Of a stretch of DNA of 64,000 bases, positions 1 through 64,000 are shown piece after piece. The notes below the pieces were generated by a model. That model ran no database searches and was not told the origin of the DNA. It saw only the letters and a program-made list of their open reading frames with translations. This DNA is from Glycomyces sp. TRM65418. Its GTDB lineage: Bacteria > Actinomycetota > Actinomycetes > Mycobacteriales > Micromonosporaceae. The number at the start of each line of letters is the position of its first letter. The stretch's first letter is position 1. The stretch covers positions 62,001 to 126,000 of the forward strand of contig NZ_JAJFAX010000006.1 of assembly GCF_019710475.1 (NCBI RefSeq), in the 5' to 3' direction. Position numbers and translations under genes: made by a program.

Positions 1-126
1 TCGGCCGTGAAGAAGCGCAACCAGGGCGTCGAGGAGGACCAGGTCCGCCGCATGGTGGAGGCGTCCCGCCAGAGCAAGCGCGAGTCCAAGCGCGCCGCCA
101 AGGCCCGCAAGCGCGTCACGCAGTAG
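1..126 (+). CDS. C-terminal tail of a protein truncated by the window edge, possibly DUF948 family
   Basis: The frame is open from base 1 and ends at TAG 124-126, giving 41 residues. The tail is very basic (AVKKRNQ..., then repeated K/R/S/A) and looks like a charged cytoplasmic end of a small membrane or coiled-coil protein. In many actinobacteria a DUF948 protein sits between rpsD and the DUF6167 gene just upstream of alaS, which fits both position and character. The identification is by context only, because the domain itself lies outside the window. Confidence 0.45.
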   Translation, partial: SAVKKRNQGVEEDQVRRMVEASRQSKRESKRAAKARKRVTQ

Positions 127-186
127 CCGAGCAGTAATCGACTGGCGCCGCTGCCGGGCATCGGCGAGGATCGTGAGGGGAGTCCC

Positions 187-474
187 GTGTTGAAACGGAT
201 CATCTGGGTAGGCATCGGCATCGCCGTCGGCGTGGTCGTGGTCCGCAAGGTCACCAAGGTGGCGGAGTCGGTCACTCCCGGCGGGGTCGCCGAGCGTGTG
301 GGCGATGCCGGTGCTGAAATGAAGGCGTCGTTCAAAGCGTTCTGGGCCGACGTCTCGGAGGCCAAGCAGGCCAAGGAGGCCGAGCTGTTCGACGCGATCG
401 AGCGCGGCGAGGACGTCACGTCGCTCCTCGGCGAAGAGGACGACGAACAGGCCCTGAACGGCCGGCAGTACTAG
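187..474 (+). CDS. Small membrane-anchored protein, DUF6167-like
   Basis: 95 residues from a GTG start at 187, preceded by a GAGGGGA ribosome-binding site. One N-terminal hydrophobic helix (about residues 5-20, IIWVGIGIAVGVVVV) is followed by a basic stretch and a hydrophilic acidic tail. Size, single helix and position directly before alaS match the DUF6167 family of actinobacteria, whose function is unknown. The stop is 19 nt before alaS, so the two are probably co-transcribed. Confidence 0.7.
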   Translation: MLKRIIWVGIGIAVGVVVVRKVTKVAESVTPGGVAERVGDAGAEMKASFKAFWADVSEAKQAKEAELFDAIERGEDVTSLLGEEDDEQALNGRQY

Positions 475-493
475 CCCTTGAAGGAGGTGCCCC

Positions 494-3175
494 ATGGAGA
501 CCGCTGAAATCCAACGCCGGTTTCTGAAGTTCTTCGAGTCCAACGGCCATACGGTGGTCCCCAGCGCACCGCTGCCGGCGATCGAGGACCCGAACCTGCT
601 GTTCATCAACGCGGGCATGGTCCAGTTCGTGCCCTACTTCCTGGGGCAGGCCGACCCGCCGTGGAACCGCGCGACGTCGGTGCAGAAGTGCCTGCGCACG
701 CCCGACATCGAAGAGGTCGGCAAGACCTCCCGCCACGGCACGTTCTTCCAGATGAACGGCAACTTCTCCTTCGGGGACTACTTCAAGGAGCAGGCGATCC
801 GCTTCGCCTGGGACCTGTCCACCGGCTCGGTCGCCGACGGCGGCCTCGGGCTGGACGGCGACCGCCTCTGGGCGACGGTCTACCTCGACGACGACGAGGC
901 GCTCGACATCTGGCACAAGCAGATCGGGCTCCCGCTCGACCGCATCGTGCGCCGCGGCCAGGTCGACAACATGTGGTCCATGGGCATCCCCGGGCCGTGC
1001 GGCCCCTGCTCGGAGCTGTACTACGACCGCGGCCCGGCCTACGGGCCCGAAGGCGGCCCCGAGGTCGACGAGGACCGCTACCTCGAGTTCTGGAACCTCG
1101 TGTTCATGCAGCAGGAGCGCGGCGAGGGCCCGGCCAAGGAGGACTACGAGATCCTCGGCGACCTGCCCAAGAAGAACATCGACACGGGCATGGGCCTGGA
1201 GCGCATGGCCGCGCTCCTCCAGGGCGTCGACAACATGTACGAGACCGACCAGGTCCGTCCCATCATCGACAAGGCCTCGGAGCTGACGGGCAAGCGCTAC
1301 GGCGTCTCGACCTCGCAGACGGCCTCCGAATCCCACCCGGACGACGTCCGCTTCCGCGTGATCGCCGACCACGTGCGCTCCTCGCTCATGCTCATCGGCG
1401 ACGGCGTCGTGCCCTCCAACGAGGGCCGCGGCTACGTGCTGCGCCGCATCATGCGCCGCGCGATCCGCGCCGTGCGCCTGCTCGGCTACGACAAGCCCGC
1501 GATGCCCGAGCTGCTGCCGGTGGCCATGGAGCGCATGGCGACCGCGTACCCCGAGCTGCGCACCGACTTCGACCGGATCTCCTCCTACGCGTACGGCGAG
1601 GAGGAGGCGTTCCTGAAGACCCTCAAGCACGGCACCACGATCCTCGACACCGCCGTGTCGGAGACCAAGGCGCAGGGCGGCGCGACCCTCTCCGGGGCCA
1701 AGGCGTTCGAGCTGCACGACACGTACGGCTTCCCGATCGACCTGACCCTGGAGATGGCCGAGGAGCAGGGCCTCGCGGTCGACCAGGACGGCTTCCGGCA
1801 GCTCATGACCGAGCAGCGCCGCCGCGCGAAGGCCGACGCGGCCGCGCGCAAGACCGGCCACGCCGACCTGTCCGCGTACTGGCAGCTCCTCCAGGAGCAG
1901 GGCCCGACGGACTGGAAGGCCTACGAGACCCTCGAGACCGAGTCCCGCGTCATTGGCCTGCTGTCGGGCGGTCAGTCGGTGCCCGTGGCGAAGCCGGGCG
2001 AGATCGTCGAGGTCGTGCTCGACCGGACCCCGTTCTACGCCGAGTCCGGCGGCCAGCACGCCGACGCCGGCGTGCTCATCGGCCCGAACGGGCGCGCGGA
2101 GGTCGTCGACGTCCAGCGCCCGGTCAAGAAGCTCGTGGTCCACCGCGTCCGCGTCCTCGAAGGCGAACTCGTCCTCGACGACAAGGTCGAGGCCTCCGTC
2201 GACCCCGAATGGCGCCTCGGCGCCCGCCAGGCCCACTCGGGCACCCACGTGGTGCACGCGGCCCTGCGCGAGGTGCTCGGCCCGTCCGCGCTCCAGTCCG
2301 GTTCGTTCAACCGGCCCGGCTACCTGCGCCTGGACTTCTCGTGGCGCTCGAAGCTCTCGGACGAGACCAAGAGCGAGATCGAGGAGGTCTCCAACCGGGC
2401 CGTCCGCGACGACCTCCCGGTCGCCGTCAAGTACATGACGCTCCCGGAGGCCAAGGAGTACGGCGCGGTGGCGCTGTTCGGCGAGACCTACGACGAGACC
2501 GTCCGCGTCGTCGAGATCGGCGGCCCCTGGTCGCGCGAGCTCTGCGGTGGCACGCACGTGTCGCACTCGGCCCAGATCGGTCCGCTCGTCCTCACCGGCG
2601 AGTCCTCGGTCGGCTCCGGCCAGCGCCGCGTCGAGGCCGCCACCGGCATGGAGGCCTACAAGTACCTCGCGCGTGAACGCGACCTCGTCTCGCAGATCGC
2701 GGAGGAGATCGGCGCGCAGCGGGGCGACGTCCTCGAACGCGTCCGGGCGATCCTCCAGCGCTCCAAGGAGGCCGAGCGCGAACTCGCGGGCCTCCAGGCG
2801 AAGCTCGTCTCCGGCCGCGCGGCCGAGTTCGCGGCCGCCGCGAAGCAGGTCGGGCCCGTCAAGGTCGCGGCCGTGCAGGCGCCCGAGGGCACCAAGGGCG
2901 GCGACGTCCGGAACCTGGCGACCCAGATCCGCGGGCACCTGCCCGAGAGCGAGCCCGGTGTCGCGGCGGTCGTCGCGACCGCGGGCGGCAAGGCCAGCAT
3001 CGTGGTCGCCGTCAACGCCGCCGCGAAGGCGCAGCACGTCTCGGCCCAGGCCCTCGTCAAGGCCGCGCTGTCCGGCAAGGGCGGCGGCAACGACGAGATC
3101 GCCCAGGGCGGCGGCGTCCCCGCCGACCAGGCCCCGCGGCTGCTCGACGCCGTGGTCGGAGCGCTCGACTCCTAG
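494..3175 (+). CDS. alaS: Alanyl-tRNA synthetase
   Basis: 893 residues, normal full length. It charges tRNA-Ala in the cytoplasm. The N-terminal class II catalytic domain (about 1-250, with 'NLVFMQ' and '[10 protein letters not shown]') is followed by the tRNA-binding region. The editing domain shows the zinc/deacylation motifs HSGTH (H581, H585) and CGGTH (C684-H688), and an Ala-rich C-Ala domain forms the end. The ATG at 494 is preceded by an almost perfect Shine-Dalgarno (AAGGAGGTG, 481-489). The next gene, ruvX, begins at the base after the stop. Confidence 0.98.
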
Positions 3176-3667
3176 ATGGAAGACGCATCGAACGGCCCCG
3201 CCGCCACTCCCGCCACTCGGGAGTGGCGGCGGGGCCGCCGTCTGGGCATCGACCTCGGCAAGGCCCGCATCGGCGTCGCCGTGTGCGACCCGGACGGTCT
3301 GCTCGCCACCCCGGTCGCGACCATCCGTCGCGACCCACGGGCCCCAAGTGAGGACATACCCGCCGATATTCGCGAAATAGGCGACCTCGCCTCGGAATAC
3401 GACGTGGTCGAGATCGTGGTCGGCCTACCCGTTACCCTTTCGGGTGAGGAGGGGCTCGCCGCGGCTCACACCCGGCAATGGGTCGAGCGGTTCGCGAGTC
3501 ATGTCTCACCCGTTCCGGTGACCCTGACCGACGAGCGCATGACCACCGCCGTCGCCACCCGCAGACTGAACGAAGGCGGCGTGCGCGGCAGGCGGAAACG
3601 CTCCATCGTCGACCAGGCCGCCGCGGTGGAGATCCTCCAGCATTGGCTGGACCGGCGGCGGAGGTAA
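3176..3667 (+). CDS. ruvX: Putative Holliday junction resolvase RuvX/YqgF
   Basis: 163 residues. YqgF-family RNase H-fold nuclease, implicated in Holliday junction resolution and, in E. coli, in pre-16S rRNA 5'-end maturation. Motifs: LGIDLGKARIGVAV with catalytic D26, the IVVGLP strand, the LTDERMTT loop, and SIVDQAAAVEIL carrying the C-terminal Asp. ATG 3176 directly follows the alaS stop and no other ATG/GTG/TTG precedes the conserved core, so this start is forced. The first 22 codons are not part of the conserved fold and are encoded by a long perfect hairpin (3193-3237). The alaS-ruvX-mltG-aroE order is classic for actinobacteria. Confidence 0.93.
   Translation: MEDASNGPAATPATREWRRGRRLGIDLGKARIGVAVCDPDGLLATPVATIRRDPRAPSEDIPADIREIGDLASEYDVVEIVVGLPVTLSGEEGLAAAHTRQWVERFASHVSPVPVTLTDERMTTAVATRRLNEGGVRGRRKRSIVDQAAAVEILQHWLDRRRR
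3193..3237 (+). other. Perfect 19-bp hairpin inside the 5' end of ruvX
   Basis: Arms 3193-3211 and 3219-3237 are exact reverse complements with a 7-nt loop (GCCACTC). The structure begins 17 nt after the ruvX start codon, inside its coding sequence and immediately after alaS. It resembles an intrinsic terminator stem without a T-tract, so it may attenuate read-through from alaS or limit ruvX translation. That role is inference. Confidence 0.75.
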
Positions 3668-3674
3668 GAAGAGG

Positions 3675-4943
3675 ATGCTCGGCGACTTCAGGACCGAGGA
3701 CGAGCGCGACATCGCGCCCCGACGCCACCGCCGCAAGGACTCCGGCAAATCCCTGATCGCCATGACGCTCGTCGTCGCGCTCTTCGGCGTGCTCGGCGTC
3801 GGCGGCTGGTGGGCGTACGAGAACGTCATCAAGGAGCACTTCATCGCCGAGGACTTCACCGGCGCCGGCAACGGCACCGAAGTCGTCGTCACCGTCGAGG
3901 AGGGCTGGACCGTCGCCGACATCGCGAACGAGCTGGAAGCGCAGGGCGTCGTCGCCTCCGCGCGGGCCTTCCTGAACGCCTCCGAGGACGACGGGAACTC
4001 CGGCCAGGGGATCCAGCCGGGCACCTACGAGATGCAGGCCGAGATGTCGGCCGCCTCGGCGCTCGCGTTCCTCCTCGACGCGGCGAATCGCATGACCAAC
4101 GCGGTCACCATCCCCGAGGGCTACCGCATCTTCGAGGTCTTCACGAAGCTCTCCGAGCACACCGGCGTCCCCGTCGCCGACTTCGAGGCCGCCGCCGCGG
4201 ACCCGGAGGCGCTCGGCGTCGACCCGCTCTGGTTCGAGGGCTTCGGCGACCGCCAGGTCAAATCCGTCGAAGGCTTCCTGTTCCCGGCCACCTACGAGTT
4301 CGACGACGAGATGACCGCCGCGCAGATGCTCTCGGAGATGATCGCGAAGTTCAACGCGACCATCGAGGAGATCGGCTTCCTCGAGGACATCCAGAACATC
4401 CAGGACCCCGACCCCGACTTCGACCCCAGCGCCCTCACCGAGCAGACGTTCAACCCGCCCACTAACGGCGAGTTCGAGATCTACCCGTGGATGGCGCTCC
4501 AGATCGCCTCGATCGTCCAGTCCGAGTCCGGCATCCCCGAAGACGACGCCAGGATCGCCCGCGTCATGTACAACAAGCTCTACCTCAGCTGGATCGAGCA
4601 CGGGCAGACCAACTGCAACTGCTTCGAGAGCGAGGCGATCTGGAACTACGGCCGCCTCTACAACGGCGAGGAGGCCATCACCTCGCACGCGGACATCGAC
4701 TGGTTCTCGGTCATGCGCGACCCCGACAACCCGTGGGCCGCGAGCGCCCCGGAGAACGCGGGCTACATGCCCACGCCCATCTCCAACCCCGGCGCCGCCG
4801 TGCTCGAAGCCGCCGCCAACCCCGTCGACGGCGACTGGCTGTTCTTCGTGACCGCCTACGAGGACGGCAGCGCCCTCTTCGCCCACGACTACGACGACCA
4901 CGAGGACAACACCGAGATCGCCCAAGCGAACGGGATGGCCTGA
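3675..4943 (+). CDS. mltG: Endolytic peptidoglycan transglycosylase MltG
   Basis: 422 residues. A cytoplasmic basic N-terminus, one transmembrane helix (about residues 33-53) and an extracellular YceG/MltG domain. MltG cleaves nascent glycan strands and so sets chain length. Seen: 'VTIPEGYRIFEVFTKL', 'EGFLFPATYEF', and the catalytic segment ASIVQSESG with Glu at about 284. The C-terminal part contains an acidic, Pro/Asn-rich insertion before the catalytic region. ATG 3675 has a GTAAGAAGAGG ribosome-binding site. The TGA overlaps the aroE ATG (ATGA-type, 1-nt overlap). Confidence 0.95.
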   Translation: MLGDFRTEDERDIAPRRHRRKDSGKSLIAMTLVVALFGVLGVGGWWAYENVIKEHFIAEDFTGAGNGTEVVVTVEEGWTVADIANELEAQGVVASARAFLNASEDDGNSGQGIQPGTYEMQAEMSAASALAFLLDAANRMTNAVTIPEGYRIFEVFTKLSEHTGVPVADFEAAAADPEALGVDPLWFEGFGDRQVKSVEGFLFPATYEFDDEMTAAQMLSEMIAKFNATIEEIGFLEDIQNIQDPDPDFDPSALTEQTFNPPTNGEFEIYPWMALQIASIVQSESGIPEDDARIARVMYNKLYLSWIEHGQTNCNCFESEAIWNYGRLYNGEEAITSHADIDWFSVMRDPDNPWAASAPENAGYMPTPISNPGAAVLEAAANPVDGDWLFFVTAYEDGSALFAHDYDDHEDNTEIAQANGMA

Positions 4944-5776
4944 TGCGCGCCGCAGTCCTCGGCAAACCCATCGAGCACTCGCTGTCTCCGGTGATCCATA
5001 ACGCCGGGTACACCGCCGCGGGGCTCACCGACTGGTCCTACACCCGCCGCGAATGCGACGAGCCCGCGCTCGCCCGCTTCGTCGACGGCCTGGACGAGAC
5101 CTGGGCCGGGCTCTCGCTCACCATGCCGCTCAAGGAGATCGCCCTCGCCGTCGCCGACGAGGCCACCCCCGTGGCCGAGGCGATCGGCGCGGCCAACACG
5201 CTCGTCCTGCGCGGCGGCCGCCGCGTCGCGGACAACACCGACGCGCCCGGGATCCTCGACGCGCTGGCCCAGATCGGCATGACCGAGGCCTCCGAGGTCG
5301 CCGTCCTCGGCGCGGGCGGCTCCGCTCGCGCCGCGCTGGCCGCGGCCCGGCAGCTCGGCGCGGGCACCGTCCACGTCTACGCCCGCCGCCGCGAGGCGAT
5401 CCGCGACCTCGAACCGGTCGCCTCGGCGCTCGGCCTGCGGCTCAAGGCCTCGGGCTGGGACGACGCGATCCTCGCCGGGAGCGCCGACCTCGTCGTGGCC
5501 ACCGTTCCCAAGGGCGTCACCGACGACCTGCACCTCGCGTGGAACCCCGGCGCGGTCCTCTTCGACATCCTCTACGACCCGTGGCCCACCCCGCTCGCCG
5601 CGCGGGCCGCGACCGCCGGCGTCCGCGTCCTCGACGGCCTCGCCCTCCTGCTGGCCCAGGCGGTGCGACAGTGGACACAGTTCACCGGCCTGGACGAGGC
5701 CCCCGTCACCGCCATGCGCGAGGCCCTCTACCGGGCGGTACCGTCGAGGGAGGACACCGGGACGAGGCCTGCATGA
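4943..5776 (+). CDS. aroE: Shikimate dehydrogenase
   Basis: 277 residues. NADP-dependent reduction of 3-dehydroshikimate in aromatic amino acid synthesis. Visible: the SLSPVIHN substrate site, TMPLKE with catalytic Lys64, DNTD with Asp100, the LGAGGSARAAL dinucleotide loop, and the C-terminal DGLALLLAQAVRQW helix. ATG 4943 shares a base with the mltG stop. The 3' end overlaps the next start by 4 nt (ATGA), so expression is translationally coupled at both ends. Confidence 0.95.
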   Translation: MRAAVLGKPIEHSLSPVIHNAGYTAAGLTDWSYTRRECDEPALARFVDGLDETWAGLSLTMPLKEIALAVADEATPVAEAIGAANTLVLRGGRRVADNTDAPGILDALAQIGMTEASEVAVLGAGGSARAALAAARQLGAGTVHVYARRREAIRDLEPVASALGLRLKASGWDDAILAGSADLVVATVPKGVTDDLHLAWNPGAVLFDILYDPWPTPLAARAATAGVRVLDGLALLLAQAVRQWTQFTGLDEAPVTAMREALYRAVPSREDTGTRPA

Positions 5777-6174
5777 CGCGCACCTTCCTCTACGACGGCG
5801 ACTGCGCCTTCTGCAGCGCCAGTGCGCGATTCCTCAAGCGGCACATACGCACCGACGCCGAAGTCGTCCCGTGGCAGTGGGCCGATCTCGATCGTCTCGG
5901 CGTCACCGAGGAGGAGGCCGAGTCGGCCGTCGTCTGGGCCGAGACCGGTCTCACCAAAGCCGGACCGGACGCGATCGCGGTCCTCCTGCGCCGCGCCCAG
6001 TGGTACTGGAGACCCGTCGGCGGCGTCCTCTCGTTGAAGCCCGTCTCGCGCCTGGCCTGGCCGGTCTACCGGCTCGTGGCCCGCAACCGCCACCGCCTGC
6101 CCGGCGGCACCGCCGCGTGCTCGCTCACCCAGGCCCAGCGCGACCGCCTCGCGGAGGCCGAAGCGGCGTCCTGA
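5773..6174 (+). CDS. DCC-family (DUF393) thiol-disulfide oxidoreductase-like protein
   Basis: 133 residues, starting in the aroE stop overlap. The N-terminal FLYDGDCAFCS matches the signature of DUF393/DCC proteins, a thioredoxin-like group with a CxxC motif (C at about 11 and 14). 'VVPWQWADLDRLGV' and 'WRPVGGVLSLKPVSRLAWPVYRLVARNRHRLPGG' are also typical. The physiological substrate is unknown. It closes the mltG-aroE operon. The start is chosen because upstream codons in this frame are only the shadow of aroE. Confidence 0.88.
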   Translation: MTRTFLYDGDCAFCSASARFLKRHIRTDAEVVPWQWADLDRLGVTEEEAESAVVWAETGLTKAGPDAIAVLLRRAQWYWRPVGGVLSLKPVSRLAWPVYRLVARNRHRLPGGTAACSLTQAQRDRLAEAEAAS

Positions 6175-6213
6175 CCAACGGAAAACGGGTGGAACATCGC
6201 CGCCGCATTTTCC

Positions 6214-6219
6214 TACGGT
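6214..6219 (+). promoter_or_regulatory. -10 hexamer of a probably leaderless promoter for the ABC operon
   Basis: TACGGT lies exactly 6 nt before ATG 6226, and no Shine-Dalgarno separates them, so the transcript would begin at or near the start codon. No clear -35 is seen. Confidence 0.5.
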
Positions 6220-6225
6220 TGACGC

Positions 6226-7224
6226 ATGCCGATTCTCGAAGCCCGATCCCTCACCAAGAACTTCCGCAGGCCCGACAAGGCCTCGGGTTTCAAGGGCGCC
6301 GTCACGCACCTGATGCAGCGCAAGTACAAGAACTACACCGCGGTGAACGGGATCGACCTGTCGATCGAGGCGGGGGAGTCGGTGGCCTACGTCGGCCCCA
6401 ACGGCGCGGGCAAGTCCACCACCGTCAAGCTCCTCACCGGCATCCTCAAGCCCAGCGAGGGCACCGTCCGCGTGATGGGCCGCGACCCGCACGCCGAGCG
6501 GATCGCCAACGCCCATGACATCGGCGTCCTCTTCGGCCAGCGCACCCAACTGTGGTGGGACCTGCCCGTGGAGGAGTCCCTGAAGCTCCTCAAGCACATG
6601 TACGGCGTCTCGGACGCCGACTATCGCGCCCGAATTGCAAGGTTCGACGCGCTGCTCGACCTCGGCGAGTTCATGCCCGCGCTCGCCCGGACCCTCTCGC
6701 TCGGGCAGCGGATGCGCGCCGACCTCGCGTGCGCGCTCATCCACGACCCGAAGATGGTCTACCTCGACGAGCCGACCATCGGCCTGGACATCTCGGTGAA
6801 GGACCGCCTGCGGGCGTTCCTGCGCGAGATGGCCGACGACGGCACGACGCTCCTGCTGACGAGCCACGACCTGGCCGACATCGAGGAGGTCTGCGAGCGC
6901 ATCGTCGTCATCGACAAGGGCGCCATCGCCTACGACGGGCCGATCCGCCAGCTCAAGGCCCACTACATCACGACCAAGACCGTGCACCTGTTCCTGGAGG
7001 GCCCGGCGGACGTGCCGGTCCTGGCCGAGAAGTTCCCCGACTACGACTGGGCCGCTGGTGAAGCCCCCAGCGAAGTGGTCGTCACGTACGAGTCGAACCG
7101 CTTCACCACCGCCGAAGTGCTCGGCAGCCTCACGAGCCGGCTCGCCCCGCGCGACCTGTCGCTCTCCGAACCGAGCATCGAAGACGTCATCCGCCGCCTG
7201 TACGCGGGGGAGCTCACCGAATGA
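6226..7224 (+). CDS. ABC transporter ATPase of the ABC-2 (COG4586-like) type
   Basis: 332 residues. Nucleotide-binding subunit of an exporter. Walker A GPNGAGKST (57-65), Q-loop Q105, a degenerate signature LSLGQ (about 157-161), Walker B MVYLDEP (177-183) and switch His214. The roughly 100-residue C-terminal extension is typical of this subgroup, whose permeases are DUF990/COG3694 and COG4587 proteins, exactly the genes that follow. It is the only ATPase for four permease genes. The exported substrate cannot be read from sequence. Confidence 0.93.
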   Translation: MPILEARSLTKNFRRPDKASGFKGAVTHLMQRKYKNYTAVNGIDLSIEAGESVAYVGPNGAGKSTTVKLLTGILKPSEGTVRVMGRDPHAERIANAHDIGVLFGQRTQLWWDLPVEESLKLLKHMYGVSDADYRARIARFDALLDLGEFMPALARTLSLGQRMRADLACALIHDPKMVYLDEPTIGLDISVKDRLRAFLREMADDGTTLLLTSHDLADIEEVCERIVVIDKGAIAYDGPIRQLKAHYITTKTVHLFLEGPADVPVLAEKFPDYDWAAGEAPSEVVVTYESNRFTTAEVLGSLTSRLAPRDLSLSEPSIEDVIRRLYAGELTE

Positions 7225-7306
7225 GCCCCGCACCGCCCGGCCCGTCCCGGGACACCCGGCGCGCCCGCCGTATCCGACCGCTCGCACCGAACCGGAGTGA
7301 ACGACG

Positions 7307-8104
7307 ATGAGCCACGCCCACGCGGTCGACCGCGCGCTCGTGGTCGTCTCGTTCAAGCGGCGGCTCGCGTACAAATCCCAGTGGGCCCTCGGGCTCGCCC
7401 TCGGCGGCGGTTCGATGCTCATCGCGATGGCCATGTGGCACAACCTGCTCGGTTCCGGCACGCTCGCCGGGTACGACTGGGACTCGATGCGCGCCTACAC
7501 GATCATCGGCTTCGTCGCCGCCACCATGGTCTTCGGCGCGGCCGACTTCCAGATGGCCGACCGCATCCTCGACGGCCACATCGCGGTCGACCTGACCAAG
7601 CCGGTCGACTTCCAGCGGGCCCGCGCCGCGGAGTACATCGGCTCGATGATCTCCACGGCCCCGACCGCGGTGGCCGGCGTCCTCGGCGCGTGGCTGCTGT
7701 TCGACCCTCCGGGTCCGGCCACGCCGCTCGCCGGGGCGCTCACCGCCGTGAGCTTCGCGCTGGTGTTCCCGCTCGCCTTCGGCATCACGTACCTCTCGGT
7801 CCTGGTGTGCTTCTGGACGAAGCGGTACCTCGGCGTCATGTGGCTGCGCGAGGCCCTGCTCAGCTTCTTCTCCGGACTCATGATCCCGCTGGCCTTCATG
7901 CCCGGCTGGCTCCAGACCCTCGCCTGGGCCCTGCCGTTCCCGCACTTCACGACCACGCCCGCGGTGATCTACCTGGGCCGGGTCGACACCGCGGGAGCGC
8001 TCGGGCTCATCGCGGCCGAGGCCGCATGGGCCGTCGGGCTGTGGTTCCTGGGCCGCCTCGTCTTCCGCCACGCGGTCAAGAAAGTGACGGTGCACGGTGG
8101 CTGA
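7307..8104 (+). CDS. ABC-2 permease A1 (COG4587-like)
   Basis: 265 residues, about six transmembrane helices, no signal peptide. ATG 7307 has GGAGTGA 6 nt upstream, the same leader sequence found before tpiA. The 82-nt gap from the ATPase holds nothing else visible. It is a paralog of the gene at 8920-9708: both share 'RILDG..AVDLTKPVDFQRARAAEY', 'FHTTTPA'-like motifs and an identical 25-residue C-terminal helix region beginning YLGRVDTAGALG. It overlaps the next gene by 8 nt. Likely pairs with B1 to form a membrane heterodimer. Confidence 0.88.
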   Translation: MSHAHAVDRALVVVSFKRRLAYKSQWALGLALGGGSMLIAMAMWHNLLGSGTLAGYDWDSMRAYTIIGFVAATMVFGAADFQMADRILDGHIAVDLTKPVDFQRARAAEYIGSMISTAPTAVAGVLGAWLLFDPPGPATPLAGALTAVSFALVFPLAFGITYLSVLVCFWTKRYLGVMWLREALLSFFSGLMIPLAFMPGWLQTLAWALPFPHFTTTPAVIYLGRVDTAGALGLIAAEAAWAVGLWFLGRLVFRHAVKKVTVHGG

Positions 8105-8918
8105 GGCCTTCGCGCTCAAACGCTCGGTGCCGGTGCGGCACGTCTTCGCGATCTACTGGCGGTCGCTGGCCGCCCAGATCCGGTCCGTCTTCGAATACCC
8201 CGCCGACCTGTGGGTCATGGCCTCGGCCGGGGCCACGTGGAACCTCCTCCAGTTCGCGTTCCTGGCGGTCCTGTTCGCCACCGTCCCGGACGTCGCCGGG
8301 TGGAGCTTCCACGAAATGCTCCTGCTCTCCGGGCTCCTCAGCGTCGCGGGCGGCGCGAACGCGCTGTTCGCCGACGGCGTGTGGAGCACCGGCAGCTACG
8401 TCGTCAGGGGCGAGATCGACTACCGGATCACCCGGCCCGCGCCCGTGGTCGTCCAAGTGGCGTCCTCCCACCTCGGGCTGCAGTCCTTCGGCGAGATCCT
8501 GCTCGGCCTCGCGATGTTCGGCTACGGCTGGATCGGCGCGGGACTCGGCCTCGCCTGGCTCCCGGTCGGCGCGCTGGCGCTGGTCTGCGCGAGCGTCATC
8601 CAGTGCGCGCTCGTGACGGCGCTGTGCGCGGTCAACTTCTGGGTCAAGGGCCCGATGTCGATCTTCGCGTTCCTCATGATCGACCTGCAGGGGCAGTCGA
8701 TGCGGCTCCCGCTGGGGATCTTCCCCGCCGCCGTCAGGATCGTGACCCTGTTCGTCGTCCCGGTCGCGTTCGTCAACTTCGTGCCCGTCGCCGTCCTCAC
8801 CGGTCACCTGTCCGCGTGGTGGCTGATCGGCACGCCGCTGACCGCGGCGGCGTCGCTCGCGCTGGCCGCGGGCGTCTACCGGCTCGGCCTGCGCTCATAC
8901 GACTCGTCGGGACACTGA
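8097..8918 (+). CDS. ABC-2 permease B1 (COG3694/DUF990-like)
   Basis: 273 residues from GTG 8097, which overlaps the stop of A1. About six transmembrane helices. Shares with 9698-10504 the motifs 'EYPADLWVMA', 'DYRITRPAPVVVQVASSH', 'WIGAGLGLA', 'NFWVKG' and a YDSSGH C-terminus. It is the partner-type permease for A1. Separated by 1 nt from the following permease gene, so all belong to one operon. Confidence 0.88.
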   Translation: MAEAFALKRSVPVRHVFAIYWRSLAAQIRSVFEYPADLWVMASAGATWNLLQFAFLAVLFATVPDVAGWSFHEMLLLSGLLSVAGGANALFADGVWSTGSYVVRGEIDYRITRPAPVVVQVASSHLGLQSFGEILLGLAMFGYGWIGAGLGLAWLPVGALALVCASVIQCALVTALCAVNFWVKGPMSIFAFLMIDLQGQSMRLPLGIFPAAVRIVTLFVVPVAFVNFVPVAVLTGHLSAWWLIGTPLTAAASLALAAGVYRLGLRSYDSSGH

Positions 8919-8919
8919 C

Positions 8920-9708
8920 ATGGCAAGCGTCGACGTCGCGCTCGCGACCATCTCGTTCAAACGCAAGATCGCGTACAAGACCACCTGGGTCTTCTCCATC
9001 CTCTTCGGAGGATGGTCGCTCCTGGCCGGCCTCGCCGTCTGGAACCACCTCATCGGGGACGGCGAACTGGGCGGCTACGACTGGCCGGCCATGAAGGCCT
9101 ACCTCATCATCGGCTTCCTCACCGGGACGCTCGCGTGGGCCGGTTCGGACTGGGAGATGGCCAACCGCATCCTCGACGGCCTGGTCGCCGTCGACCTCAC
9201 CAAGCCCGTGGACTTCCAGCGGGCGCGCGCCGCCGAGTACATGGGCGGCATGACCGCCTCGGTGCCCGCGGCGGTCCTCGGGACCGCGGCGGCCGTGCTG
9301 ATCTTCCAGCCCGCGCCGCCGGTCTCGCCGCTCGCGGGCGCCCTGACCGCGTTCAGCCTGCTCTTCATCTTCCCGCTGGCGTTCGGGATCAGCTACCTCT
9401 CGATCCTCACCTGCTTCGTGACCCAGCGGTACCTCGGGATCCAGTGGGCCAAGGACAGCATGGTCGCGTTCTTCTCCGGCATGATGGTCCCGCTCGCGCT
9501 CATGCCGGGCTGGCTGCAGGTCCTCTCCTGGACGATGCCGTTCGTCCACTTCACCACCACGCCCGCCTCGATCTACCTCGGCCGCGTCGACACCGCGGGC
9601 GCCCTCGGCCTCATCGCGGCCGAGGCCGCCTGGGCCGTCGGCCTCTGGGCGGCCGGCCGCCTGATCTGGGGCGGGCTCGTCAAGAAAGTGACCATCCATG
9701 GCGGTTGA
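8920..9708 (+). CDS. ABC-2 permease A2, tandem paralog of A1
   Basis: 262 residues, about six transmembrane helices. Starts 1 nt after B1. Same fold and motif order as A1, with divergence mainly in the first helices and strong conservation of the cytoplasmic 'DLTKPVDFQRARAAEY' loop, which probably contacts the ATPase. Codon-level differences in the identical C-terminal stretch indicate an old duplication under selection rather than a recent copy. Overlaps B2 by 11 nt. Confidence 0.87.
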   Translation: MASVDVALATISFKRKIAYKTTWVFSILFGGWSLLAGLAVWNHLIGDGELGGYDWPAMKAYLIIGFLTGTLAWAGSDWEMANRILDGLVAVDLTKPVDFQRARAAEYMGGMTASVPAAVLGTAAAVLIFQPAPPVSPLAGALTAFSLLFIFPLAFGISYLSILTCFVTQRYLGIQWAKDSMVAFFSGMMVPLALMPGWLQVLSWTMPFVHFTTTPASIYLGRVDTAGALGLIAAEAAWAVGLWAAGRLIWGGLVKKVTIHGG

Positions 9709-10504
9709 CGCGCGCCCGGCCCGCCACGCGGCGGGCGTCTACCGCCGCTCGATCGGCGCCTACCTCCGCTCCATCGCCGAATACCCGGCCGACTTCTGGG
9801 TCATGGCGTTCGCCGGGACCTTCTGGCAGGTCATGCTGTTCGCGTTCCTGAGCATCCTGTTCGCGAACGTCAACGCCATCGCCGGCTGGAACTACCACGA
9901 GATGCTCGTCCTCGCCGGGTTCCTCGCCACCTCCTGGGGCTCCACGGCCCTGTTCTGGGACGGCATCTGGGACACCGGCAAGCTCATCGTCGAAGGCGAC
10001 ATGGACTACCGGATCACCCGCCCCGCGCCGGTCCTCGTCCAGGTCGCGTCGAAACACGTGGGCATGCAGGTCTTCGGCGAGGTCACCTTGGGCGTCGTGA
10101 TGATGGCCGTCGGCTGGATCGGCGCCGGACTCGGCCTCGCGGCGATCCCCGTGGCGCTCTTCCTGCTGCTGTGCGCGGCGGTCGTCCAGGCCTCGCTGCT
10201 GACGATGGCGAACGCGGTGAACTTCTGGGTCAAGGGCCGCCACCCGGTCACGGGGTTCATGCTCGCCGAACTCCAGAACGAGGCCATGCGCTTCCCGCTC
10301 CAGATCTACCCGGCGGCCGTCCGCCTCACGCTCACCTTCGGCCTGCCGCTGGCCTTCGCCAGCTTCATCCCGGTCCAGATCCTCACCGGCAAGCTCGACC
10401 CGTGGTGGATCGCGGCCCCGCCGGTGGTGGCCGCCGTGACCGCCTGCCTCGCGGTCGGGGTCTTCCGGACAGGGCTGAAGGCCTACGACTCCGCGGGCCA
10501 CTGA
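9698..10504 (+). CDS. ABC-2 permease B2, tandem paralog of B1
   Basis: 268 residues, about six transmembrane helices, starting inside the end of A2. Paralog of B1 by 'EYPADFWVMA', 'DYRITRPAPVLVQVASKH', 'WIGAGLGLA', 'NFWVKG' and YDSAGH at the C-terminus. Last gene of the exporter operon. The arrangement ATPase-A1-B1-A2-B2 suggests either two transporters sharing one ATPase or a mixed complex. Confidence 0.87.
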   Translation: MAVDARPARHAAGVYRRSIGAYLRSIAEYPADFWVMAFAGTFWQVMLFAFLSILFANVNAIAGWNYHEMLVLAGFLATSWGSTALFWDGIWDTGKLIVEGDMDYRITRPAPVLVQVASKHVGMQVFGEVTLGVVMMAVGWIGAGLGLAAIPVALFLLLCAAVVQASLLTMANAVNFWVKGRHPVTGFMLAELQNEAMRFPLQIYPAAVRLTLTFGLPLAFASFIPVQILTGKLDPWWIAAPPVVAAVTACLAVGVFRTGLKAYDSAGH

Positions 10505-10574
10505 CGCGACCGCCGCGCGTTCGCCCGCGGCCCTCGCCCCTCGTCGCGCTGACGGGTCTGCTCCGCCGCAGCGG

Positions 10575-10598
10575 CCGGCGGGTCAACGAATCCGCCGG
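10575..10598 (+). terminator. Weak hairpin after the ABC operon
   Basis: CCGGCGG and CCGCCGG form a 7-bp stem with a 10-nt loop about 70 nt after the last permease. There is no T-tract, so terminator function is only possible. Confidence 0.3.
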
Positions 10599-10634
10599 TC
10601 ACTGAGGCGGCCGGCCGCGCGCGGGAAAAACCAC

Positions 10635-10664
10635 TTGCGCGATCCGAGCCCGCGCCGTTAGCAT
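10635..10664 (+). promoter_or_regulatory. Promoter for the leader ORF and RIO kinase
   Basis: TTGCGC (10635-10640) and TAGCAT (10659-10664) are 18 nt apart, a reasonable housekeeping-sigma pair. Transcription would start near 10671, giving a leader of about 170 nt before the kinase start. Confidence 0.5.
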
Positions 10665-10722
10665 CATCGCTGTTGCCCGAGGCGCGTCGCCTTGGGACTC
10701 TTGTGGATTGGAGGTGTGACTG

Positions 10723-10785
10723 ATGGCTGTCGTTGTCTGCAACCCCGCCTCGAAGTTCAGTTCACCTCCGGTCGGCGCGCTGTAG
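10723..10785 (+). CDS. 20-residue leader ORF upstream of the RIO kinase
   Basis: ATG 10723 is preceded at the best spacing (6 nt) by a strong Shine-Dalgarno GGAGGTG (10710-10716), better than the one for the kinase itself. The peptide begins MAVVVCNPAS, has one Cys and ends with TAG 10783. It lies wholly inside the predicted 5' leader, 56 nt before the kinase start. The ribosome-binding site and position argue for a translated leader peptide. Whether it controls the downstream gene is inference. Confidence 0.5.
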   Translation: MAVVVCNPASKFSSPPVGAL

Positions 10786-10841
10786 CGTTCGCGTGCCGCC
10801 GGTCGCTTCTCAGAAGCACCGTCACACAGGAGCCTGTCACC

Positions 10842-11774
10842 TTGCCTCGCAAGCAGCAAACCTCTGAAACCTTCCAATCCACCAAGCGCCGCCGTCGCGC
10901 CTTCGACGACGACGAGGTGTTCGCCGCCGAGGACCGGGCCCGGTTCGAGGAGATGCGCACCGAGTTCGACGAAGGCCCGGTCGACGACGGCCCGCCCGAG
11001 GGCGACCGCTGGACCATCTGGTGGGAGTCCGAGCCGCTCCAGCGCGGCCCCGAACCCCTCCCGGAGTGGGTCGTCACCGACCACGGCGCCGTCGACTACG
11101 AGCTCGGCATCCTCAAGACCGGCAAGGAAGCCGACGTCTTCCTCATCGAACGGGCCGTCCCGGGCACCGACCGGGCCGTGGTCCTCGCGTCGAAGCGCTA
11201 CCGCAGCGCCGAGCACACCCAGTTCAACCGGGCCGGCGACTACATGGCCGGCCGCGGCGCGAAGCGTTCGCGCGACGTCCGCGCCATGGCCAAACGCACC
11301 ACGTTCGGCCTCGAGCAGGCCGCCACGCGCTGGGCCGCCGCCGAATTCGACGCGCTCAAGCGCCTCTACACGGCCGGAGTCCCGGTCCCCTACCCGGTGC
11401 AGGTCCTCGGCCGGGAGGTCCTCATGGAGTTCATCGGCGAAGGACGCGCGGCCGCGCCGCGGCTCGCGGAGACCCGACCCGACGAGGACGAGCTCGACAG
11501 CCTGTGGGAGCAGGCCGCCGAGGCGCTGCGGCGCATGACCGAACTCGGCTTCGCGCACGGCGACCTCTCGGCGTACAACACCGTCGTCCACGACGGCCGC
11601 CTCGTCGTCCTCGACCTCCCGCAGGTCGTCGACCTCTACGCCAACCCGCTGGGCTTCGGCTTCCTCAGCAGGGACGTCGAGAACCTCGGGTCCTGGTTCA
11701 CCGCGCGCGGCATCCCCCGCGGCGAGGTGGACGCGCTGCAGGCGGAGCTGCAGGCGCTGGCGGCCATGCCGTAG
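10842..11774 (+). CDS. RIO-type serine protein kinase
   Basis: 310 residues from TTG 10842, chosen because CAGGAG (10827-10832) sits 9 nt before it. Longer in-frame readings run through the leader ORF. RIO-kinase features: '[16 protein letters not shown]' nucleotide loop, 'VLASKRYR' ATP-binding Lys, 'MEFIGEG', and the catalytic [14 protein letters not shown] with a VLDLPQVVD metal site (Leu where many members have Phe). The basic N-terminus (KRRRR) is family-like. Bacterial RIO substrates are not known. Confidence 0.88.
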
Positions 11775-11799
11775 CGGCGGGAGTGTCGGGGGCGGGTCA

Positions 11800-11805
11800 T
11801 ATCCT
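11800..11805 (+). promoter_or_regulatory. -10 hexamer of a leaderless uvrC promoter
   Basis: TATCCT ends 6 nt before GTG 11812, and no ribosome-binding site is present between. No convincing -35. Confidence 0.55.
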
Positions 11806-11811
11806 TGTGGT

Positions 11812-13704
11812 GTGGCAGTTGATTACCGTCCCGCCCCCGGCACCATCCCGACCGCTCCGGGCGTCTACCGCTTCCGGGACCGCGACCGCAGGGTCATCTA
11901 CGTCGGCAAGGCGAAGAACCTGCGCAACCGCCTCAACTCCTACTTCGCGGACGAGACGCGGCTGCACGAGCGCACCCGCCGCATGGTCACCACCGCCCGC
12001 AGCGTCGAATGGACCGTGGTGGCCACCGAAGTCGAGGCCCTCCAACTGGAGTGGACCTGGATCAAGGAGTACGACCCGCGGTTCAACGTCATGTTCAAGG
12101 ACGACAAGTCCTACCCCTGGCTCGCCGTGACCGTGGGGGAGGAGTTCCCGCGCGCCCAGGTCATGCGCGGCTCCCGCCGCAAAGGGGTGCGCTACTTCGG
12201 GCCGTTCGGGTCCGCCTGGGCCATCCGCCAGACCCTCGACCTGCTCACCCGGGTCTTCCCGATCCGCACCTGCTCCGACTCCGAGTACAAGCGCTGCAAC
12301 CGGATCGGCCGCCCCAACCTCCTCGCGGACATCGGCAAGTGCTCGGCCCCGTGCGTCGGCCGCATCACCGCCGAGGAATACCGCGAACTCGTGAACGGCT
12401 TCTGCGCCTTCATGTCCGGCGACACCGCCCCGGTCCGCCGGCGCCTCCTCAAGGAGATGCAGGACGCCTCGGAGGCCCTCGAGTTCGAGCGCGCCGCCCG
12501 CCTCCGCGACGACCTCGCCGCGCTCGACAAGGTCCTCGAACAGCAGGTCGTCGTCCTCGCCGAGGACGTCGACTGCGACGTCATGGCCGTCGCCGACGAC
12601 GAGCTCGAAGCGGCCGTCCAGGTCTTCCACGTCCGCGGCGGCCGCATCCGCGGCCAGCGCGGCTGGGTCATCGACAAGGCCGAACCGGTGGACCTGCCGG
12701 GCATCGTCGAGCGCTTCTGCCTCCAGTTCTACGGCGAGCAGAACGAGGTGGTCCCGCGCGAGGTCCTCGTCCCGGCCCTGCCCGACGACGCCGCGGCCAT
12801 CGCCGAGCTCCTCACCGAGCGCCGCGGCGCGAAGGTCGACGTGCGCGTGCCGCGCCGCGGCGACAAGCGCGCGCTCGCCGAGACCGTCGAGAAGAACGCG
12901 GTCGAGAACCTCCAGCGCCACAAGCTGAAGCGCGCCGGGGACCTCACCGCCCGCTCCAAGGCCCTCGAAGAGCTCGCCGACGCCCTCGACCTGCCCGAGG
13001 CGCCGCTGCGGATCGAATGCTACGACGTCTCCCAGTCCCAAGGGGAGGACGTCGTCGCGTCCATGGTCGTCTTCGAGGACGGCCTGCCGCGCAAGAGCGA
13101 GTACCGCCGCTTCGTCATCAAGGGCGAACGCAAGGACGACCTCGCCTCCCTCCAGGAGACCCTGCGCCGGCGCCTCTCGAAGCTCGCCGACCAGCCGCTC
13201 GGCTCGCCCGCCGAAGAAGGCGCCGAAGCGGAGGAGCCCAAGCGCGGTTTCCACTACCCGCCGCAGCTGCTCGTCGTCGACGGCGGCCAGCCGCAGGTCG
13301 CCGCCGCCGAAGCGGTCTTCGCCGAACTGGGCATCGACACGATCAACCTCGCCGGGCTCGCCAAGCGCCTGGAGGAGATCTGGCTCCCCGGCGAGGACTA
13401 CCCGGTGATCCTCTCGCGCACCTCCGAGGCCCTGTACCTCATGCAGCGCGTCCGTGACGAGGCCCACCGCTTCGCGATCTCGCTGCACCGCACCCGCCGG
13501 CGCAAGAGCCTCATCACCTCGGCGCTCGACGGCGTGCCCGGCCTCGGCGAGTCCAAGCGCAAGGCCCTCCTCAAGCAGTTCGGGTCCGTCAAGCGCATCC
13601 GGGAGGCCGAACTGGCGGATCTGGAGGCGGTGCCCGGCATCGGGCCGAAACTGGCCGAGGCCTTGCAGACACATCTGCGTAATCCCGACGACAGCGGGGC
13701 TTGA
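11812..13704 (+). CDS. uvrC: Excinuclease ABC subunit C
   Basis: 630 residues, normal length. Dual-incision nuclease of nucleotide excision repair. GIY-YIG domain at the N-terminus ('GVYRF...[18 protein letters not shown]'), a Cys-containing central region, the UVR motif binding UvrB ('[21 protein letters not shown]'), an RNase H-like 5' nuclease ('[24 protein letters not shown]') and C-terminal helix-hairpin-helix repeats ('[17 protein letters not shown]', '[13 protein letters not shown]'). GTG start directly after a TATCCT hexamer points to a leaderless message. Confidence 0.97.
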
Positions 13705-13786
13705 GACGCGGCTGGTAGCTATACGCTTGTCAGTTCGGCGTGCGACGCCGACGCCGTGTCACCACGGCGGCAGGAACGAACTCGGG

Positions 13787-13792
13787 GATACT
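13787..13792 (+). promoter_or_regulatory. -10 hexamer of a leaderless rapZ promoter
   Basis: GATACT lies 6 nt before ATG 13799, again without a Shine-Dalgarno. A second AT-rich element (TATACG) lies near 13720 in the same 94-nt gap. Confidence 0.5.
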
Positions 13793-13798
13793 TGACTT

Positions 13799-14698
13799 AT
13801 GGGTGTGGCAGCAGTGCATGTGGATTCGTCCGACCGCAGCGAATTGGACCTCGTGATCGTCACCGGCATCTCGGGAGGCGGCCGCTCGACGGTGGCCCAA
13901 GCGCTGGAGAACGTCGGCTACTACGTCATCGACAACCTCCCCGAATCGCTCGTCGGCCAGGCCGCCGAGCTGGCGGCGGCCGGGGGGGACGAGGTGCGGC
14001 GCACCGCGATGGTCCTCGACGTGCGCTCCCGCGCGTTCACCGCCGACCTCGTGGGCGTCGTGGAAGACCTGCGCAAGGCCGGTTTCAAACCGCACCTGGT
14101 GTTCGTCGACGCCGACGACGACGTGATCATCCGCCGCTTCGAGAAGGTCCGCCGCGCCCACCCCCTCCAAGGCGACGGCCTCCTCGGCGACGCCATCGCC
14201 GCCGAGCGCCGCCTCCTCGAACCGGCCCGCAACTCGGCCGACACGCTCTTCGACACCACGCACCTCAACGAGAACCAGCTGCGGTCCCGCGTCGAGGAGG
14301 CCTTCCTCGCGCCCTCGTCCGCGGGACTCCAGTTCACGTGCCTGTCGTTCGGGTTCAAGTACGGCATCCCGCGCGACGCCGATTACGTCGCTGACGTACG
14401 ATTCCTTCCCAACCCGTACTGGGTTCCCACCCTGCGCGAGTACACCGGGACCGACCAGGACGTCTCCGACTACGTCCTCGGCCAGGACGGCGCCGAGGAG
14501 TTCGTCGACGCCTACGCCTCCCTGCTGCTCGGCACCACCCAAGGGTTCGAACGGGAAGGCAAGCGTTACATGACGATCGCCATCGGCTGCACGGGCGGCA
14601 AGCACCGCTCGGTCGCCATCGCCGAAGCGCTGGCGAAGCGCCTGAACGCCGCCGGGTTCCCCGCGAACACCCACCACCGAGACCGGGGCAACGAGTGA
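13799..14698 (+). CDS. rapZ: RNase adapter / NTPase RapZ (YvcJ)
   Basis: 299 residues. P-loop protein: VTGISGGGRSTVAQAL (Walker A), 'YYVIDNLPESLV', and the C-terminal ligand-binding half with 'SFGFKYGIPRDADYVADVRFLPNP' and 'IGCTGGKHRSVAIAEALA'. In proteobacteria RapZ steers a small RNA for glmS control. In actinobacteria it is always linked to yvcK and whiA and its role is less clear. Heads the rapZ-yvcK-whiA module seen here. Confidence 0.95.
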   Translation: MGVAAVHVDSSDRSELDLVIVTGISGGGRSTVAQALENVGYYVIDNLPESLVGQAAELAAAGGDEVRRTAMVLDVRSRAFTADLVGVVEDLRKAGFKPHLVFVDADDDVIIRRFEKVRRAHPLQGDGLLGDAIAAERRLLEPARNSADTLFDTTHLNENQLRSRVEEAFLAPSSAGLQFTCLSFGFKYGIPRDADYVADVRFLPNPYWVPTLREYTGTDQDVSDYVLGQDGAEEFVDAYASLLLGTTQGFEREGKRYMTIAIGCTGGKHRSVAIAEALAKRLNAAGFPANTHHRDRGNE

Positions 14699-14835
14699 CC
14701 GACGCGCTCGGCGGATCCGTCACGGGCGGCAGCGCCGCCCCGGCGGTCCCGCCGGGCCCCGCGTCGGCGCGCCGCTCGGACCGGCGCGAACCGTTCGCTC
14801 GCGTCGGGCGTCCCCGCATCCCGATACCGAGGTAA
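14695..14835 (+). CDS. Possible 46-residue ORF bridging rapZ and yvcK
   Basis: GTG 14695 overlaps the rapZ stop (GTGA, 4 nt) and the frame ends at TAA 14833-14835, inside the yvcK ribosome-binding site. The product is Ala/Pro/Arg-rich and matches nothing I recognise. The overlap geometry is that of a coupled gene, but composition is also what random GC-rich spacer would give. It could be a re-initiation bridge or a remnant of a longer YvcK N-terminus. Confidence 0.25.
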   Translation: MTDALGGSVTGGSAAPAVPPGPASARRSDRREPFARVGRPRIPIPR

Positions 14836-14842
14836 CCGCTTG

Positions 14843-15775
14843 ATGCTCAAAGTCGTCGCGTTCGGCGGCGGGCGGGGGCTCTCCGCCTCGCTCCGCGCCC
14901 TCACCAGGCTCGACATCGACCTGACGGCCGTGGTCACCGTCGCCGACGACGGCGGCTCCTCCGGCGTCATCCGCGCCGCCCGCCCCGTGCTGCCGCCCGG
15001 CGACCTCCGCAAGGCGCTCGTCGCCACCGCCGACCCCGCCCGCGCCGAAGCGGTCGCGCTGTTCTCGCACCGCTTCGGCGGCCAGGACTTCCTCACCGGC
15101 CACCCCGTCGGCAACATCGTCCTCACCTCGCTGCTCGAACGCCACGACGACCCCGTGGTCGCCCTCGACGCCGCCGCGCGCATCGTCGGCTCCCGCGCCC
15201 GCATCCTCCCGATGTCCTGCACCCCGCTCGACATCGAGGCCGACCTCGTCGACGACTCCGGCAGCCGCACCATCCTCGGCCAGCACGACGTCGCCGTGGC
15301 CGACGGCAACGTCAAGGACGTGCGCCTCCTGCCCTCGGACGCCGCCGCCTGCCCCGAGACCCTCCAGGCCGTCGCCGACGCCGACTGGCACGTCTTCGGC
15401 CCCGGCTCCTGGTACACCAGCGTCATCCCGCACCTGCTCCTGCCCGACCTCCGCGAGGCCATCGGCGCCTCCCGGGCCCGCCGGATCGTGGTGCTCAACC
15501 TCTCCGAGGAGAAGGAGACCGACGGCCTGACCCTCTCCGGTCACCTCGACACGCTGCGCCGATACGCCGAAGGTGTTCGGTTTCACTACGTCGTCTCAGG
15601 CGACGCCCGAACCCTCGTCGATCCCGGATCGTTGAACAGTGCGGCACAATCGTTGGAGGCCGAGCTGGTCGCGGCGGACCTCGCCGCCGACGGCGTGACG
15701 CACGACGTCGCCGCACTGGCCGCCGTTTTGGGAAATCTGTTGATCGATGATCGGTCGGGCGAAGTTGGTGGTTGA
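14843..15775 (+). CDS. yvcK: YvcK/CuvA family protein (UPF0052)
   Basis: 310 residues from ATG 14843, with GAGGTAA 7 nt upstream. A TTG sits one codon earlier. CofD/YvcK Rossmann-like fold: 'VVAFGGGRGLSASLRALTRL', 'VTVADDGGSSGVIR', 'GDLRKALVA', 'GHPVGNIVLTSL'. YvcK binds UDP-sugars and supports cell-wall homeostasis on gluconeogenic carbon sources in Bacillus, and its mycobacterial homolog CuvA acts in cell-wall synthesis. The stop is 3 nt before whiA. Confidence 0.94.
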   Translation: MLKVVAFGGGRGLSASLRALTRLDIDLTAVVTVADDGGSSGVIRAARPVLPPGDLRKALVATADPARAEAVALFSHRFGGQDFLTGHPVGNIVLTSLLERHDDPVVALDAAARIVGSRARILPMSCTPLDIEADLVDDSGSRTILGQHDVAVADGNVKDVRLLPSDAAACPETLQAVADADWHVFGPGSWYTSVIPHLLLPDLREAIGASRARRIVVLNLSEEKETDGLTLSGHLDTLRRYAEGVRFHYVVSGDARTLVDPGSLNSAAQSLEAELVAADLAADGVTHDVAALAAVLGNLLIDDRSGEVGG

Positions 15776-15778
15776 CGA

Positions 15779-16765
15779 ATGGCGATGACCTCTGAGGTCA
15801 AGGACGAACTCAGTCGCATAGAGGTGACGAAGTCCTGCTGCCAGCGCGCCGAACTCGGCGCGCTGTTCCGATTCGCCGGGGGCCTCCACCTCGTCGGCCA
15901 GGGCAACGTCGTCGTCGAGGCGGAAGTCGACGCCGGCAACGTCGCCCGCCGCGCCAAGCGCATGATCGACCAGCTCTACCACTACGAGTCCGAGATCCAC
16001 GTGCTCGTCGCCGCGGGCCTGCGCCGCAACAACCACTACCTGCTGCGCGTCATGGCCGACGGCCAGGCCTTCTCCAAGCAGATCGGCCTCACCGACCAGC
16101 GCGGCTACCCCGTCCGGGGCCTGCCCAACCACGTCGTCGGCGCCTACCCGTGCTGCGCCGAGGCCGCCTGGCGCGGGGCCTTCCTCGCCCGCGGATCCCT
16201 CACCGAACCCGGCCGCTCCTCGTCCCTCGAGGTCACCTGCCCCGGCCCCGAGTCCTCGCTCGCGCTCGTCGGCGCCGCCCGCCGCCTCGGTATCACCGCG
16301 AAGTCCCGCGACGTCCGCGGCGTCGACCGCGTCGTCATCCGCGACGGCGACGCCATCGGCGAACTGCTCACGCGACTCGGCGCCCATTCCTCCGTCCTCA
16401 CCTGGGAGGAGCGGCGCGTCCGCCGCGAAGTCCGCGCCACCGCCAACCGCCTCGCCAACTTCGACGACGCCAACCTGCGCCGCTCCGCCCGCGCCGCCGT
16501 CGCCGCCGCCGCGAAGGTCACCCGCGCCCTCGAAGTCCTCGGCGACGACGTCCCCGAGCACCTCGCCTCCGCCGGGCGCCTGCGCCTCGACCACCGCCAG
16601 GCCTCCCTCGAAGAGCTCGGCGCGCTCGCCGACCCGCCGCTCACGAAGGACGCCATCGCCGGGCGCATCCGCCGCCTCATCAACATGGCCACCAAACGCG
16701 CCCAAGAAGCCGGCATCCCCGGCCCCGACGACGTCGTCGCCGAAGAGGAAGCCCTCGTCGGCTGA
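15779..16765 (+). CDS. whiA: Sporulation/cell-division regulator WhiA
   Basis: 328 residues, usual length. N-terminal LAGLIDADG homing-endonuclease-like domain lacking a catalytic core ('[16 protein letters not shown]'), linker, and a C-terminal helix-turn-helix ('[29 protein letters not shown]'). In Streptomyces WhiA acts with WhiB to switch on division and chromosome-segregation genes at sporulation. Third gene of the rapZ-yvcK-whiA module. A diverged copy of its last about 90 nt follows downstream. Confidence 0.95.
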
Positions 16766-16774
16766 CACCCGCCG

Positions 16775-16859
16775 GCCGCCTCGTCCACGTGGCCGCCGAA
16801 CGCGCCGGGCCGGCGTGCTCGGCCCCGGCGGCGTCGTCGCCGAAACAGCCCTCATCGGC
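16775..16859 (+). repeat. Decayed duplicate of the whiA 3' end
   Basis: Aligns with 16671-16763, the last about 31 codons of whiA, at roughly three-quarters identity with two small gaps. Shared blocks include GCCGCCTC, ACGCGCC, CGGCCCCG and CGTCGTCGCCGAA. The copy is not in a useful reading frame. Confidence 0.7.
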
Positions 16860-16949
16860 CGATGCCGCCGGTTGAGACGCCCGCGACCTGCCGTCTCCGG
16901 GCGCGGCACGCGGCATCGCGGCGGCACCGAAGGGCTACGCTTAACCGCG

Positions 16950-16978
16950 ATGTCACACCCTTGTTCCGGGTGTGACAT
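16950..16978 (+). promoter_or_regulatory. Perfect 11-bp inverted repeat upstream of gap
   Basis: ATGTCACACCC (16950-16960), 7-nt spacer, GGGTGTGACAT (16968-16978). It begins 8 nt after a TACGCT hexamer, so it could be an operator at a transcription start or the first hairpin of a long gap leader. It does not match the CRP/GlxR layout, whose half-sites face the other way. Confidence 0.55.
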
Positions 16979-17142
16979 GATCGGGGGGAACCGGCCGCAG
17001 CGCGTTCAGGAACTGCCGCGGTAGGTTCGAAAAGTGCTCGGCGACGAGGCCGAACAGCGATCTGTTCCACCGTCGCTATTCGGCTGAACGGATCGCGTAC
17101 GAGACCTCCCTCGGTCTCAGTCAATATCCGATCCTGTTCTAG

Positions 17143-18153
<1,011 letters not shown>

Positions 18154-18160
18154 CGATCCG

Positions 18161-19357
18161 ATGAAGACGCTCGACGAACTCCTGAAGGAGGGCGTCAACG
18201 GTCGGCGCGTACTCGTACGCGCCGACCTCAACGTCCCTCTCGACGGGAAGAACATCACCGACGACGGCCGCATCCGCGCCGTCGCGCCCACCGTCAAGGC
18301 CCTGGCCGAGGCCGGCGCCCGCGTCGTGGTGTGCTCGCACCTGGGCCGCCCCAAGGGCGAGCCCGACCCCGCCTTCTCGCTGGCCCCCGTGGCCCAGCGC
18401 CTCGGCGAGGTCCTCGGCCGCGAGGTCGCCTTCGCGGCGGACACCGTCGGGACGGACGCCGAGACCAAGGCCGTCGCCCAGACCGACGGCGACGTCCTGC
18501 TACTGGAGAACCTGCGCTTCAACAAGGGCGAGACCAGCAAGGACGACACGCAGCGGGCCGAGTTCGCCGGTCAGCTCGCCGCCTTCGGCGACGTGTACGT
18601 GGACGACGCCTTCGGTGCGGTCCACCGCAAGCACGCCTCCGTCTACGACGTCGCGAAGCTCCTCCCGCACTACGCGGGTTGGCTCATCGCGAAAGAGGTC
18701 GAGGTCCTCTCGAAGCTCACCGGCAGCCCCGAGCACCCGTACGTCGTGGTCCTCGGCGGCGCGAAGGTCTCCGACAAGCTCGCGGTCATCGACAACCTGC
18801 TCGACAAGGTCGACACGCTCATCGTCGGCGGCGGCATGATGTTCACCTTCCTCGCGGCCCAGGGCTACGAGGTCGGCTCCTCGCTGCTCGAGAAGGACCA
18901 GATCGCGGTCTGCAAGACCTACCTCGAGCGCGCGAAGGAACTGGGCGTCGAACTGCTGCTGCCGGTCGACACCGTCACCGCGGCCGAGTTCGCCGCCGAC
19001 GCCGAGCCGCTCACCGTGGCCGTGGACGCCATCCCGGCCGAGCGCATGGGCCTGGACATCGGCCCCGAGTCGGCGACGCTCTTCGCCGACCGGATCGCCG
19101 CGGCCAAGACCGTGTTCTGGAACGGCCCGATGGGCGTCTTCGAGTTCCCCGACTACGCCGCCGGCACCAAGACCGTCGCGCAGGCGCTCGTGGACTCCGA
19201 GGCGTTCAGCGTGGTCGGCGGCGGCGACTCCGCCGCCGCGGTCCGCACCCTCGGCCTGCCCGAGGACGGTTTCGGCCACATCTCGACCGGCGGAGGGGCG
19301 AGCCTCGAATACCTCGAAGGCAAGACCCTGCCCGGCCTGGACGCACTGGAGCAGTGA
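18161..19357 (+). CDS. pgk: Phosphoglycerate kinase
   Basis: 398 residues, normal length. '[15 protein letters not shown]' substrate site, '[23 protein letters not shown]', '[13 protein letters not shown]', '[11 protein letters not shown]', and C-terminal nucleotide site '[18 protein letters not shown]' plus '[10 protein letters not shown]'. Makes ATP and 3-phosphoglycerate. ATG 18161 has little Shine-Dalgarno, so translation may be coupled to gap just upstream. Confidence 0.97.
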
Positions 19358-19432
19358 ACATGGCCCACACCCGTCGCCTTGCCCAGCCGGCGCCGCTTCG
19401 CGACGCCGCTCCCGAAACCGGAGTGAACGCCG

Positions 19433-20218
19433 ATGTCTGAAACCCGCAAGCCGCTCATCGCCGGCAACTGGAAGATGAACCTCAACCACCTCGAAGCGAT
19501 CGCGCTGGTGCAGAAGCTGGCCTTCAGTCTCACGCGTGAGCAGCTCGAAGCGGTCGAGACCGTCGTCCTGCCGCCGTTCGTCGACATCCGCAGCGTGCAG
19601 ACGCTCGTCGACGGCGACAAGCTGACCATCGGCTTCGGCGCCCAGGACCTGTCGGCGCACCCGTCGGGGGCCTACACCGGCGAGATCGCCGGTTCGATGC
19701 TCGCGAAGCTCGGCTGCTCGTATGTGGCCGTGGGCCACTCCGAGCGCCGGCAGTACCACAACGAGGGCGACGAGCTGGTGGCCGCGAAGGTCCGCCAGGC
19801 GCTCAACAACGGCATCAGCCCGATCCTGTGCGTCGGCGAGGCCCTGGACGTCCGCGAGGCGGGCGACCACGTGCCGCACACCGTCAGCCAGCTGATCGCG
19901 GCCGTCGACGGCCTCACCGAGGAAGAGCTCGAGAAGGTCGTCGTGGCCTACGAGCCCGTCTGGGCCATCGGGACCGGCCGCACGGCCACCCCCGAGGACG
20001 CCCAGGAGGTCATCGGGGCGCTGCGTCAGGCGCTGGGCGAGAAGTTCGGCGCCGTGGCCGAGCGGGTCCGGATCCTGTACGGCGGTTCGGTGAAGTCCTC
20101 GAACGTCGCGCAGATCATGGGCAAGCCGGACATCGACGGCGCCCTGGTCGGCGGCGCGAGCCTCGACGCCGAGGAGTTCGCCAAGATCGTGCGCTTCCCC
20201 GAGCACGCCGGCGCGTAG
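19433..20218 (+). CDS. tpiA: Triosephosphate isomerase
   Basis: 261 residues. '[11 protein letters not shown]' with catalytic Lys14, 'VGHSERRQY' with the electrophilic His, '[13 protein letters not shown]' with the catalytic Glu, and '[10 protein letters not shown]' phosphate loop. ATG 19433 has GGAGTGA at 6 nt, within the same short leader sequence as before the permease at 7307. 75 nt separate it from pgk. Confidence 0.97.
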
Positions 20219-20300
20219 GGCGACTGAGCTCAGCCCGGAACACGCGGGAGCGTAAGGAAATTTGCCCGCAGCGCCGCAAGGCGCTGGGGCGTGAAGCAGG

Positions 20301-20326
20301 GCCGCCGTACAACGTCGTACGGCGGC
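20301..20326 (+). terminator. Hairpin after tpiA
   Basis: GCCGCCGTAC and GTACGGCGGC form a perfect 10-bp stem with a 6-nt loop, 83 nt after the tpiA stop. No strong T-tract. Probably ends the glycolytic operon. The rest of the 314-nt gap 20219-20532 holds a palindrome and the secG promoter. Confidence 0.55.
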
Positions 20327-20352
20327 TCCTCGCATTTCGGTGGCGCCCCTGG

Positions 20353-20376
20353 GACTGTCATATCCATATGACGGTC
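20353..20376 (+). promoter_or_regulatory. AT-rich palindrome upstream of secG
   Basis: GTCATAT-CC-ATATGAC with GAC/GTC flanks gives a 24-bp near-perfect dyad (one T/G mismatch per arm). Its 2-nt centre makes an RNA hairpin unlikely and a protein-binding site more likely. It lies about 95 nt upstream of the putative secG -10. Confidence 0.4.
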
Positions 20377-20468
20377 ACGCCATCCCCTCGCCAGGCAAGT
20401 CGGCTGGTAGCAGCGGATTCTGCCTCGAAATGGGCGAGGGCGAGTGTCAGGTCCGCCTGACAAACCGC

Positions 20469-20474
20469 TAGACT
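20469..20474 (+). promoter_or_regulatory. Putative secG -10 element
   Basis: TAGACT, about 58 nt before the secG start. No good -35 at 17-18 nt, so the assignment is tentative. Confidence 0.35.
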
Positions 20475-20532
20475 CGGCCGTGGCCCACGCCCCATGACAG
20501 GCCAGAACTGCTGAGAGGACACCCGATCACCG

Positions 20533-20781
20533 ATGACGACGGTTCTGAGTTACGCCCTGATGATCCTCCTGCTGCTGTCCAGCGCAGTGCTGATCCTGAT
20601 GGTGCTCCTGCACAAGGGCAAGGGCGGCGGTCTGTCGAGCATGTTCGGCGGCGGCATGTCCTCGGTCGCGTCGGGATCCTCGGTCGCGGAGAAGAACCTC
20701 ACGCGCATCACCATCGGTGTCGGGGTCATCTGGTTCGCCTGCATCGTGGCCTTCGGCCTCCTCCTGCGGACCCTGGTCTAG
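20533..20781 (+). CDS. secG: Preprotein translocase subunit SecG
   Basis: 82 residues, two transmembrane helices (about 5-22 and 55-78) joined by the diagnostic 'LLHKGKGGGLSSMFGGGMSSVASGSSVAEKNLTRIT' loop type (shown in part: HKGKGGGLSSMFGGG). Accessory subunit of the SecYEG channel. GAGAGGA lies about 12 nt before ATG. The position after tpiA is standard in actinobacteria. Followed by a strong terminator. Confidence 0.95.
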   Translation: MTTVLSYALMILLLLSSAVLILMVLLHKGKGGGLSSMFGGGMSSVASGSSVAEKNLTRITIGVGVIWFACIVAFGLLLRTLV

Positions 20782-20813
20782 CAGCGACAGGCCTTACCCG
20801 CAGACTTCAACGG

Positions 20814-20848
20814 ACGGCCCGCCAGAGCATCGCTCTGGCGGGCCGTTT
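20814..20848 (+). terminator. Intrinsic terminator of secG
   Basis: A 15-bp GC-rich stem (arms 20814-20828 and 20832-20846) with a 3-nt loop, followed by TTT. Strongest canonical terminator in this part of the window. Confidence 0.88.
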
Positions 20849-20952
20849 CGCTGCGCCTCGACAATGATCTTCGGCCGGCGGGGCGACCGCTGACTGCCGA
20901 GCTCTTGACGGGGCGACAACCGGGTAAGAGTCGTTCGGGCCGCCGATAACGG

Positions 20953-21039
20953 GGGCCGGTCCCGCTGGACGACCGGAAGCGCCTGCGAGGCATCTTGTTC
21001 GCGCTCTACATCGGGATCAACTGGAAGCCTCTGCCGCTT
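20953..21039 (+). pseudogene. Fragment of an IS5-type transposase
   Basis: The frame reads DDRKRLRGILFALYIGINW then KPLP, the N-terminal signature of IS5/IS427-type transposases (xxGILFVLxTGxxWxxLP). An in-frame stop lies 18 nt upstream at 20947 and only about 25 residues remain. No inverted repeats, target duplication or catalytic DDE region are visible. It overlaps the 3' end of the minus-strand methyltransferase gene. Confidence 0.7.
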
Positions 21040-21682
21040 CGGCGGGGCGGCGTGCGAAGAGCAACGCTTGCGGGACTTCCTCGTCGGGGTCGCACAGCCA
21101 CTGGGCCTCGATCACGAAGCCGGCCTCCCGCATCCAGGAAGCCACCTTGTCGGGCTGACGGTGGTGAACGTGGACCGACATGGGGTGGCCTCCATACCCT
21201 TCCGTCTTCAGCCGCGAAGTGTCACCGACGTGGAACCCGATCTGCAACGGTCCGCCCGGACGCAGCACCCGGCGGAAGTGCGCGAAGACGGTCGGCACCT
21301 CCTCGTCGGGGATGTGGATCAACGACCACCAGGCGAGCAGGCCCGCCACCGAAGCGTCGCTCAGGTGCAGGTCGGTCATCGAGCCCACCTCGAACCGCAA
21401 GTCGGGGTGGTCGCGCCGGGCCACGTCGATCATCCCCGGAGAGAGATCGATGCCGAAGGCGTCGACACCGAGGCGGTGCAGGTGGGCGGTGACGTGCCCG
21501 GGCCCGCAGCCGACGTCTGCCACGGGCCCTCCGCCGGCGGTCTGCACCTGTTCGGCGAACACCGCCAAAGCGGCGCGAAGGTGAGGGCCGCCGGCGATGG
21601 CGTCGCGCAACTGGTCGGTATAGCTGACAGCGACGGTGTCGTAAGAGGTTCGGGTATCGGCCACCCAGTCGTCTGTGGTCAT
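21017..21682 (-). CDS. Class I SAM-dependent methyltransferase
   Basis: 221 residues from ATG 21682. A TTG three codons upstream overlaps the -10. Motif I 'VADVGCGPGHVTAHL', 'FGIDLSPGMIDVARR', 'LLAWWSLIHIPDEEV' and 'RVLRPGGPLQIGF' define a UbiE/Methyltransf_11-type enzyme. The substrate is unknown. The last codons (…AEAAEASS) and the stop are encoded by the antisense of the transposase scrap, so the natural C-terminus may have been replaced. Confidence 0.88.
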   Translation of the reverse strand: MTTDDWVADTRTSYDTVAVSYTDQLRDAIAGGPHLRAALAVFAEQVQTAGGGPVADVGCGPGHVTAHLHRLGVDAFGIDLSPGMIDVARRDHPDLRFEVGSMTDLHLSDASVAGLLAWWSLIHIPDEEVPTVFAHFRRVLRPGGPLQIGFHVGDTSRLKTEGYGGHPMSVHVHHRQPDKVASWMREAGFVIEAQWLCDPDEEVPQALLFARRPAEAAEASS

Positions 21683-21689
21683 GCCCGAC

Positions 21690-21695
21690 AACCTA
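21690..21695 (-). promoter_or_regulatory. -10 hexamer of a leaderless methyltransferase promoter
   Basis: On the minus strand TAGGTT lies 7 nt before ATG 21682 with no ribosome-binding site between. Confidence 0.45.
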
Positions 21696-21927
21696 GTCCG
21701 TCATCGCCATCGCGCCGGCCGCCGGCACGAAGCGGTCGGCGACCGGCCCGCGACCTGGGCCGGCCCGGCAACCGAAGTGGGGCCGGGAGCGAATGCCGCC
21801 GCGCTGTCGCCTCCACAGACCCGGCCCCGGGGAACCCGGAGTCGCGACACTTCGACAGTTGACGGGGGACTCCTCGCGATCGTCGAACTTCGCCTGCCTT
21901 CGGCCGATTCGTGGTGGTATGCCTTCT

Positions 21928-22851
21928 ATGAAGGCAGTGGCATTGCCTCGCTATGGCGGGGCCGACGGTCGCGAAGTCGTCGATCTTCCCCGTCCGTCGT
22001 GGTCGGCCGGCGAAGTCCTCATTCGACTCAAGACCAGTTCGGTCAACCCCGTGGACTGGAAGCTCGGGGCCGGATACCTCGACTCCGTCATCCCGGGGGA
22101 GTTCCCGCTCATCCCCGGTTGGGACGCCGCCGGGGTGATCGCCGAAGTCGGCTCCGACGTCACGGACTTCGCCGTCGGCGACGAGGTGTTCGGCTACGTG
22201 CGCCGCCCCGTCGCCAAGTGGGGCGCCTACGCCGAGTACATCGTCGCCGAGTCGCACATGATCGCCCACAAGCCCGCCTCGCTCGACCGGGACTCCGCGG
22301 GCGGGCTGTCCCTCGCGGGCCTCACCGCGGTCCAGTCGCTCGACGCCGTGCGCGTCAAGGAGGGCGACACCGTGCTCGTCCACGCCGCCGCGGGCGGCGT
22401 CGGCACGCTCACCGTCCAGGTCGCCCGGGCCCGCGGCGCCCGCGTCATCGGCACCGCCAGCGCCCGCAACCACGACTACCTCGCCGCGTTCGGGGCCGAG
22501 CCGATCGAGTACGGCCCCGGCCTGCTCGAGCGGATCCGGCGGCTCGCGCCCGAGGGGCCCGACGCGGCGGTCGACGCGATCGGCGGGGACGCCGTCGACG
22601 TGTCCATCGCGGCGGGCACCGAGCCCTCGCGGGTCGTCTCGGTCGCCGACCCGGCGGTCCGCGAGAAGGGCGGCAAGTACGTGTTCATCGACGTCACGCC
22701 CGAGGACCTGCGCACGTTGGCGGATCTCGTCGAGGACGGCCGGCTCACGGTCCCGATCGCGGAGGCCTATCCGCTGGAGCGCACCGCCGACGCGTGGCGC
22801 GCGAGCCGGTCCGGCCACGTCCGCGGGAAGATCGTCCTGCGCCTGGCATAA
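21928..22851 (+). CDS. NADP-dependent zinc-free alcohol dehydrogenase / quinone oxidoreductase
   Basis: 307 residues from ATG 21928 (MKAVALPRYGG), with a second possible ATG three codons earlier at 21919. Medium-chain dehydrogenase fold without zinc ligands: 'KTSSVNPVDWKLGAGYL', 'PLIPGWDAAGVIAEVG', and the nucleotide loop 'VLVHAAAGGVGTLTVQVARARG'. Likely reduces quinones or enones. The 245-nt gap to the divergent methyltransferase shows no other gene. Confidence 0.88.
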   Translation: MKAVALPRYGGADGREVVDLPRPSWSAGEVLIRLKTSSVNPVDWKLGAGYLDSVIPGEFPLIPGWDAAGVIAEVGSDVTDFAVGDEVFGYVRRPVAKWGAYAEYIVAESHMIAHKPASLDRDSAGGLSLAGLTAVQSLDAVRVKEGDTVLVHAAAGGVGTLTVQVARARGARVIGTASARNHDYLAAFGAEPIEYGPGLLERIRRLAPEGPDAAVDAIGGDAVDVSIAAGTEPSRVVSVADPAVREKGGKYVFIDVTPEDLRTLADLVEDGRLTVPIAEAYPLERTADAWRASRSGHVRGKIVLRLA

Positions 22852-22905
22852 GGGCGGTGTCAGCGTCCGACTCCTCACTTCCTGTGAAACATATTCGTGA
22901 TCGTC

Positions 22906-22934
22906 TTTACAGTGTGTGCCTTACGTCATAGAAT
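22906..22934 (+). promoter_or_regulatory. Near-consensus housekeeping promoter of rbpA
   Basis: TTTACA (22906-22911), 17 nt, TAGAAT (22929-22934). This is the best -35/-10 pair in the window. Transcription from about 22941 gives a leader of about 168 nt before rbpA. Confidence 0.8.
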
Positions 22935-23108
22935 TGCTGAGGGCGGCGCCCCAGCCGCTCCGACCGGTGACTCCATGACCACACGCAGGGGGTTCGCGCG
23001 GTCTCCCTCCCGCGGATTCCCTCCACTGCGGTCATGGCGACGTCTGCCTCGCGCAGGTGTCCACGGTCGACATCCAGATCCCCCGTCTGTTGAGGAGCGA
23101 TCACACAT

Positions 23109-23462
23109 ATGTCCAACGGACAAGCCATCCGAGGCACTCGAATCGGCGCCACCCCGGGACTCCACTCGGAACGCGGCGAGCCGGTGCCCCGGCAGCACGT
23201 CACGTACTGGTGCGCCAACGGACACGAGACCGTCCGGTCCTTCGCGCTCTACGTGGACGTGCCCCAGGAATGGGACTGCACCTGCTGCGGGTGGCCCGCC
23301 AGCCTCGACCCGAGCAACCCTCCCGCCCGCCAGGCGGCCAAGCCGTACAAGTCGCATCTCGCCTATGTGCGCGAGCGCCGCAGCGAGGAGGAGGCCGAAG
23401 ACCTCCTCGCCGAAGCCCTCGCCGCCCGCGCCGCCGCACGCGGCGAACGTTCCCTCTATTAG
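23109..23462 (+). CDS. rbpA: RNA polymerase-binding protein RbpA
   Basis: 117 residues. Actinobacteria-specific activator that binds the principal sigma factor and stabilises open complexes. The basic N-terminal tail ('GQAIRGTRIG'), the core zinc-ribbon-like domain ('YWCANGHE' and 'WDCTCCG'), and the helical sigma-interaction domain ('KPYKSHLAYVRERRSEEEAEDLLAEAL') are all present. TGAGGAG (23091-23097) precedes ATG by 11 nt. Its own promoter is of the class RbpA activates. Confidence 0.96.
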   Translation: MSNGQAIRGTRIGATPGLHSERGEPVPRQHVTYWCANGHETVRSFALYVDVPQEWDCTCCGWPASLDPSNPPARQAAKPYKSHLAYVRERRSEEEAEDLLAEALAARAAARGERSLY

Positions 23463-23532
23463 CCGGGCGGTCCCCACCACCGCGCCGGACGGCACGACAT
23501 CGCAAGGTTGGGCGATGCGCCGCTGACACACC

Positions 23533-23564
23533 GAAGGGCCCGGATCGGACGATCCGGGCCCTTC
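23533..23564 (+). terminator. Bidirectional terminator between rbpA and pgl
   Basis: Perfect 14-bp stem (23533-23546 / 23551-23564) with a 4-nt loop, located between the convergent rbpA and pgl genes. GAAGGG/CCCTTC ends give an A/T-biased base on either strand. Confidence 0.85.
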
Positions 23565-23572
23565 CGCGTCTA

Positions 23573-24316
23573 TCAGAACTCGAGGTGCTTCAGCTGCGCC
23601 GCGGCGTCCCTGTCGATCAGCCACCGCGTGTGGCCCTGCGCCTCGACGCGGCCGGCGGGCAGCTCGCGCTTCGCGAGGGCCTCGTCGACCGCTGCGGCCT
23701 TGCCCTCGCCGGAGGCGATGATCCACGCCGCCGTGGCGGTGTTGATCGCCGGCATCGTCAGCGAGACCCGTTCAGGCGGCGGCTTGGGGGAGTTGCGCAC
23801 TCCCGCAACCGTGCCCGCGGCCTCCAGCGCCGGGTTCCCCGGGAACAGCGACGCGACGTGCCCGTCCTCGCCGATCCCCAAGAGCAGCAGGTCGAACGCC
23901 GGCACACCGGAACCGCCCGCCGAGGCGGCGAGCTCCGCTTCGTACCGCTCGGCCGCCTCCTCCGGCGTGTCCGCCTCGTCGGCGGCCGCCATCGGATGCA
24001 CCCGCGCCGGGTCGACGGGCAGCCGGTCCAGGAACGCCTCCCGGGCCTGCGTCTCGTTCCGGTCGGGGTCGCCGGACGGCAGGAACCGCTCGTCGCCCCA
24101 CCAGAAGTCCACACGCGACCAGTCGACGGTCCCGCGCAGGTTCGACGCCAGGACGTTCGCGTAGACCCTCGCCGCGATCCGGCCGCCGGTGAGCACGATC
24201 GAGGCCTCCCCGCGGTGCGCCTGCGCGTCCGCGAGCCGGTTGATCAACCGCGCCGCCACCGCTTCGGCCAGGACCTCGGCGTCGTCGTGGACGATCACGG
24301 CACCCGAGCGGCTCAT
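23573..24316 (-). CDS. pgl: 6-phosphogluconolactonase
   Basis: 247 residues from ATG 24316, which overlaps the opcA stop by 4 nt. NagB/DevB-type fold: 'VDFWWGDERFLPSGDPDRNETQAREAFL' (metal/phosphate site) and 'FDLLLLGIGEDGHVASLFPGNPAL' with catalytic Asp/His. Hydrolyses 6-phosphogluconolactone. Last gene of the minus-strand pentose phosphate operon, ending at the shared terminator. Confidence 0.95.
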   Translation of the reverse strand: MSRSGAVIVHDDAEVLAEAVAARLINRLADAQAHRGEASIVLTGGRIAARVYANVLASNLRGTVDWSRVDFWWGDERFLPSGDPDRNETQAREAFLDRLPVDPARVHPMAAADEADTPEEAAERYEAELAASAGGSGVPAFDLLLLGIGEDGHVASLFPGNPALEAAGTVAGVRNSPKPPPERVSLTMPAINTATAAWIIASGEGKAAAVDEALAKRELPAGRVEAQGHTRWLIDRDAAAQLKHLEF

Positions 24317-25257
24317 GCGTTCGCCCGCTCGGCCTGGTAGTGCTCCTGGAACGTGTCGAGCACCCGCTTGTACGCCGTGTCCGGGTCGATGTGCCGCAGC
24401 TCCTCGGCGAGCAGCTGACCCAACGTGCGGCCCTGCAGCGTCTGGCGGCGCTTCGGCAGCCCCGCCTGGCGCAGCACCGTGGTGCCGTCGGCCTCCCGCT
24501 GGACCTCCATCGTCTCGCCGCCGTCCATCGTGAACGCCACCGAGGCGATCGCGGGGAGGTGCTCGGAGTTCCGTTCGACCTCGGTGTCCACGATCTCCGG
24601 CGACACCCCGAGGCGCGTGTGAAGCCACGCGGCCATGAGCTGCGCCGACGGGTCGTCGTCGTCCGCCTTGATGGTGATGTGCTCGACCGCCTGGTTCACC
24701 CCGTCGAAGGCGCTGGCGATGAGCGAGCGCCACAGGCTGATCCGGGTCCAGCAGATGTCGGTGTCCCCGGCCGTGTAGGTCTCGGCGCGCCGGTACAGCG
24801 ACTCCACGGGGTCGGCCGCGCGGGCCGAGTACGTGATGCGGCGGTCCGCGAAGGTGCGCAGCTCCGCCTCCAGGCCGTACCGGACCGGGTCGAGCAGCCA
24901 CCAGGTGACCACCGGGACGTCCGAGGCCAGCATGGGCAGCACGATCGAGGTCAGATGGGAGGCGGCGGGGCCGTCGAGGCGCAGGATGATCGCCTCGGCG
25001 GAGCCCAGCCGTTCGCCCACGGTCACCTCGGCGTCGATGCGCGGCTCAGCGGCCTCCAGGTCGCGGGGGATCGCCAGGATCAGCCGGTACGGGTGCTCCT
25101 GCGAGGCGACGGAGGCGGCCTTCTCGACCTCCTCGCGTTCGTCCTCGGTGGTCAGGGCGACCAGGTTGAGCGCGAGACCGGAGGTGCCGCCGACCTCGTG
25201 CAGCAGGCCGCTGAGGGCCTTCATGATGTCGCCGGTGGTGGTGTCCTTCAGATGCAC
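24313..25257 (-). CDS. opcA: Glucose-6-phosphate dehydrogenase assembly protein OpcA
   Basis: 314 residues from GTG 25257 with a GAAGGGGAG ribosome-binding site. 'VVTWWLLDPVRYGLEAELRTFADRRI', 'LASDVPVVTWW', and 'CWTRISLWRSLIASAFDG' are characteristic of OpcA, which allosterically supports G6PDH in cyanobacteria and actinobacteria. Lies 15 nt after zwf, its partner. Confidence 0.94.
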   Translation of the reverse strand: MHLKDTTTGDIMKALSGLLHEVGGTSGLALNLVALTTEDEREEVEKAASVASQEHPYRLILAIPRDLEAAEPRIDAEVTVGERLGSAEAIILRLDGPAASHLTSIVLPMLASDVPVVTWWLLDPVRYGLEAELRTFADRRITYSARAADPVESLYRRAETYTAGDTDICWTRISLWRSLIASAFDGVNQAVEHITIKADDDDPSAQLMAAWLHTRLGVSPEIVDTEVERNSEHLPAIASVAFTMDGGETMEVQREADGTTVLRQAGLPKRRQTLQGRTLGQLLAEELRHIDPDTAYKRVLDTFQEHYQAERANA

Positions 25258-25272
25258 GTCCAGACTCCCCTT

Positions 25273-26811
25273 CTAGGCCCGGCGCCAGCGGCGGCCGGAC
25301 GATTGCAGCATGAGATCGGAGCCGGTGGGGCCCCACGTGCCGGACTCGTACGGCTCGGGCTTGGTGCCCGCCCAGTACTCCTCGAGCGGGTCGATGACCG
25401 CCCAGGACGCGTCGACTTCCTGCGCGTCGGGGAACAGCGTCTTGTCGCCCAGGAGCACGTCGAGGATGAGCCGCTCGTAGGCCTCGGGGCTCGACTCGGT
25501 GAAGGTCTCGCCGTAGCCGAAGCCCATCGAGATGTCACGCACCTCCATGCCGGTGCCCGGGACCTTCGAGCCGAACTTCACGGTGAGGCCCTCGTCCGGC
25601 TGGACGCGGATGACCAGCTGGTTGTTGCCGAGCGTCTTGGTGTCGTAGTCGGCGAACGGCATGTGCGGCGCCTCCTTGAAGACCACCGCGATCTCGGTGA
25701 CCCGCTTGGGGAGGCGCTTGCCGGTGCGCAGGTAGAACGGGACGCCGTTCCAGCGCCGGTTCTGGATCCCCAGCTGCACCGCCGCGTACGTCTCCGTGGT
25801 GGAGTTCGGCGGGATGTTCTCCTCGGACAGGTAGCCGACGACGGGGCGGCCCTGCACCCAGCCGTCGGTGTACTGGCCGCGGATCGCCGTGGCCTCGAGG
25901 TCGTCGTGGAGCTTGATGGCCCGCAGGACCTTCAGCTTCTCAGTGCGGATCTCCTCGGCCTCGAACCCGTTGGGCTGCTCCATCGCGGCGATCGCGAGGA
26001 GCTGCAGCACGTGGTTCTGGAGGACGTCGCGGGCGGCGCCGTTGTCGTCGTAGAACCCGGCCCGGGTGCCGATGCCGACGTCCTCGGCCATGGTGATCTG
26101 CACGTGGTCGACGTAGTTGGAGTTCCAGATCGGCTCGAACATCGCGTTCGCGAAGCGCAGCGCGAAGATGTTCTGCACCGTCTCCTTGCCCAGGTAGTGG
26201 TCGATGCGGAACACGTCGTTCGCCGTGAACACGCGGTCGACCAGGCCGTTGAGCTCGGAGGCGGACTCGCGGTCCTCGCCGAAGGGCTTCTCGACCACGA
26301 CGCGGCGCCAGCCGCCGCCGTCCTGGCGGTTGTCGGCCATCCCGGTGCGCTCCAGCTGCTTGAGCACCGTGGGGAACGCCTGGGGCGGGATCGAGAAGTA
26401 GAACGCGGCGTTGCCGACGATGCCGTGGGTCTCGCGCAGCTCGTCCAGGGTCTGGTCGAGCTTGTCGAAGGCCGCGTCGTCGTCGAACGAGCCGGGCACG
26501 AACTTGAAGTTGCCGGCCAGCCGAGCCCAGACCTCTTCGCGCCACGGGGTGCGCGCATGCGACTGCGCGGCCTCGCGGGCCATCTCCTCGAACGTCCCGT
26601 GGCTCCAGTCGCGTCGGGCGAACCCGAGGATCGCGAACGAGGCCGGCAGGAGCCCGCGGTTGGCGAGGTCGTAGATCGCCGGGATCAGCTTCTTCTTCGC
26701 GAGGTCGCCGGTGACGCCGAAGATCACCAGCGCGCACGGCTCGGGGATCCGCGGCAGCCGCCGGTCGGCCGGGTCGCGGAGCGGGTTGGTGGAATGCAGG
26801 GAAGCGGCCAT
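25273..26811 (-). CDS. zwf: Glucose-6-phosphate 1-dehydrogenase
   Basis: 512 residues, full length. NADP loop 'VIFGVTGDLAKKKLIPAIYDL', active site 'RIDHYLGKETVQNIFALRFAN', and 'KPFGEDRESA'. First oxidative pentose-phosphate step. The ATG directly abuts the pgi stop, with no intergenic base. OpcA follows. Confidence 0.97.
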   Translation of the reverse strand: MAASLHSTNPLRDPADRRLPRIPEPCALVIFGVTGDLAKKKLIPAIYDLANRGLLPASFAILGFARRDWSHGTFEEMAREAAQSHARTPWREEVWARLAGNFKFVPGSFDDDAAFDKLDQTLDELRETHGIVGNAAFYFSIPPQAFPTVLKQLERTGMADNRQDGGGWRRVVVEKPFGEDRESASELNGLVDRVFTANDVFRIDHYLGKETVQNIFALRFANAMFEPIWNSNYVDHVQITMAEDVGIGTRAGFYDDNGAARDVLQNHVLQLLAIAAMEQPNGFEAEEIRTEKLKVLRAIKLHDDLEATAIRGQYTDGWVQGRPVVGYLSEENIPPNSTTETYAAVQLGIQNRRWNGVPFYLRTGKRLPKRVTEIAVVFKEAPHMPFADYDTKTLGNNQLVIRVQPDEGLTVKFGSKVPGTGMEVRDISMGFGYGETFTESSPEAYERLILDVLLGDKTLFPDAQEVDASWAVIDPLEEYWAGTKPEPYESGTWGPTGSDLMLQSSGRRWRRA

Positions 26812-28428
26812 CTAGCTCAGCTCCCTCACGGCGTGGAGCAACTGGTTGACACCGCGCTTGCGGTGGGTCAGGTGGAGGCGCACGAGCGGGCGGTCGCGGG
26901 ACTGGAGGGCCTGGCGGTCCCCGGCGGCCTGCGCCGCCTGCAGCCCGGCGAACGTGTAGTCGCGGCCGGGGATGAGCAGGTCTTCGCCGACCTCGCCGGT
27001 GAGCTGCAGGAACACGCCCGTGGGGCGACCGCCCTTGTGGAACTGGCCCGTGGAGTGCAGGAACCGCGGTCCCCAACCCCAGGTGACGGGCGCGCCCGTG
27101 CGTTCGGCCAGCTCGGCCCGGAGCTTCGCCGCCTCGGCGTCGTCGATCCGGTCCAGGTAGGCCATGACGGCGATGTAGGCGCCCTCGCTGTCGGCGTCGA
27201 GGAGGATCTCGCCGAGCGCGCCGGCGACGGTCGTCGAGTGCGAGCCGTAGATCTCCACGGCCCCGTCGACGGCGTTCGGACGCTCCTCCGGGAGGCCGTC
27301 GGCGAGGATCCGCTTCGTGTTCTCCTTGGACTCGGTCACGTTCGGCTGGTTGAACGGGTCGATGCCGATCAGGTAGCCCGCGTACGCGGTCGCCAGCTCC
27401 CACGCGAGGAACTGGGCGCCCAAGGGGCCGTTGACGACCGCGTCCGGCATCGCCAGCGCCGAACCGGAGCTCGGCAGGCCCGTGGAGGAGCCGCCGACCG
27501 TGACGTAGACGCGGTCGGAGCCGCGTGCGCCCGGGGCCCCGGGCTCTTCGAGGACCACGGGCAGCGTGCCCTTGCCGTCCTTGCCGAGGGACTCGGCGAT
27601 GAGCTGCTCGGCCCAGTCGCCCAGGCCCACGATGCCGGAGCCGTCGTCGGCGATGGTGATCGTCGGCTTGGACGCGATGATCGCACCGAGCACGACCGCC
27701 GGGTCGTCGTCGTCGGAGCCGATCGTGGTCGCGAAGGTCTCGGCCTGGTCGATCAGGTCGGCCACGTCGGCGCCCGCGAGCGCGGCGGGGACGAGCCCGA
27801 ACGCGGTCAGGGCCGAGTAGCGGCCGCCCACGGTGGAGTCGGCGAGGAACAGGTGCGAGCCCTGCTCGTTGGCGAGTTCCTCCAGCGCGGAGCCGGGGTC
27901 GGTGACGAACACGAACCGCTTGGTCGAGTCCTCGATGCCGACGCCCTTGAACGCGGCCTCGAAGGCGCGGCGCTGGGAGTCGGTCTCCACGGTGGACCCG
28001 GACTTGGAGGACACCACGACGGCGGTGCGCCGCAGGGAGGCCTCGCCGAGCTCGGCGACGATCTGCCCCGGGTCGGTGGTGTCGAGGATGCTGATCCCCA
28101 GGTCCAGGGTCCGGGAGATGACCTCGGGCGCGAGCGAGGAGCCGCCCATGCCCGCGAGGGCGATGTGGTCGATGCCCTGCTCGTTGAATTCGGCGCGCAG
28201 CTTCGCGAGCGGCGCGAGGAGTTCCTTGGACTCGACGAAGGTGTCGACCCAGCCGAGCCGGATCGCGGCCTCCTCTTCGGCCTCGGGGCCCCACAGGGTG
28301 GCGTCCTTCGCCGCGACCTTGGCCGGGACGCCCTCGGCCCTGAGCCGCTCGACGTCGCGGTTCACGTCCACGCCGGTCGTGACCGCGAGGCCCCCGGCCG
28401 CTTCCATCTTCCCCATCGGATCGCTCAC
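26812..28428 (-). CDS. pgi: Glucose-6-phosphate isomerase
   Basis: 538 residues from GTG 28428, overlapping the tal stop by 4 nt (GTGA). SIS-fold signatures '[20 protein letters not shown]' and '[15 protein letters not shown]'. Belongs to the actinobacterial form embedded in pentose-phosphate operons. Allows fructose-6-phosphate from tal/tkt to be recycled to glucose-6-phosphate, the zwf substrate. Confidence 0.94.
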
Positions 28429-29546
28429 TTCTGGTCTCCGCTCATGCTGAGCTTGGATTCGATCTGCTCCAGGAGCTGGTTCCAGCTGACGATGAACTTC
28501 TCCACGCCCTCGTCCTCCAGCACCTGCACGACGTCGTCGTAGTCGACCCCGACCTGCTCCAGGCGCCGCATGACCTCGGCGGCGTCGTCATAGAACGGAC
28601 GCACCGTGTCGGCCTCGGTCACGCCGTGGTCCCCGTAGTCGTGGATGGTGCCCTCGGGCATCGTGTTCACGGTCCCGGGGACGATGAGCTCCTCGACGTA
28701 CAGGACGTCGCGGTACTCGGGGTTCTTCACCGACGTGGACGCCCACAGGGGACGCTGCGGGTGGGCGCCGGCGTCGGCCAGGGCCTGCCAGCGCTCGGAC
28801 GCGACGACGTCCTCGAACGCCTTGTAGGCCAGCCGCGCGTTCGCGACGGCGGCCTTGCCCTTGAGCGCCTTGGCCTCGTCCGAGCCGACCGCGTCCAGCC
28901 GCTTGTCGATCTCGGCATCCACACGGGACACGAAGAACGAGGCGACGGAGTGGATGGTGGACAGGTCGATGCCGGCGGCCTTGGCCGACTCGAGGCCGGC
29001 CATGTAGGCGTCCATGACCTCGCGGTAGCGCTGCAGGGAGAAGATCAGCGTCACGTTGACGCTGATGCCCGCGGCGACGGCGGCGGTGATGGCGGGGAGC
29101 CCGGCCGGGGTGGCGGGGATCTTGATCAGGGTGTTGGGTCGGTCGACCATCCACCACAGGGCCTTGGCCTCGGCGACGGTCGCCTCCGTCTCGTGGGCGA
29201 GACGCGGGTCCACCTCGATGGACACGCGGCCGTCCTGGCCTCCGGTGCTCTGGAAGACCGGGGCCAGGACGTCCGCGGCCCAGCGGATGTCGTAGGTGGT
29301 GATGGCGCGAGCGGCTTCCTCGACGCTCACCTTGCGGACCGCCAGGTCGGCGATCTGCTCGTCGTAGCCGCTGCCCTTGGAGATGGCGGTGGCGAAGATG
29401 GTCGGGTTCGAGGTGACGCCCACGACGGACGACTCGTTGATGAGGTCTTGCAGGTTGCCCGTCTCCAGGCGGTCGCGCGAGATGTCGTCGATCCAGACCG
29501 ACACGCCCGCCGCCGACAGTCCTGCGAGGTTCTCGTTCGCGCTCAT
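28425..29546 (-). CDS. tal: Transaldolase
   Basis: 373 residues, the actinobacterial length. '[19 protein letters not shown]', '[19 protein letters not shown]', Schiff-base Lys in '[13 protein letters not shown]', 'INVTLIFSL'-type segment (here [12 protein letters not shown]) and '[13 protein letters not shown]'. GGAGGAAA lies 5 nt upstream of ATG 29546. Follows tkt by 57 nt. Confidence 0.96.
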
Positions 29547-29603
29547 CGGTTTCCTCCAGCTATCCAGCTAGTTCTGATTCCGCTGTCTCAGTGTGCAGTA
29601 CTG

Positions 29604-31682
<2,079 letters not shown>

Positions 31683-31880
31683 TGCGATACTCCTTGGTAC
31701 TCGTCGTATTTGGGCCTTTGACGTGTGTCTTCTGACCCTACCTACACGGGCTGAACTTTATGCGCAGTCTCTCGGGGGGCGGAATTTCACGGGTTGTGAA
31801 CCCGCCCACGAGGCGTGCTCGCATCAGGAAGCCCCTGGTAGCGCCCCTGCCCCACGCCCCGACCGCCACCGCACGGACCG

Positions 31881-31886
31881 TATGGT
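31881..31886 (+). promoter_or_regulatory. -10 hexamer near the ctaB start
   Basis: TATGGT lies 8 nt before ATG 31895 and 5 nt before an in-frame GTG at 31892. No Shine-Dalgarno fits, so the message is probably leaderless. Confidence 0.5.
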
Positions 31887-31894
31887 GGGCGGTG

Positions 31895-32881
31895 ATGAAC
31901 GAGGACCCAGCCCGCGCCCTGGCCGATCACCCCCGCCCCCAGGCCCGCAATCGCATCGAACTGCCCGAACCCGGCCGCGAGGCCCCGGTCAAGCCGGACC
32001 TGCGCGCGCTCGTCGGCGCGTACGTGTCGTTGACGAAGCCGCGCATCGTGGAGCTGCTCCTCATCACCACGATCCCGGCCATGCTCGTCGCGGCCCGCAT
32101 GGAGTACGGCGGCCTGCCCTCGCTCACCGCGGTCCTCGCGACCATCATCGGCGGCGCTCTCGCCGCCGGGTCGGCGAACGCGATCAACTGCTACATCGAC
32201 CGCGACATCGACCAGCTCATGGGCCGCACCTCCCGGCGCCCGCTCGCGAAGCACCAGATCCCGCCGCGCAACGCCCTGGTCTTCGGCCTCATCATCGGCG
32301 TGATCGCGGTCCTGGGCATGGGCCTGCTCGTCAACTGGCTCGCCGCGGCCCTGACCTTCGGCGCCATCGTCTACTACGACGTCGTCTACACGATCTGGCT
32401 CAAGCGGACCACCCCGTACAACACGGTGTGGGGCGGCGCCTGCGGCGCGGCCCCCGTCCTCATCGGCTGGGCGGCCGTCACCGGCCACATGTCCTGGATG
32501 GCGTGGGTCCTGTTCGCCGTCGTGTTCCTGTGGCAGCCCCCGCACTTCTACGCGCTGGCCATGAAGTTCAAGGACGACTACATCGCCGCGGGCATCCCGA
32601 TGCTCCCCGCCGTCGCCCCCGCCAGGCGGGTCGCGATCGAGTCGGTCGTCTACGGCTGGGCCATGCTCCTGGTCTCGCTGGTCGCGGTGCCGCTCGGGTC
32701 CACCTGGGTGTACGGCGTCGTCGCGCTGGTGACCGGCGGCATGTTCGTCCTGGAGTGCCACAAGCTCCTCGGCCGCGTCAACCGCGGCGAGGACCCGAAG
32801 CCGATGCGGCTCTTCCACTGGTCGGTCAGCTACCTGACGCTGCTCTTCCTGGCCTTGGCGGTCGACAGCTTCCTGATGTAG
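31895..32881 (+). CDS. ctaB: Protoheme IX farnesyltransferase (heme O synthase)
   Basis: 328 residues, about nine transmembrane helices. The prenyl-diphosphate Asp motif '[23 protein letters not shown]' and '[20 protein letters not shown]' identify the UbiA-type heme O synthase of cytochrome oxidase assembly. ATG 31895 is chosen by the TATGGT hexamer. A longer in-frame reading to 31760 runs through promoter sequence. The heme A synthase ctaA is elsewhere in the window (57.7 kb). Confidence 0.95.
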
Positions 32882-32906
32882 GGACAGCCGCGAAGGCGGC
32901 TCGCGT

Positions 32907-32912
32907 TACCCT
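32907..32912 (+). promoter_or_regulatory. -10 hexamer of a leaderless promoter
   Basis: TACCCT ends 6 nt before ATG 32919 of the small membrane protein gene. Confidence 0.45.
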
Positions 32913-32918
32913 GCTGGG

Positions 32919-33134
32919 ATGAAGACCGCGGGGATCCTGCTGTCGTCGCTCGCGCTCCTGGCGGTCGGAGCGGTGGCGGTGCTCGTCCTCGTCTTGGGCG
33001 GCCTGAAGGCCGTCTTCGATCCCGACGGCGGCGTCGTCGACCGGGTCCGTGAAGCGGACTGCGATCGGCAACCCGCCGAGGACCACTTCTGCCCCGGTGA
33101 GCCGCGGCCGGCTCAGGCCTTGGTCGCGAGGTAG
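32919..33134 (+). CDS. Small single-helix membrane protein, unknown
   Basis: 71 residues. A hydrophobic helix (about 4-30) resembles a signal anchor or signal peptide. The remainder is hydrophilic and carries two Cys (about 48 and 58). It has a TANNNT hexamer at the usual leaderless distance. Its last 22 nt overlap the 3' end of the convergent gene. I do not recognise the family. The well-placed promoter is the main reason to call it. Confidence 0.5.
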   Translation: MKTAGILLSSLALLAVGAVAVLVLVLGGLKAVFDPDGGVVDRVREADCDRQPAEDHFCPGEPRPAQALVAR

Positions 33135-33829
33135 ACGGAGTTCGAGGACTCGCCGCCGGTGTAGGGGTTGTCGAACCAGATCTCCTCGTTCTCGACGTCG
33201 GTGAAGACCTCGCCGAGCGCGTTCATGAACTCGTCCTCGGCCGGGTCGTCCGACCACATCGCGAAGCAGCCGCCCGGTTTGAGGTGCGCGGACAGGGCAC
33301 GGAGGCCGTCGACGGTGTAGAACGCGGTGTGCGGCTCGTGCAGCACGTGCCGGGGCGTGTGGTCGATGTCGAGCAGGATCGCGTCGTAACGGCGCCCGGG
33401 CTCGTCGGGGTGGAAGCCCGCCTCGCTCATCCCGGCGGCGAAGAAGTCGGTCTGCGCCAACTGGACCCGCGGGTCGGCGGCCAGGCCGGCGGTGTCGGGG
33501 ATCAGGTCCTTGCGGTGCCATTCGATGACCGCGTCGGAGTACTCGACGACGGTGAGCGTCTCGACGCGCCGGTCCTCGAGGGCCGCTTGGGCGGTGTAGC
33601 CGAGGCCGAGGCCGCCCACGATCACGTCGAGCCCGGTGCCGGGCGTCCGGGCGAGCCCGAGCCGGGCCAGTTCGATCTCCGCGACCGGGAACAGGCTCGA
33701 CATGAGGAACTCTTCGCCGAGCTTGACCTCGTAGACCTCGCTCTGCACCTCCCGGTCGTACCGGCGCCGCAGGCTGATCTCGCCCATGGGCGTCGATCGC
33801 CAGCCCAGTTCCTCGAATCGTGTGCTCAT
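33113..33829 (-). CDS. Spermidine-synthase-like protein
   Basis: 238 residues. 'VIVGGLGLGYTAQAAL' replaces the GGGDGG nucleotide loop of true aminopropyltransferases, followed by 'TLTVVEYSDAVIEWHR', 'YDAILLDIDHTP' and 'LRALSAHLKPGGCFAMWSDD'. This spermidine-synthase-like Rossmann fold is common in actinobacteria and many members have no shown polyamine activity, so substrate is left open. Likely cytoplasmic. Confidence 0.8.
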   Translation of the reverse strand: MSTRFEELGWRSTPMGEISLRRRYDREVQSEVYEVKLGEEFLMSSLFPVAEIELARLGLARTPGTGLDVIVGGLGLGYTAQAALEDRRVETLTVVEYSDAVIEWHRKDLIPDTAGLAADPRVQLAQTDFFAAGMSEAGFHPDEPGRRYDAILLDIDHTPRHVLHEPHTAFYTVDGLRALSAHLKPGGCFAMWSDDPAEDEFMNALGEVFTDVENEEIWFDNPYTGGESSNSVYLATKA

Positions 33830-33902
33830 CGGTCAATCGAACCGCGTCGGGGTCCTCACGTTGCACGCGGGGCGGCGGGGAACCCGACTGCGACACGGCG
33901 GA

Positions 33903-33928
33903 GCGCGGCGGGCGAGTGCCCGCCGCGC
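33903..33928 (-). terminator. Terminator of the tetR-SMR operon
   Basis: Perfect 11-bp stem GCGCGGCGGGC/GCCCGCCGCGC with a 4-nt loop, 11 nt beyond the stop of the last SMR gene on the minus strand. No T-tract. Confidence 0.65.
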
Positions 33929-33939
33929 CCCCGATCGGC

Positions 33940-34260
33940 TCAGTGGCCGGCGCCGAGTTCGACCAGGAGGACCCCGGCCGCGACCATGGCGATCCCCGCG
34001 GCCATGACCTTGGTGAACGGCTCCTTGAACAGGTACTTGCTCGCGACCGCGGTGAGCGCGACGCCCGAGGCGGCCCAGACGCCGTAGGCCACGCCGATGC
34101 CCATGCCGAGGTCGAGCACCAGCGTGAGGGCGGTGAGCGCCACCGTGTAGCCGACCGCGACGAGCACGTACCAGGCGTTGCGGCCGCCGGTCGCGGCCCT
34201 GAGCGAGAGCGCCGCCGTGACCTCCGAGAGGATGGCGACCGCCAGGAACACCCATGCCAT
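33940..34260 (-). CDS. SMR-family multidrug transporter subunit 2
   Basis: 106 residues, four transmembrane helices. The essential membrane Glu is in 'AILSEVTAALSLRAA' (about residue 12) and 'GIGVAYGVWAASGVALTA' is the SMR signature. Its ATG overlaps the stop of the other SMR gene. Such pairs usually act as heterodimeric proton-coupled exporters of cationic drugs (EbrAB/YkkCD type). Confidence 0.9.
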   Translation of the reverse strand: MAWVFLAVAILSEVTAALSLRAATGGRNAWYVLVAVGYTVALTALTLVLDLGMGIGVAYGVWAASGVALTAVASKYLFKEPFTKVMAAGIAMVAAGVLLVELGAGH

Positions 34261-34616
34261 CAGGCGTTCACCTCCTGCGCTTCGCGGGCCGCGGCCCGCT
34301 GCGATCCGAACTCGATCGTGACGACCCCGCCCATGATGAGCGCGATCCCCACGCCCATGAGCGCCGTCAGCGGCTCGTCGAAGAGGACGGCGCCGAGGAG
34401 AGCCGTGAGGGCCACGCCGAGCGCGCCCCAGACGCCGTAGGCGACGCCGAGCGGCATGCCGGCCCGCAGCGTCCCGGCCAGGAACGCGAAGGCGGCCAGG
34501 AAGCCGACCACGACCACGGCGTACCAGACGGGCTGCTCGAGCGCCGCCTTGAGCGAGAGCGAGGCGCTGACCTCGCTCCCGATCGCCCCGGCCAGCAACA
34601 GCCATTTCGTGCTCAT
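34260..34616 (-). CDS. SMR-family multidrug transporter subunit 1
   Basis: 118 residues, four transmembrane helices. 'AGAIGSEVSASLSLKAA' carries the conserved Glu (about 14) and 'LGVAYGVWGALGVALTALLG' the SMR motif. The C-terminal extension (about 12 residues, polar) is longer than in subunit 2. The ATG overlaps the tetR stop (ATGA), coupling regulator and transporter. Confidence 0.9.
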   Translation of the reverse strand: MSTKWLLLAGAIGSEVSASLSLKAALEQPVWYAVVVVGFLAAFAFLAGTLRAGMPLGVAYGVWGALGVALTALLGAVLFDEPLTALMGVGIALIMGGVVTIEFGSQRAAAREAQEVNA

Positions 34617-35143
34617 TCGATGCCCTCCAAGAGGTTCAGCGCGAGTGCGCGCAGGTGATCGCGTGATGCGCCTTCGGGCGGGAACGCGCAGAGCGCCTCG
34701 GCGAACCACGTCCCCTCGGCGATGAGGCGGACCGCCATGAGGCGCGCCCGCTCGTCGGCCGGCAGTTCGTCGGGCAGTTCGAGCCAGGGGCGCATCCGTT
34801 CGACCCACCGGCCGGTGAGCTGGTCGCGCAGCCGCGGGTCGGCGAACATCACCAGGTCGCCCTGGTCGACCTCGCAATCGAGGGCCCAGCCGAGATAGGC
34901 GCGGATGCGGTCGCCGGGCGGGGTCTGCTCGAGCGGCCGGTGCAGCCGGGCGGCCAGGTCCCGTTCCCAGCCGTCGACCACGCGGTCGAGCAGGGCGACC
35001 ATCAAGGCCTCCTTGGTGGGGAAGTGGTACATCACGCCCGGCTTGGTCAGTCCCGCCTGCCGGGCGGCCGATTCCAGTGAGACGGTGGCGCCGGCCCTGA
35101 GCATGGCCACCGCGCCGTCGAGGATCTCCGCTTTCGAACTCAT
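34613..35143 (-). CDS. TetR-family regulator of the SMR operon
   Basis: 176 residues from ATG 35143. A GTG one codon upstream is possible. N-terminal helix-turn-helix 'VSLESAARQAGLTKPGVMYHFPTKEALMVALLDRV'-type (key: LESAARQAGLTKPGVMYHF), then an all-helical ligand domain. Operon order tetR-smr-smr and a palindrome over its own promoter suggest drug-inducible autorepression. Confidence 0.9.
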   Translation of the reverse strand: MSSKAEILDGAVAMLRAGATVSLESAARQAGLTKPGVMYHFPTKEALMVALLDRVVDGWERDLAARLHRPLEQTPPGDRIRAYLGWALDCEVDQGDLVMFADPRLRDQLTGRWVERMRPWLELPDELPADERARLMAVRLIAEGTWFAEALCAFPPEGASRDHLRALALNLLEGIE

Positions 35144-35149
35144 CACTCG

Positions 35150-35155
35150 ACTTTA
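35150..35155 (-). promoter_or_regulatory. -10 hexamer of the leaderless tetR promoter
   Basis: Minus-strand TAAAGT ends 6 nt before ATG 35143. It touches the operator palindrome. Confidence 0.5.
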
Positions 35156-35172
35156 CCAACCAGAAGGTTGGT
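35155..35172 (-). promoter_or_regulatory. Probable TetR operator
   Basis: ACCAACC-N4-GGTTGGT, a perfect 7-bp dyad. It starts at the edge of the tetR -10 and fills the -10/-35 spacer, so a bound repressor would block polymerase. Typical size and place for TetR autoregulation. Confidence 0.7.
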
Positions 35173-35297
35173 TTCCCTCATAGAGTGAGCGACCTCACGC
35201 TCGCGCTCGCGCCGACCCGGTCGCCGCCCTGAGGCCCTCGCCGGCCTGGTTCGCCTCACCGGCAGGGTCTGACCCGAACCCGCTCGCACCACGGCGA

Positions 35298-35319
35298 TGT
35301 CGCACCCCGCCCCTATGCT
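35298..35319 (+). promoter_or_regulatory. Shared DUF4132 promoter, copy 1
   Basis: TGTCG-N11-TATGCT. 15 of 22 positions are invariant among the three copies at 35298, 38777 and 42418. TATGCT is a plausible -10; the conserved TGTCGYAC block lies too close to be a normal -35 and may be an activator or alternative-sigma element. 34 nt before ATG 35354. Confidence 0.65.
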
Positions 35320-35353
35320 CAACCGAGCAACCCCGGTCGAACGAAAGACGTCG

Positions 35354-38300
35354 ATGACGAATCACCTTGCACCCCAAGAAGACGACATGCGCCTCCCCGC
35401 GGCCTGGGCCCGGTTCGTCCTGCCCCGCCGCGGCCGCGACACTCCCGACGTGAAGCTCGACCCCGGCGCGCTCGACGCCTACCGCGAGCGTCTCCGGCGC
35501 ACCGCGCCCCAACTGCAGGAGACCCTCCGGCTCCCCGCCAACCGCGACTGGCACGACGACGCGCAGGCCTATCTCCTCGGCGAGCCGAACCCGCGCGGCG
35601 CGGCGACCGTGGCCGCGCTGGCGGGCTCCGACGAGGCCGACTCGGACACCGCCCTGCTGCGACCCGCGCTCGACGTCTGGATGCTCGAATTCGGGCTCCC
35701 GTTCGCCACCGCCGCCGCGGTCGAACGCCTCACCCGCGTGGTCGACCGGACGATCGCACGGGGCGAGCGCCGCCTCCTCGGCGGCATCGACGCCTACCCG
35801 CACCTGCTCATGAAAGGCCTCGGCCACGGTTGCCGCGTCCTGCGCGGACTGCTCGCCGACGCCTCCGACGAGGAATACGCGGCCGCCGTCGCGGCCGTCG
35901 CCCCGCTCCGCGACGACCCCGCCCGCCGCATGGCCGCCGCCCTGCTCCTGCCCGACGAGACCGCGTGGACCGAGGAGGCCAGCGCCGACTACGAGCAGCA
36001 CCAGGACTGGGGTTGGACCGACGTCCTCTTCTGGAACTGGGTCCGCACCCCCGAACAGCTCGCCGCCGCCAAGCTCACTCGCATCAACGAGTACCTCATC
36101 ACCGTCGAATCCATCGCGGCGCTGACCGACGGCCTCGGCCCGGCGGCCCTGCCGGTCCTGACCGCGACCCTCGACGGCGGCAAGCGCCCCAACGCCGCCG
36201 ACCGCCGCCTCCTGCTCACCGCGATCGCCGCCCTGCCGAGCGACGAGGCGATGACCTACCTCATCGGCCGCCTGCACGAACCCGACGTCTTCGGCGCCGC
36301 CGCGACCGCCGTCGGACACTTCCCCGTGCGCGCCCTCCGGCACCTCGCCCGCGTCGCGGGCGCCACCCCGGTCGAGCGGCGGCCCCGCCTCGCCGCACTC
36401 GCCGCCGCCATAGCGGCCGACGCCCGCGACCACCTCACCGAGACCGAACGCGCCGCCCTCGACACGCTCGTCACCGCGACGTCGGCCGTGCCCGCCGCGG
36501 CTCTCGGGGACCTCCCGCCCCTCCTGGCCTCCCCGCCCTGGACCGGCAGGCGCCCCAAGCGACAAGCCGTCGTCCTCGAAGGACTCGAAGCACCGTCCGA
36601 GACCGTCCTGGTCTGGGCCCCAGGCGAACAGGAACGCTGGGCGAACCTGCACCATCTGGACTACAGCGGCTACGACGACCGGCGGTGGGCCGCGATCGCC
36701 GGCCGGCCGCATCCGTCCCACGACTCCTGGGTCACCGAACTCGTCGCCTTCGCGCCGCCCGAGCTCGCCGCCCGCTTCAAGGACCGATGGAACGGGAAGA
36801 TGAGCACCTATCAGGGAGAGGCCATGCTGCGGCGCATCATCGGCCGATTCGGGGCCGAAGCGGCCGACCGGGCCGTCGCCGCGGTCGCGCGGCACCACCA
36901 GTTCACCGCGGCGCTGCTGCCGATCCGCGGCGTCGCGGCCGCCAGGCTCGCCGCCGAGCGGCTGGGCCTCAAGTCGGCGCGGCCGCAGGCCGCGGCCTGG
37001 TTCGACCGGCACGGCGTCGACGCGGCGGCCCTGCTCGTCCCCGACGCGCTCGGCACGGACCCGGCACGCCGCCGAGCCGCCGAGACCGCGCTGGCGCACC
37101 TCGCCCGCACCGTCGGTCCCGACGCCGTCCGCGACGCCGCGAGACCTTATGGGCCCGAAGCCTTCGAAGCCGTCAGCGCCCTCATGGACGCCGACCCGCT
37201 CGAACCGGTCGGCGCCAGGATCCCCAAGCCCGGCCCGTGGGCCAACGCGGCCATGCTCCCGCAGGTCCTCCTGGCAGGACGCGAGCGCGCCGTGCCCGCC
37301 GCCGCGGTCCCGCATCTGGTCACCGTGCTCGCACTCGGCGCCCCCGAGTTCCCGTACGCGGGCGTCGACGTGGTCGCCGAGGCCTGCGACCGCGAGTCCC
37401 TGCGGCGCTTCAGCTGGGCCCTGTTCGAGGAGTGGATCGCGATCGGCGCGCCCTCGAAGGACGGCTGGGCGCTCACCCAGCTCGCGCACGTCGCCGACGA
37501 CGTCACCGTCAGCCGCCTGGCCGCGCTCATCCGCGAATGGCCCGGCCAGGGCCAGCACAAGCGGGCCGTCACCGGACTCCGCGTGCTCGGCGCGATCGGC
37601 AGTGAGGCCGCCCTGCGGGCCATCCACGCCATCGCGCAGAAGGCGAAGTTCAAGGCCCTCAAGGAGGAGGCGGGCCGCCAGATCGAAGCGGTCGCCGAAG
37701 GGCTCGGCCTGAGCACCGAGCAGCTCGCCGACCGGCTCGTGCCCGACTTCGGGCTCGACGACGCCTCCAGCATGGTGCTCGACTACGGGCCGCGGCGGTT
37801 CCGGGTCGGCTTCGACGAGGCGCTGAAGCCGTTCGTCACCGACATGGACGGCAAGCCCCGCAAAAGTCTCCCCAAACCCGGCGCGAAGGACGACGCGCTG
37901 CTGGCGCAGGCCGCCCGCGAACGGTTCGCGTTCCTCAAGAAGGAACTGCGCACCGTCGCCGCCGACCTCGTGGGCCGCCTCGAGTCGGCGATGATCCAGG
38001 GCCGCACCTGGACCGCGGAGGAGTTCCGCCGGCACTTCACCGACCATCCGCTGGTGCGCCACCTCGCCCGCCGCCTCGTCTGGACGGCCGAGGCCGACGG
38101 CGAGCGCATCGCGTTCCGCCTCGCCGAAGACGGCACCCTCAGCGACGCCGACGACGACGCGTTCACGCTCCCCGACGAGGCGACGGTCCGCCTCGCCCAC
38201 CCGATCCTCCTCGGGGACCAGGCGGGCCGGTGGGCCGAGATCCTGGCCGACTACGAGATCCTGCAGCCGTTCGAGCAGCTCGGCAGGCCGATGTACGCGT

Positions 38301-38671
38301 TCGAGGCCGCGGACCTGGCGACCGGGCGGCTGACCCGCTTCGAGAGCACCGTGGTCGAGACCGGCCGCATCCTCGGCATGACCAAACGCGGCTGGGAACG
38401 GGCCGCACCCGCCGACGCGGGCATGGAGCCCGGCATCGCCTACCGGATCGCCGACGACGCCTACCTCCTGGTCGAACTCGACCCGGGCCTCTACGCCGCC
38501 GCCTACGAATCGGCGACCGAGCAGACCATGCGGCAGGTCCGGCTCGCGGCGACGGCGAACTTCTGGAGCGGCGACGCCGGACCCGACGTGCTCGCCCGCT
38601 TCGCGGACCTCGACCCGCTGCGCGCCTCCGAAGCGCTCGCCTCACTGCACCGCTTGGCGGGCAAGGAATAG
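35354..38671 (+). CDS. DUF4132 (MolR/YehI-like) protein, paralog 1
   Basis: 1105 residues from ATG 35354. That start matches the third paralog (MTNHLAPQEDD against MPQHVAPQDDR) and lies 34-35 nt after the shared promoter. The first about 750 residues look like an alpha-solenoid of HEAT-like helices. The C-terminal about 330 residues form the DUF4132 domain, with 'LDYGPRRFRVGFDEALKPFV', 'LPKPGAKDD', 'RLAHPILL' and 'ADYEILQPFEQLGRP'. Homologous to E. coli YehI/MolR, function unresolved. No WGR domain is seen. Cytoplasmic. It ends at a hairpin, so it is probably a separate transcript. Confidence 0.88.
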   Translation: MTNHLAPQEDDMRLPAAWARFVLPRRGRDTPDVKLDPGALDAYRERLRRTAPQLQETLRLPANRDWHDDAQAYLLGEPNPRGAATVAALAGSDEADSDTALLRPALDVWMLEFGLPFATAAAVERLTRVVDRTIARGERRLLGGIDAYPHLLMKGLGHGCRVLRGLLADASDEEYAAAVAAVAPLRDDPARRMAAALLLPDETAWTEEASADYEQHQDWGWTDVLFWNWVRTPEQLAAAKLTRINEYLITVESIAALTDGLGPAALPVLTATLDGGKRPNAADRRLLLTAIAALPSDEAMTYLIGRLHEPDVFGAAATAVGHFPVRALRHLARVAGATPVERRPRLAALAAAIAADARDHLTETERAALDTLVTATSAVPAAALGDLPPLLASPPWTGRRPKRQAVVLEGLEAPSETVLVWAPGEQERWANLHHLDYSGYDDRRWAAIAGRPHPSHDSWVTELVAFAPPELAARFKDRWNGKMSTYQGEAMLRRIIGRFGAEAADRAVAAVARHHQFTAALLPIRGVAAARLAAERLGLKSARPQAAAWFDRHGVDAAALLVPDALGTDPARRRAAETALAHLARTVGPDAVRDAARPYGPEAFEAVSALMDADPLEPVGARIPKPGPWANAAMLPQVLLAGRERAVPAAAVPHLVTVLALGAPEFPYAGVDVVAEACDRESLRRFSWALFEEWIAIGAPSKDGWALTQLAHVADDVTVSRLAALIREWPGQGQHKRAVTGLRVLGAIGSEAALRAIHAIAQKAKFKALKEEAGRQIEAVAEGLGLSTEQLADRLVPDFGLDDASSMVLDYGPRRFRVGFDEALKPFVTDMDGKPRKSLPKPGAKDDALLAQAARERFAFLKKELRTVAADLVGRLESAMIQGRTWTAEEFRRHFTDHPLVRHLARRLVWTAEADGERIAFRLAEDGTLSDADDDAFTLPDEATVRLAHPILLGDQAGRWAEILADYEILQPFEQLGRPMYAFEAADLATGRLTRFESTVVETGRILGMTKRGWERAAPADAGMEPGIAYRIADDAYLLVELDPGLYAAAYESATEQTMRQVRLAATANFWSGDAGPDVLARFADLDPLRASEALASLHRLAGKE

Positions 38672-38680
38672 CGCCTCTGC

Positions 38681-38716
38681 CGGCCCGGCTCCGAATCCCC
38701 TTGCGGAGCCGGGCCG
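38681..38716 (+). terminator. Hairpin after DUF4132 paralog 1
   Basis: Perfect 13-bp stem CGGCCCGGCTCCG/CGGAGCCGGGCCG with a 10-nt loop, 9 nt after the stop. No T-tract, as is common for actinobacterial stem-only terminators. Confidence 0.6.
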
Positions 38717-38776
38717 CAATGGTGTCCACTGTGCTGACCGCTGTGGCGTTCACCGCGCGTGCCGGCGCGGACACCG

Positions 38777-38798
38777 TGTCGTACCCGGTTCCTAAGCT
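38777..38798 (+). promoter_or_regulatory. Shared DUF4132 promoter, copy 2
   Basis: TGTCG-N11-TAAGCT. The hexamer ends 7 nt before ATG 38806, so this copy would give a leaderless transcript, unlike copies 1 and 3. Confidence 0.65.
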
Positions 38799-38805
38799 GT
38801 CGCCC

Positions 38806-41800
38806 ATGACCGAATCCGACACCCCCGCAACCGAAGCGGCGACGCTGCCCGACGAGGACCGCCTCGCCTTCCCCGACACCTGGAAGCGCTTCGTCCGGGC
38901 CCGGCGCGGCCAAGGCAAGCCCCGCCGGATCAAACTCGACGCCGAAGCCGGACGGGCATTCCTGGCCGACCACGCGGACCGGGCCCGCAAGCGCCTGGAC
39001 CTCGCGGGCAATCGGGAATACCGGAACCCAGGGCTCGCCTTCCTCGACGGCGACCCCGATCTCCTCGGAGCCGCCGCGGTCATGGCGCTCGCCAGTCCCG
39101 CGGTCACCAGGACCCAAGTCGTCAACCGTCCGATGTTCGACCTCGTCACAGCCGACCACGGCCTGCCGTTCGCCGTCGCCGCGCTCGCCGAGGCGCTCAC
39201 CTTCCAGGTCGACCAGACCGGCCCCCAGAACACCCTCAGGCTCCGCCGGATGGCGTTGAACAGCCATTTCTGGTCGAAGCTACTGCAGCACAAGGAGATC
39301 AACGACGTCCGCGCCCTCCTGGCCGGGGCCTCCGACGCCGACTACGCGGCGGTCGTGGCCGCGGTCGCCCAGCGGCGCACCAGCCCCGCGCACCGCGTGA
39401 CCGCGAGCCTCCTGATCCCCGACGAACACGCCTGGATGGACGAGGCCTGCGCGGAGCACCACCGGCACCAACCGAGCGAGTCCTGCACGAGCCTGCTCCT
39501 CGAAGTGGTCGCGACCGGCCCGCAACTGGCCGTCCTGGGCGTGAAACAGATCGGTTCCCCCTGGGTGCAGGCGGCCGAGATCGCCGACCTCCTGCACCGC
39601 TTCGGCGGGGAGGCCTTTCCCGCCGTCGCGCACCACCTCGACGGCTACATCGACGGCAACGAGAAGAAGATCCTGTTCCGGGCGCTCGCCGCGATGCCCA
39701 CCGACCAAGCCGTCCAGGCCCTGCTCGACCGCCTCGACGAATCCGCCGCCGCGGGCTTCGCGATGGAGGCCGCCGCGAACTTCCCGCGGCGGACGCTCCG
39801 CCTCATCGCCGCGCGTCTCCCGGACGCCGGGCCCGACGAGCAGAAGCGGCTTTCCGCACTCCTGTACGCCGACCCGATCCTCCTCGAAGCCGCCTTGCCC
39901 GAGACGGACGAGCAGACGCGAGCGGCGATCGCGACGCTCACCGCGGAGCACCGGCGCCTCCCCGAAGCCCCGGACGAGTCCCTGCCGCGACTGCTCACCT
40001 CGCCGCCGTGGACCGGCGCCGCACGCGAAGCGGTCGTCATCAAGGGCCTGACCCCACCGCCGATCAACCGACTCGTGTGGGCCGAGGGCGAGCGCGAAGC
40101 GTGGTCCGAAGAGGACACGTACGGTATGCGCCACTACGGCGACCGCGACTGGGAGCGAGAGGCGCAGGACTTCGACAAGCGGTCGAGCCGCTCCCAAGCG
40201 ATCGTACTCGCCTTGGCGCCCAAAGCCATCGCGCAAGACCTCCTGCCTCGCTGGCGGATCCGCGACCAGTACTTCGAACTGGAACTGCTCCAGCGCATCG
40301 TCGTGAACCTCGGCCCCGACGCGGTGGAGCAGGTCGCGGCGGCCACCCCCTGGGACGCCTCGATGCGCGAGGTCCTGCTGCCGATCGCGAACCTCACCGC
40401 CGCCCGGATAGCCGCCGACGCGCTCGCGCGGCTGAAGACCATGCGCGCCTTCGCGCTCGCATGGCTCGACCGCCACGCCGCCGACGCGGCGGCGCTGCTC
40501 GTCCCCGACGCCCTCGGCAAGACGAAGCGGCCCCGCATCGCTGCGGCAACCGCACTGCGCTACCTGGCGTCGACACACGGCGCCGATCTCGTCAACTCGG
40601 CCGCCGTCCAATACGGCGAGGAGGTCGCCGCGGCCGTCGCCGCGTTGGTGGACATCGACCCCCTGCAACCGGTCGGTGTGCCGATGCCGAAGCCCGGCGC
40701 ATGGGCCTCCCCGGCGGCGCTGCCGCAAGTGCTGCTCGCCGGGCGCGAGCGGGGGCTCTCGCAGGAGGCGACGCGGCACCTCATCACCGTGCTCGCCCTC
40801 GGCACGCCCGAGTACGACTACCCGGGCGTCGCGGTCGTCGCCGAGACCTGCGACCGCTCCTCCCTGGCGCGGTTCTCGCTCGCGCTGTTCGAGCAGTGGC
40901 TGGCGGCGGGCGCCCCATCCGAGGACGGCTGGGCCGTGACGCAACTGGCGCACTTCGGCGACGACGAGGCCGTGCGCGTCCTCGGGCCACTCGTCGCGAC
41001 CTGGCCGGGGGAGAGCCGGCACCAACGCGCCGTCACCGGTCTGCGGGTGCTCGGGGCGATCGGCACCGAGACCGCGCTCCGGGCGATCAACCGGATCGCC
41101 GAGAAGGCCAAGTTCGACAGGATCAAGGCCGAAGCGTGGGACCAGATGGAGGCGGTCGCCGAACGCCTCGGGCTGACGGCCGAGCAGCTCCGCGACCGGC
41201 TCGTGCCGGACTTCGGGCTCGGCGAGGAGGCCGCGCTGGTCCTCGACTACGGGCCGCGGCGGTTCCGGGTCGGCTTCGACGAGGCGCTGAAGCCGTTCGT
41301 GACCGATATGGACGGCAAGCCCCGCAAGACGCTGCCGAAACCGGGGGCGAAGGACGACGACCTCTTGGCCGAGGCCGCGTACCGGCGGTTCGCGGTGCTG
41401 CGAAAGGAACTGCGCGAGGTCGCGTCCGAGCAGGTGCGGCGCCTCGAACGCGCCCTGGTGAGCGGGCGGACCTGGAGGTTCGACGAGTTCGAGGAGCACT
41501 TCGTCCGGCACCCGCTGATGTGGCACCTGACGCGGCGGCTCGTGTGGACGGCGAGCGCGGTCGGCGGGCCGGTGGCGTTCCGCCTCGCGGAGGACAAGGG
41601 CTGCACCGACGTCGACGAGAACGAGTTGCGCCTGCCCGGCTCCGCGGTGGTCCGGCTCGCGCACCCGGCGCTCATGGAGCGGGGCGAGATCGAGTCGTGG
41701 TCGGCGATCTTCGCCGACTACGAGATTCTGCAGCCGTTCCCGCAGCTGGGGCGACCGGTCATGGCCTTCATGGACGAGGAGCTGCGAACGGGCCGCCTGA

Positions 41801-42132
41801 CGCGGTTCGAGGGGATCACGGTGCACGTGGGTCGGCTGCTGGGGATGACCAACCGGGGTTGGAGCCGCTCCGAACCGCTGGACGGCGGGGTCGAGCCGGG
41901 GATGACCCGGTGGCTCAAGGGTGCGGGTTGCATCGTGATCGACCTCGATCCGGGGATCCTGGTCGGCGCGATCGACCAGTGCCCCGACCAGACGCTGCGG
42001 CAGGTCGTGGTCGCGAACGAGGGCTTGGGCGGCTGGAGGGTTCCCGAGCCGGTGCGCGACTTCGGGCCGGTCGACCCGGTGGACGCCTCGGAGGCGCTCA
42101 CCGCCCTGGCGAATGCGACCGGAGTGAGCTGA
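38806..42132 (+). CDS. DUF4132 (MolR/YehI-like) protein, paralog 2
   Basis: 1108 residues from ATG 38806. Same architecture as paralog 1: 'DTWKRFVRARRGQG' N-terminus, long helical-repeat region, C-terminal DUF4132 domain ('DYGPRRFRVGFDEALKPFV', 'RLVWTASAVGGPVAFRLAED', 'ADYEILQPFPQLGRP'). Identity to paralog 1 is moderate overall but a 59-nt stretch (41242-41300 against 37778-37836) is identical. Followed by a 340-nt gap and paralog 3. Function unknown; context is the MoxR/VWA cassette downstream. Confidence 0.88.
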   Translation: MTESDTPATEAATLPDEDRLAFPDTWKRFVRARRGQGKPRRIKLDAEAGRAFLADHADRARKRLDLAGNREYRNPGLAFLDGDPDLLGAAAVMALASPAVTRTQVVNRPMFDLVTADHGLPFAVAALAEALTFQVDQTGPQNTLRLRRMALNSHFWSKLLQHKEINDVRALLAGASDADYAAVVAAVAQRRTSPAHRVTASLLIPDEHAWMDEACAEHHRHQPSESCTSLLLEVVATGPQLAVLGVKQIGSPWVQAAEIADLLHRFGGEAFPAVAHHLDGYIDGNEKKILFRALAAMPTDQAVQALLDRLDESAAAGFAMEAAANFPRRTLRLIAARLPDAGPDEQKRLSALLYADPILLEAALPETDEQTRAAIATLTAEHRRLPEAPDESLPRLLTSPPWTGAAREAVVIKGLTPPPINRLVWAEGEREAWSEEDTYGMRHYGDRDWEREAQDFDKRSSRSQAIVLALAPKAIAQDLLPRWRIRDQYFELELLQRIVVNLGPDAVEQVAAATPWDASMREVLLPIANLTAARIAADALARLKTMRAFALAWLDRHAADAAALLVPDALGKTKRPRIAAATALRYLASTHGADLVNSAAVQYGEEVAAAVAALVDIDPLQPVGVPMPKPGAWASPAALPQVLLAGRERGLSQEATRHLITVLALGTPEYDYPGVAVVAETCDRSSLARFSLALFEQWLAAGAPSEDGWAVTQLAHFGDDEAVRVLGPLVATWPGESRHQRAVTGLRVLGAIGTETALRAINRIAEKAKFDRIKAEAWDQMEAVAERLGLTAEQLRDRLVPDFGLGEEAALVLDYGPRRFRVGFDEALKPFVTDMDGKPRKTLPKPGAKDDDLLAEAAYRRFAVLRKELREVASEQVRRLERALVSGRTWRFDEFEEHFVRHPLMWHLTRRLVWTASAVGGPVAFRLAEDKGCTDVDENELRLPGSAVVRLAHPALMERGEIESWSAIFADYEILQPFPQLGRPVMAFMDEELRTGRLTRFEGITVHVGRLLGMTNRGWSRSEPLDGGVEPGMTRWLKGAGCIVIDLDPGILVGAIDQCPDQTLRQVVVANEGLGGWRVPEPVRDFGPVDPVDASEALTALANATGVS

Positions 42133-42472
42133 ACGCCCTCCGGCCGTCCCCAACCCCCACCTTCCCGAGAGGGGTAGAGAAGGTAGGGCGAGCCCGGCAG
42201 CCGGGTCCGACAAGAATCCGCGCCGCCGGGCCGCCCGTCCGCAAGATCCACCCGATCGGGTGCGGTCCGAGCGAGGGGTGATGGACCGGGCGCGGTTCGC
42301 ACGCCGAATCAGACGGCAGATCAGGCGACTCGGACGCCGCGAAACCGCCGCTCCCAGCCCGGGTGCCGCCCTCGCTCAGCGGCACTGCGGCCGTTCGAAC
42401 ACGGCGGCGCGGGGCGGTGTCGCACACGGCTTCTATGCTCGGCATGACGCCTCCGCCGCTGGAAAGTTGCAC
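42133..42472 (+). other. 340-nt gap between DUF4132 paralogs 2 and 3
   Basis: No convincing gene. The paralog 3 frame stays open upstream to 42260 (with an ATG at 42281), but the shared promoter copy 3 at 42418-42439 lies inside it, so that stretch is taken as non-coding. A CACCTTC/GAAGGT partial dyad occurs near 42160-42190; no strong terminator is seen. Confidence 0.5.
42418..42439 (+). promoter_or_regulatory. Shared DUF4132 promoter, copy 3
   Basis: TGTCG-N11-TATGCT. It would drive paralog 3 and, by spacing, the whole MoxR-DUF5682-VWA-SWIM operon. 33 nt before ATG 42473. Confidence 0.65.
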
Positions 42473-44605
42473 ATGCCCCAACACGTTGCGCCACAAGATG
42501 ATCGGCCCGAACTCCCGGAAGCCGCGCTCGACCGCCTGCCGTCGGTGCTCGCCGATCCGCCATGGACTCGCAAGCGACGCAGGTCCAAAGCCCCCACGGT
42601 GATCCCGGGCCTCGAGGCCCCCGCCCCCCAGCTCGTCGGGCGGCCCGGCGAATTCGAAGCGGCCCTGGCGATCGAGCCGACCGTCACCGAATGGGACGAG
42701 GCCGAGTACTGGGACGGCGACCCCGAGTCCCCGATCCGCCTGCCCGGCTTCTTCGGCGCCGGCAAGTGCCTGTCCCAGCTCGCCCGCAAAGGCGTCGCCG
42801 TGGCCGACGCCGCCGTCCGCGAACTCGAAGACGAACCGTGGTCCGGCCGCGCCCTCCTGCCCATTCGCAGCACCCCCGCTGCGAGGCTGGCCGCGCACTG
42901 GGCCCTGCGCCGCCGCGACGGCCGCAGGCCCGGCCTCGACTGGTTCGACCGCCACGGCCTCCGCGCCGTGCCGTTCCTCGTGCCGGAGGCGTTCGGCCCC
43001 CAGGCCTACCGCCGCACCAGCGCCCGCAGTGCCCTGCGCCTCCTCTCCTGGCGGTACGGGTCCGACGCCGTCGTCGGCGCCGCGGAGCCCCACGGGCCCG
43101 AAGCGGTCGCCGCCGTCGCCGCGCTCTTCGACACCGACCCCCACCAACCCCTGCTGGAGGCCCCCCAGACGGGTGCGTGGGTCCACATCGCCGAGAACCT
43201 TCCGCCGGTGCTCACCGCCGACCGGGCCGCGATCCTCCCGCCCGCGGCGATCCGCCACCTGATCGAGGTCCTCTGCCAGTGGGCGCCGCGCGTGCCCTAC
43301 CCCGGCCTCGACGCCGCCGCGGCCCACTGCGACCGCGAATCGCTCGCCCGCTTCTCCCTCGCGCTCGCCGAAGAACTGATCGGCGTCGACTGGGCCATCG
43401 GCCCGCTCGCCTACTTCGGCCTCCCCGAGGGCGCCGCGCTGCTCGAAGCCGCGATCCCCAGCTCCGGCGGCAGAGAGCCCGAGACCACGGCCTTCGAGCT
43501 GGAAGTCCTCGCCGCGTTCCCCGCCGAGATCGCGTTCCCGCCGCTCTACCGGCTCTCCCGCGGCACCATGAAACCCGCGCAGCGCGCGGAGGCCGCCGAA
43601 CGGGCCCGCGCCGTCGCCGAACGCCTCGGCGCCGAACCCGAACCGCTCGCCGACCGCCTCGCCCCGACCCTCGGCCTCGACGACCCGGCGACCCTGACCA
43701 TCGACTTCGGGCCCCGCGCCTTCTACGCGAAGCCGGACGACCGGCTCAAGTTCACCATCGTCGACGACGCCGGCCGGACCCGCCCGCGCCTGCCCCGGCC
43801 CGGCGTCCGCGACGACGCCGCGACCGCCGCCGCCTCGATTGCCCGCTACCGGAAACTGACCAAGGACGTCACCGCCCAGCTCGCCTTCCAGAGCGCCCGC
43901 CTCGAGGACGCCATGCTCGACGGTCGCCTGTGGACCTCACGGGAGTTCGCGCGCCTCACCGCCCACCCGGTGCTCGCCCCGATCGCCCGGGGCCTGCTGT
44001 GGCTCGGCGGCACCCCCGAAGCGGCCCAGTGCTTCCGCATCGCCGAGGACGGCACCCTCGCCGACGTCGACGACAAGCCGTTCGCGCTCGCCGAGCACGA
44101 CCTCGTCCGCCTCGCCCACCCGGCCCTGCTCTCCCCGGCGGACCTGGAGGCCTGGACCCGGGTGTTCGCCGACTACGAGATCCTGCAGCCCTTCGACCAG
44201 CTCGTCCGACCGGCGCTCGGCCTCCTTCCCGAAGAGGTCGAGAGCGGGATCCTGCACGGCTTCACCGGGGCCGTGGCGAGCTTTCACGGCCTCAAGGCCG
44301 TCATGGACCTCGAGAATCTCGGCGTGAGCGGGGACTGGAACGCCCGGGTCGACTACACCCGGGCGTTCAGCAAGGCCCTGCCCGGCGGGGTCTGGCTCCT
44401 GGCCCAGGTCGACCCGGCGCCGCCCTGGCACGACCCCAGGCCCGACAGCTGGCATCGAATCGAGTCGATCTGGTTCGCCACCACCAAGAACCGCCGCCAA
44501 GGCGTCCCGACCCTCGCCGGACAGGACCTCCTCGAAGCGCTCGACCCCGTCGTCCTCTCCGAGCTCCTCGCCGGACTGAACCGCGCCGCCGGTCTCCACC
44601 TCTAA
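42473..44605 (+). CDS. Shortened DUF4132 protein, paralog 3
   Basis: 710 residues from ATG 42473, about 395 shorter than its paralogs. The first 11 residues match the start of paralog 1, then the sequence jumps to 'PELPEAALDRLPSVLADPPWT', which aligns with about residue 380 of paralog 1 (PAAALGDLPPLLASPPWT). The C-terminal DUF4132 domain is present ('IDFGPRAFYAKPDDRLKF', 'FADYEILQPFDQLVRP') but more diverged, for instance LDYGPRRF becomes IDFGPRAF. The frame is intact over its whole length, so it is likely functional. 16 nt before the MoxR gene: same operon. Confidence 0.85.
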   Translation: MPQHVAPQDDRPELPEAALDRLPSVLADPPWTRKRRRSKAPTVIPGLEAPAPQLVGRPGEFEAALAIEPTVTEWDEAEYWDGDPESPIRLPGFFGAGKCLSQLARKGVAVADAAVRELEDEPWSGRALLPIRSTPAARLAAHWALRRRDGRRPGLDWFDRHGLRAVPFLVPEAFGPQAYRRTSARSALRLLSWRYGSDAVVGAAEPHGPEAVAAVAALFDTDPHQPLLEAPQTGAWVHIAENLPPVLTADRAAILPPAAIRHLIEVLCQWAPRVPYPGLDAAAAHCDRESLARFSLALAEELIGVDWAIGPLAYFGLPEGAALLEAAIPSSGGREPETTAFELEVLAAFPAEIAFPPLYRLSRGTMKPAQRAEAAERARAVAERLGAEPEPLADRLAPTLGLDDPATLTIDFGPRAFYAKPDDRLKFTIVDDAGRTRPRLPRPGVRDDAATAAASIARYRKLTKDVTAQLAFQSARLEDAMLDGRLWTSREFARLTAHPVLAPIARGLLWLGGTPEAAQCFRIAEDGTLADVDDKPFALAEHDLVRLAHPALLSPADLEAWTRVFADYEILQPFDQLVRPALGLLPEEVESGILHGFTGAVASFHGLKAVMDLENLGVSGDWNARVDYTRAFSKALPGGVWLLAQVDPAPPWHDPRPDSWHRIESIWFATTKNRRQGVPTLAGQDLLEALDPVVLSELLAGLNRAAGLHL

Positions 44606-44621
44606 CCCGTAGAAAGCCGAC

Positions 44622-45704
44622 ATGACCGAGATCACCGCACCGAAACTCCAGCGCCCGCCCGCCGAGCGGCGCTACGCCGCCGAACTCGCGAAGCTCGCCG
44701 ACGAGGACGAGTCGCCCCGCCCGCCCGGGTGGGCCCTCAGCCTCCAGGCCGCCCGCACCTTCATCGTCGGCGACGACTCCCGCGGCATCGCCCGCAAGTT
44801 CGTCGGCGACCCCTCGCTCATCGACCGCGCCCTCGTGACCCTCGCGACCAGCCGCGGCCTCATGCTCGTCGGCGAGCCCGGCACCGCCAAATCGCTGCTG
44901 TCCGAACTCATCGCGGCCGCCGTCTCCGGCGACTCCACCCTCACCATCCAAGGCGGCGCCTCCACCACCGAGGACCAGATCGCCTACTCCTGGAACTACT
45001 CCCTGCTCGTCTCCGAGGGCCCCACCCAGCGCGCGCTCGTGCCCGCACCCCTCCTGCGCGGCATGGCCGAAGGCCGCGTCGTCCGCTTCGAGGAGATCAC
45101 CCGCTGCCCCCTCGAAGTGCAGGACTCCCTGCTCTCGCCCCTGTCCGACCGCGTGCTCGCCATCCCCGAACTCGACGGCGACTCGATGGTCTTCGCCCGC
45201 GAAGGCTTCAACATCATCGCCACCGCCAACACCCGCGACCGCGGCGTCAACGAGATGAGCGCGGCCCTCAAGCGCCGCTTCAACTTCGAGACGGTCTTCC
45301 CCATCGCCGACTTCCAGACCGAACTCGACCTCGTCGAACACGAGGCCGCCGCCGCGCTGGAGCGGTCGGGCGTCCCGACCCCGCCGTCGCGCGACGTGCT
45401 CGAAGTGCTCGTGCGGGTCTTCCGCGACCTCCGCACCGGCGAGGCGGGCGGCGACCGCCCCCAGGCCGTCATGTCCACGGCCGAGGCCGTCTCGGTCGCC
45501 CACGCCGTCGGCATCAAGGCCTGGTACCTGCGCGGCGGGAAGGCCGAGGCCGGCGACATCGTGGACTGCATGGCCGGGGCCGCCGCCAAGGACAACGCCG
45601 AGGACCTCGCGCGCCTGCGCCGCTACCTCGAACAGAAGGCCCCCAAACGCCAAGGCCCGCACTGGCACTCGCTCTACCAGGCGCGGAACCTGCTGCCGGG
45701 ATGA
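44622..45704 (+). CDS. MoxR-type AAA+ ATPase (YehL-like)
   Basis: 360 residues. Walker A GEPGTAKS (84-91), Walker B RVVRFEE (152-158), sensor-1 TANT (201-204), 'ALKRRFNFETVFPI' with the arginine-finger region (about 218-219), and a helical lid. MoxR ATPases work with VWA-domain partners as chaperones or remodelers; a VWA protein lies two genes on. Matches E. coli YehL by position in the cluster. ATGA overlap with the next gene. Confidence 0.92.
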   Translation: MTEITAPKLQRPPAERRYAAELAKLADEDESPRPPGWALSLQAARTFIVGDDSRGIARKFVGDPSLIDRALVTLATSRGLMLVGEPGTAKSLLSELIAAAVSGDSTLTIQGGASTTEDQIAYSWNYSLLVSEGPTQRALVPAPLLRGMAEGRVVRFEEITRCPLEVQDSLLSPLSDRVLAIPELDGDSMVFAREGFNIIATANTRDRGVNEMSAALKRRFNFETVFPIADFQTELDLVEHEAAAALERSGVPTPPSRDVLEVLVRVFRDLRTGEAGGDRPQAVMSTAEAVSVAHAVGIKAWYLRGGKAEAGDIVDCMAGAAAKDNAEDLARLRRYLEQKAPKRQGPHWHSLYQARNLLPG

Positions 45705-48004
45705 CGAGTCGACTGCATCTGCAGGGCGTGCGGCACCACTCGCCCGCCTGCGCCCGCCTCGTCGCCGAACGGATCGAGCGGCTGCGGCCCTCGGCCGTGC
45801 TCATCGAGGGCCCGGCCGACTTCAACGACCGCCTCGACGAGCTCGCCCTCGCCCACGAGCTGCCCGTCGCGATCTACTCGTACGCGAGCACCGACGCCGC
45901 CGTCCGGCGCTCCTGGGCCCCGATGTGCGACTACTCGCCCGAATGGGTCGCGCTCACCGAGGGCCGCAAAGCGGGCGCCGAGGTCCGCTTCATCGACCTC
46001 CCCGCCTGGCACGAGTCCTTCGAGGGCGTCGAGAACCGCTACTCGGACGCCGAGCGCCGCTACACGGACGCGGCGGACCGGCTCTGCCGCGCCTTCGCCG
46101 TCGACAACGTCGACGCCCTGTGGGACCACCTCGTCGAAGTCGCCGACCCCGACGGACTCGAAGCGCGGCTCGACCAGTACTTCGCGCTCCTCCGCGGCGA
46201 AGCCGACACGGGGGCCGCCGACACCGCGCGCGAAGCGTACATGACCCGATGGATCCGCGCGGCGCTCGAAGCCCACGACGGTCCGGTCCTCGTCGTCTGC
46301 GGCGGCTTCCACGCCCCCGCCCTGCGCCGCATGATCGACGCGGCGCCGGAGGCGACCGACGCCGGGCCGCCCGCCCTCCCCGAACCCCCCGAGGGCGCCG
46401 AGGTCGGCACCTACCTGGTGCCCTACTCGTTCAAGCGCCTCGACGCCTTCGCCGGGTACCAGTCCGGGATGCCCTCACCTGAGTACTACCAGCGCCTCTG
46501 GGAGGCCGGACCCGAGGAGGCCGCCGCCGTCCTCGTGCAGCGCATCACCGAGCGCCTCAGGGACCGCGGCCTCCACGTGTCCACGTCGGACCTCATCGGC
46601 GCGCGCAGCCTCACCGAAGGCCTCGCGCGCCTGCGCGGCCACGAGCGCCCCGGCCGCACCGACCTCCTCGACGGCCTCGCCAGCGCCCTCATCAGCGACG
46701 ACCTCGAACGGCCGCTGCCGTGGGCCCGCCGTGCTTCCCTCACAGTGGGAACGCATCCCGTGGTGGTCGAGATGACCGCCGCGCTCACCGGCGAGCGCGT
46801 CGGCGCCCTGCACCCGGACACGCCGCGCCCGCCGCTCGTCGCCGACGCCGAAGCCGAGATGGAGCGGCTCGGCCTCGACGTCGAGGGCCCGCTGCAGCTC
46901 GACCTCACCAAACCCGTGGACCTGCAACGCAGTCGCGTCCTCCACTGCATGCGCCTCCTCGGCCTGCCCGGGGTGCACCGGGTCGGCGGCCCCTCCGCGG
47001 GCGCGGACGTCACCGCCGAGGAGCACTGGACCCTCCGTGCGAGCCGGGACCGCCTGCCCGCGCTCATCGAGGCCGGGGCCCTCGGCCCCACCTTGGGCGA
47101 CGCCGCGCAGGTCCGTCTTGAACACCGGCTCGAGCGCAGCCTCCACGACGCCTCCGGTGCGCTCGACGCGCTGGCCGTCCTGCTCTTCGACGCGGCCCTG
47201 TGCGGGCGCGCCCGCCTCACCGGCCGCCTCGGACAGGCCGTTGAATCCGCAGTGGACGAATGCGGCGGCCTGGGGGCCGTGGGCGCGGCGCTCGCCACCG
47301 TGCTCGCGCTGTGGCGCCACGACCACCTGTTCGGCACCGCCGGCAGCGACCTGTACGCGGCGGTCGTGACCGCCTGCGCGAGCCGCATCCTGTGGCTCGC
47401 CGAGGGCCTGCACGCCGGGCCCGGCCCGGCCGACCTCGGCAGGCTCGGCGCGATGCGTGCCCTGCGCGACGCCGTCCGGCACGCCTCCCCGCTCGTCCCG
47501 CCGGTCGCCACGGTCACCGCTGCGGCGCAGCGCATCGCAGTGGACGGCCAGGCCCCGCCGGACCTGCGCGGCGCGGCCCTGGGCCTCGTGTGGGCGCTCG
47601 GCGCGCCCGCGGACGCGGCGGCCGCGGCGGAAGGCGCGGCCGGTCCGGACCGGCTCGGCGACTGGCTCGCGGGCCTGTTCGCCGTCGCCCGCGAGGAAGT
47701 CCTCGCCGAAGCCGACGACGGCGGCGTGGTGTCCGCTGTGGACGGACTCGTCGCCGAACTGAACGAGCAGGAGTTCCTCGTGGCCCTGCCCGCGCTGCGG
47801 CAGGCGTTCGCGATGTTCCCGCCGCGCGAGCGCGGCCTCATCGCCGAACGCGTGGTCGCGCTGCGGGGCGGCGGCGACGCCCGCGGCCTCACCGCGCGGC
47901 TGCGCGTCGACCCGCTCACCGTGGCGTCCTCGATGGCGCTCGAAGCCCGCGTCGAGGCCGTCCTCGCCCGCGAAGACCTCAGATTCGGAGAAGAGTCCCG
48001 ATGA
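45701..48004 (+). CDS. DUF5682 protein (YehM-like)
   Basis: 767 residues from ATG 45701, overlapping the MoxR stop. The N-terminus 'LQGVRHHSPACARLV' and 'VLIEGPADFNDRL', with a later 'VVCGGFHAPALRRMI', are the DUF5682 hallmarks; the paired GxxH-like motifs recall TraB/ChaN-type proteins, which is a tentative likeness. The C-terminal half is helical and Ala-rich. No signal peptide. Corresponds to E. coli YehM. Function unknown. Overlaps the VWA gene by 4 nt (ATGA). Confidence 0.87.
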   Translation: MTSRLHLQGVRHHSPACARLVAERIERLRPSAVLIEGPADFNDRLDELALAHELPVAIYSYASTDAAVRRSWAPMCDYSPEWVALTEGRKAGAEVRFIDLPAWHESFEGVENRYSDAERRYTDAADRLCRAFAVDNVDALWDHLVEVADPDGLEARLDQYFALLRGEADTGAADTAREAYMTRWIRAALEAHDGPVLVVCGGFHAPALRRMIDAAPEATDAGPPALPEPPEGAEVGTYLVPYSFKRLDAFAGYQSGMPSPEYYQRLWEAGPEEAAAVLVQRITERLRDRGLHVSTSDLIGARSLTEGLARLRGHERPGRTDLLDGLASALISDDLERPLPWARRASLTVGTHPVVVEMTAALTGERVGALHPDTPRPPLVADAEAEMERLGLDVEGPLQLDLTKPVDLQRSRVLHCMRLLGLPGVHRVGGPSAGADVTAEEHWTLRASRDRLPALIEAGALGPTLGDAAQVRLEHRLERSLHDASGALDALAVLLFDAALCGRARLTGRLGQAVESAVDECGGLGAVGAALATVLALWRHDHLFGTAGSDLYAAVVTACASRILWLAEGLHAGPGPADLGRLGAMRALRDAVRHASPLVPPVATVTAAAQRIAVDGQAPPDLRGAALGLVWALGAPADAAAAAEGAAGPDRLGDWLAGLFAVAREEVLAEADDGGVVSAVDGLVAELNEQEFLVALPALRQAFAMFPPRERGLIAERVVALRGGGDARGLTARLRVDPLTVASSMALEARVEAVLAREDLRFGEESR

Positions 48005-49158
48005 GCGACGACACGAACGCCGCGCAGGCGGACCTGCAGCGCTGGCGGCTCATCCTCGGCCCCGCCGCCGAAGGCTGCACCGGCGGCCTCAGCGAGGAGA
48101 ACGCCGGGCGCGACGCCGCGCTCGACTGGCTCTACGGCCGCGACGACGACCTCGGCAAACGCGACGTGCGCCGCGGCGGGGTCCGGTCCGGCGAGCGCGG
48201 CGGGGGGAGCGAGCCCTCCATGCTCGCCACCGTGGACTGGCTCGAAGGCATCCACCGGCTCTTCCCGAAGGAGACGATCGAGCGGCTCGAACGCGACGCG
48301 ATCGAACGCTACGAGATCCACGACGTGCTCACCGACCCCGAAGTGCTCGAGCGCGTCGAACCGAACGCGGCCCTGCTCAAAGCGGTCCTGCGCACCAAGC
48401 ACCTGATGAACCCGCAGGTCCTCGCAGCCGCCCGCCGCATCATCGAGCAGGTCGTGCGCGAACTGGTCGAGAAGCTCTCCGTCCAGGTCCGCACCGTCTT
48501 CACCGGCAGCCGCTCCCGCCGGCCGAGCCGGCACCGCCGCGCCCGGGACTTCGACCTCAAACGCACGCTCCGCGCCAACCTCAAGCACTACCGGCCCGAG
48601 GACCGCCGCGTCGCCATCGAGCGCCCGCACTTCCACTCGCGCACCTCCAAGCGCCTGGAGCAGTGGCAGCTCGTGCTCCTGGTCGACCAGTCCGGGTCCA
48701 TGGCCGGATCGGTGATCCACTCGGCCGTCACCGCCTCGTGCCTGTACGCCCTGCCGGGCCTCAAGACCCACCTCGTCGCCTTCGACACCTCGGTCGTCGA
48801 CATGACCTCCGAGGTGGACGACCCGGTGGAACTGCTCATGAAGGTCCAGCTCGGCGGCGGCACCGACATCGCGCGCGCCGTCGAATACGGGGCCGGGCTC
48901 ATCGAGAACCCCCGCCGCTCCATCGTCGCCCTCATCAGCGACTTCTACGAGGGCGGCAACGCCTCCCGGCTGATCCACACCGTCAAGCAGCTGTGCGAGC
49001 AGGGCACGCAGGTCCTCGGCCTCGCCGCCCTCGACGAGGACGCCAACCCCGACTACGACCACCAGATGGCCGCGCAGCTCGCCGCCGTCGGCGCCCACGT
49101 CGGCGCGATGACCCCGTCCCACCTGGTCGAATTCGTCGCAGAAAGGCTGGGCTCGTGA
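48001..49158 (+). CDS. VWA-domain protein with intact MIDAS (YehP-like)
   Basis: 385 residues. The N-terminal about 215 residues are helical and charged. The C-terminal von Willebrand A domain has a complete metal site: DQSGS (D229, S231, S233), the GGGTDI Thr and ISDFYEG Asp. No signal peptide, so it acts inside the cell, as CoxE-like partners of MoxR do. Equivalent to E. coli YehP. GTGA overlap with the SWIM gene. Confidence 0.92.
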   Translation: MSDDTNAAQADLQRWRLILGPAAEGCTGGLSEENAGRDAALDWLYGRDDDLGKRDVRRGGVRSGERGGGSEPSMLATVDWLEGIHRLFPKETIERLERDAIERYEIHDVLTDPEVLERVEPNAALLKAVLRTKHLMNPQVLAAARRIIEQVVRELVEKLSVQVRTVFTGSRSRRPSRHRRARDFDLKRTLRANLKHYRPEDRRVAIERPHFHSRTSKRLEQWQLVLLVDQSGSMAGSVIHSAVTASCLYALPGLKTHLVAFDTSVVDMTSEVDDPVELLMKVQLGGGTDIARAVEYGAGLIENPRRSIVALISDFYEGGNASRLIHTVKQLCEQGTQVLGLAALDEDANPDYDHQMAAQLAAVGAHVGAMTPSHLVEFVAERLGS

Positions 49159-51110
49159 CCGCTCCGCACCAGCGAGGCGACCTCCTCGCCCTCACCCCCG
49201 ACGCCCTCGCGGCCCTCGCCAACCGCGGCCTCGTCAAACGCGCCGCCAAGGACCTCGACGCCGGGGTCGTCCCCGCCATCACGCTCGCCGACGGGACGCT
49301 CACCGCCGTCTTCCCCGACGGCGCCGAAGCGACGCTGCCGGCCGAAGGCGGACTCGAAGCCGCCGCCTGCACCTGCGGCGCGACGGGCAAATGCCGCCAC
49401 CGCGTCGGCGCGGTCCTCGCCTACCAGCGCGAACAGGACGCGCCCCGAGGGGACGACGAGACCCCCGCCGAGATCGCCGACCCGGGCGCGATCACCGACG
49501 AGCAACTGCGCGAAGCCCTCGGCCACCACGCGCTCAAGGCCGCCGAGCAGACCCGCCGCGCCGGATACACCGCCCGCCTCGTCCGGCCCGGCGTCGACCG
49601 GCCCGCCGTCGCCGAACTGCCCGCCGCCACGGTGAGCTTCCTCGTCCCCGGCCTCGGCTACGTCCACACCGACGCCACCGGTCCCGCCCGCGACACCGCG
49701 ATCGTCCTCGCCGTGTGGGCCTTCCGCGAAGCGGCGGCGGACGCCGCCACCGTGAGCGTCGGCGGCGGCGCCGAATCGGACGGCCTCGCCGAAGCGCTCG
49801 CCCTCGCCGAACGCGTCCTCCTCGACGGCGCGGTCGGCGCGGACGGCGTCCTGCGCGCCGCCCTCCAACGCGAGTCCAAGGCCCTCACCCGCCGCCGCGC
49901 CCACTGGCCCGCCGGCGCGGTCGACGACCTCGTCGACCAGCTCCAGCGCTACGAGGACCGCTCCGCCGCCTACGACCCCCAGCGCGTCGCCGCCCTGCTC
50001 GCCGAACTCCCCGCCCGCGCCCGGGCCGCCCGCCGCAGTACCGCTGAACGACACGCAGGCGGCACCCCCGCGGCCCAGGTCCTCGGCAGCGAGGAGGCCG
50101 CCGCCACGCCGCTCACCCTCGTGCGGCTCACCGCCCTCGGCGCGCGCGTGGGCACGGAGGGCGACACCCGCACGCTCGAGCTCTACCTCGCCCAGCCCGA
50201 GACCGGCATGGTCCTCGCCGTCCGGCGCGACTGGCCCGTGACCGAGAACGACGCGCTCACCGGCCCCGAACTCGCCGGCCGCCGCCTCGGCGGGTGCAGG
50301 ATCGGCGCGCTGGCCTCGGGGAACACCGTCACCGAAGCCGCCTCCCGCACCGCGGCACGCGCGCTCAAGCTCGGAACCGGCCGCCTCGCCAAGACCCAGG
50401 TGCTCCCGCTCGGCACGGCCTGGGACGACCTCCCGGCCTCCCTGCGCGCCACCGATCTCGACGCCCTGGCCGCCGAACTCGCCGACCGGCCGCCCGCGTT
50501 GGTGCGGCCCCGCGTCGCGGCCGAGTCCCTGCGCGTCATCGTCGTCGAATCGGCCCGGCACCTCGGCTACGACCCGGCCTCCCAGTCCCTCGAAGCCCTG
50601 ATCGAGGCCCCCGGCGGCGGCACGGCCCGCCTGCGCCTGGTGCACCGGGCCGCCGCGCCCGGCGCGCTCGAAGCCGTCGAGCGCGCCCTCACCGGCGAGC
50701 TCCTCGCCGTCGCCGGGCACGTGCGCCGGCACCGCGGCGAGCTCATCGTCGAACCGACCGCCCTGCTCACGCCCCGCGGCCCGGTCGTCCCCGACCTCGC
50801 CCCGGGGGACGACGCCGCCGACCTCGCCGCGGGCGGCGAAGCGCGCCCCGCCGACTCGGTCGCGGCCGCGATCGAAGGCGCGCTCACTGCCTGCGCGGAC
50901 CTCGCCCACCAGGGTCTCCGCCGCTCCCGCGAGCCCTCGCGCGCCCGCGTCGAGTCCGCCGCGGCCGAGCTGCAACGCGTGGGACTCCAAAGGGCGGCAA
51001 GCGATTTCGTTCAGTTGTCCAAAGCGTTGGGGGAGGAGGACGACGCCGCGAAGACCGCGGCCTGGACCGCCGCCGCCGTCCGGATCCTCGTCACCGCTGA
51101 GCTACACTGA
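49155..51110 (+). CDS. SWIM zinc-finger protein (YehQ-like)
   Basis: 651 residues from GTG 49155, overlapping the VWA stop. The SWIM motif CxCx5CxH is complete (C72, C74, C80, H82). SWIM fingers bind nucleic acid or protein. The remaining about 560 residues are Ala/Arg-rich and otherwise unrecognised. Equivalent to E. coli YehQ. Last gene of the cassette. Two weak stems (51116-51129 and 51144-51160) follow in the 180-nt gap to the malic enzyme. Confidence 0.88.
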   Translation: MTAPHQRGDLLALTPDALAALANRGLVKRAAKDLDAGVVPAITLADGTLTAVFPDGAEATLPAEGGLEAAACTCGATGKCRHRVGAVLAYQREQDAPRGDDETPAEIADPGAITDEQLREALGHHALKAAEQTRRAGYTARLVRPGVDRPAVAELPAATVSFLVPGLGYVHTDATGPARDTAIVLAVWAFREAAADAATVSVGGGAESDGLAEALALAERVLLDGAVGADGVLRAALQRESKALTRRRAHWPAGAVDDLVDQLQRYEDRSAAYDPQRVAALLAELPARARAARRSTAERHAGGTPAAQVLGSEEAAATPLTLVRLTALGARVGTEGDTRTLELYLAQPETGMVLAVRRDWPVTENDALTGPELAGRRLGGCRIGALASGNTVTEAASRTAARALKLGTGRLAKTQVLPLGTAWDDLPASLRATDLDALAAELADRPPALVRPRVAAESLRVIVVESARHLGYDPASQSLEALIEAPGGGTARLRLVHRAAAPGALEAVERALTGELLAVAGHVRRHRGELIVEPTALLTPRGPVVPDLAPGDDAADLAAGGEARPADSVAAAIEGALTACADLAHQGLRRSREPSRARVESAAAELQRVGLQRAASDFVQLSKALGEEDDAAKTAAWTAAAVRILVTAELH

Positions 51111-51290
51111 CGGTTCTGGGCGATCCCAGTCTCGGCGCAGTTCGCGGACCATAAGTCCGCCGTCTTGGCGCCGCCTGCAGTCTCGGCGCCGCTTGCAAGC
51201 CATACGCGCGCACTGTCGAATTCCAGCCGCTCGAATCTCCAGCGGAGCCATCGTTTCGCGTTCGCAGAGTCGGCGATCATCATCGAAGCA

Positions 51291-52454
<1,164 letters not shown>

Positions 52455-52469
52455 GCCGACCGCAGGGTG

Positions 52470-52490
52470 GTCCGGCGCCCCGCCGGGCCG
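52470..52490 (+). terminator. Bidirectional terminator between malic enzyme and ADP-ribosylglycohydrolase
   Basis: GGTCCGGCG and CGCCGGGCC form a 9-bp stem (one T/G pair) with a 3-nt loop in the 37-nt gap between convergent genes. Confidence 0.55.
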
Positions 52491-52491
52491 C

Positions 52492-53445
52492 CTACGCGGC
52501 GGCCATCAGGTCCGCGAGCGTCGCGATCACGTCGCGTCCCTCCACTTGGGACGCCCACTCGATCGGCAGCGCCGCGTGGCCGTACGCCGCGCCGTAGAGG
52601 TTCCCGAGGATCGCGCCGGTGGAGTCGGAGTCGCCGCCGTGGCTCACGGCCGCGGTGAGCCCGGCGCGCACGTCGTCGGTCCCGAGCAGGCAGTACACCG
52701 CGATCGCCAGGGCCTCCTCCGCGATCCAGCCCTCGCCGAGCGGCGTGCACGTGTTCGGCCCGGGCGGGACGTTCCCGGCCAGCGCGTACGCCCTCTGGAG
52801 GAGGTCCGCGGTCTCCGAGCGGTCGAGGCCGCCGCGCAGGTGCAGCAGGGTGTCGGAGACCGCGCGCTGCGGGCTGACACCGTTCGTCAAGTGCGCCACG
52901 ATCATCGCGAACGCGCCCGCCGAGGCCCCGGCGGTCGGGTGCCCGTGGGTGAGCGCCGAGCACTGCTCGGCCAGGTCGAAGGCCTGTTCGGGCGGGAAGC
53001 GCAGCCCGAACGGCGCCGAGCGCATGACGGTGCCGCAGCCCTTCGAGTTCGGGTTCACGCCCGGCCGCGCGCCGTCCTTGAGCCCGGAGAGGCAGGCGTT
53101 GCCCGGCGCGCGGCGCGCGTACAGCCACGGCTGGGCCGCCAGGCCCTCGGAACCCATGGGCGGCATGGGCTCCCGCTGCGTCTCCAGCCACCGCAGATAG
53201 GCGAGGCGCACCTGCTCGACCTCCTCGCCCGGTGCGGCGAGCAGCAGCCCTTCGGCGGTGAACAGGGTCATCTGGGTGTCGTCGGAGATCCGGTTGCCGA
53301 GCATCCGATCGACCCCCTGCGGCCCGAACCGCCGCTGAATGGACTCCCAGCGGTCGAATTCCACCTGGTAGCCGAGGGCGTCGCCCACCGCGCCCCCGAC
53401 GAGGCACCCGAGTACGCGGTCGTGTCGCGAGATCGCTGCAGTCAC
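52492..53445 (-). CDS. ADP-ribosylglycohydrolase family protein
   Basis: 317 residues from GTG 53445. Di-metal ARH/DraG fold: 'CLVGGAVGDALGYQVEF', 'ISDDTQMTLFTAEGLL', 'SALTHGHPTAGASAGAFA' and 'AAVSHGGDSDSTGAILGNLYGAAYG', so all metal-binding Asp/Glu/Thr positions appear present. Such enzymes remove ADP-ribose from proteins, nucleic acids or small molecules. No ADP-ribosyltransferase is visible nearby. A TAGAAT hexamer 6 nt upstream indicates a leaderless message. Confidence 0.92.
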   Translation of the reverse strand: MTAAISRHDRVLGCLVGGAVGDALGYQVEFDRWESIQRRFGPQGVDRMLGNRISDDTQMTLFTAEGLLLAAPGEEVEQVRLAYLRWLETQREPMPPMGSEGLAAQPWLYARRAPGNACLSGLKDGARPGVNPNSKGCGTVMRSAPFGLRFPPEQAFDLAEQCSALTHGHPTAGASAGAFAMIVAHLTNGVSPQRAVSDTLLHLRGGLDRSETADLLQRAYALAGNVPPGPNTCTPLGEGWIAEEALAIAVYCLLGTDDVRAGLTAAVSHGGDSDSTGAILGNLYGAAYGHAALPIEWASQVEGRDVIATLADLMAAA

Positions 53446-53451
53446 GCGGGA

Positions 53452-53457
53452 ATTCTA
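53452..53457 (-). promoter_or_regulatory. -10 hexamer of the leaderless ADP-ribosylglycohydrolase promoter
   Basis: Minus-strand TAGAAT ends 6 nt before GTG 53445. Close to the TATAAT consensus. Confidence 0.6.
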
Positions 53458-53485
53458 TGGCCCCCATGCACGTCGCGCCAGGCCC

Positions 53486-53518
53486 TGCCGCGGGCGTCCG
53501 AAGCGGACGCCCGCGGCA
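53486..53518 (-). terminator. Terminator of the alpha/beta hydrolase gene
   Basis: Perfect 15-bp stem (53486-53500 / 53504-53518) with a 3-nt loop, 8 nt beyond the hydrolase stop on the minus strand. Confidence 0.8.
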
Positions 53519-53526
53519 CGGCCGGT

Positions 53527-54453
53527 TCAGTCTGACGCGCGTTCGACGATCTCGCGGGTCGCCTGGACGATGTCGTCGGCACGGTCGCTGATGAGGCGGG
53601 TGTGGTCGGTGTCGTGGAGCACCCGCTGCTCGCCGCGGGTCACCGAGCCGGCCAGGTTCGCGTCGAGCCGCGTCTTGCCCTCGTGGATCGCCTGCAGCGT
53701 CTCCTCGGTCATGAGCGCCTGCTGGTTGGGGTCCACGCCCAGCGGTGTGAAGGCGACGACCGGAACGTCCGGGACGCCGGGGCCGGCCTGGAGTTCCTCC
53801 GCGATCGCGACCAGCGTCCCGCGCTCGGCCATGCCGACGCGGATCCACGCCTCGCTCGCGTGGTAGCCGGCCACGGCCTCCCGCACGTCCTCGGGATAGT
53901 CCGGGTACATCGCGGCGACCATGTCGCGCATGAACGGCAGGGCCTGCCGCAGCTGCTCGGCGGTGGGCGCCATCGCCTCGCCCGCGGCCAGGCCGCCCTC
54001 GGCGGGCATGTGGTCGTCCCACTCGCGGTGGAAGGCGTCGAGCCAGACCAGCCCGGCGACCTCGCCGGGGAAGTCCTGCGCGAACCGGAACGCGTACGCT
54101 CCGCCGAGGGAATGGGCGACCAGCACGTACGGGCCGGGAACGCCCCGGGCGCGGAGCAGCTCGCGCAGCTCCGCGGCGACGGACTCGGCGGTGCGCGGCA
54201 GCGGGAGCGGATCGCTGTAACCCGACCCGCCGCGGTCGTACACCACGGCGGTGGTGAACTCGGCGACCCGCTGCTGGAGGCCGTAGTAGTTGAGCCCGAT
54301 CGCGCTGGCGCCGGGGAGGAAGACGACGGCGGGACCGCCGGTGCCGGAGGTGTGGATGTAGATCCGGCGGCCGTCGATCTCCTGGAAGCCGCCGACCGGG
54401 GGAGTGTGCTGGGAGGCGAAGTCGCCGTTGGCGGAAGTGTGGTTCTCGTTCAT
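53527..54453 (-). CDS. Alpha/beta-fold hydrolase
   Basis: 308 residues from ATG 54453. Nucleophile elbow VAHSLGG (Ser115), oxyanion segment 'VVFLPGASAIGLNYYG', 'VVYDRGGSGYSDPL', and the catalytic His in 'DTDHTRLI'. No signal peptide. Substrate unknown; sequence style is like haloperoxidase/esterase groups. A three-fold 11-nt direct repeat lies 24-53 nt upstream and may be its control site. A longer in-frame reading to 54843 overlaps this repeat and the pseudogene and is rejected. Confidence 0.9.
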   Translation of the reverse strand: MNENHTSANGDFASQHTPPVGGFQEIDGRRIYIHTSGTGGPAVVFLPGASAIGLNYYGLQQRVAEFTTAVVYDRGGSGYSDPLPLPRTAESVAAELRELLRARGVPGPYVLVAHSLGGAYAFRFAQDFPGEVAGLVWLDAFHREWDDHMPAEGGLAAGEAMAPTAEQLRQALPFMRDMVAAMYPDYPEDVREAVAGYHASEAWIRVGMAERGTLVAIAEELQAGPGVPDVPVVAFTPLGVDPNQQALMTEETLQAIHEGKTRLDANLAGSVTRGEQRVLHDTDHTRLISDRADDIVQATREIVERASD

Positions 54454-54476
54454 GCGGACAACTGTCGAGGGTCGGC

Positions 54477-54506
54477 CTGACACGGCCCTGACACGGTGCT
54501 GACATG
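54477..54506. promoter_or_regulatory. Three direct repeats with 11-nt period
   Basis: CTGACACGG at 54477 and 54488 and CTGACATG at 54499 (minus strand: TGTCAG every 11 nt). One helical turn spacing is typical of OmpR/PhoP-type and SARP regulator sites. It sits where the hydrolase -35 region should be. Confidence 0.6.
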
Positions 54507-54590
54507 TTCGCCCCCTTGGATTCTCGACGGCCGTGCCGGGTTCGGCGGCGCCGCTGGGGCGGCGGGAGGGACCAGGATGAGGGGTGCCTC

Positions 54591-54972
54591 CACGCTTCGT
54601 CGTTCGGTGCGGCGGCGGCCGCGTACGCCGAGCACCGTCCGGATCACGCGCGGGCCGCGGTGCGCTGGGCGCTCGAACACGCGCCCGGTCTGCGCGTGCT
54701 GGACCTCGGCGCCGGCACCTGTCGGGCACCGGCCCCGACGCCCGGTTCGGCTCACCGGAGCAGAACGAGTTCCCACACGGCCGGCACCGGCCCGCGGAGT
54801 CGCTCGCCGCGACGCTCGCCACGCGCGCGGGGATGCTCGTCATGCCGGAGGAGGAGCGGGCCGCCGCCCTGGACCGGATCCGCGCCTACCTCGCGGGCCG
54901 ACCGGAAACCGCCGACGGGGAGTGCACGCTCCCGATGCCGACCGGCGTGCTCCGCGTCCGGCGGCTCTCGGG
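54591..54972 (+). pseudogene. Decayed class I methyltransferase
   Basis: One frame (from 54591) reads SSFGAAAAAYAEHRPDHARAA... up to 'LRVLDLGAGT' (54699-54719), a methyltransferase N-terminus with motif I. From 54743 another frame reads 'FGSPEQNEF', 'LVMPEEERAAALDRIRAYLA', 'TADGECTLPMPTGVLRVRRL', the usual C-terminus of the same family. The middle of the protein (about 100 residues or more) is missing and the two ends are out of frame. A deletion with frameshift is the simplest reading. Confidence 0.75.
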
Positions 54973-55088
54973 GACGTCGCCGCCCGGTATCGCGTGTCGG
55001 CCGGCGATCCGAGCTGCCGCGTGCCTCCTCGGCGTCATTCCCCCGCAACGGGGTTCGCCCTGCTCAAGGGGCTCCGGCCGCCGGCCTC

Positions 55089-55117
55089 TTGACTGAGTGA
55101 CCGTTAACATGCAGAAT
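55089..55117 (+). promoter_or_regulatory. Promoter of the arabinofuranosidase gene
   Basis: TTGACT (55089-55094), 17 nt, CAGAAT (55112-55117). The -35 is near consensus. Predicted leader of about 30 nt to ATG 55156. Confidence 0.55.
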
Positions 55118-55155
55118 ACATCGACATGTTTCACCGCCTAAGAGGACGGGAGCCG

Positions 55156-57633
55156 ATGCAGCCTCCGATCAGAATCCGCACCATGGCCGCGGCGGGAGCC
55201 GCCGCCGTGGTGCTCACCTCGCTGTCCGCCGCCGAGGCCTCCGCGAACGAGGCCGACGCGAGCATCAAAGTGGACCTCGCCGCCGCCACCGACATCTCCG
55301 ACGAGCTCTACGGCCTGTTCTACGAGGACATCAACCACGCCGCCGACGGCGGGCTCTACGCCGAGCTGGTCCAGAACCGCTCGTTCGAGTTCACCGCCGC
55401 CGACGAACCCTCCTACACGCCGCTCACGGCCTGGGAGGCCCTCAGCGGCTCGGTCGCGGTCGAGTCCGCCGACCCCCTCAACGGGAACAACCCCACGTAC
55501 ATCAGCGCGACCGCCGGGACCGCGATCGTCAACGCCGGCTACAACACCGGGATGGCCTTCACCGAAGGCGCGTCCTACGACTTCAGCGTCTGGGCGAACG
55601 CCGACGCCGCCACCGAACTGCAGGTCGCCCTCGTCGACGCCGAGGGCACCGCCCTCGCCGCACCCGCGCTCGTCCCCATCTCGGGCGCGGGGGAGTGGGC
55701 GAAGGCCGAAGTCGTCCTCACCGCCGACGCGACCAGCACCACCGGCCGCCTCATGGTCACCGCCGCGGGCCCGGTGAGCCTCGACATGGTCTCGCTCTTC
55801 CCGCAGGACACGTTCCTCGGCCGCGAGAACGGCCTCCGCAAGGACCTCGCCGAACTCATCGCCGACCTCGAGCCCTCGTTCCTGCGCTTCCCGGGCGGCT
55901 GCATCGTGAACACGGGCTCCTTCGACCCCGACAGCCGCGAGCGCGCCTACAACTGGAAGGACACCGTCGGCCCCGTCGAGGAGCGCAAGGCCAACCACAA
56001 CTTCTGGGGCTACCACCAGAGCTACGGCCTCGGCTACTTCGAGTACTTCCAGTTCGCCGAGGACCTCGGCGCGGAGCCCGTGCCCGTCGTCCCGGTCGGC
56101 GTGACCGGCTGCGGCGACTCGCCCGAGATCACCGACCCGGCCGAACTCGAGCGCTGGGTCCAGGACACGCTCGACCTCATCGAGTTCGCCAACGGGCCCG
56201 TCGACTCCGAATGGGGTTCGCTGCGCGCCGAGATGGGCCACCCCGAGCCGTTCGGCCTGGAGAAGATCGGCCTCGGCAACGAGGAGTACAAGGAGCAGTT
56301 CTACGCGAACTACCCGGCCTTCCACGACGCCGTCCGCGAGGCGTACCCGGACATCGAGATCATCGCCAACTCCGGTGTGGACGACTCCGGCGCGGTCTTC
56401 GACCGCAGCTGGGAGTTCGCCCGCGAGCAGGGCGCCGACCTCGTGGACGAGCACTACTACAACGCGCCGGAGTGGTTCTTCGCCAACAACGACCGCTACG
56501 ACTCCTACGACCGGACGGGCCCGCACGTGTTCGTCGGCGAGTACGCCTCGCTCTCGAACACCTGGTGGAGCGCCCTCTCCGAGGCCTCCTACCTGACGGG
56601 CATCGAACGCAACGGCGACGTGGTCGACATGGCCTCCTACGCGCCGCTGCTGTCCAACATCGACTACGTCGACTGGGCGCCGGACATGATCTGGTTCGAC
56701 AACCACCGCACGGTCAAGTCCGCCAGTTACGAAGTGCAGCAGCTGTTCGGCACCCACGCGGGCGACCAGGTATTCGCCTCGCAGGTGGAGGCGGACCCGA
56801 TCGTCTCGCCCGACATCGCGGGCGGCATCGGCCTCGCCACCTGGAACACCGCCGCGGCCTATGACGACGTGAAGGTGACCGCGGCCGACGGCTCGGTCCT
56901 GTTCGAGGACGACTTCGCCACCGGCAGCGACGGCTGGACGCCCGGCGGCAACGCCGCGGGCGTATGGGAGGTCGCGGATGGCGCGTACACCCAGACCGCG
57001 CTCGTCGAGGACGCCCGCAGCACGGCCGGTTCGGCCGACTGGTCGAACTACACGATGGAGCTCAAGGCCACGAAGACCGCCGGCAGCGAAGGCTTCCTGG
57101 TGATGTTCGGCGTCGAAGGGTCGGACGACTACTACTGGTGGAACCTCGGCGGCTGGAACAACACCACCAGCGCGGTCGAGAAGGCCACCAACGGTGGCAA
57201 GTCCACGCTGGTCAACCACGACACCGTGATCGAGACCGGCCGCACCTACGACCTGAAGATCGAGGTCGAGGGCCGCACCATCACCGGCTACGTGGACGGC
57301 GAGCAGGCCTTCAGCGTGGTCGACGAGCAGCGGATCGAACCGCTCTACCAGGTCGTCACCCGCGACGAGGACACCGGCGAGATCACCCTGAAAGTGGTGA
57401 ACGCCCAGGACCGGGCCGTCACCACGGACGTGGAGCTCGAAGGGCAGCGCCTCAAGCACAAGGCCGAGGTCACGACGATCGCGTGCGACCCGGGCTGCGA
57501 CAACCTCCTCGGCGAGGACCAGGTCGTCTACCCCGTGACCGAGACCGTGAAGGGCCTCGGCAACGAGTTCACCTACGAGTTCGAGCCGTACTCGGTCACG
57601 TTCATCACCTTGACCCCGAAGGGCAAGCGCTAG
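55156..57633 (+). CDS. Secreted GH51-type alpha-L-arabinofuranosidase
   Basis: 825 residues from ATG 55156 (GGGAG/GAGGA upstream; an ATG at 55126 has no ribosome-binding site). Sec signal peptide about 1-32 (RIRTMAAAGAAAVVLTSL, then ASA-NE). A carbohydrate-binding-like beta domain (about 65-225) precedes the TIM barrel: 'FLRFPGGCIVNTGSF', acid/base Glu in 'GLGNEEY' (about 376) and nucleophile Glu in 'VFVGEYA' (about 462). A further jelly-roll domain (about 575-720, 'LFEDDFATGSDGW', 'YYWWNLGGWNNT') is inserted before the final beta sandwich. Removes arabinose from plant arabinoxylan or arabinan outside the cell. Confidence 0.9.
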   Translation: MQPPIRIRTMAAAGAAAVVLTSLSAAEASANEADASIKVDLAAATDISDELYGLFYEDINHAADGGLYAELVQNRSFEFTAADEPSYTPLTAWEALSGSVAVESADPLNGNNPTYISATAGTAIVNAGYNTGMAFTEGASYDFSVWANADAATELQVALVDAEGTALAAPALVPISGAGEWAKAEVVLTADATSTTGRLMVTAAGPVSLDMVSLFPQDTFLGRENGLRKDLAELIADLEPSFLRFPGGCIVNTGSFDPDSRERAYNWKDTVGPVEERKANHNFWGYHQSYGLGYFEYFQFAEDLGAEPVPVVPVGVTGCGDSPEITDPAELERWVQDTLDLIEFANGPVDSEWGSLRAEMGHPEPFGLEKIGLGNEEYKEQFYANYPAFHDAVREAYPDIEIIANSGVDDSGAVFDRSWEFAREQGADLVDEHYYNAPEWFFANNDRYDSYDRTGPHVFVGEYASLSNTWWSALSEASYLTGIERNGDVVDMASYAPLLSNIDYVDWAPDMIWFDNHRTVKSASYEVQQLFGTHAGDQVFASQVEADPIVSPDIAGGIGLATWNTAAAYDDVKVTAADGSVLFEDDFATGSDGWTPGGNAAGVWEVADGAYTQTALVEDARSTAGSADWSNYTMELKATKTAGSEGFLVMFGVEGSDDYYWWNLGGWNNTTSAVEKATNGGKSTLVNHDTVIETGRTYDLKIEVEGRTITGYVDGEQAFSVVDEQRIEPLYQVVTRDEDTGEITLKVVNAQDRAVTTDVELEGQRLKHKAEVTTIACDPGCDNLLGEDQVVYPVTETVKGLGNEFTYEFEPYSVTFITLTPKGKR

Positions 57634-57639
57634 AACCGA

Positions 57640-57681
57640 AACGAGTGCGGCCCCGGACGGGAGTCCGGGGCCGCACTCGTT
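57640..57681 (+). terminator. Bidirectional terminator between arabinofuranosidase and ctaA
   Basis: Perfect 19-bp stem (57640-57658 / 57663-57681) with loop GGGA between two convergent genes. Both ends are AA/TT. Confidence 0.88.
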
Positions 57682-57694
57682 GTCGCAGCCTGGT

Positions 57695-58672
57695 TCAGGC
57701 CACGGGTTCGGGTTCGACGATCCTGTCGCCTTCGCGGTCGCCGTGGATCTCGTAGTGCAGCGGCTGGACGCCTTCGACCTGCGGTCGGCGCTTTCTCAGG
57801 CTGAACGGCACCGCGACCGCCGCGACCCACAGGACGCCCGCGCCCAGCATGTGCATCCCGACCAGCAGCGCCGGCAGGTCCAGGTAGTACTGCGTGTAGC
57901 CGATGACCCCCTGCAGGAGCTCGACCGCCAGCAGCGCGTAGGCCGCGCGCTTCGCCGTCTCCGGCGCCTTCACCGCGTGCAGCGCCGCGATCAACGCGAC
58001 GGTCATGCCCAGCAGCAGCCACACCAGGTCCGCGTGCAGCTGCGACATCAGTTCGGGGTCCATGCCGTTGCGCGGGGTGTCCGCGTCGCCCGCGTGCGGG
58101 CCCGAGCCCGTGACCACCACGCCGAGCACGATCACCGCGCCGGCGACCGCCACGAGCCAACGGGCCAGCAGTGTCACCGCTCGCGGCACCAGCGGCACCA
58201 CCGCGCCGTCCGGCTCGCCCGAGCGGAGGTACAGCGCGACGGAGATCGCCACGAGCGGGATCGAGGCCAGGAAGTGCAGGCCCACCACCCACGGGTTGAG
58301 GTTCGTCCAGACGGTGATCCCGCCGATGACCGCCTGCGCCGGGACGTACAGCAGCCCCGCCGCCGCGAGCTTCACCAGCGACATCCGCCGCGGCACCCGC
58401 AGCCACGCCGCCAGCAGCGCGCCCACGGCGACCGCGATGAGCACCCCCGTCAGGGCCCGGTTCCCGAACTCGATCGCCCCGTAGATCCCCATCTCAGGGG
58501 TCGCCACCAGGGAATCAGCGGTGCACTTGGGCCACTCGGGGCAGCCCAGGCCCGACTCGGTCAGGCGCACGGCGCCGCCGGTCACGATGATGCCGACGTT
58601 CGCGATCACACTGGCCAGCGCCCACCGGCGCACCGCGCCCGGGCGGGCGAACCACCGCTGCAACAGGTTCAC
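57695..58672 (-). CDS. ctaA: Heme A synthase (COX15/CtaA)
   Basis: 325 residues from GTG 58672, eight transmembrane helices. 'GGAVRLTESGLGCPEWPKC' with the paired Cys, 'EFGNRALTG', and heme-ligand His candidates in 'VGLHFLASI', 'QLHADLVWLL' and 'GMHMLGAGVLW'. Converts heme O (from CtaB) to heme A for cytochrome aa3. Divergent from sufR across a 164-nt region that carries an iron-box-like site. Confidence 0.94.
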   Translation of the reverse strand: MNLLQRWFARPGAVRRWALASVIANVGIIVTGGAVRLTESGLGCPEWPKCTADSLVATPEMGIYGAIEFGNRALTGVLIAVAVGALLAAWLRVPRRMSLVKLAAAGLLYVPAQAVIGGITVWTNLNPWVVGLHFLASIPLVAISVALYLRSGEPDGAVVPLVPRAVTLLARWLVAVAGAVIVLGVVVTGSGPHAGDADTPRNGMDPELMSQLHADLVWLLLGMTVALIAALHAVKAPETAKRAAYALLAVELLQGVIGYTQYYLDLPALLVGMHMLGAGVLWVAAVAVPFSLRKRRPQVEGVQPLHYEIHGDREGDRIVEPEPVA

Positions 58673-58678
58673 GCGGCG

Positions 58679-58684
58679 AATCTA
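58679..58684 (-). promoter_or_regulatory. -10 hexamer of a leaderless ctaA promoter
   Basis: Minus-strand TAGATT ends 6 nt before GTG 58672. Confidence 0.5.
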
Positions 58685-58734
58685 TCCCCGGGCCCGCTCC
58701 GCGCCTCGGCCCGGGTCTCGCAGTGTGGGCTGGC

Positions 58735-58763
58735 ACCGTACTTGCGCACGTGAGGTTAGGCAA
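58735..58763 (-). promoter_or_regulatory. Second possible ctaA promoter
   Basis: Minus strand TTGCCT (58763-58758), 17 nt, TACGGT (58740-58735). The iron-box-like site covers its -35. Confidence 0.4.
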
Positions 58764-58769
58764 CCCTGC
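58751..58769. promoter_or_regulatory. DtxR/IdeR-type iron box candidate
   Basis: TGAGGTTAGGCAACCCTGC matches 14 of 19 positions of the actinobacterial iron box TTAGGTTAGGCTAACCTAA, including the GGTTAGGC core. It lies between the divergent ctaA and sufR genes. Confidence 0.6.
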
Positions 58770-58824
58770 GTGCCCGGTCTCACCGTCGGCCGTCTCGACG
58801 TGCCGGAGCGAATTAAGTAACATT

Positions 58825-58830
58825 TACCTT
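58825..58830 (+). promoter_or_regulatory. -10 hexamer of the leaderless sufR promoter
   Basis: TACCTT ends 6 nt before ATG 58837. A GTG at 58831 would abut the hexamer and is unlikely as start. Confidence 0.55.
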
Positions 58831-58836
58831 GTGGAA

Positions 58837-59565
58837 ATGGTGACGAGGGCGACGAGCCACTCGACGGACGGGGACACCCGCCGCCGAGTGACCCGCCTGC
58901 TGCTCGAACGCGGCCACGCCACGGCCGCCGAACTCGCGCACGACCTCGGCATCACCGCCACCGCCACCCGCCGCCATCTCGACGTGATGGAAGCCGAAGG
59001 CCAGGTCGAGACCCGTGTGGTCAAGACCGCCGGCCGCGGGAGGCCCGCCAAGAGCTACCAGCTCACGCCAGCCGCCCGCACCAACTTCGGCCACACCTAC
59101 GACGACCTGGCGATGGAGGCGCTGCGCTGGATCCGCCGCTTCGAAGGCGAGGACGCCGTGGGCGGCTTCGCCGCCGAGCAGGTCGCGCGCCTGGAGTCCC
59201 GATGCCGGGCCGCCATGGACGCGGTCGACTCGGACGACCCGATGGCCCGCGCCCAGGCGCTGGCGACCGCCATGTCCGGCGAGGGCTACGTCGCCACGGC
59301 GTCGGTCATCGCCTCCGGCGGGCAGATCTGCCAGCACCACTGCCCGGTGGCGGGCGTGGCCGCGGAGTTCCCGCAGCTGTGCGAGGCGGAGACGCGGGTG
59401 ATCAGCCGCCTGCTGGGCGTCCACGTCCAGCGCCTGGCGACGATCGCCAACGGGGACGGGGTGTGCACCACCCACGTGCCCGGCAAGAGCGGCCACAGGG
59501 CCGCGGGCGCCGACGGTGGAAGCGGACCGGTACCGCTGCCCGACCCCGAACGCGCAGACCGATAA
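58837..59565 (+). CDS. sufR: Iron-sulfur cluster-sensing repressor SufR
   Basis: 242 residues from ATG 58837. Winged helix-turn-helix ('RRRVTRLLLERGHATAAELAHDLGITATATRRHLDVME') in part: AAELAHDLGITATATRRHL; then an effector domain whose cluster ligands are visible as C165, C169, C182 and C210 ('QICQHHC', 'LCEAE', 'VCTTH'). SufR with a bound cluster represses the suf operon that follows 27 nt downstream. Confidence 0.93.
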   Translation: MVTRATSHSTDGDTRRRVTRLLLERGHATAAELAHDLGITATATRRHLDVMEAEGQVETRVVKTAGRGRPAKSYQLTPAARTNFGHTYDDLAMEALRWIRRFEGEDAVGGFAAEQVARLESRCRAAMDAVDSDDPMARAQALATAMSGEGYVATASVIASGGQICQHHCPVAGVAAEFPQLCEAETRVISRLLGVHVQRLATIANGDGVCTTHVPGKSGHRAAGADGGSGPVPLPDPERADR

Positions 59566-59592
59566 CCCGACAGGTCAAAGGTGAGACTTGAG

Positions 59593-61026
59593 ATGACCGA
59601 CACGCAGAAGAGCGCACCGCTCAGCCAGGACGAGGCTCTGGCCTCGCTGGGTCAGTACGAGTACGGCTGGGCCGACTCCGACGTCGCCGGCGCCAACGCG
59701 CGGCGCGGACTGACCGAGGAGGTCGTCCGCGACATCTCCGCGCGCAAGGGCGAGCCCGAATGGATGCTCGACATGCGCCTGAAGGGCCTCAAGCTCTTCG
59801 GCCGCAAGCCGATGCCGAACTGGGGCGCCGACCTGTCGGGCATCGACTTCGACAACATCAAGTACTACGTCGAGGCGTCCGAGAAGCAGGCCGAGTCCTG
59901 GGAGGACCTGCCCGAGGACATCAAGAAGACCTACGACAAGCTGGGCATCCCCGAGGCCGAGCGCCAGCAGCTCGTCTCCGGCGTCGCCGCCCAGTACGAG
60001 TCGACGGTGCTCTACCACTCCATCCGCGAGGACCTGGAGCAGCAGGGCGTCATCTTCATGGACACCGACACGGGCCTGCGCGAGCACCCGGAGATCTTCA
60101 AGGAGTACTTCGGCTCCGTGATCCCGGTGGGCGACAACAAGTTCGCTGCGCTGAACACCTCCGTGTGGTCCGGCGGCTCGTTCATCTACGTGCCCAAGGG
60201 CGTCCACGTCGACATCCCGCTCCAGGCCTACTTCCGGATCAACACCGAGAACATGGGCCAGTTCGAGCGCACGCTGATCATCGCCGACGAGGGCTCGTTC
60301 GTGCACTACATCGAGGGCTGCACCGCCCCGGTGTACTCCTCGGACTCGCTGCACTCCGCGGTCGTGGAGATCGTCGTCAAGAAGGACGCCCGCGTTCGCT
60401 ACACGACCATCCAGAACTGGTCGAACAACGTCTACAACCTGGTCACCAAGCGCGCGATCGCCGAGCAGGGCGCGACCATGGAATGGGTCGACGGCAACCT
60501 CGGCTCCAAGGTCACCATGAAGTACCCGGCCGTGGTCATGGTCGGCGAGCACGCCAAGGGCGAGGTCCTGTCCGTCGCCATGGCGGGCGAGGGCCAGCAC
60601 CAGGACACGGGCGCGAAGATGACCCACGCCGCGCCGCACACGTCCTCGACGATCGTCTCCAAGTCGATCTCCCGCGGCGGCGGGCGCACCTCGTACCGCG
60701 GCCTCGTGAAGGTCGACGAGGGCTCGCACCACTCGCGGTCCACGGTCAAGTGCGACGCGCTGCTGGTCGACACCATCTCGCGCTCGGACACGTACCCCTA
60801 CGTCGACATCCGCGAGGACGACGTCGACATGGGCCACGAGGCCACGGTCTCCAAGATCGGCGAGGACCAGATGTTCTACCTCATGAGCCGGGGCCTCACC
60901 GAGGACGAGGCGGCGGCCATGATCGTGCGCGGCTTCATCGAGCCCATCGCCAAGGAGCTCCCGATGGAGTACGCCCTGGAACTGAACCGACTCATCGAAC
61001 TCCAGATGGAAGGCGCCGTCGGTTAA
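59593..61026 (+). CDS. sufB: Fe-S cluster assembly scaffold SufB
   Basis: 477 residues from ATG 59593 (a GTG at 59581 overlaps the AAAGGTGA ribosome-binding site). '[19 protein letters not shown]', '[25 protein letters not shown]', '[24 protein letters not shown]' with the conserved Cys, and '[25 protein letters not shown]'. Scaffold of the SufBC2D complex. Confidence 0.96.
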
Positions 61027-61062
61027 CCGGCCAGGCGCTAGGACAAGGAAACCAGAGATTTC

Positions 61063-62286
61063 ATGAGCATCGAATTGGCGACCGCCAAGCCGCACACGCA
61101 CGGCGTCGGCGAAGTGCCCTCCGAAACCGTGCCCCCGAAGACCAAGTCGCAGCTGCTGCGCTCGTTCGAGCCCGCCGACTTCCCGGCCCTCACCGGCCGG
61201 GAGGAGGACTGGCGCTTCACGCCCATCAAGCGCCTCGCCGGGCTCGCCGACCTCGACACCGCGCCCGCGGTCAAGGCCGCCGAGTACGCCATCCGCGACC
61301 TGCCCGAAGGCGTCACCGCCGACGCGATCGGCAAGGAGGACCAGCGCCTCGGCTCGATCCTCACGCCGTTCGACCGGCCGAGCGCCGTCGCCTGGGCCAA
61401 GAGCGAGAAGGCCCTCCTCGTCTCGGTCGCGCCCGAGGCAGCGGTGTCCGCTCCGGTCTGGATCGACGTGACCGGCGGCGGCCTCGACGGCGCCACCTGG
61501 GCCCACACGTTCATCGAGATCGGCCACCACGCCGACGTCACCATGATCGTGCGGCACACCGGCCTGGCCCGCCTCGGCGACAACGTCGAGATCTCGGTCG
61601 GCGACGGCGCGCACCTGCGCCTGGTCGTCGTCGCCGAATGGGACCGCGAGTCCACGCACGTCGAGCACCAGAAGGCCCGCCTCGGCCGCGACGCCAAGCT
61701 CGACCACGTGGCCGTCACGCTCGGCGGCGACCTGGTCCGCCAGTACCTGTCGGTCGACTACGCCGCCCAGGGCGGCTCCGTCGACGCCTACGGCCTGTAC
61801 TTCGCCGACGCCGGCCAGCACCTGGAGCAGCGCCAGCTCGTGGACCACTCGGTCCCCGACTGCCGCTCCAACGTGAACTACCGCGGCGCGCTCCAGGGCG
61901 AGACCGCCCACACCGTGTGGGTCGGCGACGTCCTCATCCAGGACAAGGCCACCGGCACCGACACGTACGAGATCAACCGCAACCTCGTCCTCTCCGACGG
62001 CGCCCGCGCCGACTCGGTCCCCAACCTGGAGATCGAGACCGGCGAGATCGTCGGCGCCGGCCACGCCTCGACGACCGGCCGCTTCGACGAGGAGCACCTG
62101 TTCTACCTCCAGTCGCGGGGCATCCCCGAGCCGGAGGCCCGCCGCCTGGTCGTCAAGGGCTTCTTCAACGAGGTCCTCCAGAAGGTCCCCGACGCAGGCC
62201 TGCGCGAGGAGCTCACCGAGCTCGTCGTCGCCCGCCTGGATGCGGGAGAGTTCGTGGCCCCCGGGGACATCGAGACGGGTGCCTAG
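61063..62286 (+). CDS. sufD: Fe-S cluster assembly protein SufD
   Basis: 407 residues; AAGGAAA upstream. SufB-like beta-helix: 'VYFADAGQHLEQRQLVDHSVPDCRSNVNYRGAL' type segment (key: QHLEQRQLVDHSVPDC), 'VGDVLIQDKATGTDTYEINRNLVLSDGARADSVPNLEI', then 'GAGHASTTGRFDEEHLFYLQSRGI'. Partner of SufB in SufBC2D. 36 nt after sufB; the stop directly precedes the Rieske gene. Confidence 0.95.
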   Translation: MSIELATAKPHTHGVGEVPSETVPPKTKSQLLRSFEPADFPALTGREEDWRFTPIKRLAGLADLDTAPAVKAAEYAIRDLPEGVTADAIGKEDQRLGSILTPFDRPSAVAWAKSEKALLVSVAPEAAVSAPVWIDVTGGGLDGATWAHTFIEIGHHADVTMIVRHTGLARLGDNVEISVGDGAHLRLVVVAEWDRESTHVEHQKARLGRDAKLDHVAVTLGGDLVRQYLSVDYAAQGGSVDAYGLYFADAGQHLEQRQLVDHSVPDCRSNVNYRGALQGETAHTVWVGDVLIQDKATGTDTYEINRNLVLSDGARADSVPNLEIETGEIVGAGHASTTGRFDEEHLFYLQSRGIPEPEARRLVVKGFFNEVLQKVPDAGLREELTELVVARLDAGEFVAPGDIETGA

Positions 62287-62625
62287 ATGACCGACACCGA
62301 TTTCCTGCGCGTCTGCGCGCTCGACGACCTGCCGGAGTCCCAGCCCATCGCGGCCGACATCCACGGCACGTCGATCGTGCTCGTGCGCAAAGGCGACGAG
62401 GCGTTCGCGCTCTACGACGAGTGCTCCCACGCCGCCGTGGCGCTCTCCGAAGGCGACGTCGAGGACTGCCAGATCGAATGCTGGCTCCACGGCTCGAGCT
62501 TCGACCTGCGCACCGGCAAACCGTCGGGGCCGCCCGCCACCACGCCGGTGGCGACCTACCCGGTCGAAGTCCGAGACGGCGACGTCTTTCTCAGCCTGAA
62601 GCCCAAGACCACCGAAGACTCTTAG
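62287..62625 (+). CDS. Rieske [2Fe-2S] ferredoxin in the suf operon
   Basis: 112 residues, beginning the base after the sufD stop. Rieske ligands are complete: C46-x-H48 ('ECSHAAVAL') and C65-x2-H68 ('ECWLHGSSFDL'). Similar to non-heme dioxygenase ferredoxin subunits, but the actinobacterial suf operon regularly has this gene, so an electron-transfer role in cluster assembly or a cluster-carrier role is likely (inference). Confidence 0.92.
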   Translation: MTDTDFLRVCALDDLPESQPIAADIHGTSIVLVRKGDEAFALYDECSHAAVALSEGDVEDCQIECWLHGSSFDLRTGKPSGPPATTPVATYPVEVRDGDVFLSLKPKTTEDS

Positions 62626-62638
62626 AGGAACACCTGTT

Positions 62639-63400
62639 ATGAGCAAGCTCGAGATCCGCGACCTGCACGTCTCGGTCAACACCGACGAGGGCGCCAAGCC
62701 GATCCTGCACGGGGTCGACCTGACGATCAACTCCGGCGAGACCCACGCCATCATGGGCCCCAACGGCTCCGGCAAGTCGACCCTGGCCTACTCGCTGGCC
62801 GGGCACCCGAAGTACGAGATCACCTCCGGCGAGGTCCTCCTCGACGGCGAGGACGTGCTGGAGATGGCCGTCGACGAGCGCGCCCGCGCCGGCCTGTTCC
62901 TCGCCATGCAGTACCCGGTCGAGATCCCCGGCGTGTCGGTCTCCAACTTCCTGCGCACCGCCAAGACCGCCATCGACGGCGAGGCCCCGAAGCTCCGCAC
63001 CTGGATGAAGGACCTCAAGGGCGCCATGGCCGGCGTGAAGATGGACGAGGCGTTCGTCAACCGCAACGTCAACGAGGGCTTCTCCGGCGGTGAGAAGAAG
63101 CGCCACGAGATCGTCCAGATGGAGCTGCTCAAGCCGAAGATCGCGATCCTCGACGAGACCGACTCCGGCCTCGACGTGGACGCCCTGCGCATCGTCTCCG
63201 AGGGCATCAACCGCGCCAAGGAGACCACGAACTCCGGCGTCCTGCTCATCACCCACTACACGCGCATCCTGCGGTACGTGAAGCCGGACTTCGTCCACGT
63301 CTTCGTCGACGGCCGGATCGCCGAAGAGGGCGGCTCGGAACTCGCCGACAAGCTCGAAGCCGAGGGCTACGAGTCCTACGTCGGCGCGAAGGCCGCCTAG
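62639..63400 (+). CDS. sufC: Fe-S assembly ATPase SufC
   Basis: 253 residues. Soluble ABC ATPase: Walker A GPNGSGKST (40-48), signature GFSGGEKKRHEI, Walker B IAILDETDSGLD, switch His in 'LLITHYTRIL'. Energises SufBC2D. Has AGAGGAACACC upstream. Confidence 0.96.
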   Translation: MSKLEIRDLHVSVNTDEGAKPILHGVDLTINSGETHAIMGPNGSGKSTLAYSLAGHPKYEITSGEVLLDGEDVLEMAVDERARAGLFLAMQYPVEIPGVSVSNFLRTAKTAIDGEAPKLRTWMKDLKGAMAGVKMDEAFVNRNVNEGFSGGEKKRHEIVQMELLKPKIAILDETDSGLDVDALRIVSEGINRAKETTNSGVLLITHYTRILRYVKPDFVHVFVDGRIAEEGGSELADKLEAEGYESYVGAKAA

Positions 63401-63420
63401 CCAACAGGAAGAAGGAGCCC

Positions 63421-64000
63421 GTGGAGGCTGCAAGCAAGCTCGACGTCGAGGCCATCCGCGCCGACTTCCCGATCCTGCAGCGCAAGATCGGGGGCCGGCC
63501 GCTGGCCTACCTCGACTCGGCCGCGACCTCGCAGAAACCGGTCCAGGTCGTGGAGGCCATGCGCCGCTTCACCGACCACTCGAACGCGAACATCTCGCGC
63601 TCGGTCCACACGCTCGGCGCCGAGGCCACCGAGGCGTACGAGGGCGCCCGGGCCAAGGTCGCCGCCTTCATCGGCGCTCCGAGCCCCGACGAGGTCGTGT
63701 TCACCAAGAACTCGACCGAGTCGATCAACCTCGTGGCCTACGCCTTCCAGAACGCCACCATCGACCCCGCCGCCGACCCGCGCTTCAAGCTCGGCCCCGG
63801 CGACGAGGTCGTGGTGACCGAGATGGAGCACCACGCCAACCTCATCCCGTGGCAGCAGCTGTGCCTGCGGACCGGCGCGACGCTCAAGTGGATCGGCATC
63901 ACCGACGCCGGCCGCCTGGACGTCGAGAGCGTCGACGACGTCATCACCGAGCGCTGCAAGGTCGTCTCGTTCGTCCACGTCGCCAACCTGCTCGGCACGG
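63421..64000 (+). CDS. sufS: Cysteine desulfurase SufS, truncated by the window end
   Basis: 193 residues visible from GTG 63421 (AAGAAGGAG upstream). 'PLAYLDSAATSQKPVQVVEAM' in part (YLDSAATSQKP), 'NISRSVHTLGAEATEAYEGAR', 'FTKNSTESINLVAY' and 'VVVTEMEHHANLIPWQ' identify the class II (SufS) fold. The PLP lysine and active-site Cys lie beyond the window. Supplies sulfur to SufB, usually through SufU/SufE. Confidence 0.94.
   Translation, partial: MEAASKLDVEAIRADFPILQRKIGGRPLAYLDSAATSQKPVQVVEAMRRFTDHSNANISRSVHTLGAEATEAYEGARAKVAAFIGAPSPDEVVFTKNSTESINLVAYAFQNATIDPAADPRFKLGPGDEVVVTEMEHHANLIPWQQLCLRTGATLKWIGITDAGRLDVESVDDVITERCKVVSFVHVANLLGT

Follow-up and report, generated by a model that had tools for sequence, protein, structure and literature searches.

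A conserved MoxR, DUF5682, VWA, and SWIM gene cassette with tandem DUF4132 genes in Glycomyces and a predicted TIKI/TraB-like hydrolase domain

The window, i.e., the whole stretch of 64,000 nucleotides of Glycomyces sp. TRM65418 DNA that was analyzed, carries three tandem DUF4132 genes followed by genes for a MoxR ATPase, a DUF5682 protein, a VWA protein, and a SWIM protein, all on the forward strand. This tripling and gene order, given in a preliminary description of the locus, is borne out by the open reading frames and Pfam matches and, for the SWIM protein, by its motif. Also confirmed are the 4-nt overlaps across the last four genes, of which there are three, while 16 nt separate the third DUF4132 copy from the MoxR gene. 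The word “fused” in the title of that description does not apply, as every gene is separate within the window. The features of the locus are as follows.

34613..35146, reverse strand: TetR-type regulator gene, divergent from the cassette (Pfam TetR_N, TetR_C_28)
35155..35172, no strand: perfect 7-bp inverted repeat ACCAACC-N4-GGTTGGT, from the sequence
35297..38671, forward strand: DUF4132 copy 1, 1124 aa (Pfam DUF4132, E 3.5e-57; solenoid model)
38681..38716, no strand: 13-bp perfect, GC-rich hairpin between DUF4132 copies 1 and 2, without a T-run
38719..42132, forward strand: DUF4132 copy 2, start ATG at 38719 or 38806 (Pfam DUF4132, E 2.5e-56)
42473..44605, forward strand: DUF4132 copy 3, shortened at the N terminus, 710 aa counted from the ATG used (Pfam DUF4132, E 1e-41)
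44622..45704, forward strand: MoxR AAA+ ATPase of YehL type (Pfam AAA_5, E 3.7e-35)
45701..48004, forward strand: DUF5682 protein, predicted TIKI/TraB-like domain plus helical C-terminal part (Pfam DUF5682, E 3.6e-108)
48001..49158, forward strand: CoxE-like VWA protein of YehP type with intact MIDAS (Pfam VWA_CoxE, E 2.7e-57)
49155..51110, forward strand: SWIM-motif protein of YehQ type (conserved motif and position; without a Pfam match)

The hairpin region (38669-38725) folds with -40 kcal/mol and a z-score of -6.2. A scan for promoters and T-run terminators, uninformative at >70% GC, found none. The inverted repeat is a possible operator of the TetR-type regulator, a role suggested only by its position.

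The Walker A lysine and Walker B glutamate of the MoxR protein are invariant in 81/81 aligned rows, and the window protein is 64% identical to E. coli YehL; it lies below the cut-off for the beta-propeller-type bpMoxR (PF20030, 21.2 vs 27 bits). The intact MIDAS ascribed earlier to the VWA protein holds, its D-S-S-T-D residues being invariant in all 81 aligned VWA proteins, including that of the window. The SWIM protein, to which the Pfam scan assigns no family, is by position the homolog of YehQ from E. coli, classified as SWIM by Pfam; its C-x-C-x5-C-x-H motif is invariant in 79/79 aligned relatives, a count that omits rows shortened by contig ends. None of the six proteins scanned scored above cut-off with an NCBIfam cassette model.

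DUF5682 is predicted to consist of an N-terminal hydrolase-like domain (residues about 1-218) and a mostly helical C-terminal part. The TIKI/TraB superfamily is marked by a pair of GxxH motifs plus a conserved glutamate, and elements of this type are present in DUF5682.

45725..45745, forward strand: first GxxH motif, G9-V-R-H12-H13-S-P (G, H, H, S, and P invariant in 82/82 cassette rows)
45806..45808, forward strand: conserved Glu36, predicted active site, from alignments
46301..46312, forward strand: second GxxH motif, G201-G-F-H204 (G201 and H204 invariant in cassette and diverse rows)

H12, H13, E36, D99, and H204 are invariant in 82/82 cassette rows and in 68 diverse rows; in the latter, R11 and P15 of the first motif are invariant as well and G9 is kept in at least 90%. 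Proline replaces the first glycine of GxxH in the distant rows L099 and L102, and two of the 18 rows of alignment A7 (L106 and L053) are cut by fragment ends before the second motif. E. coli YbaP, annotated as TraB, shows the same three motifs. For the modelled N-terminal domain, just two structure matches are listed: the TIKI protein HopBA1 and a subunit from Tetrahymena that probably belongs to the TraB family.

Sequence scores for this likeness lie below threshold: PF01963 gives 14.1 and 16.4 bits against a cut-off of 26.8, and PF04187 a best E of 0.09. DUF5682 is therefore termed TIKI-like and not a superfamily member. Foldseek with the DUF5682 model returns nothing at E <= 0.001, with helical repeats at the top of the list, and a sequence search against solved structures yields no convincing match. 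Rows at E 6e-9, all designed PPR repeats, were rejected as an artefact of many weak stretches summed. Profile-profile comparison with YbaP relatives, whose templates (Neff 2.3 and 1.9) are too shallow to decide, gives probabilities of 0.2% and 4.6% and aligns only the second GxxH region. Since TraB and ChaN are nearly absent from the Actinomycetota samples (1/100 and 1/296), no deep comparison set could be built. Motifs and model nevertheless lead us to predict a TIKI/TraB-like hydrolase domain.

The first glutamate of the 2His/2Glu set of RRSP/Ere type is absent from DUF5682, which has V10/R11 at that place. Combined with the subthreshold scores and with a TIKI-fold protein reported to lack the catalytic motif (PMC6254334), this absence could indicate that DUF5682 is a TIKI-fold scaffold without catalytic activity, or has a different alpha/beta fold, within a cassette that is purely an AAA+ remodelling machine. 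That seems quite unlikely, because five invariant residues (H12, H13, E36, D99, and H204) are unexpected for a mere scaffold, and YbaP, an annotated TraB protein, likewise lacks the first glutamate. DUF5682 is probably the working part of the cassette, a role that the preliminary description overlooked.

The cassette might instead serve metal or cofactor insertion, in which MoxR and VWA would open a metalloenzyme as NorQD and CoxDE do, DUF5682 would handle metal or heme, and DUF4132 would be the client adaptor. The window VWA protein falls in VWA_CoxE, NorQD inserts metal by means of a MoxR/VWA pair (PMC13036017), and heme-binding ChaN matches DUF5682 weakly (2/11 rows). The old name molR, from a gene first described as required for molybdate use (title cited in PMC8533742), would fit, yet moeA and moeB do not respond with the Deinococcus regulon (PMC8533742). 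With no metalloenzyme client evident among the flanking genes scanned, and with multiplied adaptors ill-suited to a single fixed client, we regard such a chaperone as improbable.

The model of DUF4132 copy 1 is a long helical solenoid (pLDDT 90.1, pTM 0.82) whose listed hits are for the most part helical repeats such as karyopherins, SF3B, and PP2A-A; copy 1 is predicted to be a HEAT-like solenoid with a C-terminal DUF4132 domain, and DUF4132 proteins in general to be solenoids. Copy 3 is missing some 400 residues at its N terminus and matches copy 1 from residue 398 onward. Decay, proposed earlier for this part, is not supported: the frame is open, and two Glycomyces relatives (L009 and L010) show the same N-terminal loss with an open frame, the match beginning at 369 and 393; in the remaining six Glycomyces loci compared, copy 3 matches are longer and start at residue 1 to 65. 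In Glycomyces, the DUF4132 copies evolve faster than the other four cassette genes, while in Lentzea and in single-copy loci their pace is near that of SWIM, so that fast change is clear for Glycomyces only. Copy 2 of the window is slower (dN/dS 0.28 and 0.44), with copies 1 and 2 paired by position and their orthology left unproven by the tree, which covers 112/138 collected domains and omits some single-copy loci at random. The multiplication noted previously is shown in Glycomyces together with the fast change.

Four more DUF4132 matches lie at three other places in this genome, a total of seven against one DUF5682, and the ratio in genome G300 is 20 to 3. The condition named earlier as refuting, DUF4132 acting independently of the ATPase operon, thus partly applies, also because in a family-level synteny sample (131/133 rows, two second pieces dropped) only 43/131 DUF4132 genes have a DUF5682 gene within 15 kb, and 88/131 are placed away from any.

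The order MoxR-DUF5682-VWA-SWIM is kept in 78/80 actinobacterial loci, the other two being cut at contig ends, and recurs in E. coli yehL-M-P-Q. The earlier equation with yehI(molR)-yehL-yehM-yehP-yehQ, same families in the same order, stands for E. coli and for Actinomycetota, across which this order is widespread. A Sinorhizobium plasmid carries the five families in a different order, and a WGR-DUF4132 fusion occurs in one operon. At least four architectures exist: (i) the DUF4132 cassette, (ii) a SWIM-DUF5691 cassette, (iii) a short DUF4132 with a 1683-aa protein that contains a DUF5682-VWA fusion, and (iv) VWA-MoxR-DUF5682; VWA-DUF5682 fusion proteins are found in sister clusters. The DUF5682 synteny sample comprises 81 rows, from which second pieces and all rows below 89 bits were dropped, so that the low-scoring class is undercounted. 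An unannotated phage record (MT835988) contains a putative DUF5682 relative at 28% identity, from which no phage link is claimed.

The patchy spread (DUF5682 in 17/198 Actinomycetota genomes), carriage on a plasmid, and fast DUF4132 change in Glycomyces would suit an anti-phage or conflict system in which DUF4132 solenoids sense invaders and DUF5682 is the effector, and MoxR-vWA pairs are central in proposed conflict systems (PMC7159879). The locus itself argues otherwise. PADLOC recognizes 0/7 proteins at E <= 0.01, no sign of a defense island is seen there, and the flanks in the window are housekeeping genes; a malic enzyme and an ADP-ribosylglycohydrolase are kept downstream in 8/8 Glycomyces loci checked, so the cassette looks vertically inherited there. 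The gene order is moreover common to E. coli K-12. A conflict role, one of those considered earlier, is not borne out and appears unlikely.

The reading preferred here, with a probability of roughly 0.4, is that the five families form one conserved cassette whose MoxR/VWA engine acts on the TIKI-like DUF5682, with DUF4132 proteins as exchangeable adaptors. The earlier proposal of an AAA+/VWA machine with a recognition part agrees with the intact MoxR and VWA proteins, the DUF4132 solenoid model, and faster change in Glycomyces, and falls short in missing DUF5682 as the probable working part. In the machine preferred here, the VWA finger would sit in the MoxR ring, as in NorQD, and DUF4132 solenoids would pick the target. 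Once a DUF4132 protein brings a client, MoxR/VWA would pull or open DUF5682, which would then cleave a peptide or ester bond by hydrolysis. SWIM, plus WGR where present, would tether the machine to nucleic acid, a tie that would make DNA damage or a related stress the likely trigger. In Deinococcus, DUF4132 and WGR proteins are reported to increase upon DNA damage. LexA/SOS-type boxes are not enriched around yeh (8 observed vs 7.3 expected) or in the window (26 vs 21), where none lies beside the cassette start. In L008, a one-mismatch LexA-type box (450-465) is found just before yehF at 475.

E. coli, the host of yehL-M-P-Q, is the best-studied bacterium, and no settled function for these genes was found in the literature searched. 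The candidate site (H12, E36, and H204, with YehM equivalents) and the division into engine, hydrolase, and adaptor make the proposed machine testable. If true, a hydrolase would here be directed by an AAA+ protein in a manner different from Clp, Lon, or FtsH, and its adaptors would form a set prone to multiply and, within a single genus, to evolve fast. More speculatively, and rather doubtfully, MoxR-DUF5682-VWA could represent a new class of ATP-gated hydrolase, triggered by nucleic acid damage, with a single engine shared by interchangeable DUF4132 adaptors from across the genome, as a bacterial answer to adaptor-directed proteolysis.

Among known systems, E. coli K-12 yehI-yehL-yehM-yehP-yehQ has the five families in an order identical to that of the window and, like it, more than one DUF4132 stretch, the second lying upstream within the pseudogene yehH. 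It differs in having the WGR protein gene yehF at its head and the small yehK inside; in the window, all three DUF4132 genes are open, a TetR gene lies upstream, and Pfam shows no WGR match. NorQ/NorD, RavA/ViaA, and CoxD/CoxE likewise pair a MoxR ATPase with a MIDAS-bearing VWA protein encoded nearby, but the available parts of the literature on MoxR/VWA pairs mention no DUF5682, DUF4132, or SWIM partner for any of them and class YehL as a separate MoxR subfamily. The MoxR-vWA ternary conflict systems of Kaur et al. 2020 (PMC7159879) resemble the window in joining a third component to MoxR and vWA. In the window that component is DUF5682, and VMAP, iSTAND, and FtsH are absent from the Pfam matches of the seven proteins; the main text of that source contains SWIM, EreA, TIKI, YehL, and WGR 0 times each. 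With the TIKI/TraB/ChaN superfamily, DUF5682 shares the two GxxH motifs, the glutamate, and a modelled N-terminal domain that resembles its structures. It differs from that superfamily in scoring below all sequence cut-offs tried, in its long helical C-terminal part, and in its operonic association with a MoxR/VWA pair.

The window belongs to a 5.09 Mb Glycomyces-like genome; its nearest named proteins come from Glycomyces. The seven cassette genes of the window are listed below.

Cassette genes of the window (coordinates, strand, identity)
35297-38671, +, DUF4132 copy 1 (Pfam match)
start at 38719 or 38806, end at 42132, +, DUF4132 copy 2 (Pfam match)
42473-44605, +, DUF4132 copy 3 (Pfam match)
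44622-45704, +, MoxR ATPase (Pfam match)
45701-48004, +, DUF5682 protein (Pfam match)
48001-49158, +, VWA protein (Pfam match)
49155-51110, +, SWIM protein (C-x-C-x5-C-x-H motif only, no Pfam match)

Coordinates, Pfam matches, and the SWIM motif bear out the preliminary description of three tandem DUF4132 genes followed by MoxR, DUF5682, VWA, and SWIM genes. Its portrayal of the DUF4132 and MoxR parts as "fused" has to be dropped, as all are separate genes within the window. The last four genes are chained by three 4-nt overlaps, as described, and 16 nt separate the end of DUF4132 copy 3 from MoxR.

The yeh-type order also stood, both in E. coli K-12 (yehF (WGR), the pseudogene yehH, which has a DUF4132 match in a profile scan, yehI (DUF4132), yehK, yehL, yehM, yehP, and yehQ) and in actinobacteria. 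Scanning genomes with an alignment of DUF5682 yielded 521 confirmed stretches, the best 80 of which, a selection that favors close relatives, are actinobacterial as judged from record titles. Among these 80 loci, MoxR-DUF5682-VWA-SWIM order occurs in 78 (contig ends truncate L016 and L067) and a same-strand DUF4132 match lies upstream in 77, several kb off in L034 and L044; it is absent in L047 and L070, and L067 is cut. More than one upstream match is present in 36/80, including L085, where the matches may come from a single gene in two pieces. A Sinorhizobium plasmid, typed as conjugative, keeps the five families together despite the altered order MoxR, DUF5682, WGR-DUF4132 (a fusion at L115 12245-16225), VWA, and SWIM, with an ATGA overlap joining the DUF4132 and VWA genes.

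The preliminary description proposed a co-occurrence survey of the five families and a copy count; for the DUF4132-DUF5682 pair, joint presence held. Among 198 evenly drawn Actinomycetota genomes, including the source genome, DUF5682 occurs in 17, DUF4132 in 11 (10 above cut-off), and both in 9 (Fisher p 1.2e-9, but 7/9 joint genomes are one genus), and among 61 genomes drawn at family level the counts are 47, 39, and 35 (Fisher p 0.003). The converse association is weaker, as only 43/131 DUF4132 genes of the family-level draw have DUF5682 nearby. DUF4132 outnumbers DUF5682 by 20 matches to 3 in one genome of the window's family (G300), and by 7, 7, and 4 to 1 in the three genomes of the window's genus. 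When DUF5682 types were assigned by Pfam bit score and named from the loci examined, DUF4132 lay within 15 kb on either strand for 14/17 cassette-type, 16/17 fusion-type, 0/26 DUF5691-type, and 1/21 VWA-first-type genes of the same draw. A DUF5682 relative (28% identity) is also found at 1450-2871 of an unverified, unannotated 'Bacteriophage sp.' scaffold (L116, MT835988).

MoxR and VWA adjoin DUF5682 in all 12 regions picked from the 26 DUF5682 match rows of the 198-genome draw (in L099 and L106 DUF5682 was recognized by motif), and the surroundings vary. SWIM-like and DUF5691 genes lie near this core in L097 (on the opposite strand), L100 (DUF5691 match of only 22 bits), L104, and L107; SWIM-like genes without DUF5691 do so in L101, L103, and L108. 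L098 and L105 (1682-12627) carry whole a build of a short DUF4132 (284 aa), a 1683-aa protein with no Pfam match, MoxR, and a DUF5682-VWA fusion, while L099 and L106 have the order VWA-MoxR-DUF5682. At L107 4362-7727, a SWIM finger and DUF5691 share one open frame. Because this frame directly precedes MoxR-DUF5682-VWA, DUF5691 may stand in for DUF4132.

In the DUF4132 copy-1 model (pLDDT 90.1, pTM 0.82), a helical solenoid precedes a mixed domain; karyopherins, SF3B, and PP2A-A are among its Foldseek rows (best E 1.1e-3). Conservation is low (0.35-0.45) across the first 400 residues, except for one 50-residue block at 0.58, and high (0.65-0.77) between residues of about 700 and 1000. Across nine Glycomyces loci, the C-terminal domain of the MoxR-adjacent DUF4132 has a mean identity of 49%, versus 91, 84, 76, and 74% for MoxR, VWA, DUF5682, and SWIM. 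DUF4132 is close to SWIM in identity in 11 Lentzea loci (84 versus 96, 93, 89, and 87%) and where a single DUF4132 copy is in reach (39 loci; 58 versus 81, 73, 62, and 52%); the faster change is therefore a Glycomyces trait. Against the relatives L009 / L010, window dN/dS is 0.60 / 0.68 for copy 1, 0.28 / 0.44 for copy 2, 0.61 / 0.65 for copy 3, and 0.15-0.36 for MoxR, DUF5682, VWA, and SWIM; the L009-L010 comparison gives 0.51 for copy 3 and 0.07-0.28 for these four genes. In a tree built from 112 of the 138 C-terminal domains, window copy 3 falls in a five-member clade of MoxR-adjacent copies from Glycomyces (100/100), other lineages multiplied separately (e.g., Lentzea, 25 rows, 100/100; an E. 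coli pair, 100/99), and one dispersed DUF4132 of the window's genome groups with copies from the cassettes of three other species (100/93). We infer that DUF4132 copies probably multiply repeatedly and shift from the array to other loci or back. A shorter second piece (L109 9593-10258, 222 aa frame), possibly a remnant, is found next to a complete dispersed copy at another place in this genome.

The flank Pfam scan places transketolase, a UbiA-type prenyltransferase, and TetR upstream of the window cassette and malic enzyme and ADP-ribosylglycohydrolase downstream; the latter two recur downstream in 8/8 Glycomyces loci checked, ADP-ribosylglycohydrolase at most 6.7 kb off. PADLOC models matched none of the window cassette proteins, and the cassette looks like a settled chromosomal locus rather than a defence island. 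LexA-type box searches gave nothing significant. Between DUF4132 copies 1 and 2, a 13-bp GC hairpin of very high stability that lacks a T-run (38681-38716) is a possible terminator or attenuator inside the array. In L009 (6630-6669) and L010 (6492-6528), strong hairpins likewise lie 3′ of the second copy; loci L011, L013, L015, and L017 have no hairpin as strong, and two further strong hairpins of the window are intragenic. A perfect 7-bp inverted repeat (35155-35172) next to the divergent TetR gene is a possible operator common to that gene and the cassette.

SWIM and WGR domains are tied to nucleic acid, and the SWIM motif together with the WGR fusion suggests that nucleic acid may be the place or signal for the machine. 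The existence of a DUF5682-VWA fusion suggests that DUF5682, or cargo held by it, is what the engine moves. For NorQD, a passage of PMC13036017 places the VWA finger in the MoxR pore, with the MIDAS proposed to grip the target and rotation driven by ATP. On this precedent and the fusion, we propose a scheme in which DUF4132 would deliver a client, MoxR/VWA would open or feed DUF5682, and DUF5682, a predicted hydrolase, would do the cutting; the whole chain is tentative, with a probability of about 0.4.

The cassette itself is the known, little-studied yeh set, and YehL appears as a recognized MoxR subfamily in PMC3893208 and PMC11432383. As far as our literature search shows, the novel elements are the TIKI-like reading of DUF5682, a MoxR-DUF5682-VWA core that several builds have in common, the operon with altered gene order and a WGR-DUF4132 fusion, and the contrast measured in Glycomyces between a slowly changing engine and fast putative adaptors.
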